Shown one piece after another: positions 1-25,864 of a stretch of 25,864 bases of DNA. A program made the position numbers and the translations under genes. The notes beneath the pieces were generated by a model. That model was not told the DNA's origin. It searched no databases and worked only from the letters and a program-made list of their open reading frames with translations. The number at the start of each line of letters is the position of its first letter. The first letter of the stretch is position 1. The stretch is from the IMG/VR virus record IMGVR_UViG_3300011114_000563, positions 1 to 25,864 of that record. One strand, given 5' to 3'. The DNA comes from a virus.

Positions 1-184
1 CGACCCGGCGCGCAGGGACCGCTCAGCACATCAAACTCCAACTGCAAATACCAGCCGCTGCCGGACTTGGTGTCGCGGCGCTGGACTTGATGATCTGCAT
101 GACGTACTCGCCAGCCGGGAGAATCTCCGGAGCAGCGGGTTGAATGTTTTGGAAATCGTTAATGTTCAGGTCAAGCTTAGCCAT
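1..184 (-). CDS. DUF669-like phage recombination-associated protein, 5' part, apparent frameshift
   Basis: The gene starts at 184 (ATG) behind a GGAGAG site and runs off the left edge. Its N-terminus (MAKLDLNINDFQNIQPAAPE, then a PAGEY segment) resembles DUF669 proteins, which sit beside Sak4-type ATPases in many phages and may bind single-stranded DNA. The annotated frame hits a TGA at 23-25, giving only 53 aa. From about position 75 leftward, a second frame reads a sensible continuation (DTKSGSGWYLQLEFDVLSG) to the window edge. Moving between frames requires one missing base around 72-84, so this is either a sequencing or assembly indel or a real lesion. No slippery heptamer is obvious there. 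The next gene upstream ends five bases before this start, so the two are co-transcribed. The DUF669 assignment rests on pattern memory and context. Confidence 0.6.
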
Positions 185-188
185 TTTA

Positions 189-953
189 TTACTCTCCAAC
201 GATGTTGTTCATAGCGGTGCCAAGAGCATCCGCAAACTTAGGATAATCAAGAGGCAGAATGTCAGGCAGCGGCCAACGTGACTTGGCCTGCCAGCCCGGA
301 CGCTCCTGCGTGTACAAAACGCGATTGCCACTACCGACTGCGCGAGTGACTTTTTGGTTGAAGCCAACGTCGCTCTTGACGGTCGAGTACTGCTGATTCG
401 CAAACATCAGGATGTCGCACCACTCGCTGATCAAGCTGGCGCTGCCGTGATGCAGGTCGAGCTGATAGCGGTCATACGGGTCCGCAAGCGGGTCATCGAA
501 CCGCTTCACCTGCGTGTGCGCGAGCAGGACTACCTGCATGCCTTTGTTGTTGCGCAGGTGGTCGAAGCCGTCAAGAATCTGCCGCCAGTACTCGGTCGCA
601 GCCTTGTAGCCACGGCCATAACCGATGGCATCGATGGTCGCCACGTTGTTGTCTTTGGCTACGCGCTTATGCACGAGCTGCTCAGCCCAGTCAGCAGAGT
701 CGAGAACGACCGTGTTGAAGTCATGGTCTTCTGCCGCCAGCGAGCCGATGGCATCCATCATGTCGTCAAACGACTGACACACCGGGAACGCCGTGACGTT
801 GATGGCGTCGAGGCCCTCCTCAGTCTGGATGAACACCGGGTTCGGTGACTGAGCGGCAAATGTGGACTTGCCGATGCCGTGGGTGCCGTACACCACGAGA
901 CGCGGCGGACGAGCAACTCCAGTCTTTCTAAGATTTTTTAATGAAATAGCCAT
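189..953 (-). CDS. Sak4-like AAA family ATPase (RecA-like recombination protein)
   Basis: This 254-aa protein has a clear Walker A loop, GTHGIGKST, at residues 23-31, and a Walker B strand, TVVLD, at residues 81-85. This layout and length match the AAA_24/Sak4 group of phage ATPases, RecA-fold proteins that assist single-strand annealing and homologous recombination during phage replication. It lies between a DUF669-like gene and a small helical protein, an order seen repeatedly with Sak4 in phages and itself evidence for the call. The ATG at 953 is preceded by GGAGC, which overlaps the stop of the upstream gene. No frameshift or missing motif is visible. The family call is strong; the exact biochemical role is inferred. 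Confidence 0.82.
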   Translation of the reverse strand: MAISLKNLRKTGVARPPRLVVYGTHGIGKSTFAAQSPNPVFIQTEEGLDAINVTAFPVCQSFDDMMDAIGSLAAEDHDFNTVVLDSADWAEQLVHKRVAKDNNVATIDAIGYGRGYKAATEYWRQILDGFDHLRNNKGMQVVLLAHTQVKRFDDPLADPYDRYQLDLHHGSASLISEWCDILMFANQQYSTVKSDVGFNQKVTRAVGSGNRVLYTQERPGWQAKSRWPLPDILPLDYPKFADALGTAMNNIVGE

Positions 954-959
954 GTGCTA

Positions 960-1343
960 TTAAGCTCCTTTGATGATTTTTACCGCAGTTTTGGCGGGTT
1001 TGATGCTGAGTGCCTTAGCGAGCAACCGATAGATCTGCGGCTCGTTGTTGGCAAGGTACTTCACACCCGTGTCATCAAGCTCGCGCTTGACCTTCACAGG
1101 CTGAAGGGATTCGGGGATTTTGGCGGCAATCGACTTGTCGTACATATCCCAATCGATACTACGAATAAGCTTGCCGGTGATAGTGACTTTGTATTCGCCA
1201 ACTTCGTGAGTCTGCGCGCCTTCTTCTTTGCTACCAAGAATCGCAATCAGCTCTTCTTCCAGCTCAATGCGGCGCTCGTTGGCCTTCTTCTCAGCTTCAC
1301 GAGCCTCGAAAAGCTCGTTAGCAATTTCAACTTCGTTTCGCAT
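960..1343 (-). CDS. Conserved phage protein upstream of Sak4 (DUF7173-like)
   Basis: This 127-aa protein begins with a charged, probably coiled-coil helix (about residues 5-40, rich in E, K and R). A central SKEEGAQTHEVGEYKVTITG segment follows, and then a C-terminal part with NEPQIYRLLAKAL and a basic end. Proteins of this pattern occur next to Sak4 and DUF669 genes in many phages and have been called DUF7173; that name is from memory. The function is unknown, and a helper role in recombination is inferred from position. The ATG at 1343 follows a GAGG site with an 8-nt spacer. It is the first gene after the promoter at 1387-1415, so it leads the recombination operon. The AAA ATPase begins 6 nt after its stop. 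Confidence 0.7.
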   Translation of the reverse strand: MRNEVEIANELFEAREAEKKANERRIELEEELIAILGSKEEGAQTHEVGEYKVTITGKLIRSIDWDMYDKSIAAKIPESLQPVKVKRELDDTGVKYLANNEPQIYRLLAKALSIKPAKTAVKIIKGA

Positions 1344-1386
1344 ATTTCAATCCTCGTTCAGGGTTTGTGTTTGTCTACGGGAATTG

Positions 1387-1415
1387 AGACTACACCCCCT
1401 TGTGACGGAATGCAA
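1387..1415 (-). promoter_or_regulatory. Sigma70-like promoter of the minus recombination operon
   Basis: On the minus strand, a -35 box TTGCAT (1410-1415) and a -10 box TAGTCT (1387-1392) are separated by exactly 17 nt. The -35 is preceded by CCCC, giving CCCCTTGCAT, a block shared with other promoters in this window. It overlaps the divergent plus-strand promoter at 1400-1428. Confidence 0.6.
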
Positions 1416-1428
1416 GGGGTGGCATGAT
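1400..1428 (+). promoter_or_regulatory. Candidate divergent promoter for the regulator-RusA-primase operon
   Basis: A -35 box TTGTGA (1400-1405), 17-nt spacer and -10 box CATGAT (1423-1428) lie 22 bases before the regulator ATG. Each box matches consensus at four of six positions, so it is weak alone. Its -35 is preceded by CCCC, as at the minus-strand promoters. The arms CCCCTTG (1396-1402) and CAAGGGG (1413-1419) form a 7-bp inverted repeat covering both -35 regions, a natural place for one regulator to control both directions. Confidence 0.45.
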
Positions 1429-1450
1429 GTCACCATTCCTAGGAGGCAAA

Positions 1451-1804
1451 ATGACCCTGAACGAGTGGCTGGAACGAAATTGCTTGACGCACGAAGAGTT
1501 CGCTGATATGTGCGGTTGCACTCGTTCGGCGGTAACCCGGTGGGTCTTGGGTGCTCGACTGCCGCACCCCAAGTGGCTGAAGGTAATCCACCGCAAAACC
1601 AAAGGTCAAGTCACGATGTTCCGTCAGGGGCAGAACGACCGTGAGCGAGCGTACATTTTGCTCTACACACGGGGGTTTACCGTAGAAGCTGCGGCGAAAA
1701 GGCTGCGTATTCACCGCAACACACTTTCCAAGTTTTTCAGAGGGCAGGCTCAGACGCCGCCCGAAATCGTGTCACGTATATACAAATTAGCGGGGTTGGA
1801 ATGA
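1451..1804 (+). CDS. Double helix-turn-helix DNA-binding regulator
   Basis: The start chosen is ATG 1451, five bases after a perfect AGGAGG (1441-1446); an in-frame ATG at 1424 lies upstream of that site and within the -10 region. The 117-aa product contains two candidate helix-turn-helix units. An XRE/Cro-like one spans about residues 14-35 (EEFADMCGCTRSAVTRWVLG). A second spans about 72-95 (FTVEAAAKRLRIHRNTLSKF). No dimerisation or peptidase domain is visible. It is the first gene of the plus operon and overlaps rusA by the four bases ATGA. It is the only clear transcription-factor candidate in the window, so it may act on the shared promoter motifs, starting with the inverted repeat at 1396-1419. 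That link is inference. Confidence 0.75.
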   Translation: MTLNEWLERNCLTHEEFADMCGCTRSAVTRWVLGARLPHPKWLKVIHRKTKGQVTMFRQGQNDRERAYILLYTRGFTVEAAAKRLRIHRNTLSKFFRGQAQTPPEIVSRIYKLAGLE

Positions 1805-2178
1805 TTGATCTCGTCATCTACGGCAAGCCCGTAGGCAAAGCTCGTCCGCGCTTTGGCAGAACCAAGAAAGGTGGCGTTGTTACGTATACGCCGCAAGAAA
1901 CGAAACTCTACGAGCAGGGCGTTCAAACGCTCGCGCAAGTCGCTATGTTTGGAAAGACTATGCTGGAAGGGCCGGTGAAGGTCACGATCAAAGCGTACTT
2001 TCAGCACAGCAAAAAAACAGGATGGCACATCTCGCGTCCGGATCTTGACAACATCGTCAAGGCAATCCTCGACGGCTTGAACGGCACCGTATTCAGCGAC
2101 GACGCTGTGGTGTGTCAACTCGTTGCCTCCAAAGAATACGGCGAAGAACGAGTTGAGGTTCAAGTCGAAAATGTCTGA
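1801..2178 (+). CDS. rusA: RusA-family Holliday junction resolvase
   Basis: This 125-aa protein has the standard RusA length and motifs. The N-terminus has GKPVGKARPRFGR, and the catalytic block RPDLDNIVKAILDGLNG places acidic residues at D81 and D83. It is followed by FSDDAVV with D100 and D101. RusA enzymes cleave four-way junctions formed during phage replication and recombination, which fits a neighbourhood with Sak4 and a primase. The ATG overlaps the regulator stop (ATGA at 1801-1804). Its own stop overlaps the start of the next gene (ATGTCTGA at 2171-2178), so the three genes are translationally coupled. No residue expected for activity appears to be missing. Confidence 0.92.
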   Translation: MIDLVIYGKPVGKARPRFGRTKKGGVVTYTPQETKLYEQGVQTLAQVAMFGKTMLEGPVKVTIKAYFQHSKKTGWHISRPDLDNIVKAILDGLNGTVFSDDAVVCQLVASKEYGEERVEVQVENV

Positions 2179-4429
2179 AAACTTCATGGAACAATATGGT
2201 GCGAAGCTCGTTGACGCGGGCTATCGCATCATTCCCATCATGCCGGGGACCAAGCGCCCCGGTCGCTACGATGGCAACAAGTGGGGCGATCTCGCTCGCT
2301 GGACGGAAATCGACGCGCAACCGTTTCACGTAGACATCTGGTCGAAGTGGCCGGGGTGCGGCGTTGGCATCCTGACGGGCAACGTGGTCGCGGTCGATAT
2401 CGATGTGCTCGACCAACAGGTGGCCGTTGAGGTCGGGAACGTCTTTCAGGAGAAGCTCGGCCAGACGGACCTGATCCGTATCGGTAAGCCTCCGAAAGCC
2501 CTGTACCTGTACCGCACGGCAGAGCCCTTCACAAAGCTTTCCCTGCACCCCATCGAAGTCCTCGGCATCGGGCAGCAGTTTGTTGCTTACGCCATTCACC
2601 CTGAGACGAATGCCCCCTATACGTGGCCGCTCTCAGGGCCGCATGAGATGCCTTTTGAGAGCCTGCCGCTTGTGACCCGTGAGCAGGTGCTGGAGGCTGC
2701 TGAGGCTGCTTATAAGGCATTACCGCCCCAATTGCGTAAACGCACCCTTGCGCCGAAGGGTCAAGTCGTCATCCCCGACAGAGACGCTAAGACCTCTTAC
2801 GATGGACTTGTGGGCACCTACGCTGCCGTCGAGGACGCCCTTCGGTACGTGCCGAATCCAGACCTCTCGTGGGACGACTGGAACCGCATCGGCATGGCCA
2901 TCTACTGCGCGACCGAAGCGAAGGGGTTTCATATCTTCGACCAGTGGTCTCGCGCCTCCGGCAAGTACAACGAGATCGAAACCCGGCAACGCTGGGACCA
3001 CTACGCCAAGTCGCCGCCCACCAAGATTGGTGCCGGGTCGCTTTACTTCCACGCGCAGCAGAACGGCTGGGTACCGCCTCCGTCGCTGAGCCTGAACCCG
3101 CAGAAGGCGCGTGCTATCGAAGTCGATCTCAGCTCGCTGAAGGAAAACAAAAAGTCGTATCCGAAAAGCACTCGCGAGAACTTCCCGCACGATTGGTTCA
3201 AAAGCCCATCGCTTGTGGGGCGCGTGACTCGATGGATTAACGCCACCGCTCAGCAGCCCCAGCCGACCTTCGCGCTGATGAATACGCTCTGCATGTTCGG
3301 CGCTCTCTTCGGGCGTCGGTATGCCATGTCGCAAATCAACACTCGCTGCAATCTGTTTTCGATTGCCGTAGCCAAGCCCGGTGCCGGTAAAGATCACAGC
3401 CGTCAGCGCATCAAGGAGCTGCTCATCAAGACCGGCTTGAATCAAGTCATCTGCGGCGACCGCTTCAGCTCCGGCGTGGCGATCCTTCGCACGCTGTTTG
3501 ATTACCCTTCGCGTATCTCGCACCTTGACGAGATGGGGCTCTACTTGCAAAGCCTGACGGCTCGGAACGCTGCAAGCCACCAGCGCGACATCATCAAGAC
3601 TTTGCTTGAGGTGTACTCCAGCAGCAGCGGTATCTACCACGGGCAGGAATACGCCGACTCTCGCGACCGGCAGCGGTACGACATCAACCAGCCTAACTTC
3701 AACTTCTTTGGCACCACAACGCCGCGCACGCTGATACCGGCGCTCAACCATGACATGGTGGACAACGGTACGCTCTCGCGCATTCTGCTCGTGCCGCCTT
3801 TCGAGGAGTATCCCAACGCGCAGCTCCCAGAGCTTCAGCCGCCGCCAGAAGATATCGTCAAAGACATTCTCGACTCTGTATCGGTCATCCCGCACGGAGC
3901 TGGCAATCTCACCAACATCCCAACGCTGCCTAACTCGGTGGTCGCCCCCGTTATCGTTGACTGGGAAGGCACTGCGTTTGAGATGTACAGCCAGACCAAA
4001 GACTGGCAGCTTCAGCAGTCCCGTGGCGACGATGCGCTCTGGGTGCGGTTCTCCGAGATTGTGCTCAAGATCGCCATGATTGAAGCGATTGCCCGAGACC
4101 CCTGCGCTCCGGTCGTTACCGGCGAAATCTTTCAGATGTCGCATGACCTTGCGAAGTGGTCATTCTGCTATACCGCCGACTTGCTTTACCGCGAGGTGGC
4201 CGAGAACGATATTGAAGCTGCGCACAAGAAGATACTGAATCTGATCCGTAATTCTGGCGCTGAAGGCATGAACGGCACCCAGCTCGCGAAAGCGTGTCAG
4301 GGCATGAAAGCTCGCGACCGAAACGAAATCTTGCAGACCCTCGTGGAGTCGGGCGACATCTTGGAAGAAGTCGTTAAGAACCCCGGCGCTGGGCGCGAGC
4401 GCAGAATCTATCGGGTGCGTTACAGGTAA
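2171..4429 (+). CDS. Primase-polymerase with PriCT-2 and helicase-like ATPase domain
   Basis: The ATG at 2171 is chosen because it overlaps the rusA stop; a longer frame opens at 2123 with TTG but has no ribosome site. The 752-aa protein has three parts. Residues 1 to about 190 form a bifunctional primase/polymerase (Prim-Pol) domain with metal-binding aspartates D76 and D78 (VAVDIDV). A PriCT-2-like segment follows at about 220-300 (SWDDWNRIGMAIY to SLYFHAQQNGW). A P-loop ATPase spans about 340-640, with Walker A KPGAGKD (K407) and Walker B HLDEMG (D453, E454). The last 70 residues look like a winged helix. Such fusions prime and unwind phage DNA. The ATPase part resembles DUF3987-type helicases, but the exact subfamily is not certain. 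Confidence 0.85.
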   Translation: MSENFMEQYGAKLVDAGYRIIPIMPGTKRPGRYDGNKWGDLARWTEIDAQPFHVDIWSKWPGCGVGILTGNVVAVDIDVLDQQVAVEVGNVFQEKLGQTDLIRIGKPPKALYLYRTAEPFTKLSLHPIEVLGIGQQFVAYAIHPETNAPYTWPLSGPHEMPFESLPLVTREQVLEAAEAAYKALPPQLRKRTLAPKGQVVIPDRDAKTSYDGLVGTYAAVEDALRYVPNPDLSWDDWNRIGMAIYCATEAKGFHIFDQWSRASGKYNEIETRQRWDHYAKSPPTKIGAGSLYFHAQQNGWVPPPSLSLNPQKARAIEVDLSSLKENKKSYPKSTRENFPHDWFKSPSLVGRVTRWINATAQQPQPTFALMNTLCMFGALFGRRYAMSQINTRCNLFSIAVAKPGAGKDHSRQRIKELLIKTGLNQVICGDRFSSGVAILRTLFDYPSRISHLDEMGLYLQSLTARNAASHQRDIIKTLLEVYSSSSGIYHGQEYADSRDRQRYDINQPNFNFFGTTTPRTLIPALNHDMVDNGTLSRILLVPPFEEYPNAQLPELQPPPEDIVKDILDSVSVIPHGAGNLTNIPTLPNSVVAPVIVDWEGTAFEMYSQTKDWQLQQSRGDDALWVRFSEIVLKIAMIEAIARDPCAPVVTGEIFQMSHDLAKWSFCYTADLLYREVAENDIEAAHKKILNLIRNSGAEGMNGTQLAKACQGMKARDRNEILQTLVESGDILEEVVKNPGAGRERRIYRVRYR

Positions 4430-4465
4430 AAAAGTCCCCGGAGGAGAAAGCTCTCAACTCCGGGG
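4428..4465 (-). terminator. Rho-independent terminator of the long minus operon
   Basis: CCCCGGAG (4436-4443) pairs perfectly with CTCCGGGG (4458-4465), leaving a 14-nt loop. Read on the minus strand, the stem is followed by a run of six T (A run at 4428-4433). It lies between the convergent Prim-Pol and DUF3310 genes. The T run points to the minus operon as its main user. A second small hairpin (CACCC 4469-4473, GGGTG 4479-4483) sits beside it. Confidence 0.8.
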
Positions 4466-4519
4466 CAACACCCTTATCGGGTGACTCTAGGAGAAACAAC
4501 GAGATAGCACAGCCCGAGA

Positions 4520-4735
4520 TTACCCCCTCGGATCGTTGCCTGCAAGCCACTCCACGTACCACAGTGTTTTACGGGCATCCTGCTCCACGGCGTCCTTATG
4601 CCCGAGCCGCCAGAGGTAGGCAATTGCGGTGCCCTTTAAGAACCCCCGCCACTCCTCCGGGGTCAGGGCTGACCGGATGGCATCAATGCACTCAATCTCA
4701 CCTTTTTTGTAGTGACTTGGATTTACGGGGTCCAT
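4520..4735 (-). CDS. DUF3310 domain protein
   Basis: The 71-aa product reads MDPVNPSHYKKGEIECIDAI and ends in a KTLWYVEWLAG helix. The VNPSHYK start, the central LKGTAIAYLWRLGHKD segment and the D..K..WY pattern identify the DUF3310 family, small phage proteins sometimes annotated as nucleotide-kinase-like, with no proven activity. The ATG at 4735 has an AAAGGAA site upstream. The open frame continues to 4882, but that part overlaps the next gene upstream in another frame and adds nothing to the family match. It is the last gene of the minus operon, 55 bases before the terminator stem, and overlaps its upstream neighbour by 38 nt. Confidence 0.82.
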   Translation of the reverse strand: MDPVNPSHYKKGEIECIDAIRSALTPEEWRGFLKGTAIAYLWRLGHKDAVEQDARKTLWYVEWLAGNDPRG

Positions 4736-4916
4736 TTGTGGTTCCTTTCTTCTTGGCCCTTCGCTTGGCGTGGCTGAGTACTGCCATTCGTTGATAGTGC
4801 TCTTTAGGTCGCCGCTTCTTATCTCCTGAAGCAGCGCTTCCGCCTCGGCTTCCGATAGTCGCCAAGTATTCTCTGATGGCATCTTTGGCTCCGCTCATGT
4901 CTTGCTTCTTAACCAT
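4698..4916 (-). CDS. Small basic protein of unknown function
   Basis: This 72-aa protein is strongly basic in its second half. It contains an IGSRGG turn, followed by KKRRPKEHYQRM and a Lys/Arg-rich C-terminus. Short phage proteins with a GxRGG motif followed by a helical basic tail are common and may bind nucleic acid; no family can be named. The ATG at 4916 follows AAGGGAAG by a few bases; an internal ATG at 4898 is possible. It overlaps the coiled-coil gene upstream by 22 nt and DUF3310 downstream by 38 nt. The competing long frame to 4882 could in principle encode an extended DUF3310 protein instead, but the ribosome site and neighbour spacing favour this reading. Confidence 0.6.
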   Translation of the reverse strand: MVKKQDMSGAKDAIREYLATIGSRGGSAASGDKKRRPKEHYQRMAVLSHAKRRAKKKGTTNGPRKSKSLQKR

Positions 4917-5098
4917 TCTACTTCCCTTTTCAACGTCAAAATTTCTTGTTGTAACGCCGTCGCTTCAGCCCACAATCCAGCTTCGCGCATCTTGGCTAAA
5001 GCCTTTTCTACTTTGTCGGCTTGATTCTGCCCGTAGCCCCACGGCGCTCTTTCAAGTTCGGTTTTCCAAGAGCCGGGTCCGCTAATGTTGTCGATCAT
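4895..5098 (-). CDS. Small coiled-coil protein
   Basis: This 67-aa protein has an aromatic N-terminal part (GPGSWKTELERAPWGYG) and then an uninterrupted helix from about residue 24 to the end. The helix has a heptad-like pattern (KVEKALAKMREAGLW, then LQQEILTLKREVEWL). No known family is recognised. The ATG at 5098 lies inside the end of the glycosyltransferase gene (17-nt overlap) and is preceded by GGAGGGGATGGAG, a good ribosome site. The coupling suggests it is made with the cassette. A structural or adaptor role is only a guess. Confidence 0.6.
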   Translation of the reverse strand: MIDNISGPGSWKTELERAPWGYGQNQADKVEKALAKMREAGLWAEATALQQEILTLKREVEWLRSKT

Positions 5099-6464
5099 GC
5101 TCCATCCCCTCCAGTTCTTTTGTGACGGCTTCGACTACGTTGTCCCACGGCGCAATCATATTGTCGCGTGAGAAAATCTTAATGCTCGGATACCACGCGC
5201 TCATGTCGCCATCCTTGTTGCCCCAATACCAGAGCTTGTTGGCATCCATCAGTAGCACCTTACAACCCAAGGCCCCGGCCAGATGCACGGTCGAGCTACT
5301 CACGGCAACGATGACATCGCAGAGCGAGCAAAGCGCAGCGAGTCCCTCAAAGTCTTTCACCAAGTCCACGCCCGTCGTCACGATGTTCGTACCATGCGCT
5401 CGGTTGAATTCCTCCACGGCATCTCGGCTGCTGCCATATTGCAGGTTCAAAATCTGATACTCATCCTTCAAGAAAGGCAGCATCTCTTGCAGCTTGACCG
5501 ACTTATGCGGCCCGATCTTGATGGCGCTCGACGCCCATGAGATGCCGACCGTTAACTTGTCCTTGGTGAACCCGGTCTCTGCGCGGTACTTCTCCACGAG
5601 CTCCGGGTCTGCCTTTAGATACTTGCGGGCAACGTGTACGTGAATGTCCTTCAGCTCGTGGATAAAGCACCGGCCCACGCTCGCAAACGGAATGTGCGAG
5701 TCATGCAGATCAGACGGGACTTTCTCGAGATGCGAGATAAACGTGACCTCTGGCATCGACCGGTTAAAGATCGTCACCAATCGTGGGTCTACCATGGCAG
5801 TTACGCGGTCGGCGTTCTTGCGAATTGCCGGGAGCATGGAAGCGTAAATAATCTGATCGCCAATCCCCTGCTCGCCCCATACCAGCACAGACTTCTGCTC
5901 GGCCCCTAGATTCCATTGCGGCTTGTTACTTTGTAGCGGCCTGCTCTTAAACCGCTCGCTATTCCACCGCCTTTCATATAGGGGCCAGCCCGTCTTAAAA
6001 TCATTTCGTTGCAAGGCAAGCAGCCCCAGAATCCAATTTGAATTCGCGTTACTCGGGTCAATTTCATTCGCCTTCTCAAAGTCCTTCTGCGCGGCATCCC
6101 AACGGCGCATCTCCCAATTGCATGCACCACGCTGAACAAGTGCATGGCCGTACTTGGGATTGATCTCTAGCGCCTTCGTAAAGTCCTCAATCGCAGAGTC
6201 GTACTTTTGCAGTTCGCCCTTCACAATGCCCCGGTTTACAAAGTCATCGGCATCTAATTTGCCCCGGCGTTCTGCGGCATCGTAATACCGCTCGGCCTCG
6301 ACAAAGTTGCGCTCAATCTGCAAAAGCCGCGCTTTAGCCCGGTAGGGAATAATTTCCTTCGGCGCGAGGGAGATTGCGTAGTTACATAAATCCATCGCCT
6401 CGCCGTACTTCCCGGCTTGAAACGCTGCCTCTAACCTTTTAATAGCTTTTGCGTACTTGCTCAT
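5082..6464 (-). CDS. TPR repeat protein with GT-B-like glycosyltransferase domain
   Basis: The product is 460 aa from ATG 6464, which overlaps the upstream stop as ATGA; an in-frame ATG at 6488 would add 8 residues. The first roughly 170 residues are tetratricopeptide repeats (AIEDFTKALEINPKYGHALV and similar units, at least four). A glycosyltransferase-9/heptosyltransferase-like part follows, with VLVWGEQGIGDQIIYASMLP near its start and VSSSTVHLAGALGCKVLLM near its end. TPR fusions of this type transfer sugars, often to lipopolysaccharide or proteins. It is the largest gene of the minus operon and follows two DxD-type glycosyltransferases, so the three probably act on one glycan. Donor and acceptor cannot be read from the sequence. 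Confidence 0.8.
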   Translation of the reverse strand: MSKYAKAIKRLEAAFQAGKYGEAMDLCNYAISLAPKEIIPYRAKARLLQIERNFVEAERYYDAAERRGKLDADDFVNRGIVKGELQKYDSAIEDFTKALEINPKYGHALVQRGACNWEMRRWDAAQKDFEKANEIDPSNANSNWILGLLALQRNDFKTGWPLYERRWNSERFKSRPLQSNKPQWNLGAEQKSVLVWGEQGIGDQIIYASMLPAIRKNADRVTAMVDPRLVTIFNRSMPEVTFISHLEKVPSDLHDSHIPFASVGRCFIHELKDIHVHVARKYLKADPELVEKYRAETGFTKDKLTVGISWASSAIKIGPHKSVKLQEMLPFLKDEYQILNLQYGSSRDAVEEFNRAHGTNIVTTGVDLVKDFEGLAALCSLCDVIVAVSSSTVHLAGALGCKVLLMDANKLWYWGNKDGDMSAWYPSIKIFSRDNMIAPWDNVVEAVTKELEGMEHDRQH

Positions 6465-7132
6465 ATTGTTGCCGCTACTGCCATCCATTCGCGCCCGTAC
6501 TCCACCTCAGTCCAATCTTTAAACCATGGACCGCCTCGCGTCATGTGTACGCCAATCGGGTTCGGGCATTGATCTCGGGTGTACCAACCTTCTAGATAGT
6601 TATACGCAATCGGCAAGTGTCCGATTACATCGTCGGTCAGCCACTCAAACCTGTGAAGATACGCGGGTGTGGCGACGTTGACCAGTTCTGGCGTGAGCCG
6701 CTTAACTTGTTCATGCTCACAGTTGATGAACATGAAACTCGACCAGTTTTTGCGGGGGTAGTTGTGCTGAGGTTGGTTATTCATTTTGACCGTTTCGGTC
6801 GGCCTGTAATCGTGCGGTACTACCAAGCACGCTTTTGCCCCATGGGCGTAGTCAAGCAAAGTCGCAATGTCCCCCCGGAAAAGAAAATCGCAATCGCAAA
6901 ACAAGGCCCAGCCGGAATACCCCGCGAGATATGGAGTCAGAAACCGCGTGAGGCTGAACTCCGTAGACGCGAGCGCATCGACCGGACGCCAATAAATGCC
7001 CTGTTCGCGCAGCTCGCTCTGCTTTATCGGGACAATCTCTAACGGGATAGATGAGTGCAGTTTGAGCGAGTGAGCGCATACCTGATAGGCAACGTCCTCG
7101 CGGCTATCCCACCCAACAAACACTCTAAGCAT
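6461..7132 (-). CDS. Glycosyltransferase (GT-A fold, DxD motif)
   Basis: This 223-aa protein opens with MLRVFVGWDSREDVAYQVCA, typical of short GT8-like glycosyltransferases of phages and marine bacteria. The metal-binding DxD motif is D80-C81-D82 in ALFCDCDFLF. Downstream, SSFMFINCEH and a C-terminal GVHMTRGGPW segment supply the usual acceptor-side histidine. No signal peptide or membrane segment is present, so it should act in the cytoplasm. The ATG at 7132 overlaps the end of the previous gene by 8 nt and follows GGAGG. The family call is good; the sugar and acceptor are unknown. Confidence 0.8.
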   Translation of the reverse strand: MLRVFVGWDSREDVAYQVCAHSLKLHSSIPLEIVPIKQSELREQGIYWRPVDALASTEFSLTRFLTPYLAGYSGWALFCDCDFLFRGDIATLLDYAHGAKACLVVPHDYRPTETVKMNNQPQHNYPRKNWSSFMFINCEHEQVKRLTPELVNVATPAYLHRFEWLTDDVIGHLPIAYNYLEGWYTRDQCPNPIGVHMTRGGPWFKDWTEVEYGREWMAVAATI

Positions 7133-7796
7133 TTAAGAAAGCCTCCTTACGGGCGGGGCCTTTGTAGTGCAGGATGTACGGCACGTAGCCCTCGGTCATC
7201 CGGTCTGGCAGGCAGGCGTAATCCATCTCGTGTATCTCGCCCACCAGTTCAGGGTAGAGCATGTGTGAGTACACTTTGAGCGCCTCCTGATCGCCATACC
7301 ATTGCTTGAAGTTGGCGTTCATAAAGCCCATCAGGATCGCAAGCCCCTTCCATGCGTGATAGTTCTTCGTGATCGTCGCGCAGCCCAAGTACGGATATAA
7401 CGTGCCCAAGGGGATGCCATGGTATTGCTTGAACACCCCGCCCCGCTGCCCACCGTTGAACCCTACATCACGGTCAAATGAGCGACGGCAGAACACGATC
7501 TCCCGGTCATCCAGAATCGCAGCCGGATTGACGGGCAACATAAAAAGCATATCGGTGTCGATATACATCGCAGGGCGCATAATCTTCGCCTCCGCAAATG
7601 CACGGGTGCGCCAGTACATAATCTGCTTAACGTCGCCTTGGGAAATCTTACGCTCCGAGACGCCGGGCACTTCCGGCGTGGCATCGTCGGTGCACATAAT
7701 GACTTCAGCCTCCGGCATCACGGCCTTCAGCGAAGCCACCATCTTAGTCGGGAACGTAATGTCCTCGCCTACATGAAAGAACACAAACAAACTCAT
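7125..7796 (-). CDS. Second glycosyltransferase-like protein (GT-A fold, DxD motif)
   Basis: This 223-aa protein starts with the strand MSLFVFFHVGEDI. The DxD motif is D80-T81-D82 within AMYIDTDMLF. A glycine- and aromatic-rich middle follows, and the C-terminus LHYKGPARKEAF resembles the H..G.KPW end of GT8 enzymes. It has exactly the length of its downstream neighbour but low apparent sequence identity, so the pair could be old duplicates or a matched two-step system. The start at 7796 overlaps the upstream stop as ATGA with GGAGG in front. It lacks signal or membrane segments. Glycosyltransferase activity is inferred from motif and context. Confidence 0.7.
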   Translation of the reverse strand: MSLFVFFHVGEDITFPTKMVASLKAVMPEAEVIMCTDDATPEVPGVSERKISQGDVKQIMYWRTRAFAEAKIMRPAMYIDTDMLFMLPVNPAAILDDREIVFCRRSFDRDVGFNGGQRGGVFKQYHGIPLGTLYPYLGCATITKNYHAWKGLAILMGFMNANFKQWYGDQEALKVYSHMLYPELVGEIHEMDYACLPDRMTEGYVPYILHYKGPARKEAFLNA

Positions 7797-8110
7797 GCGT
7801 CCTCCAGAGGGTCTCTGAGCATAATGGTCGAAGCGTCTGCCGGTGCAGAGTGATACTTAAGTAGCACTTCCGCTGCCCGCTCTAACGTCTGCTTGCGAAT
7901 CAATACCGCAAGTTTGCAAATCACATGCGCGTTGCTTTTTTTAGCCGCCGCGCCCAAAGTGTCAAACTCACGCGCAATCTTCTCCACATAGTCCCACTCG
8001 AAAAGTTCCAACTCCCCTTCGGGGCTAATCTTGCACCAGACCTTTTCATCTTCTTGGGTCTCCGGTTGAGAGATAAAGTCAAAGTTCGTCGGCGTTAAAC
8101 TGTCGCTCAT
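7793..8110 (-). CDS. Conserved hypothetical protein in glycosylation operon
   Basis: This 105-aa protein has an acidic N-terminus (QPETQEDEKVWCKISPEGEL), a probable short beta region and two helices (EKIAREFDTLGAAAKKSNAH and RKQTLERAAEVLLKY). I do not recognise the family. It sits between the methyltransferase and the first glycosyltransferase and overlaps each by four bases (ATGA), so it is translated in step with both. That strict coupling suggests a partner or subunit role, but nothing in the sequence shows an active site. Confidence 0.65.
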   Translation of the reverse strand: MSDSLTPTNFDFISQPETQEDEKVWCKISPEGELELFEWDYVEKIAREFDTLGAAAKKSNAHVICKLAVLIRKQTLERAAEVLLKYHSAPADASTIMLRDPLEDA

Positions 8111-8814
8111 AGTTTCCTCAGCACTAAAAGTTGCGGGTAATAATTCATCTCTGCAATCTCAGCGCGTAGGTCAACGCACCTCATTAAGTGATCCATCATC
8201 GTCAGGATGGCTCTGCGGTCATTCACCGCAGCCGGGTCAAAGTGCGCTCTGAATTGCTCGGTATAAGACGGGCTATAAGTGCAGCCCAAGTCTTCAATGA
8301 TGTAATACCCGCCGCTTCGCACCCACGGCCAGCAGTTCTTAAACATCTCCACAATCTGCTCGGAGATATGACTTGCATCATCTATAAAGAGGTCAAATGG
8401 CGCGTCTTTGGGCTCGGGCATCTTGGCAGGATCGCCAATTACGATCTTCACGTTGTCCAAGTTCTTGCACAGGTTCGCGCACTCGGCCCTAACGTCATAA
8501 CCCACTATCGTAGACTCAGGGAGATAACGCGACCACATGTGGAGTGACGCGCCACACGCTACACCGGCTTCGGCAATCACAAGTTGAGCCGTGCGTCGGT
8601 TGTCCCCTTGCTGCGCGCAGAGAAAGTTAATCAGCGGCTCGTAGACTTCCGCGTAACGATGTTTGATCGTGCCCTTGTCCGAGCCGTATAAGTCGGCAAG
8701 GCCCGTCAGAGACATCTCCAGAAGGTTCACCTCGCCCGTATCAGGTAGGTATTCCTCGGGCGGCACGGTGTCGAGATAACGGCGTACTCCCCCGCGAGCG
8801 TTGGGGTCGGTCAT
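8107..8814 (-). CDS. Class I SAM-dependent methyltransferase (TylE/CmcI-like)
   Basis: The 235-aa protein carries LADLYGSDKGT...HRYAEVYE (residues 39-58), characteristic of macrocin O-methyltransferase-like and cephalosporin-hydroxylase-like proteins. The SAM-binding motif I is IAEAGVACGAS (80-90) and is followed by GYDV with D107. FDLFIDDASHI (140-150) and YYIIEDL (170-176) complete the family pattern. These enzymes O-methylate sugars or other small substrates. Placement just ahead of the glycosyltransferases suggests sugar methylation, perhaps as a glycan cap; the substrate is inference. The start at 8814 overlaps the upstream stop (ATGA). Confidence 0.82.
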   Translation of the reverse strand: MTDPNARGGVRRYLDTVPPEEYLPDTGEVNLLEMSLTGLADLYGSDKGTIKHRYAEVYEPLINFLCAQQGDNRRTAQLVIAEAGVACGASLHMWSRYLPESTIVGYDVRAECANLCKNLDNVKIVIGDPAKMPEPKDAPFDLFIDDASHISEQIVEMFKNCWPWVRSGGYYIIEDLGCTYSPSYTEQFRAHFDPAAVNDRRAILTMMDHLMRCVDLRAEIAEMNYYPQLLVLRKL

Positions 8815-9020
8815 TCTGCACCGTAATAGCGCAACACCAACGTGAACGCATCAACGTGCTTTTGCAGTTCGTCAATGTCGTCCTGCTTCTCCATGTGAAA
8901 GATCGCAAGCGTCCCGCCTGCCTTGCGGCGCTTCAAGTCCGCTTTGAGACTCTTAAGAGTGTCCTTCAAGTCCTCGCGGACAAGCGCGTTCATGCCCTCG
9001 ACGCAAAGATCGACTCTCAC
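8811..9020 (-). CDS. Small hypothetical protein
   Basis: The start chosen is GTG 9020, which overlaps the upstream stop (GTGA) and follows a GGGAGG site with a 5-nt spacer; the open frame extends further but without a ribosome site. The 69-aa product is mostly helical and charged (REDLKDTLKSLKADLKRRKAGG), then reads TLAIFHMEKQDDIDELQKHV and ends in VLRYYGAE. No family is recognised. It forms part of the run of overlapping small genes that precede the methyltransferase. Confidence 0.6.
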   Translation of the reverse strand: MRVDLCVEGMNALVREDLKDTLKSLKADLKRRKAGGTLAIFHMEKQDDIDELQKHVDAFTLVLRYYGAE

Positions 9021-9199
9021 CAGAACCTCCCGAGCGCGTAGCCCGCTATAAAGACAACAAGGCAAAGCACAATCTCGACCACAAACATCGCATCCAACTG
9101 CTTTTCGTTTTCCAGTTTCATCTGGTCAATCTCAAACTTGAGATCAAGAATCTCGCGGTTCAAACGGTCTTGTGCGTATTCGTATTCGTACTTATTCAC
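9017..9199 (-). CDS. Small coiled-coil protein with C-terminal membrane segment
   Basis: The start chosen is GTG 9199, eight bases after GGAGGG; a longer GTG frame from 9262 lacks a site. The 60-aa product has an N-terminal heptad-like helix (RLNREILDLKFEIDQMKLEN). One strongly hydrophobic segment follows, about residues 38-58 (FVVEIVLCLVVFIAGYALG), ending in RFW. This is a tail-anchored layout with the coiled coil probably in the cytoplasm. No lysis motif (holin, spanin or signal-arrest endolysin) can be identified, and its place in a non-lysis operon argues against that. The function is unknown. Confidence 0.6.
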   Translation of the reverse strand: MNKYEYEYAQDRLNREILDLKFEIDQMKLENEKQLDAMFVVEIVLCLVVFIAGYALGRFW

Positions 9200-9289
9200 C
9201 AGTAATTCCCTCCAGTTCTGCGGCGACTGCACGCCCAGTTCGGCGGCGGTACATGTCGCCACTCTCGGTTGATGTCAGCCTTCCATCTT

Positions 9290-9466
9290 TTAATTAGAGT
9301 CCTTAGCCAGTTCATCTGGGTCAGTCCTCCCTAATTCCATTTCGAGAAAGCGTATTTCTCTTTGCTTTTGAACGATCTGCTCCCAGAGCTCTTCCACGCG
9401 AGTTTTTGGGCGGGGGCCAGCGGCCAGTCGTCCATCGGGCAGTTCGTCGGGCGTCTTCGATTGCAT
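9290..9466 (-). CDS. Small helical protein nested in overlap with the upstream Cys protein gene
   Basis: This 58-aa frame begins MQSKTPDELPDGRLAAGPRP. It continues with a charged helix (RVEELWEQIVQKQREIRF) and ends DPDELAKDSN. The ATG (9464-9466) is seven bases after GGAG (in TCTGGAGTT). The helical heptad-like sequence and the ribosome site support a real gene. It shares 146 bases with the 3' part of the gene at 9321-9671 in another frame, which is unusual and suggests the tail of that protein is under little constraint. No family is recognised. Confidence 0.6.
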   Translation of the reverse strand: MQSKTPDELPDGRLAAGPRPKTRVEELWEQIVQKQREIRFLEMELGRTDPDELAKDSN

Positions 9467-9671
9467 TGCATAACTCCAGAATCAGTGAATTTGCTACGCG
9501 CTCGCGATCCCGCTGCCGTAGCCGGTGCAAGTACTCCAGCACCTTCTCGGGCGGGACCTTCTTGCGCTCTGGCCGTCTCAGCGCGTGGCAGCGACCGAAG
9601 TGCTCCACGAGACAGAGCGGGCAAAAGCGGTCAACCTTCGTCGGTCTCTTCTTCGATGACTTCGCATTCAT
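9321..9671 (-). CDS. Small Cys/His-containing protein
   Basis: The product is 116 aa from ATG 9671. A zinc-knuckle-like motif near the N-terminus (FCPLCLVEHFGRCHALRRPE) offers three Cys and two His. A basic helix follows (VLEYLHRLRQRDRERVANSL). From about residue 80 the sequence turns into a low-quality, Pro/Arg-rich tail where a second gene (9290-9466) is read in another frame; that tail may be a by-product of the overlap. The start lies inside the end of the preceding Cys protein gene, fitting coupled translation. No family name can be given. Zinc binding is inferred. Confidence 0.55.
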   Translation of the reverse strand: MNAKSSKKRPTKVDRFCPLCLVEHFGRCHALRRPERKKVPPEKVLEYLHRLRQRDRERVANSLILELCNAIEDARRTARWTTGRWPPPKNSRGRALGADRSKAKRNTLSRNGIRED

Positions 9672-9825
9672 AGATGTCTTCGCACAGGCAGTGGGGGCAG
9701 AGGTCAATCGTGAATCGTTCGTTTGTCACGCATCCCCAGTACTCCACGCGCTCGTGATAGCGGCCCTCTTTCGGCTCCGCGAAGACTTCCTTGCAATCGC
9801 TGCATCGGTAGTAGGTGTGAATCAT
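9631..9825 (-). CDS. Small zinc-ribbon protein
   Basis: This 64-aa protein has CSDC near residue 8 and CPHC near residue 43, separated by a beta-like stretch, and ends in a very acidic tail (ECEVIEEETDEG). Two CxxC knuckles in a short protein are the signature of a zinc ribbon. The ATG at 9825 follows GAGGA with a 7-nt spacer. It is the first gene of the long minus operon, 41 bases after the -10 box of the promoter at 9866-9894. It could bind nucleic acid or a host protein; nothing decides which. Confidence 0.7.
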   Translation of the reverse strand: MIHTYYRCSDCKEVFAEPKEGRYHERVEYWGCVTNERFTIDLCPHCLCEDIYECEVIEEETDEG

Positions 9826-9865
9826 TTTGGGTTCCTCGTTTAAGGTTCAAGCGGGTTGTGCAGTG

Positions 9866-9894
9866 AGAGTACGCCGCCCCGAAGAGCGGCGCAA
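9866..9894 (-). promoter_or_regulatory. Promoter of the 13-gene minus operon
   Basis: On the minus strand, -35 TTGCGC (9889-9894) and -10 TACTCT (9866-9871) have a 17-nt spacer, and CCCC precedes the -35. The spacer itself is a GC-rich dyad (GCCGC...GCGGC). An 11-bp site CAACCCGCTTG (9848-9858) lies just downstream, near the expected transcription start, and matches the near-palindrome found at four other promoters. Confidence 0.55.
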
Positions 9895-9901
9895 GGGGTT
9901 C

Positions 9902-10285
9902 TCAGTGCGATTGGTTACGCTGGGCCTCCTCGGCCCACTCAAAGTCCCACTGGTACATCTGGCTCTGGTCCTCCAAGCGCATATCCCGCGCCTCGCAGAT
10001 GGCGTCCTCGACCATCTCGACCACATCGGACCGAAAGCCACCCACGGTCCACACCTTGACCTCTTCGGGCGGAACGTCCTGCCGCCAGTCGTAGATCGTG
10101 GCCACAAAATCCCGGCCATCCTCGTCCGTGAAAACGATCACCCACTCGGCCTGCGTCTTCTCGCCGTCGCCGGGGAGGGGGTTGCCAAAGGCATTGACCA
10201 GCTCGCTGTAGCTCGTGAGCACGATGCCACGCTTGCTGGAGCCGTTAATCAAGCTGAAATCCATCATCGGTTCGTACTTCTTCAT
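9902..10285 (-). CDS. Conserved phage protein of unknown function
   Basis: The 127-aa protein begins MKKYEPMMDFSLINGSSKRG and contains YSELVNAFGNP, AEWVIVFTDEDGRDFVATIY and DWRQDVPPEEVKVWTVGGF. This series of beta strands with a VATIYDW core recurs in small phage proteins of several families, but I cannot name one with confidence. The C-terminus is acidic. The ATG at 10285 follows CGGAGA with 8 nt. It is a single-gene unit with its own strong promoter (10321-10349), which points to high early expression, as for host take-over or anti-defence proteins. That role is inference only. Confidence 0.65.
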   Translation of the reverse strand: MKKYEPMMDFSLINGSSKRGIVLTSYSELVNAFGNPLPGDGEKTQAEWVIVFTDEDGRDFVATIYDWRQDVPPEEVKVWTVGGFRSDVVEMVEDAICEARDMRLEDQSQMYQWDFEWAEEAQRNQSH

Positions 10286-10320
10286 GGTTGCAATCTCCGT
10301 AAAAGTTTGCAGACGAGGAG

Positions 10321-10349
10321 AATATAAACAAGCCGCTTGAGCATTGCAA
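10321..10349 (-). promoter_or_regulatory. Strong sigma70 promoter with palindrome in the spacer
   Basis: On the minus strand, -35 TTGCAA (10344-10349), spacer 17, and -10 TATATT (10321-10326), with CCCC in front of the -35. The spacer contains CAAGCGGCTTG (10329-10339), a perfect 11-bp palindrome around a central base, two bases from the -10. Binding there would block RNA polymerase directly. Confidence 0.72.
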
Positions 10350-10386
10350 GGGGCAAAAAGAAAGGCGGGGTTTGAAGTCCCCCGCC
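10350..10386 (-). terminator. Rho-independent terminator of the 10394-10666 gene
   Basis: On the minus strand the stem GGCGGGG/CCCCGCC (10380-10386 with 10364-10370) has a 9-nt loop and is followed by TTTCTTTTTG. It lies eight bases after the stop of the upstream gene and directly before the next promoter, so it insulates two single-gene units. Confidence 0.85.
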
Positions 10387-10393
10387 CGGTTGA

Positions 10394-10666
10394 TCAGGCC
10401 AATGCCTTTTCAAGTCTGGCTTTTAGTTCATCAGCTACGCTTTTAGGTATGGCGCAGTCAGGACTCCAATCACCGCCTGAGCGCTCATACAAATCGTTGA
10501 TCACCTTAATCCATCCGTTGACCGTGGCCTCGTAATAACTACGCTTTGAGTTAGGCCGCGTGGCGTACAGTCCATAGAAATTTCGGACTCGGCTACTGTC
10601 GAGTTGCAGTACTTGATAAATACGACGCTCGACTGACAGTTCGATCATCTTAGGTTCGTCGCCCAT
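10394..10666 (-). CDS. Small hypothetical phage protein
   Basis: This 90-aa protein has ELSVERRIYQVLQLDSSRVR, a central SYYEATVNGWIKVINDLYER and a C-terminal helix ADELKARLEKALA. It is soluble and mixed alpha/beta by eye; no family is recognised. The ATG at 10666 follows AGGAG with 8 nt. It forms a monocistronic unit between its own consensus promoter (10728-10755) and a clear terminator (10350-10386), so it is probably well expressed early in infection. Confidence 0.65.
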   Translation of the reverse strand: MGDEPKMIELSVERRIYQVLQLDSSRVRNFYGLYATRPNSKRSYYEATVNGWIKVINDLYERSGGDWSPDCAIPKSVADELKARLEKALA

Positions 10667-10727
10667 GTGCTCATCTCCTAGTTTGTATTTGAAAGAACCC
10701 GATAGCCGCGAGTGCTACCGTAAGTTC

Positions 10728-10755
10728 ATTATACACAAGCCGCTTGAGCAGTCAA
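10728..10755 (-). promoter_or_regulatory. Near-consensus sigma70 promoter with palindrome in the spacer
   Basis: On the minus strand, -35 TTGACT (10750-10755), spacer 16, and a perfect -10 TATAAT (10728-10733). The spacer has CAAGCGGCTTG (10736-10746), the same palindrome, also two bases from the -10, as at 10329-10339. Unlike its relatives it lacks the CCCC block. Its leader to the next ATG is long, about 60 bases. Confidence 0.75.
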
Positions 10756-10764
10756 GAATATCGA

Positions 10765-10776
10765 TGGTCGCGACCA
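10765..10776. promoter_or_regulatory. 12-bp perfect palindrome, candidate operator
   Basis: TGGTCGCGACCA is a perfect dyad lying ten bases upstream of the -35 box of the minus promoter and about 120 bases before the divergent plus gene at 10896. Position and symmetry suit a regulator site, but there is no second copy nearby. Confidence 0.35.
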
Positions 10777-10800
10777 CCATGCGGTCATTTCCTTTATCTG

Positions 10801-10839
10801 TCCACAGGATATCCACAGCTTGTTGTTTTTATGCAACAA
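10801..10839. repeat. TCCACAG direct repeats and TTGTTG/CAACAA dyad
   Basis: TCCACAG occurs at 10801-10807 and 10812-10818, 11 bases apart, or about one helical turn; the flanks resemble degenerate DnaA boxes (TTATCCACA). Immediately after, TTGTTG (10820-10825) and CAACAA (10834-10839) form an inverted repeat with an 8-nt loop. The stretch could be an initiator or regulator site; the DnaA idea is weak. Confidence 0.3.
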
Positions 10840-10860
10840 AATTTTGATCAGCCGTCATCG

Positions 10861-10889
10861 TTGCAAGCTGACGGGCGGAGCGATACGCT
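10861..10889 (+). promoter_or_regulatory. Weak candidate promoter for the DUF5856-like gene
   Basis: -35 TTGCAA (10861-10866), spacer 17, -10 TACGCT (10884-10889). The -10 is poor, matching three of six. The expected transcription start coincides with the ATG at 10896, which fits the lack of a ribosome site close to that start. Arms GCAAGC (10863-10868) and GCTTGC (10887-10892) also form a dyad across it. Confidence 0.3.
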
Positions 10890-10895
10890 TGCCCC

Positions 10896-11258
10896 ATGAA
10901 AGCCGCAGATTTCATCGGACTCCTATTTCTCGGTCGGGATGTTGCGCACAGCGTTCATCTCAACAGTCGCTCGTACAGCGCCCACAAGGCGCTCCAGAAG
11001 CTATACGAGGGCCTGCCGGGGCTCACGGACGACTTTGCAGAGGCCTACATGGGTCGGCACGGTCTCATCGGCCCGGTGACGCTAATGAGCGCCGAAAAGA
11101 ACCGGGACATCGTCGAGTTTTTGGAAGACCAGCTCGACCAGATCGAGAAAGCCCGGTACGAAATTTGCGACCGGGAAGAGACGGCGCTTCAGAATCTCAT
11201 CGATGAAATCGTCGCCCTGTATCTCTCTACGCTCTACAAGCTTCGCTTCTTGTCTTGA
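10896..11258 (+). CDS. DUF5856-like helical phage protein
   Basis: This 120-aa protein reads MKAADFIGLLFLGRDVAHSVHLNSR, then YSAHKALQKLYEGLPGLTDDFAEAYMGRHG. It ends in a helix with EETALQNLIDEIVALYLSTLYKL. This pattern matches DUF5856, a family of ferritin-like four-helix proteins found in many phages; conserved His and Glu residues (H18, H21, H30, E38, E49) are in ferritin-like places. The function is unknown. The start is the only ATG after an in-frame stop and has no good ribosome site (GGAG is 15 bases away), suggesting leaderless or weak translation. It is one of few plus-strand genes in the left half and is followed by a TTGA-coupled small membrane protein. Confidence 0.75.
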   Translation: MKAADFIGLLFLGRDVAHSVHLNSRSYSAHKALQKLYEGLPGLTDDFAEAYMGRHGLIGPVTLMSAEKNRDIVEFLEDQLDQIEKARYEICDREETALQNLIDEIVALYLSTLYKLRFLS

Positions 11259-11386
11259 ACGATAGAGAGACACAGGACTATTACGATAAAAAGGTCCGCA
11301 GGGCCGAAGAGACTTTGATGCTGTTTGCGAAGGTCGTCTTCGTGACCGCCGTGGCCTCGGTGCTCTACGCGCTCATTGCGCGGTAA
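11255..11386 (+). CDS. 43-aa small membrane protein
   Basis: A TTG start overlaps the upstream stop (TTGA, 11255-11258). The product has a charged N-terminus (NDRETQDYYDKKVRRAEE). One membrane segment of about 19 residues follows (LFAKVVFVTAVASVLYALI) and it ends in AR. The sharp charged-then-hydrophobic layout and coupling support a real gene despite its size and non-ATG start. It overlaps the end of the convergent methyltransferase gene by 14 bases. The function is unknown. Confidence 0.5.
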   Translation: MNDRETQDYYDKKVRRAEETLMLFAKVVFVTAVASVLYALIAR

Positions 11387-12002
11387 ATTGCAGCAACGAC
11401 CCCGGCATCAGAATCGCCGTCTTACCATTCCACCGGGGATAAATCAGCGCGTAGCCTGTCAGGTGCTGCATGAGCAGCATCGCGTTGCCGACGCCCTTTT
11501 CGACGCCCTCGAAATCGTCCAGAACCAATACCGTCTTGTTGTGCATTAGTTCTTGTATCAACCTAATATCTTTCGGGCTCAATCGACCGTCGATATAAAA
11601 CAAGTCCACCTTAACTTTTTGCTTCAACAAGTCCTCAAACATATCGGTGGATGACTTCTTCGGATACTGCACAATCTTGCCGCCCGTTACTTCTGGCAGC
11701 TTGATGTCGTTGGACACATCGCAGGTATAAATCGTCCCGCCCTCGTCCATCGAATGCGCTATCGCCATGGTGCTCCGGCCAATGAACGTACCCACCTCCG
11801 CGACCGTTTTCGGTCCAAAGTGGAAGACCACATCCTGCAAGTCCTCTACGTCACGCTTATCCAGCGAGCCGGTGTTGTAATCGGCCTCTTCGCGCAGCTC
11901 GTCCAGCTTCCTGAACAAGTCGCCGAGCCCACGCCCTCGGCCTTCAATCTGCTTCCAGATGATTTCTGATAGCGTTTTTCGGTTGATGTTGATCGGATTC
12001 AT
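11373..12002 (-). CDS. Class I SAM-dependent methyltransferase (Methyltransf_24-like)
   Basis: The 209-aa protein has motif I VAEVGTFIGRSTMAIA (residues 67-82) and an acidic SAM-ribose residue in YTCDVSND (D95). The catalytic-side motif LFYIDGR (134-140) and the strand VLVLDDFEGV (158-167) follow. The D-x-D/DDFEG pattern is that of small O-methyltransferases and CmcI-like enzymes. About 60 N-terminal residues precede the Rossmann core. It is the last gene of a coupled minus operon beginning at 12566, starts at 12002 with ATGA overlap and follows AGAGAGGA. Its substrate is unknown; it might modify the same glycan as the cassette at 5082-8814, but it lies in a different operon. Confidence 0.75.
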   Translation of the reverse strand: MNPININRKTLSEIIWKQIEGRGRGLGDLFRKLDELREEADYNTGSLDKRDVEDLQDVVFHFGPKTVAEVGTFIGRSTMAIAHSMDEGGTIYTCDVSNDIKLPEVTGGKIVQYPKKSSTDMFEDLLKQKVKVDLFYIDGRLSPKDIRLIQELMHNKTVLVLDDFEGVEKGVGNAMLLMQHLTGYALIYPRWNGKTAILMPGSLLQFTAQ

Positions 12003-12142
12003 TTTCGTGTCCTCTCTCTGGCTTGTTGAATTTTGCGGGCTTGCCGCAGCTTAGAAAGCGTCCTGCGGTCCTCTGCGAGGACCTGTTTGGTAGTCTGGGT
12101 GCGCCTCGGGTCAGGCGGCGGAATCAGCTCAGGGACGCTCAT
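11999..12142 (-). CDS. 47-aa basic protein
   Basis: This short frame reads MSVPELIPPPDPRRTQTTKQ followed by a basic helix (LAEDRRTLSKLRQARKIQQ) and ends in RTRK. It shares ATGA overlaps with both neighbours (start at 12142, stop at 11999). Such exact double coupling, rare by chance, is the main evidence that it is real. It is strongly basic (net charge clearly positive) and might bind nucleic acid. No family is recognised. Confidence 0.55.
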   Translation of the reverse strand: MSVPELIPPPDPRRTQTTKQVLAEDRRTLSKLRQARKIQQARERTRK

Positions 12143-12345
12143 GCGACCCCCAATCGGGCCTCAATGGCCGCGTCCAGTTCGTCTGAAGGAAGAGCTGAGA
12201 GCCGCTCGTAAGCCATGGTGATGGCCATGTCGAGGCGGACCGATTCAGGCAGTCCAATCGAATTTGGCTGATTTAGCAGACGCAAAGCCTCGGCGGCGAC
12301 CGCATCGACCAGCGCATCGACCTCCCGGTCCGTGACGCGGCTCAC
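12139..12345 (-). CDS. Small helical protein, GTG start
   Basis: This 68-aa protein (REVDALVDAVAAEALRLLN...LDMAITMAYERLSALPSDEL) is almost entirely helical and slightly acidic. The GTG at 12345 overlaps the previous stop as GTGA and follows GGGAGG. No family is recognised. The helix pattern resembles small phage proteins that form dimers, but no function can be assigned. Confidence 0.62.
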   Translation of the reverse strand: MSRVTDREVDALVDAVAAEALRLLNQPNSIGLPESVRLDMAITMAYERLSALPSDELDAAIEARLGVA

Positions 12346-12566
12346 GGCGCACCTCCCGTGGCCTTCTGGATGGCGCTCTGGGCGACCCGGTAAGCGTCAT
12401 ACAGGTCTGGCCGGGAGAACGGCAGATAGGGCACCTCGCGGGCTTTGCCAGAACGTAGCAGTTCGATGGCGTCGAGGCGGTTGATGGGGAAGTAGCGCAT
12501 CTGGGTCGTTGAAACGCGATACCAGCGGCTGTTGGCAGGGGACATGGCAAGTTGAAGCTGTTTCAT
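12342..12566 (-). CDS. Small hypothetical protein, first gene of the methyltransferase operon
   Basis: The start at ATG 12566 follows GAGG with 8 nt, within an AAACGAGG leader shared with other early genes. An upstream in-frame ATG is possible but has no ribosome site and would read through the leader. The 74-aa product contains SRWYRVSTTQMRYFPINRLD, then AIELLRSGKAREVPYLPFSR and a short helix. No family is recognised. It is driven by the promoter at 12601-12629. Confidence 0.6.
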   Translation of the reverse strand: MKQLQLAMSPANSRWYRVSTTQMRYFPINRLDAIELLRSGKAREVPYLPFSRPDLYDAYRVAQSAIQKATGGAP

Positions 12567-12600
12567 GGTTTGGGCCTCGTTTGGGTTAAGGGTCGAGCGC

Positions 12601-12629
12601 ATTACAGCACAAGCGGATTGCGCATGCAA
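12601..12629 (-). promoter_or_regulatory. Promoter of the 11373-12566 operon
   Basis: On the minus strand, -35 TTGCAT (12624-12629), spacer 17, -10 TGTAAT (12601-12606), preceded by CCCCC. The spacer includes CAATCCGCTTG (12610-12620), a one-pair variant of the palindrome at 10329-10339 and 10736-10746, three bases from the -10. Confidence 0.65.
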
Positions 12630-12939
12630 GGGGGTGGAATAACTTCTTATTTTTTCTTACCCCTGTTTCGGGCTGTTTTTGAAAATTGCTTTGTAGATCA
12701 AGACTTTGGGAATTTCTTCAATTATTTAATTATTTCTTATGATAGAAGCGAAGGGGGAGGGGTGTCAGGGAAAGTAGACAAGAGAGAGTATAGAAAGAAA
12801 TATAATAATAAAAAATAATATATATATATACTCTACTCCTTGTAGATCAATGGCTTACGAAGGGGTGTGGTAAAAATGAGACATAATTAGTTCAATTAGT
12901 TCAAAAGGAAGTATTCGCGGCGCTTGTGACGACCAGCAG
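12630..12939. other. AT-rich non-coding region before the small terminase gene
   Basis: No credible gene is seen. The stretch holds a long purine-rich run (about 12740-12800), a TATAAT at 12801-12806 and an alternating TA tract (about 12819-12831). The 11-bp direct repeat TTGTAGATCAA occurs at 12691-12701 and 12840-12850, and AATTAGTTC is repeated in tandem (12885-12902). AT-richness, repeats and position beside the small terminase gene suit a replication origin or packaging site, but neither is shown. Confidence 0.4.
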
Positions 12940-13482
12940 ATGGTTGTAGATTTGCCACAGGCAACGAGCCGTCGAGAGGGACTCGTGGAACAAACTGAAG
13001 TCGCAGAAAAACCGGTCCAGAAGCGCGGGCGAGGTCGTCCGAAAGTGGCACCGGAAGAGTCCAAACGCGAACTGTCCGTACAACAAGTAAAAGACACTCG
13101 CGCACGCAAATCGCACCCCGACCCGATACTGGCGCGCTCAGTGGCCACGATGGCGCTCGCAGGATTCCCGCGCGAACAGGTGTGCGCCGCGCTGAAAATC
13201 AGCCCGGAAACACTGGCCGAGCATTACCACGAGGAAATGACCCATGGCCGGACCAACATCATGGCCGAGGTCGTCGGCAGCTTAGCCCAGCGGGCCATCG
13301 CAGGCAGCGACACCGCCGCGATCTGGCTGACGAAAACGCGGCTGGGCTGGTCCGACCGGCAACAGGTGGACATGAATGCCAACGTGGAAGTCGTCCACCA
13401 TCGGGGTGAGCTCGTGTCCGAATTGGCCGGGCTAATCCAAAAAGGCATCACAATCGACGCCGAGCCCGAGCCCGAAAAGTAG
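12940..13482 (+). CDS. Small terminase subunit-like DNA-binding protein
   Basis: This 180-aa protein has a basic, disordered start (KPVQKRGRGRPKVAPEES, an AT-hook-like GRP). A helix-turn-helix follows around residues 66-100 (ATMALAGFPREQVCAALKI...LAEHY). A helical segment with AIAGSDTAAIWLTKTRLGW and the tail SDRQQVDMNANVEVV come next. The HTH plus a WLTKTRLGW core is typical of phage terminase small subunits, which bind the packaging site and recruit the large subunit. The ATG at 12940 has no clear ribosome site; an in-frame GTG at 12985 follows GAGAGGGA and may be the real start (165 aa). Unusually, the large subunit lies 2.8 kb away, beyond a reverse-strand cassette. Confidence 0.68.
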   Translation: MVVDLPQATSRREGLVEQTEVAEKPVQKRGRGRPKVAPEESKRELSVQQVKDTRARKSHPDPILARSVATMALAGFPREQVCAALKISPETLAEHYHEEMTHGRTNIMAEVVGSLAQRAIAGSDTAAIWLTKTRLGWSDRQQVDMNANVEVVHHRGELVSELAGLIQKGITIDAEPEPEK

Positions 13483-13508
13483 GTCCAAACGATTAGGTCC
13501 AATCGATT
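13481..13508 (+). repeat. 14-bp tandem repeat after the small terminase gene
   Basis: Two copies of AGGTCCAAACGATT / AGGTCCAATCGATT abut (13481-13494, 13495-13508) with one mismatch, starting at the terminase stop codon. A short GCGAGCGT tandem lies at about 13588-13606. The rest of 13509-13677 shows no gene. Placement next to the small terminase gene makes a packaging-site role possible. Confidence 0.45.
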
Positions 13509-13659
13509 AGCGGGATTTAATCAAACGGCCACGGGGCAAAATCCGACCGGCCCCGAGCGAACGGGGGTCGAAAACAGGGGGCTGACGGCGAGCGTGCGAG
13601 CGTGCGCCCTCCAGCTTCAAGCGGCCAGCCGGACCCGTGGCGGGTGCGCGACCCGCGCG

Positions 13660-13681
13660 AAAACTAGTCGCGACCGACTAG
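13660..13681 (-). terminator. Terminator of the minus cassette between the terminase genes
   Basis: CTAGTCG (13664-13670) and CGACTAG (13675-13681) form a perfect 7-bp stem with a 4-nt loop, followed on the minus strand by TTTT. The stem includes the stop codon of the gene at 13678-13893. Further GC-rich dyads (CGGGT/ACCCG) lie just beyond. Confidence 0.55.
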
Positions 13682-13893
13682 GGGCGGACTAGGGAATTAC
13701 AGTGGACCAGCCCACGAAATTGGCCGGACATATCGGCTACGTGGCAATGTCCCATTGTCCCGGCTGGCGGGCACCCGTGCGGGCGGACTACGCGGACCAG
13801 CTCGCCAGCTTTTAGGGTCGTTTTCGGGTCGTAACGGTCAATTGGTACCGGCTGGAAAATGTACCGGCCACCAGTGCGGACACGTGCGGGCAT
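13678..13893 (-). CDS. Small beta-rich hypothetical protein
   Basis: The product is 71 aa from ATG 13893, which is 8 bases after GGAG; the open frame to 13920 starts at a TTG without such a site. The sequence reads TGGRYIFQPVPIDRYDPKTT, then GELVRVVRPHGCPPAGTMGH and CHVADMSGQFRGLVHCNSLV. The alternating beta pattern with a CPPxxTMGHCHV core is found in small proteins of many proteobacterial phages; I cannot name the family. It is the last gene of the minus cassette lying between the terminase genes. Confidence 0.65.
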   Translation of the reverse strand: MPARVRTGGRYIFQPVPIDRYDPKTTLKAGELVRVVRPHGCPPAGTMGHCHVADMSGQFRGLVHCNSLVRP

Positions 13894-13971
13894 GTGATGT
13901 GCTCCAGAGTATCGGCGCAAGATTGCACCCCATAGGGCGCCCCATGGGCGGGCACCCTAGAAGCTGCAAGC

Positions 13972-14685
13972 TTACTGGCGCGCGATTGCGTCAGCTTTAC
14001 GCTTGCCGGTCCCGTGAGCGTGGAAACCGATAATTACGCCACCACGATCTTGACGCGCGCACAGCTTGCATGTCGCACAGCTCACGCGGTCCGATACTTC
14101 AGCCGGGCATGCGTACACTTTGCGACCGGCTGGCGTCCGGAGCTTGCGTGGTGCGTCCGCCGGTAGAACGACGACGACCGGGCCCGCGCCAGTGTCCGCC
14201 AATTGGTCCGCGTGCTCTAGATTGTTTCCGGACAGGTTAACAGTGAACCCGCCCGCGTTTGCCGCGCGGATTGCGTCCGCGTTACCGGGCACGCTCGGGT
14301 CGTAGTGCGTATACGTGAACCCATTCCGTCCGCGATTCGCCGCTACCAGCTCGGCAAGCTTTTCGGCGTCAATATGCGTTCGGTCCACTGAGGGCAGATC
14401 GCCGGACACGTTATGTCGCCACAATTGGCCACGCGGTAACGCGCGCACCTTGTCGCACAGCGTGGACCAATCCGCGCCACGCTCGCCGGCTGTTACTTTT
14501 TTCCAGTGGATAGCCTGCGGACCGTAGTCCGCATAACAGCCGCCCGCATTCGCGCGATTAAGCGGACATGCGACCGGGCAGAATTTCTCCGTGCTCGTGG
14601 TGGCGGGAATTGGTCCGATTTTTTGGTTCGATGACACGGCCACAAAATGCACGAAATATCGGATGGAAATATTTTGAGTTTGCAT
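13972..14685 (-). CDS. Cys-rich gp88/DUF7227-like conserved protein
   Basis: The ATG at 14685 follows a 28-base leader shared with the neighbouring gene. The 237-aa product contains GPIPATTSTEKFCPVACPL, GGCYADYGPQAIHWKKV, LPRGQLWRHNVSGDLP, RGRNGFTYTHY and GFTVNLSGNNLEHADQLAD. It ends with VSCATCKLCARQDRGGVIIG. This is a conserved protein of proteobacterial phages and prophages resembling gene-88-type and DUF7227 proteins; the names are from memory. Clustered cysteines at both ends (CPVACPL, CATCKLC) suggest a metal or Fe-S centre, and the GDLP and NLSxNN motifs suggest an enzyme fold. No activity is established. It is convergent to terS and divergent from the late operon. Confidence 0.72.
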   Translation of the reverse strand: MQTQNISIRYFVHFVAVSSNQKIGPIPATTSTEKFCPVACPLNRANAGGCYADYGPQAIHWKKVTAGERGADWSTLCDKVRALPRGQLWRHNVSGDLPSVDRTHIDAEKLAELVAANRGRNGFTYTHYDPSVPGNADAIRAANAGGFTVNLSGNNLEHADQLADTGAGPVVVVLPADAPRKLRTPAGRKVYACPAEVSDRVSCATCKLCARQDRGGVIIGFHAHGTGKRKADAIARQ

Positions 14686-14931
14686 CGTTTGGGGTTCCGT
14701 AGTTTGGGGGTTAGGTTTAGTTCGCATCAAAGCTTGCGACAAGCTCGGCGCGCATTGTGTCAAGCTTTTCCGCGATGTCACACAATTCGCGTGATTTATC
14801 ACGTGAGCTTACTGAACCGGTTTTCTCCGCGTGCTCTAACAGCTCAGCCGCTTGCACGCGCAGATATAAGGCCGCTTTTCTCAATTCCATTTCAGTGAGT
14901 TTCGTTTGCATCGTTTGGGGTTCCGTAGTTT
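14678..14931 (-). repeat. 28-bp direct repeat forming the leader and start of two genes
   Basis: An identical 28-bp segment occurs at 14678-14705 and 14904-14931. On the minus strand each copy contains ACGGAACCCCAAACG followed by the ATG and the next two codons of its gene (MQT). So the two adjacent genes share the same ribosome site, start and first residues, probably from duplication or gene replacement downstream of a fixed leader. Confidence 0.85.
14717..14911 (-). CDS. Small helical protein sharing its leader with the gp88-like gene
   Basis: The product is 64 aa from ATG 14911 (MQTKLTEMELRKAALYLRVQ, then AAELLEHAEKTGS and a second helix RELCDIAEKLDTMRAELVAS). It is all helical and acidic, with no recognised family. 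The start is chosen because the 28-bp leader repeat ends in this ATG at both genes; the open frame extends 30 bases further without support. It is the first gene after the promoter at 14957-14986. Confidence 0.62.
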   Translation of the reverse strand: MQTKLTEMELRKAALYLRVQAAELLEHAEKTGSVSSRDKSRELCDIAEKLDTMRAELVASFDAN

Positions 14932-14956
14932 TCGCGGACACAATGCCCGCCTGAGA

Positions 14957-14986
14957 ATTATCGCCGGTTTTTTACATAGTGCGCAA
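14957..14986 (-). promoter_or_regulatory. Promoter candidate of the minus cassette
   Basis: On the minus strand, -35 TTGCGC (14981-14986), spacer 18, -10 GATAAT (14957-14962). The near-palindrome CAATCCGCTTG (14984-14994) overlaps the -35. The CCCCTTG block is replaced by CCCTAAAC, so this is the most divergent member of the promoter set. An alternative -10 at 14973-14980 would restore the usual palindrome spacing. Confidence 0.45.
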
Positions 14987-15250
14987 GCGGATTGTTTAGG
15001 GCATGTCCCGGTGGCGTGGCTGGCCGCTCGTGGCGCTGGCTGGCTGGCTGGCGCGCGGATTGTTTACCGGCTGGCGTCCGGCTGGCTGGCGGGCGGGCGG
15101 GTCGCTGGCTGGCTGGCGCTGGCATGCGTGGCGTGCGCTGGCGTGGCGTCCGGGTCCCTGTCCGGCCAATCGGGCGGACGCGAACGACCACAGGCGGGCG
15201 GGCGGGCACGCGATTTGACGCGGGGTGGGTAGGGTCCCATCTGCGGTATT
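14987..15250. repeat. GC-rich GGCT/GGCG low-complexity region
   Basis: A 260-base stretch is dominated by GGCT and GGCG units (for example 15035-15053, 15080-15100 and 15105-15120). Several GGGCGGGCGGG runs could fold as G-quadruplexes. The 12-mer GCGGATTGTTTA occurs at 14987-14998 and 15055-15066. Frames open on both strands only because of repeat composition, and none has ribosome sites or plausible protein sequence, so I see no gene from 14987 to 15309. Confidence 0.6.
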
Positions 15251-15288
15251 CACTCCCCGCACCCAGCGCAATTTTAGGGACCCCTACC
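15228..15288. repeat. Long-arm inverted repeat upstream of the late operon
   Basis: GGTAGGGTCCC (15228-15238) is complementary to GGGACCCCTACC (15277-15288) apart from one extra C, enclosing 38 bases. The right arm lies just upstream of the extended -10 promoter at 15295-15303, so the structure may regulate late transcription or mark a processing site. Confidence 0.5.
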
Positions 15289-15294
15289 GGCTTG

Positions 15295-15303
15295 TGCTAC
15301 TAT
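15295..15303 (+). promoter_or_regulatory. Extended -10 promoter candidate for the head operon
   Basis: TGCTACTAT is an extended -10 element (TGN followed by TACTAT at 15298-15303). The -35 region at the proper spacing (TAGGGA, 15275-15280) is weak, as is usual for extended -10 promoters. Six bases separate it from ATG 15310, implying a transcript starting at or next to the start codon. Confidence 0.4.
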
Positions 15304-15309
15304 GCGCAA

Positions 15310-15918
15310 ATGCTACACACAGGCGCGGGGCCCCTCCCCCGGCACACTTACTGCTACGTAGAGCCCCACACCTTCGGCAACGCGGATTGGCTACGTGTCG
15401 CGTGGTTTGGACTAGTCAGCCACCCCGGACGCACATGGGGGTGTCATGTGATGCTGGAATGCGGAGCCGTCTACCGCAATGTCCCGCTGCACCGACTCGC
15501 GCACCAAACCACAGGGACCCCTTGGGACCCCGCCGACGCACAGACTTGGGATTGCTACGGCATTCACTTCAGCACGACGGAGTATCCGTTTCTGGAAGGG
15601 ACCCGCATACGCACCCGGCTACGCTCCAAGCAGGAGCACCTAGGGACGTACATGTTTACCGTGATCCCGATGCTGGATGGATTCAGCATGGAGCCGGAGC
15701 AGAGCAAGGAGTTTTACTTCATCAAACTGGACAACGGGCGCTTTACAGCGCAACCTACGAACCATTTGCTGGTGCAGGACAAGTCGTTCACCACCGGCAG
15801 CGAATGGCCTAAATTAAAGCGTCAAACTGATGTATGGAGTGTTGACCATGGCAACGAAGTCGAAGGTAAACGCAGCGGGCAATTACACGAAGCCCGAGAT
15901 GCGCAAAAAGCTTTTTAA
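15310..15918 (+). CDS. Conserved phage protein at the head of the late operon
   Basis: The 202-aa product from ATG 15310 reads HTYCYVEPHTFGNADWLRVA, then WFGLVSHPGRTWGCHVMLEC, WDCYGIHFSTTEYPFLEGT, PEQSKEFYFIKLDNGRFTAQP and LKRQTDVWSVD. Similar proteins appear near terminase genes in environmental phages, without known function. No ribosome site precedes the ATG, and a promoter -10 ends six bases upstream, so a leaderless message is likely. A longer open frame from 14992 is an artefact of the GC-rich repeat. The last 23 codons overlap the next gene in another frame, and that tail may be unconserved. Confidence 0.65.
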   Translation: MLHTGAGPLPRHTYCYVEPHTFGNADWLRVAWFGLVSHPGRTWGCHVMLECGAVYRNVPLHRLAHQTTGTPWDPADAQTWDCYGIHFSTTEYPFLEGTRIRTRLRSKQEHLGTYMFTVIPMLDGFSMEPEQSKEFYFIKLDNGRFTAQPTNHLLVQDKSFTTGSEWPKLKRQTDVWSVDHGNEVEGKRSGQLHEARDAQKAF

Positions 15919-16030
15919 TCAGATCAAAGCGTCTGCCACCCAAGGCACCGCAGCAGGGCAATGGAGTGCGCGCAAAGCACAGCTTCTAGCCAAGAAGTAC
16001 AAAGAAAAGGGCGGCGGGTACAGGGACTAA
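15848..16030 (+). CDS. Small basic protein (YTKPxMRKKLFNxIKA type)
   Basis: The product is 60 aa from ATG 15848 (GGAG with 8 nt spacing): MATKSKVNAAGNYTKPEMRK, then QWSARKAQLLAKKYKEKGGG and YRD. It is strongly basic and probably binds DNA. This short pattern recurs in environmental podoviruses and in other phages of marine and freshwater bacteria, directly upstream of a second small basic protein and the large terminase, as here. The function is unknown; help in DNA packaging is inferred from position. It overlaps the preceding gene by 71 bases in another frame. Confidence 0.72.
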   Translation: MATKSKVNAAGNYTKPEMRKKLFNQIKASATQGTAAGQWSARKAQLLAKKYKEKGGGYRD

Positions 16031-16032
16031 TC

Positions 16033-16266
16033 ATGCGCGCACCACAGAAATCATTGAAGGACTGGACCGCGCAAGAGTGGCGCACCAAGTCGGGCAAGCC
16101 GTCTTCTAAGACAGGCGAGCGGTATTTGCCCAAGGCTGCGATTGAGTCGCTTTCTCCGCAGGAATACGCGGCAACGACAAGAGCCAAGCGCGAGGGCAAG
16201 GCCAAGGGCAAGCAGTTTGTCGCTCAGCCGAAGTCAATTGCCAAGAAGACTGCGCGCTACCGCTGA
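16033..16266 (+). CDS. Small basic protein before terminase (possibly DUF5872)
   Basis: The start is ATG 16033 with AGGGA upstream; the frame opens earlier at 15961, but that part lies inside the previous gene. The 77-aa product reads MRAPQKSLKDWTAQEWRTKS, then GERYLPKAAIESLSPQEYAA and TTRAKREGKAKGKQFVAQPK. The W..Q.WRTKSGKPS and GERYLP motifs recall DUF5872-type proteins, a tentative match. It is highly basic and ends three bases before the large terminase start, so translation is coupled. Confidence 0.72.
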   Translation: MRAPQKSLKDWTAQEWRTKSGKPSSKTGERYLPKAAIESLSPQEYAATTRAKREGKAKGKQFVAQPKSIAKKTARYR

Positions 16267-16269
16267 GGA

Positions 16270-17739
16270 ATGAACCAACCGGCTAAAAAACCGGCGACGT
16301 TAGAGGAAAAGTTAGCCTCGCTCCCGACCGAGGATCTGGAGGCGTTGACTTGGCATGCGCGTTGGTCGGCCAAAAGACACAAGCATCAGGTTCCGCCGAA
16401 AGGCGATTGGACCGTTTGGTTGTTGTTAGCTGGTCGTGGTGCGGGCAAGACGCGCACGGCAGCGGAGTGGACTTGGTGGAATGCGTATCAGCAGAAGGAG
16501 ACGCGCTGGTTGGTGTCAGCGCCCACTTCGGCGGACATTCGCGATACGTGTTTTGAGGGGGATTCTGGGCTAATTAGCGTGATGCCCCCGGCTATTGTCG
16601 CGGAATACAACCGCTCGCTCTCGGAGATCATTCTCAAGAACGGCAGTTTGATCAAAGGAATCAGCGCAGAGACGCCAGATCGACTTCGTGGTGGTCAATG
16701 GCACGGCGCGTGGTGCGATGAGCTGGCAGCGTGGCAGTACGACCAAGAGGCGTGGGACATGATTATGTTCGCGCTGCGCTTGGGCAAGCACCCCCGAATT
16801 GTAACTACAACAACTCCGAAGCCGAAGGCGCTGATTCGCGACCTGATTGAGCGCGATGGGGCCGATGTTCACGTTACGAGAGCCTCAACCTACGAAAATA
16901 TTGCCAATCTAGCTCCGACTTTCCAGCAGCAGTTGCTCAAATTTGAGGGCACGACGCTTGGAAGGCAGGAAATCCACGCGGAAGTGTTGAATCCGGAGGA
17001 GCAAGGCATCATCCGGCGCAACTGGATACAGATTTGGCCAGCAAAAAAGCCGCTGCCCCCGCTGGAACACATCGTGATGAGCTTGGATACGGCCTTCACG
17101 GAGCAGACAAGGGACAAGAAAACGTCGGATTCGGACCCTTCTGCGTGTGTGGTGCTCGGGATTTTCTACGAAAACGAGAAGCCGAACGTCATTTTGCTCG
17201 ATTGTTGGGAAGACAAGCTTGGGCTTCCAGACTTAATTAAGCGCGTGCAGAAAGAAAGGGAAGTTTATTACGGCGACGACGAGCAAAAGCCGATGATCAA
17301 GCCGAAAGTGGGGCCTTCTCGCATGATTAACTCGGGAAGAAAGCCCGATACGCTCGTGATTGAGGACAAAGGCAGCGGAATTAGCCTCAGACAGATGCTG
17401 GCACGCGAAGGAATCATTGCGCATGCGTACAATCCCGGCAAAGCGAGCAAATTGACCCGCTTGCACATGGTTTCGCACCTATTCGCGAGCGGAATGGTGT
17501 GGTTTGTGGAGTCAGAGCGACGAAAAGGGCAGGTCCGTAGCTGGGCGGAGCCCTTGCTGTACCAGCTTTGTTCGTTTTCGGGTGAAGGGACGATCCGGCA
17601 CGATGACTTGATGGACGCTTGTACTCAAGGGTTACGTTTCTTGGCGGACAGGGATATGATAAGTGTGAGCAAGCCCAAGCCATTACAGCCTAGGTTGATC
17701 ATTAACGAGCGTCCGAGGTCGAACCCCTATGGCATCTGA
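16270..17739 (+). CDS. terL: Terminase large subunit
   Basis: The 489-aa protein has the complete packaging motor and nuclease. Walker A is GRGAGKT (residues 55-61), Walker B is AWCDEL (147-152 with D150 and E151) and the coupling motif is TTTT/PKP at 179-185. The nuclease acidic residues are D273 (SLDTAF), E365/D366 (VIEDKGSG) and D445/D446 with D449 (HDDLMDA). It translocates DNA into proheads and cuts it at the end. The ATG is three bases after the previous stop, with GAGGA abutting it, so reinitiation is likely. It overlaps the portal start by 11 bases. No key residue is missing. Confidence 0.96.
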   Translation: MNQPAKKPATLEEKLASLPTEDLEALTWHARWSAKRHKHQVPPKGDWTVWLLLAGRGAGKTRTAAEWTWWNAYQQKETRWLVSAPTSADIRDTCFEGDSGLISVMPPAIVAEYNRSLSEIILKNGSLIKGISAETPDRLRGGQWHGAWCDELAAWQYDQEAWDMIMFALRLGKHPRIVTTTTPKPKALIRDLIERDGADVHVTRASTYENIANLAPTFQQQLLKFEGTTLGRQEIHAEVLNPEEQGIIRRNWIQIWPAKKPLPPLEHIVMSLDTAFTEQTRDKKTSDSDPSACVVLGIFYENEKPNVILLDCWEDKLGLPDLIKRVQKEREVYYGDDEQKPMIKPKVGPSRMINSGRKPDTLVIEDKGSGISLRQMLAREGIIAHAYNPGKASKLTRLHMVSHLFASGMVWFVESERRKGQVRSWAEPLLYQLCSFSGEGTIRHDDLMDACTQGLRFLADRDMISVSKPKPLQPRLIINERPRSNPYGI

Positions 17740-20254
17740 GAACGAAAGCCCGATGGAAGAGGCCCAAGAGGAATTGGGCGAGATTATGCTGGTTCCGGAA
17801 GAGATTTCGGACGTTGAGGACACCGAGGACGGTGGGGCGATTGTGCGTTTTGGCGAGGATGAGTCCGAGCCGGTGGGGGAGAGTCCGTTTTACGCGAACC
17901 TTGCGGAGTCGATGCCGGAAGCGGACATGGACGCGGTGGCGCAGGACTTCTTGGGGTTGATTGCCAAGGACAAGGAAGCGCGCAAGAAGCGTGATGAGCA
18001 GTATGAAGAGGGCATCCGGAGAACCGGACTTGGAGATGATGCACCGGGCGGCGCTCAGTTTCAGGGCGCAAGTCGGGTTGTGCACCCCATGCTCACTGAA
18101 GTTTGCGTGGACTTCTCTGCCCGAGCTATTAAGGAAATTTTCCCCTCCGGGGGACCCGCCAAGGACAACATCATTGGCGACGAAACGGCTGACAAAGTAG
18201 CCAAAGCCAAGCGCAAGACGCGGTATTTGAATTGGCAGTTGACCCAGCAGATGCCGGAGTTTCGGGCGGAGCTGGAGCAGTTGTTGACGCAAGTGCCGCT
18301 GGGTGGCGCGCAGTATCTCAAGCTCACGTATGACCCGAATAAGAAGCGTCCGGTTCCGCTTTTTATCGGCATTGATGACATTTACCTGCCCTATGCGGCA
18401 ACGAATTTTTATTCGGCGGAGCGCAAGACGCACGTTCAGTACGTGACGGAGATTGAGTATCTCCAGCGTGTGCGCTCGGGGATGTATCGGGATGTGGACC
18501 TTGCGCCGACGACGGCGGACCCCGACATCAGCAAATCCGAGAAGGCCAACAACAAGATTGAGGGCCGGGACGACAGCGCGTATGACACCGATGGGCTGCG
18601 GACGATCTTTGAGATTTACGCGATTGCGGATCTGGAAGAAGAGTACGGATTAGCGCCGTACATCATCTCGGTAGACAAAACGAGCGGAAAGGTGCTCAGC
18701 ATCTACCGCAACTGGCAAGAAGAAGACGAGACGCTGGATGAGATGCAGTGGATCGTCGAGTTCCCGTTTGTGCCGTGGCGTGGTGCGTATCCGATTGGCA
18801 TCCCGCAGATGATTGGCGGTATTTCGGCAGCGGCGACGGGTGCGCTTCGGGCGCTTCTGGATAGCGCGCACATTGCGAACTTCCCCGGCATGTTGAAGCT
18901 CAAGGGCGGTCGCGAAGGCGGTCAGTCCGAGCGCATTGATCCGACCGAGGTGAAGGAGATTGAGGGCGGTGCGTTCAGCGATGACATTCGCAAGATCGCG
19001 ATGCCGTTGCCATTCAATCAGCCTTCGGAAGTGCTGTTCCGTTTGCTCGGGTTCTTGGTGGACGCGGGCAAGGGCGTCATTCGCACGACCCTAGAGGACA
19101 TGGCGGACAATCAGGCGAACATGCCGGTTGGCACGCAACTTGCGCGCATTGAGCAGGGCATGGTGGTGTTTAACGCCATTCATGCGCGTCTGCACGATGC
19201 GATGGGCCGGACGCTCAAAGTGCTGCATCGGATCAATTCGATGTACCTTGAGAACGAAGAGGTCAAGGACGAGACGGGGCAGCTTCTTGTTCGTCGCTCG
19301 GACTTCTTGGGCCCGATGGATGTGGTGCCGGTCTCGGACCCCAACATTTTCTCTGAGACGCAGCGTTACGCGCAGGTTCAGGCGCTTAGCCAGCGAGCGG
19401 TGGCGCTTCCGCAGATTTACAACTTGCGCAAGGTCGAAGAACGGATTCTTGAGCAGCTACGTATTCCGAATGCCAAGGAGCTTCTGATCCCGGCTTTTGA
19501 GCCGAAGGAGATGAATGCGGTCAATGAGAACGTAGCGGCATCTTTGGGTAGACCCATTTCGGCGTTCCCCGAGCAGGATCACCTTGCGCACTTGCAGGTG
19601 CATTTGGATTATTTGACCTCTCCCATTTTGGGCAGTTCGATGTTGATGGCCCCGCAGTTTGTGCCAATGATTATGAATCACATTAAGGAGCACATTGCGC
19701 TGTGGTATGCCACGCATGTCTTTAACGTGGCTTCCGAGGCAGCGGGTCGCGACATAAGCGATTTCCAAAAGGTCAAGAGCAAAGAGGTCAAGCAAGAGTT
19801 TGACAAGCTTTTGGCTGCGACGAGTCAGCGCGTAGTGCCGGATGCCGCAAGGGCGTTTGGTGCGGTGCCGCAGATTGTGCAGCAGGCGATGGGAATGTTG
19901 CAGCAAATGCAGCAGGGTGGTATGCCGCAAGATCCGCGAGTGGCAGCGGTCATGGCGGAAACCCAGCGTAAAGCGGCTGCGGATCAGGCCAACATTCAGG
20001 TCAAGCAGGCTGAGTTGCAGTTGGCGCAGGCGAAGCTTCAGAAGGAAGTGGCCGAGAACCAGCAGCGTCAGCAGGCGAACATGCAGCGCGAAGTGTTCAA
20101 GCAGGATCGTCTTGATAAGCGTCAAGGCGCGGAGCTTGATGTCAAGCTGGTCACAAACCGTGAGGATAATGACACCGCGAAGCAAATTGCCGCGATGGAA
20201 GCGATCACGGGTGAGAATGTTAGTGTTTCAACAGGTACAGGAATCAATCCGTAA
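17729..20254 (+). CDS. Portal protein
   Basis: The 841-aa protein begins with a long acidic region (about residues 1-60). The portal core follows, with GASRVVHPMLTEVCVDFSAR, VPLGGAQYLKLTYDP and PFVPWRGAYPIGIPQMIGG. GALRALLDSAHIANFPGML and VKEIEGGAFSDDI, typical of long portal proteins of environmental phages, come next. The C-terminal 130 residues are a Gln-rich coiled coil (QAELQLAQAKLQKEVAENQQ), likely a barrel or crown reaching into the head. The position directly after terL is the canonical one. The length is well above the 450-600 aa usual for siphovirus portals. The ATG follows GAGG within the terL end. Confidence 0.9.
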   Translation: MASENESPMEEAQEELGEIMLVPEEISDVEDTEDGGAIVRFGEDESEPVGESPFYANLAESMPEADMDAVAQDFLGLIAKDKEARKKRDEQYEEGIRRTGLGDDAPGGAQFQGASRVVHPMLTEVCVDFSARAIKEIFPSGGPAKDNIIGDETADKVAKAKRKTRYLNWQLTQQMPEFRAELEQLLTQVPLGGAQYLKLTYDPNKKRPVPLFIGIDDIYLPYAATNFYSAERKTHVQYVTEIEYLQRVRSGMYRDVDLAPTTADPDISKSEKANNKIEGRDDSAYDTDGLRTIFEIYAIADLEEEYGLAPYIISVDKTSGKVLSIYRNWQEEDETLDEMQWIVEFPFVPWRGAYPIGIPQMIGGISAAATGALRALLDSAHIANFPGMLKLKGGREGGQSERIDPTEVKEIEGGAFSDDIRKIAMPLPFNQPSEVLFRLLGFLVDAGKGVIRTTLEDMADNQANMPVGTQLARIEQGMVVFNAIHARLHDAMGRTLKVLHRINSMYLENEEVKDETGQLLVRRSDFLGPMDVVPVSDPNIFSETQRYAQVQALSQRAVALPQIYNLRKVEERILEQLRIPNAKELLIPAFEPKEMNAVNENVAASLGRPISAFPEQDHLAHLQVHLDYLTSPILGSSMLMAPQFVPMIMNHIKEHIALWYATHVFNVASEAAGRDISDFQKVKSKEVKQEFDKLLAATSQRVVPDAARAFGAVPQIVQQAMGMLQQMQQGGMPQDPRVAAVMAETQRKAAADQANIQVKQAELQLAQAKLQKEVAENQQRQQANMQREVFKQDRLDKRQGAELDVKLVTNREDNDTAKQIAAMEAITGENVSVSTGTGINP

Positions 20255-20263
20255 GGAGGATTT

Positions 20264-20437
20264 ATGGCAGACGATTACATGAAGCAGCATCACATGCTGG
20301 CTATGGGAATGAAGGTCGATGGCCAGAAGATGGTCAACGGCGGTCCGAAGAAGGGAATGATTGAAGAGACGAAGGGTACCAAGGGCGACCCGAAGGCAAC
20401 GCCCGCCATCATTAGCAAAGGTAAACAAAACGCATGA
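20264..20437 (+). CDS. 57-aa Lys/Gly-rich protein
   Basis: The ATG at 20264 follows AAGGAGGA, one of the strongest ribosome sites in the window. The product begins MADDYMKQHHMLAMGMKVDG, continues QKMVNGGPKKGMIEETKGTK and ends KGDPKATPAIISKGKQNA. It is basic, Met- and Gly-rich and probably disordered. Its stop overlaps the next start (ATGA, 20434-20437). No family is recognised. The strong ribosome site suggests a virion or assembly protein made in quantity. Confidence 0.7.
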   Translation: MADDYMKQHHMLAMGMKVDGQKMVNGGPKKGMIEETKGTKGDPKATPAIISKGKQNA

Positions 20438-20631
20438 TTGAGCGACTTATTGACGAATTGGAGTTGGCCAAGGCTCGCGTTGCACACGATGCGATGAAGC
20501 GGCAACTGGAAGGTAAGGACGCTAGATTTGAATATGGCAAGGCAGTGGGCACTTACGCCGGGTTGCAGGCCGCGATTAACTACATCAATGGTCTTCTCGC
20601 AGATCAGGAAGAAGACGACGAGGATCTTTAA
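20434..20631 (+). CDS. Small helical acidic-tail protein
   Basis: This 65-aa protein begins with a helix (MIERLIDELELAKARVAHDA), continues EYGKAVGTYAGLQAAINYI and ends DQEEDDEDL. The pattern is that of small phage head-module proteins of unknown function. The start overlaps the preceding stop and the stop abuts the next ATG, so it sits in a tightly coupled group between portal and scaffold. Confidence 0.7.
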   Translation: MIERLIDELELAKARVAHDAMKRQLEGKDARFEYGKAVGTYAGLQAAINYINGLLADQEEDDEDL

Positions 20632-21030
20632 ATGTCAGCAGTGAATGAGGCTTTTCCTAGTGTAGAGCCGGGTTTGGTTCCTTTTGGTTCGCGTGTTTTG
20701 GTGCAGATCCGCAGTGCGAAGAAAACTTCGTCGGGCGGCATTATTCTGCACAGCGAAACGCGGGAGACTGAGATCTGGAATACCCAGATTGCGAAAGTTG
20801 TGAAGCTCGGGCCGTTGGCCTTCAAGAATCGCAACACGATGGAATCTTGGCCGGAAGGTAATTGGTGCAAAGAGGGCGAGTTCGTCCGGGTGCCCAAGTA
20901 CGGCGGTGATCGTTGGAAGGTGCCGTTTGGCAAAGACGGGGAGGATGAGGCCCTGTTTGTAATCTTCAACGATTTGGACATCGTGGGTGGTGTAGTGGGT
21001 GATCCGCTTGCCATCAAGGCGTTTATCTGA
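20632..21030 (+). CDS. GroES-like co-chaperonin
   Basis: The 132-aa protein contains VPFGSRVLVQIRSAKKTSSG followed by GIILHSETRETE. This is the start of a GroES beta-barrel and mobile loop. Next come AKVVKLGPLAFKNR and GEFVRVPKYGG, then an end strand (EALFVIFNDLDIVGGV). Phage GroES homologues (such as T4 gp31) replace or assist host GroES in folding the capsid protein by GroEL. Placement between portal and scaffold, ahead of the capsid gene, fits that role. The mobile loop reads SAKKTSSGGIIL, close to bacterial GroES (TxSAGGIVL). It is longer than host GroES (about 95 aa), with an insert around residues 60-90. Confidence 0.8.
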   Translation: MSAVNEAFPSVEPGLVPFGSRVLVQIRSAKKTSSGGIILHSETRETEIWNTQIAKVVKLGPLAFKNRNTMESWPEGNWCKEGEFVRVPKYGGDRWKVPFGKDGEDEALFVIFNDLDIVGGVVGDPLAIKAFI

Positions 21031-21040
21031 GGGTTAAACC

Positions 21041-22015
21041 ATGGCTAAAGATCAATTGACCGAGAGCGACGACACTCCTGAAAAGGAAGAATATGTTGTT
21101 GTGGAAACACCTCCCGAAGAGGCTGAGGCTCAAGCTGAAGAAGCTCCAGAGCAAGAAGCCGAAGCGGATGACGAGGATGAGCGTTTGGCAGATGCGGACG
21201 AGGCTGAAGATGATCAGCCCCAAGGACGCAGAGCCCTCACGCCAGAGGAAAAGCGCGCACAGCGCCAGCAGCGTAAATTCCGCCGCAAGGCAGCGATTGA
21301 GCACAAAGAGCGCGAACTCGCGTACCTACGTGCGGAGAACGAGGAATTTAAGCGGCGGCTTTCAAACGTAGAGAAGCAGACCACGCAGTTCAACTTGTCT
21401 GCGGTGGATCAAAAGCTCAACGAGGCACTCAACGAAGCCCAGATGGCTGAGCGGATCATGGCCAAGGCCATTGAGCAGGGGCAGGGTGAGGATGTCACCA
21501 AGGCGCTCCAGATTCGCGACTCGGCCATGGAGCGAGCGCGTCAGCTCAAGGCTGCGAAGGAGCAGGCAGAGCGCCCGCAACCGCAGAAGACCCAGAAAGA
21601 CCCGCGCGTAGCCGCGTATGCCAAGGAGTGGATTGACGCTAACAACTGGTACGACCCGTCCGGCAAGGACGAGGATTCGGCCATTGTGAAGGTCATCGAC
21701 CAGCGATTGGCGGCGGAGGGGTATAACCCTGCGAGCGAGGATTACTGGATTGAGCTTGATAACCGGGTGGCCCGCAGGCTCCCCCACCGATACGGAGAGG
21801 AAGCTGTGGAAAAGCCAAAAACTGCCGCAAAACGCGGTGGTCCGCCGGTAGGGGGCAAGCGTGAATATGCGCCGCCGTCTACCCGAAAAGAGATTTATAT
21901 CAGCCCTGAGCGCAAGCAGGCGCTCGTGGACGCAGGCGTCTGGGACAACCCGGAGTTGCGTCAACGCTACATTAAGCGTTATGCTGACTATGATCGTAAC
22001 AATTCTTCTCGCTAA
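21041..22015 (+). CDS. Scaffold-like head assembly protein
   Basis: The 324-aa protein starts with a very acidic disordered region (residues 1-60, Glu/Asp/Ala-rich). A basic helix (KRAQRQQRKFRRKAA) and a long coiled coil (about 85-190) follow. The C-terminal part has KEWIDANNWYDPSGKDEDS and RKEIYISPERKQALVDAGVW. Acidic plus coiled-coil composition and position upstream of the capsid gene match internal scaffolding proteins. The motif around WYDPSG..DEDS appears in scaffold-like proteins of podovirus-type phages, from memory. The ATG at 21041 follows GAGGG. No protease domain is visible. Confidence 0.72.
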   Translation: MAKDQLTESDDTPEKEEYVVVETPPEEAEAQAEEAPEQEAEADDEDERLADADEAEDDQPQGRRALTPEEKRAQRQQRKFRRKAAIEHKERELAYLRAENEEFKRRLSNVEKQTTQFNLSAVDQKLNEALNEAQMAERIMAKAIEQGQGEDVTKALQIRDSAMERARQLKAAKEQAERPQPQKTQKDPRVAAYAKEWIDANNWYDPSGKDEDSAIVKVIDQRLAAEGYNPASEDYWIELDNRVARRLPHRYGEEAVEKPKTAAKRGGPPVGGKREYAPPSTRKEIYISPERKQALVDAGVWDNPELRQRYIKRYADYDRNNSSR

Positions 22016-22030
22016 ACAAGGGAGCGAGTT

Positions 22031-22567
22031 ATGAGCGATGAAAGACTGAAGAAAGTTCTTGGCGAAGGTCGTGAGAGCCGCAGCGCGTATGATCGCGCAG
22101 CCACTGAGAGCCGCGAGCTGTCAGACGACGACCGGGTTGAGATGTTTCGTCAGCAGTTTATTCAGGCCGCGTTGCCTGATCTGCCGAAGATTCCGGGTTA
22201 CCACACTTGCTGGTTGACCACGACGAACCCTAGAGATTCGATTCAGGCGCGAATTCGGCTTGGATATGAGCCGATTAAGCCCGAAGAGGTTCCCGGTTGG
22301 GAATACGCTTCGATTAAAACTGGCGAATGGACAGGGTTCATTGGGGTTAACGAGATGCTTGCGTTCAAGCTTCCGATGGCGCTGTACAAGAGGTACATGC
22401 AGGCGGTGCACTACGATGCCCCCAATCAGGAAGAAGAACGGCTGCTTGGTGCGACTGAGAGCATGCGTGAGCAGGCCGAGCGCGCTGGGTCAAGGTTGGT
22501 CGAAGGTGACGGCATGTCGGCAATTCGGGAATCTGCCAAGGTACGCGCACCTAACGAATGGGCGTAA
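22031..22567 (+). CDS. Conserved head-module protein of unknown function
   Basis: The 178-aa protein has a charged N-terminus. Its core reads PGYHTCWLTTTNPRDSIQAR, IRLGYEPIKPEEVPGWEYAS and FIGVNEMLAFKLPMALYKRY, and the end is a helical, variable part. This core recurs between scaffold and capsid genes in environmental phages, so it is probably a structural or assembly protein; no biochemical role is known to me. The ATG at 22031 follows GGGAGCGAG. Confidence 0.7.
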   Translation: MSDERLKKVLGEGRESRSAYDRAATESRELSDDDRVEMFRQQFIQAALPDLPKIPGYHTCWLTTTNPRDSIQARIRLGYEPIKPEEVPGWEYASIKTGEWTGFIGVNEMLAFKLPMALYKRYMQAVHYDAPNQEEERLLGATESMREQAERAGSRLVEGDGMSAIRESAKVRAPNEWA

Positions 22568-22568
22568 C

Positions 22569-22594
22569 TTGGTAACTTTTTTCTGAGGGTAACC
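22569..22594 (+). promoter_or_regulatory. Hairpin over the ribosome site of the 22597 gene
   Basis: TTGGTAAC (22569-22576) can pair with GTAACCAA (22587-22594), with one mismatch. The Shine-Dalgarno GAGGG lies in the loop and the right arm, and the ATG is two bases beyond. This could tune translation of the abundant head protein. Confidence 0.35.
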
Positions 22595-22596
22595 AA

Positions 22597-23160
22597 ATGT
22601 CTTCTACCAGCGCAGCTTTTGGCCTGCGTCCGGCTTTCCATCCGAGTGGGATCGTTCGACCCACCGCGATGACGATTGCCTCCGGATACGGTGCCAATAT
22701 TCTTCAGTTCCAGCCCGTCCTTATTGCCGGCACCGGTGGTGTCATTGAGGCAGCGGGTGCCAGTGATCCTATCGTGGGTACGTTCATGGGTGTCGAGTTC
22801 ACCGACACTGATGGCCGTCGCCGCGTGAGCAACAAGTGGACGGCTTCTACGTCGGCCACTGACATCGTTGCCTACGTGACCACTGATCCGGCGATTGTGT
22901 ACGAGATTCAATCGAACGCAACGCTGAGCATCTCGGACATCGGCTCCCAGATGGACTTTGGCAGCGTCACGGCAGGTAACACCACCGTCGGCCTCTCGCA
23001 GGCGATGTTGGACGTTGCTACCAAGACGACTTCCGGCAATGCTATTTGCCGCGTTGTAAACCTCGCCCCCGAAGTCAGCAATGCTTGGGGTGATGCTTAC
23101 GTCATCGTTCAGGTCCAGATTAGCGAGCACCAGTTTGTCGCTAATAAGGCTGCATTTTAA
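22597..23160 (+). CDS. Head decoration-like structural protein
   Basis: The 187-aa protein begins MSSTSAAFGLRPAFHPSGIV. It contains FMGVEFTDTDGRRRVSNKW, AIVYEIQSNATLSISDIGS and NAWGDAYVIVQVQISEHQF. The all-beta, Thr/Ser-rich sequence directly upstream of the capsid gene is a pattern frequently seen for a head stabilisation or decoration protein in environmental phages. It has no membrane segment or enzyme motif. The ATG at 22597 follows GAGGG within a small hairpin. Confidence 0.7.
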   Translation: MSSTSAAFGLRPAFHPSGIVRPTAMTIASGYGANILQFQPVLIAGTGGVIEAAGASDPIVGTFMGVEFTDTDGRRRVSNKWTASTSATDIVAYVTTDPAIVYEIQSNATLSISDIGSQMDFGSVTAGNTTVGLSQAMLDVATKTTSGNAICRVVNLAPEVSNAWGDAYVIVQVQISEHQFVANKAAF

Positions 23161-23173
23161 GGAGGACTAGAAC

Positions 23174-24088
23174 ATGGCAGTCCCAATGCGTAGTACTGAC
23201 TTTCGTTCCATTGTTGAGCCTATTCTTAACGAGGCTTTCGATGGCGTTTATGACCAGCGTGCTGACGAGTGGAAGCAAGTCTTCGTCCAGCAGCAGGGCA
23301 TTCCCCGCAACTACCACGAAGAGCCGGTTCTGTACGGGTTCGGCGCTGCTCCGGAACTTCCGGACGGCACCCCGGTCACGTATCAGGCTGGTGGCGTGCT
23401 CTTCTTGCAGCGTTACGTCTACAAGGTCTACGGCCTTGCATTCGCGCTCACGAAGGTGCTCGTGGAAGATGGTGACCACATCCGTATCGGCCAGACCTAC
23501 GCGAAGCATCTCGCGCAGTCGCTGATCGAAACGAAGGAAACCCTCTGCGCCAACGTCCTGAACCGTGCCTTTACGGCGGGTTACAACGGTGGCGACGGCA
23601 CCACGCTTGTCGCGACCAACCACCCGCTCGCTGCTGGCACCTTCAGCAACCAGCTCACGACCCCGGCTGCGCTCTCGCAGACCTCGCTGGAGCAGCTCCT
23701 CATTCAGATCCGCAACGCTGTTGACAACAACGGCAAGCGCATCCGTTTGAATCCGGAGAAGCTCGTCGTGTCGCCGTCGAACGTGTTCCAAGCGGAAGTG
23801 CTCCTCAAGAGCGTCCTCCGTACCGGCACGGCTGACAACGACATCAACCCGGTGAAGTCGATGGGCCTCCTCGCTGGCGGTCAGGCTAACCTGTCGCGTT
23901 TGACCTCGACCACCGCTTGGTGGGTGAAGACGGACGCGCCGGAAGGCCTCAAGCTGATGATGCGTCGTGGCCTTGAGAAGAGCATGGAAGGTGACTTCGA
24001 GACCGACTCCACGCGCTTCAAGAGCACCGAGCGTTATGCGGTGGGCTGGACCGATCCTCGGACGGTCTATGGAACACCTGGCGTTTGA
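23174..24088 (+). CDS. Major capsid protein (HK97-fold, Mu gpT-like)
   Basis: The 304-aa protein starts MAVPMRSTDFRSIVEPILNE. It contains DTYAKHLAQ-type helix sequence (GQTYAKHLAQSLIETKETL), NHPLAAGTFSNQL, LNPEKLVVSPSNVFQAEVLL and DTDSTRFKST-like end sequence (GDFETDSTRFKSTERYAVGW). The NHPL...SNQL and KLVVSP segments fit capsid proteins of the Mu gpT type with the HK97 fold. A perfect AAGGAGGA ribosome site and strongly GC-ending codon choice mark it as highly expressed. A stable hairpin follows at 24105-24135. No N-terminal scaffold domain is seen; a separate scaffold gene lies upstream. Confidence 0.85.
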   Translation: MAVPMRSTDFRSIVEPILNEAFDGVYDQRADEWKQVFVQQQGIPRNYHEEPVLYGFGAAPELPDGTPVTYQAGGVLFLQRYVYKVYGLAFALTKVLVEDGDHIRIGQTYAKHLAQSLIETKETLCANVLNRAFTAGYNGGDGTTLVATNHPLAAGTFSNQLTTPAALSQTSLEQLLIQIRNAVDNNGKRIRLNPEKLVVSPSNVFQAEVLLKSVLRTGTADNDINPVKSMGLLAGGQANLSRLTSTTAWWVKTDAPEGLKLMMRRGLEKSMEGDFETDSTRFKSTERYAVGWTDPRTVYGTPGV

Positions 24089-24104
24089 CGGGGATCAGTC
24101 CAAG

Positions 24105-24135
24105 GTGATAGGGTCAGGTTTTCTGGCTCTATCAC
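24105..24135 (+). promoter_or_regulatory. Strong stem-loop between capsid and endonuclease genes
   Basis: GTGATAGGGTCAG (24105-24117) pairs with CTGGCTCTATCAC (24123-24135): 13 pairs including two G-T wobbles, and a 5-nt loop. No T run follows, so it is not a classical terminator. It could protect the capsid message or limit read-through to the endonuclease gene that starts 11 bases later. Confidence 0.6.
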
Positions 24136-24145
24136 TGAGGACAAA

Positions 24146-24826
24146 ATGCCTGTTAAATGTCATGTCATAGATTGTTCGCGACCCGCTGTAACTAAAGGAC
24201 TTTGCGATACACATCGTAAAAGACTTGAACGACACGGGCATCTTGACCAAACAAGGCCGGTAGACTGGGGTAGCCGTGAAAAGCATCCAGCCTACCGGTC
24301 TTGGTCAGGACTTCTTAGATTTCATCGGTTGAACACTTGTTCTGAGTGGATCAACGACTTCTGGGCTTTTGCAAATAGCATCCCAGAAAAACCTAGTTCA
24401 GAAGCTAAAGCGCAAAGACCAGACCCTAGTAAGCCTTGGGGTCCTGACAATTTTTATTGGAAAGAACCAAGGTTTAGCGCAGAGCATCGGAAAGAAAGAG
24501 CCGCATATATGCGTATGTGGTCTAAAACAAATAGATCTGCCAATCCGGATTACTTTAAAGACAAGGATCTAAAGAAAAATTACGGCGTCACTCTTGACTG
24601 GTACAAGGAGCAATACGCCAAGCAGGACGGCGCTTGCGCTATCTGTAAGCAGCCAGAAACCTCTGTCATTCGCGGGAAAGTCCTATCGCTTGCGGTAGAT
24701 CACTGCCACGATACGGGCAAGGTTCGTGCGCTCTTGTGCTCGGCTTGTAATACTGGGATTGGCAGCTTGAAACACGACCGGGACCTGCTGCAAAAAGCCA
24801 TTGCATATCTGGAAACTTACGTCTAG
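24146..24826 (+). CDS. Recombination endonuclease VII-family HNH protein
   Basis: The 226-aa protein has two zinc motifs. An N-terminal C5/C10/C20/H23 knuckle (CHVIDCSRPAVTKGLCDTH) is followed by a C-terminal endonuclease VII fold. There C164/C167 (CAICKQPE) and C198/C201 (LCSACN) bind zinc, and DHCHDTG (D185, H186) is catalytic. T4 endonuclease VII resolves branched DNA; relatives with an extra N-terminal zinc knuckle act as free-standing homing endonucleases in phages. Insertion right after the capsid gene and an AT-richer first half than its neighbours both suggest a mobile gene. The start has only GAGGA at 9-10 bases. The middle (about 40-140) resembles no domain I know. Confidence 0.82.
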   Translation: MPVKCHVIDCSRPAVTKGLCDTHRKRLERHGHLDQTRPVDWGSREKHPAYRSWSGLLRFHRLNTCSEWINDFWAFANSIPEKPSSEAKAQRPDPSKPWGPDNFYWKEPRFSAEHRKERAAYMRMWSKTNRSANPDYFKDKDLKKNYGVTLDWYKEQYAKQDGACAICKQPETSVIRGKVLSLAVDHCHDTGKVRALLCSACNTGIGSLKHDRDLLQKAIAYLETYV

Positions 24827-24925
24827 AGTTAGTCTAGGTATAGTTCTAGGCATTTCCAGCCCATCTGACCGGCCTAGCGGACGATGCACAGACGGATGGG
24901 CGACTCGTGCATGAGGTAATTTGCA
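24827..24925 (+). other. Short intergenic segment with CTAGG repeats and an inverted repeat
   Basis: TAGTCTAGG and TAGTTCTAGG lie near 24831-24850, and GCCCATC (24859-24865) is complementary to GATGGGC (24895-24901), enclosing 29 bases. This is the region between the endonuclease and the next head gene, perhaps part of the original capsid downstream sequence. No -35/-10 pair is convincing. Confidence 0.4.
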
Positions 24926-25168
24926 ATGGCTAATACAACCTTCACTGGCCCGGTTAACTCCCTCAACGGGTTTTCGGGCACTGTTCTTTCGGTGGCTTCG
25001 GCCACGATCACGAATCTTGCTGCTTCGACGCTGACGATTGGCACCACGAAGATGACTGGTGCTAACAGCGTTGTGTCGGGCACGGTTTCGGCTCAGCTTG
25101 GGTACATGCAGGTTCTGGTCGGTTCGACCACTGCCTACATCGGACTTTACAAGAGCCTGACGCTGTAA
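24926..25168 (+). CDS. Small Thr/Ser-rich virion protein
   Basis: This 80-aa protein reads MANTTFTGPVNSLNGFSGTV, then LSVASATITNLAASTLTIGT and ends AQLGYMQVLVGSTTAYIGLY. The all-beta, Thr/Ser/Gly-rich composition fits a head decoration or fibre-like protein. FTGPV near the start is common among such phage proteins. The ATG at 24926 follows GAGG with a 9-nt gap, and a clear terminator follows at 25173-25200. It probably lay directly after the capsid gene before the endonuclease was inserted. Confidence 0.65.
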   Translation: MANTTFTGPVNSLNGFSGTVLSVASATITNLAASTLTIGTTKMTGANSVVSGTVSAQLGYMQVLVGSTTAYIGLYKSLTL

Positions 25169-25172
25169 TGAC

Positions 25173-25199
25173 GAGGGGGGCTTCGGCCCCTCTTTTCTT
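25173..25199 (+). terminator. Rho-independent terminator with UUCG-loop stem
   Basis: GAGGGGGGC-TTCG-GCCCCTC (25173-25192) forms a GC-rich stem closed by C-TTCG-G, followed by TTTTCTTG. It lies five bases after the stop of the small virion protein and should end most capsid-region transcripts. Confidence 0.88.
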
Positions 25200-25221
25200 G
25201 TGATTGTGAGGGAAAGCAACC

Positions 25222-25854
25222 ATGCGTCCTATTAGTTTTACAAGATCACAACCGGCGGCAAGTGCGACTAGCGTAGCGGCGGCTCAGGTCCTTAACACGA
25301 CTGCCGTTACGATTAACGGAACGCTGGCTTCTGGCGGTGTTGCAACGTACACCGTGTCGGCATATCCGACCGTTACGGCTGACTCCAACGCAAACGGCAA
25401 AACTTTTACGATTGTGGGCACACGCCCCGGTGGTGGTGATCAAACCTCCACTATTACTTTTGCCGCAGCTTCTGGCACCGTGACGGGTTCAATTGCATTT
25501 GCGACGATCACGGGCGTAACAGCTTCTGCTGCGACAAGCGCCACAATCAGCGTGGGCAATGCGATCACGGGTTACACCGACTGGATTCCGCTCGACATTT
25601 ACACCCCGAATCAGGTGACCAACATTTCCGCTAAGACGAGCGGTACGGTCAACTATTCGGTGCAGTACACAAACGAAGATCCGTTTGACCGTTCGATCCA
25701 GCAGTTGGCGGTTGCGCATCCAAATGCGAGTTTGACCGGAGCCACGGGCGACGAGACGCAGTTTACGACTACGCTCATGCGCGCCGGGCGTCTGGTCATC
25801 AACTCGGGCAGCGGTTCGGTTCGCTTCCCTTGCGTCCAGCAGTCCACGCAGTAA
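25222..25854 (+). CDS. Ser/Thr-rich beta-structured virion protein
   Basis: The 210-aa product begins MRPISFTRSQPAASATSVAA. A long repetitive Thr/Ala/Gly/Ser stretch follows (about residues 20-115, for example TVSAYPTVTADSNANGKTFT). The more conserved end reads DWIPLDIYTPNQVTNISAKT, VNYSVQYTNEDPFDRS and GRLVINSGSGSVRFPCVQQS. The C-terminal part resembles phage head or neck proteins with a beta-sandwich; I cannot name a family. The ATG at 25222 follows AGGGA. Although a terminator precedes it, no new promoter is clear in the 22 bases between. Confidence 0.62.
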   Translation: MRPISFTRSQPAASATSVAAAQVLNTTAVTINGTLASGGVATYTVSAYPTVTADSNANGKTFTIVGTRPGGGDQTSTITFAAASGTVTGSIAFATITGVTASAATSATISVGNAITGYTDWIPLDIYTPNQVTNISAKTSGTVNYSVQYTNEDPFDRSIQQLAVAHPNASLTGATGDETQFTTTLMRAGRLVINSGSGSVRFPCVQQSTQ

Positions 25855-25857
25855 GCC

Positions 25858-25864
25858 ATGGCTA
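25858..25864 (+). CDS. Possible start of next gene (cut by window edge)
   Basis: An ATG at 25858 begins ATGGCTA, three bases after the preceding stop, in the same direction. Only two codons are visible, so this rests on spacing alone. Confidence 0.25.

What the first reader, a model, noticed from the sequence alone, without database searches (positions are those of the whole stretch)
9848..14994. Shared 11-bp near-palindrome CAANCSGCTTG in five minus-strand promoter regions
CAAGCGGCTTG is a perfect dyad and lies two bases from the -10 at 10329-10339 and 10736-10746. Variants CAATCCGCTTG (12610-12620, 14984-14994) and CAACCCGCTTG (9848-9858) lie at the remaining minus promoters. Placement in the spacer or at the expected start suits a repressor. 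The same element at five promoters of different operons, often at nearly fixed spacing, suggests one undescribed phage regulator.
Basis: partly seen in the sequence, partly recalled or inferred. Interest (0 to 1): 0.75.

Follow-up and report, generated by a model that had tools for sequence, protein, structure and literature searches.

The report
Shared repressor site tagging phage promoters
A short palindromic DNA element sits between the two promoter boxes in front of many unrelated small genes in an uncultured group of phages, which points to one phage-encoded switch, probably a double helix-turn-helix protein, that controls a swappable set of accessory genes.

Summary
All five sites exist; the relaxed palindrome CAANCSGNTTG occurs 5 times in the window against 0.31 expected. 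A sixth, divergent copy (15284-15294) lies at the plus-strand late promoter. In 26 of 26 TerL-related loci with at least 6.5 kb upstream of TerL, a matrix match lies in a promoter-like sequence. 56 of 83 distinct contexts sit in a good sigma-70-like promoter versus about 6.5% of control positions. 80 site-gene pairs, all opposite to TerL, lead into 28 unrelated gene families. Anchored on genes instead of the motif, 40 of 67 distinct upstream regions hold it, unevenly by family. Best reading: a 17-bp operator of a phage repressor that shuts off a swappable accessory-gene island. Best candidate: the 117-aa protein at 1451-1804, two Cro/C1-type HTH domains in one chain, the only HTH_3 protein in 9 of 10 records, window included. 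Half-site polarity (31 versus 11, p=0.003) fits a two-domain chain. Binding and the sign of regulation are inferred. Closest known: the L5/TipsytheTRex two-domain repressor and Aca repressors; it is a member of neither.

The parts
9848..9858 (-). operator copy CAACCCGCTTG at the expected transcription start of promoter TTGCGC(9894-9889)-17-TACTCT(9871-9866)
10329..10339 (-). operator copy CAAGCGGCTTG in the spacer of promoter TTGCAA(10349-10344)-17-TATATT(10326-10321)
10736..10746 (-). operator copy CAAGCGGCTTG in the spacer of promoter TTGACT(10755-10750)-16-TATAAT(10733-10728)
12610..12620 (-). operator copy CAATCCGCTTG in the spacer of promoter TTGCAT(12629-12624)-17-TGTAAT(12606-12601); not listed by the scan
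14984..14994 (-). operator copy CAATCCGCTTG upstream of the 64-aa ORF and DUF7227/GP88 gene; promoter boxes not clear
15284..15294 (+). sixth, divergent operator copy CTACCGGCTTG just upstream of TACTAT (15298-15303) and ATG 15310 of the late operon
1451..1804 (+). 117-aa tandem double Cro/C1-type HTH protein, candidate regulator
1395..1434 (.). conserved control element of the HTH gene, covering two overlapping divergent promoters: plus TTGTGA(1400-1405)-17-CATGAT, minus TTGCAT(1415-1410)-17-TAGTCT; no CAANCSGNTTG
9631..9825 (-). 64-aa ORF downstream of the 9848 site
9902..10285 (-). 127-aa ORF downstream of the 10329 site
10394..10666 (-). 90-aa ORF downstream of the 10736 site
12342..12566 (-). 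74-aa ORF downstream of the 12610 site
13972..14911 (-). 64-aa ORF and DUF7227/GP88-like gene downstream of the 14984 site

Best explanation
CAANCSGNTTG, with outer RC...GY, is a 17-bp pseudo-palindromic operator. It is embedded mainly in the -35/-10 spacer, sometimes at the start site, of host sigma-70-type promoters that drive a variable island of small accessory genes transcribed opposite to the structural genes. A phage-encoded repressor made from its own operator-free promoter (the 117-aa tandem double-HTH protein beside RusA and primase) binds the site as a single-chain pseudo-dimer, occludes RNA polymerase and shuts the island off in trans after an early burst. A weaker, divergent copy at the late promoter would let the same protein touch late genes. 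Shown by comparison: the element, its promoter placement, its recurrence, the variety of downstream genes, and the single conserved double-HTH protein. Inferred: binding, repression, timing, and the identity of the binder.
For: Window excess 5 vs 0.31. 56 of 83 distinct contexts in promoters of at least 8/12 hexamer matches vs 6.5% of nearby positions and 7.7% of 452 other CAAN5TTG places. 234 matrix hits at threshold 16 vs 2.3 for column-permuted matrices, maximum 9. 26 of 26 loci. 28 unrelated downstream families behind 80 site-gene pairs, 80 of 80 minus. Gene-anchored and motif-blind, 40 of 67 distinct upstream regions hold the exact element against 0.06% of base-shuffled ones. Two placements (spacer, start site) both suit steric repression. 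2 of 2 outgroup phages without a detectable HTH homologue have no matrix hit at 16 or above in 50 kb each. The double-HTH protein is the only HTH_3 protein in 9 of 10 records, window included; no RHH protein in 13 of 13; no transcription-factor family among the Pfam hits of 20 nonstructural proteins of one relative. AlphaFold: two four-helix domains 64 residues apart, pLDDT 89.7, each matching single Cro/C1 folds including P22 c2 and 434 Cro. Half-site polarity 31 vs 11, 27 ties, p=0.003.
Against: No binding data. The HTH gene's own promoter lacks the operator and carries a different conserved element, which could be its real target. A divergent copy at the late promoter does not fit simple early shut-off; against a matrix built only from CAANCSGNTTG sites it scores 1.6 to 11.1 in 12 loci I chose. 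Only 3 of 20 distinct regions upstream of GP88 and ArdC homologues hold the exact element. The polarity could reflect promoter constraints next to the -10 box. Covariation between HTH clades and site variants could not be tested with enough genomes. 10 of 27 strong sites overlap uncurated ORF calls, two of them in the conserved helicase gene. The host, and so any host regulator, is unknown.
Confidence: 0.57

Rival explanations
1. The element is an operator, but its binder is a different phage protein of unknown fold; the double-HTH protein regulates only its own divergent promoter through the 1395-1434 element.
For: The HTH promoter element is conserved, occurs at most once per locus and lacks the operator; several small conserved proteins of one relative match no Pfam family.
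Against: No other HTH_3 or RHH protein detected; the DUF5856 protein at 10896-11258 is found in only 25 of the sequences held, one of them the outgroup RLK, and not in the L012, L022, L024 or L028 loci that carry sites.
Confidence: 0.2
2. A host transcription factor binds the element, so that the phage reads host physiology.
For: The host is unknown and the promoters look like host sigma-70 promoters.
Against: The element follows the phage group over many gene swaps; two outgroup phages have no strong site, though their hosts may differ.
Confidence: 0.1
3. The element is part of the promoter itself (spacer or extended -10 preference, or an activator site), not a repressor operator.
For: Central spacer position and -10-proximal polarity; the late promoter boxes are weak.
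Against: Several promoters are near consensus and need no activator (10736: 11 of 12); the site also occurs at the start site; dyad symmetry extends over 17 bp (where the matrix was made symmetric by including both strands).
Confidence: 0.1
4. Shared ancestry only: one promoter cassette was copied and the element is a relic without function.
For: Some cassettes share an upstream CCGCNNNRTGGTC element and a leader hairpin; the fixed CAA and TTG are fixed by the search pattern, so they prove no constraint; two gene families have mostly lost or changed the exact element.
Against: 83 contexts that differ at more than 6 of 61 positions; 37 of 47 distinct upstream regions of seven gene families keep the exact element when found through the gene.
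Confidence: 0.03

Closest known systems
Cluster A mycobacteriophage immunity repressor (L5, TipsytheTRex), PMC9283540 (passages read, part of the abstract among them)
   Same: One chain with two DNA-binding domains acts on several sites in the phage genome; its site orientation correlates with transcription, and here the half-sites show a polarity.
   Different: [quoted passage not shown] Here: 17-bp pseudo-palindrome, a few sites per genome mostly inside promoters, two Cro/C1-type domains, no integrase found.
Aca (anti-CRISPR-associated) repressors, PMC9410906 and PMC8434428 (search listing with starts of abstracts only)
   Same: Small phage HTH proteins that repress accessory operons; inverted repeats in the promoter are recalled.
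   Different: aca genes lie in the acr operon; here the candidate gene is 8-14 kb from the sites, beside RusA and primase, and many separate promoters share the site.
Lambda-type Cro/CI operators and repressors (recalled; fold matches to P22 c2 and 434 Cro)
   Same: Cro/C1 fold; operator of 17 bp with an odd centre (recalled for lambda).
   Different: Two HTH domains in one chain instead of a homodimer; sites spread over cargo promoters and not beside the regulator gene.
Wmk of Wolbachia prophage WO, PMC12889037 (passages read)
   Same: Two Cro/C1-type HTH domains in one prophage-associated protein, proposed to act as a monomer.
   Different: 62-residue linker and further extensions; no operator named in the passages read; unrelated context.
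Conserved early regulatory sequences that mark anti-defence genes in archaeal viruses, PMC11065993 (abstract and outline read)
   Same: One shared regulatory sequence marks many early accessory genes.
   Different: There archaeal viruses and a strong shared promoter; here a bacterial-type promoter with a palindromic element in its spacer.

Membership tests
Cro/C1 (XRE, HTH_3) DNA-binding proteins | HTH_3 sequence match and Cro/C1 fold | tested here: met
   PF01381 E 1.8e-11; AlphaFold and VIA-align matches to both halves
Cro/C1 (XRE, HTH_3) DNA-binding proteins | one HTH per chain, works as a homodimer (recalled) | tested here: not met
   two HTH domains per chain; oligomeric state not tested
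Cluster A mycobacteriophage immunity repressors | two DNA-binding domains in one chain | tested here: met
   predicted only; DNA contact not tested
Cluster A mycobacteriophage immunity repressors | asymmetric 13-bp site at more than twenty places including stoperators | tested here: not met
   pseudo-palindrome; 2 to 5 exact sites in each of 9 records
Cluster A mycobacteriophage immunity repressors | temperate phage with integrase (recalled) | tested here: inconclusive
   no PF00589 in 10 of 10 and no PF00239 in 13 of 13 records, but records may be incomplete
Cluster A mycobacteriophage immunity repressors | Stoperator domain homology | tested here: inconclusive
   not noticed among the sequence matches or the fold rows; absence from lists excludes nothing
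Aca repressors | HTH gene within the repressed acr-type operon | tested here: not met
   candidate gene at 1451-1804, sites at 9848-15294
Aca repressors | binds an inverted repeat in the promoter and represses it | not testable with these tools
   needs gel shift and reporter assays
sigma-70 promoters carrying an operator | -35/-10 boxes with 16-18 bp spacing around the site | tested here: met
   56 of 83 contexts vs 6.5% control; 2 of 6 window sites in the independent scan

The most novel reading that the evidence does not exclude
A natural single-chain Cro-like repressor with two HTH domains reads a polar pseudo-palindrome built into the promoter spacer of plug-in gene cassettes across a large uncultured phage group; the operator acts as an admission tag that puts newly acquired accessory genes under the phage's early switch, so the tag can be used to find unknown host-takeover and anti-defence genes.
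Probability: 0.44. Interest if true: 0.75.

Novelty: new variant of a known kind. Interest (0 to 1): 0.6.

Why it matters
Most small accessory genes of phages have no known function. If one operator marks the promoters of such genes, a DNA pattern alone selects candidates without protein similarity; some sites lead into ArdC-type, DUF932 and GP88 genes, families I recall as linked to anti-restriction or plasmid establishment. It would also give a natural example of a covalently joined Cro-like pair, useful for asking how operator symmetry and polarity evolve.

Tried and rejected
DUF5856/phrog_858 protein (10896-11258, named 'starvation-inducible transcriptional regulator') as binder: not universal, so set aside. 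Ribbon-helix-helix regulator: none in 13 of 13 records. Chance or coding motif: rejected. A recurrent weaker hit CTACCTGCTTG (matrix 14-15) lies at the end of a gene in the plus-strand block by my reading and is probably coding; not counted as an operator. An Rfam search of the window found nothing at gathering scores. GTGRCATSATGYCAC as a second regulon: one copy in the window. Host by prophage: 12 stretches matched a TerL pattern in genome contigs, none confirmed. HTH-clade versus site-variant covariation: clade B and C genomes too few, left open. Papers: CAAGCGGCTTG as a string occurs in 6 papers, unrelated by title and start of abstract; 0 papers hold 'tandem helix-turn-helix' with phage and repressor; none of the 4 papers listed describes this element by title and start of abstract. 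So 'undescribed' rests in an open-licence library only, and on the HTH protein having just one partial match (36% of it) in 50,697 phage records.

Limits of the counts: deduplication by Hamming distance, not phylogeny; the matrix was trained on the sequences it was counted on (column-permuted matrices are the control); the promoter score is a plain consensus count; ORF calls were uncurated. In one search the pattern fixes the outer triplets, and orientation was chosen by promoter score alone, which put the window's late site on the minus strand, against my reading. In one search the loci were picked by CTTGTGAC...TGCAA, so those letters are fixed by construction; one search prints upstream regions without that choice. 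Pairs were kept only if an ATG ORF of 40 aa or more with a ribosome-site-like string followed. In one search the 170-bp stretch upstream of a projected start can miss the promoter: in L022 the site (8547) lies beyond the stretch taken for the ArdC homologue.

Full report
What is there. The window is a 25,864-base viral record of an uncultured phage group: a Sak4-like annealing protein (minus strand), a 117-aa HTH protein, RusA and a primase (plus), a long stretch of mostly minus-strand genes, then a small terminase subunit, large terminase, portal and major head protein on the plus strand. The five reported 11-mers are exactly where stated. Written as a true palindrome, CAANCSGNTTG occurs 5 times in the window; 100 shuffles gave mean 0.31 and maximum 2.

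Promoter anatomy. On the minus strand 10329 and 10736 sit in the spacers of TTGCAA-17-TATATT and TTGACT-16-TATAAT. An independent scan of 9000-15500 lists both among 6 promoter-like sites (shuffles: 3.0) and lists none of the other operator promoters. By my reading 12610 sits in TTGCAT-17-TGTAAT, 9848 covers the expected start of TTGCGC-17-TACTCT, and the promoter at 14984 is unclear. The minus promoter opposite the HTH gene (about 1387-1415) has no copy, so the element is not a general feature of minus promoters.

Relatives. 80 TerL-related viral loci were fetched, the best 80 of 113. CAANCSGNTTG was found at 127 places in 54 of 94 sequences (80 TerL loci, 13 other loci and the window; one duplicate locus left out), which collapse to 83 distinct contexts. 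Of these, 56 have at least 8 of 12 matches to TTGACA/TATAAT at 16-18 bp spacing around the site; the same score is reached by 6.5% of nearby control positions and by 7.7% of 452 other CAAN5TTG places. In 47 of the 56 the -35 box begins 8 to 10 bases before the site, so the element is centred in the spacer; 51 of the 56 are on the minus strand of their locus. An iterated 19-bp matrix, made symmetric by using both strands, gives RCnCAAnCSGnTTGnGY. At threshold 16 it finds 234 places against a mean of 2.3, maximum 9, for 30 column-permuted matrices. All 26 loci with at least 6.5 kb upstream of TerL have at least one matrix match in such a promoter, mean 5.0 matches per locus.

Same operator, changing cargo. 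Requiring a promoter and an ORF of at least 40 aa with a ribosome-site-like string, 80 site-gene pairs remain in the 80 TerL loci and the window; 80 of 80 are on the minus strand and their first genes fall into 28 families without detectable similarity to one another. Ten were scanned with Pfam: DUF7007, DUF932, GP88 (two), an ArdC-type anti-restriction protein and DUF7249 were hit, four had no match. Around 0.7 to 1.3 kb upstream of TerL, DUF7227 (window), GP88, DUF932 and ArdC-type genes lie behind sites in different phages.

Gene-anchored check. To avoid choosing by the motif, homologues of nine cargo genes were found in the 80 loci and the window and 170 bp upstream taken. 40 of 67 distinct upstream regions hold the exact element; base-shuffled regions hold it in 0.06%. 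The result is uneven: 37 of 47 in seven families, 2 of 14 for GP88 and 1 of 6 for ArdC homologues. Part of the misses are regions that stop short of the promoter or variant copies such as CTAGCCGCTTG, part look like real absence. The element is thus a common but not universal property of these promoters.

A sixth site. At 15284-15294 the plus strand reads CTACCGGCTTG, followed by TACTAT and an ATG at 15310. Many relatives carry CTACCCCCTTG or similar in front of the late operon; a match lies within 1.3 kb upstream of TerL in 60 of 64 loci long enough to tell. Against a matrix built only from 80 CAANCSGNTTG sites, the late copies of 12 loci I chose score 1.6 to 11.1, while 0.09% of all positions reach 0 and 0.03% reach 8. 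They are related but weaker, and the role at the late promoter is open.

Coding test and outgroups. In six near-complete relatives 27 strong sites were found; 17 lie outside uncurated ORF calls although these cover 90.6% of the sequence. Of the 10 inside, three overlap by about half at over-extended ORF starts, three are late sites, two (G004 and G010) are in a conserved helicase gene, two are uncertain. Two phages whose TerL is 47% and 50% identical, MW202545 and Caulobacter phage RLK, have no detectable double-HTH homologue and no strong site in the 50 kb of each that was scanned; MW202545 has two plain pattern matches, both inside annotated genes, RLK none.

Candidate regulator. The protein at 1451-1804 matches HTH_3 twice. 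In 9 of 10 records, window included, it is the only HTH_3 protein, always with two matches in one ORF; the tenth (G006) is a fragment that by position should end before this gene, which is inference. 80 loci with a homologue gave 43 distinct proteins. AlphaFold2 on a 27-row alignment gives pLDDT 89.7, pTM 0.72 and two four-helix domains whose helices are offset by about 64 residues. Foldseek and VIA-align match each half to single Cro/C1 domains, among them ImmR, P22 c2 and 434 Cro; no listed chain was aligned closely over both halves. No RHH protein was found in 13 of 13 records, and the Pfam hits of 20 nonstructural proteins of one relative include no transcription-factor family, only weak zinc-ribbon hits for one. 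No tyrosine or serine recombinase was found in 10 of 10 and 13 of 13 records, so lysogeny is not supported, but the records may be incomplete.

Polarity. In 69 distinct promoter sites the half nearer the -10 box is closer to CAAGC in 31, the other half in 11, with 27 ties (two-sided p=0.003). A chain of two non-identical HTH domains would give such a polarity; promoter constraints might too. In the same call the late site of the window was oriented minus by promoter score, against my reading.

Against the favoured binder. The HTH gene's own control region (1395-1434) lacks the operator and carries another element, CCCcCTTGTGACGgaaTGCAAGnGGTGGCAngATGTCACc, seen upstream of HTH genes whose proteins are under 40% identical and at most once per locus; one search gives the consensus of 23 distinct contexts, which were picked by CTTGTGAC...TGCAA. 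It contains CTTG and CAAG halves, but these coincide with -35 boxes. It may be the HTH protein's true target.

Mechanism. Inferred: host RNA polymerase fires the near-consensus promoters at once; the double-HTH protein, made from an operator-free promoter, then fills the spacer sites as a one-chain pseudo-dimer and stops the island. The structure of TipsytheTRex repressor shows that one chain with two DNA-binding domains can fill successive major grooves much like a CI dimer (PMC9283540, passages). Binding, sign and timing remain to be tested.

Standing. It works like L5-type and Aca repression but fails defining features of both (membership test). Open-library searches returned no description of this element, and the HTH protein has only one partial match in 50,697 phage records. 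I rate it a new variant of a known kind.

Noticed in passing
window 1395-1434: Conserved 40-bp control element covering two overlapping divergent promoters of the recombination and replication operons; present where the adjacent HTH protein is below 40% identical.
   Followed up: partly
window 10700-10720 (minus): Leader hairpin between the 10736 promoter and its gene; in an alignment of the window and 9 relatives 3 of 7 pairs show changes on both sides that keep pairing.
   Followed up: partly
window about 10772-10784 (minus) and relatives: A second element CCGCN{1,3}RTGGTC: 39 places in all, 19 within 150 bp upstream of an operator on the same strand, 17 of these 10-29 bp upstream; reversed-pattern control 12 places in all. 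It also precedes promoters without a strong operator (e.g. L036, L039).
   Followed up: partly
window 15298-15312: The -10-like TACTAT lies 6 bases before the ATG of the late operon, so the late message may be leaderless; many relatives keep CTAGGGTCCCAT nearby.
   Followed up: no
L183:7869-10130: TerL of record G010 is interrupted by about 1 kb at residue 149, perhaps an intron or homing element.
   Followed up: no
L060:4829 and 4874: Late operator-like copies and GGGTCCC repeats duplicated in tandem upstream of the late genes.
   Followed up: no
window 5082-7796: Three conserved minus-strand proteins: two match PHROGs of unknown function, one matches none.
   Followed up: no
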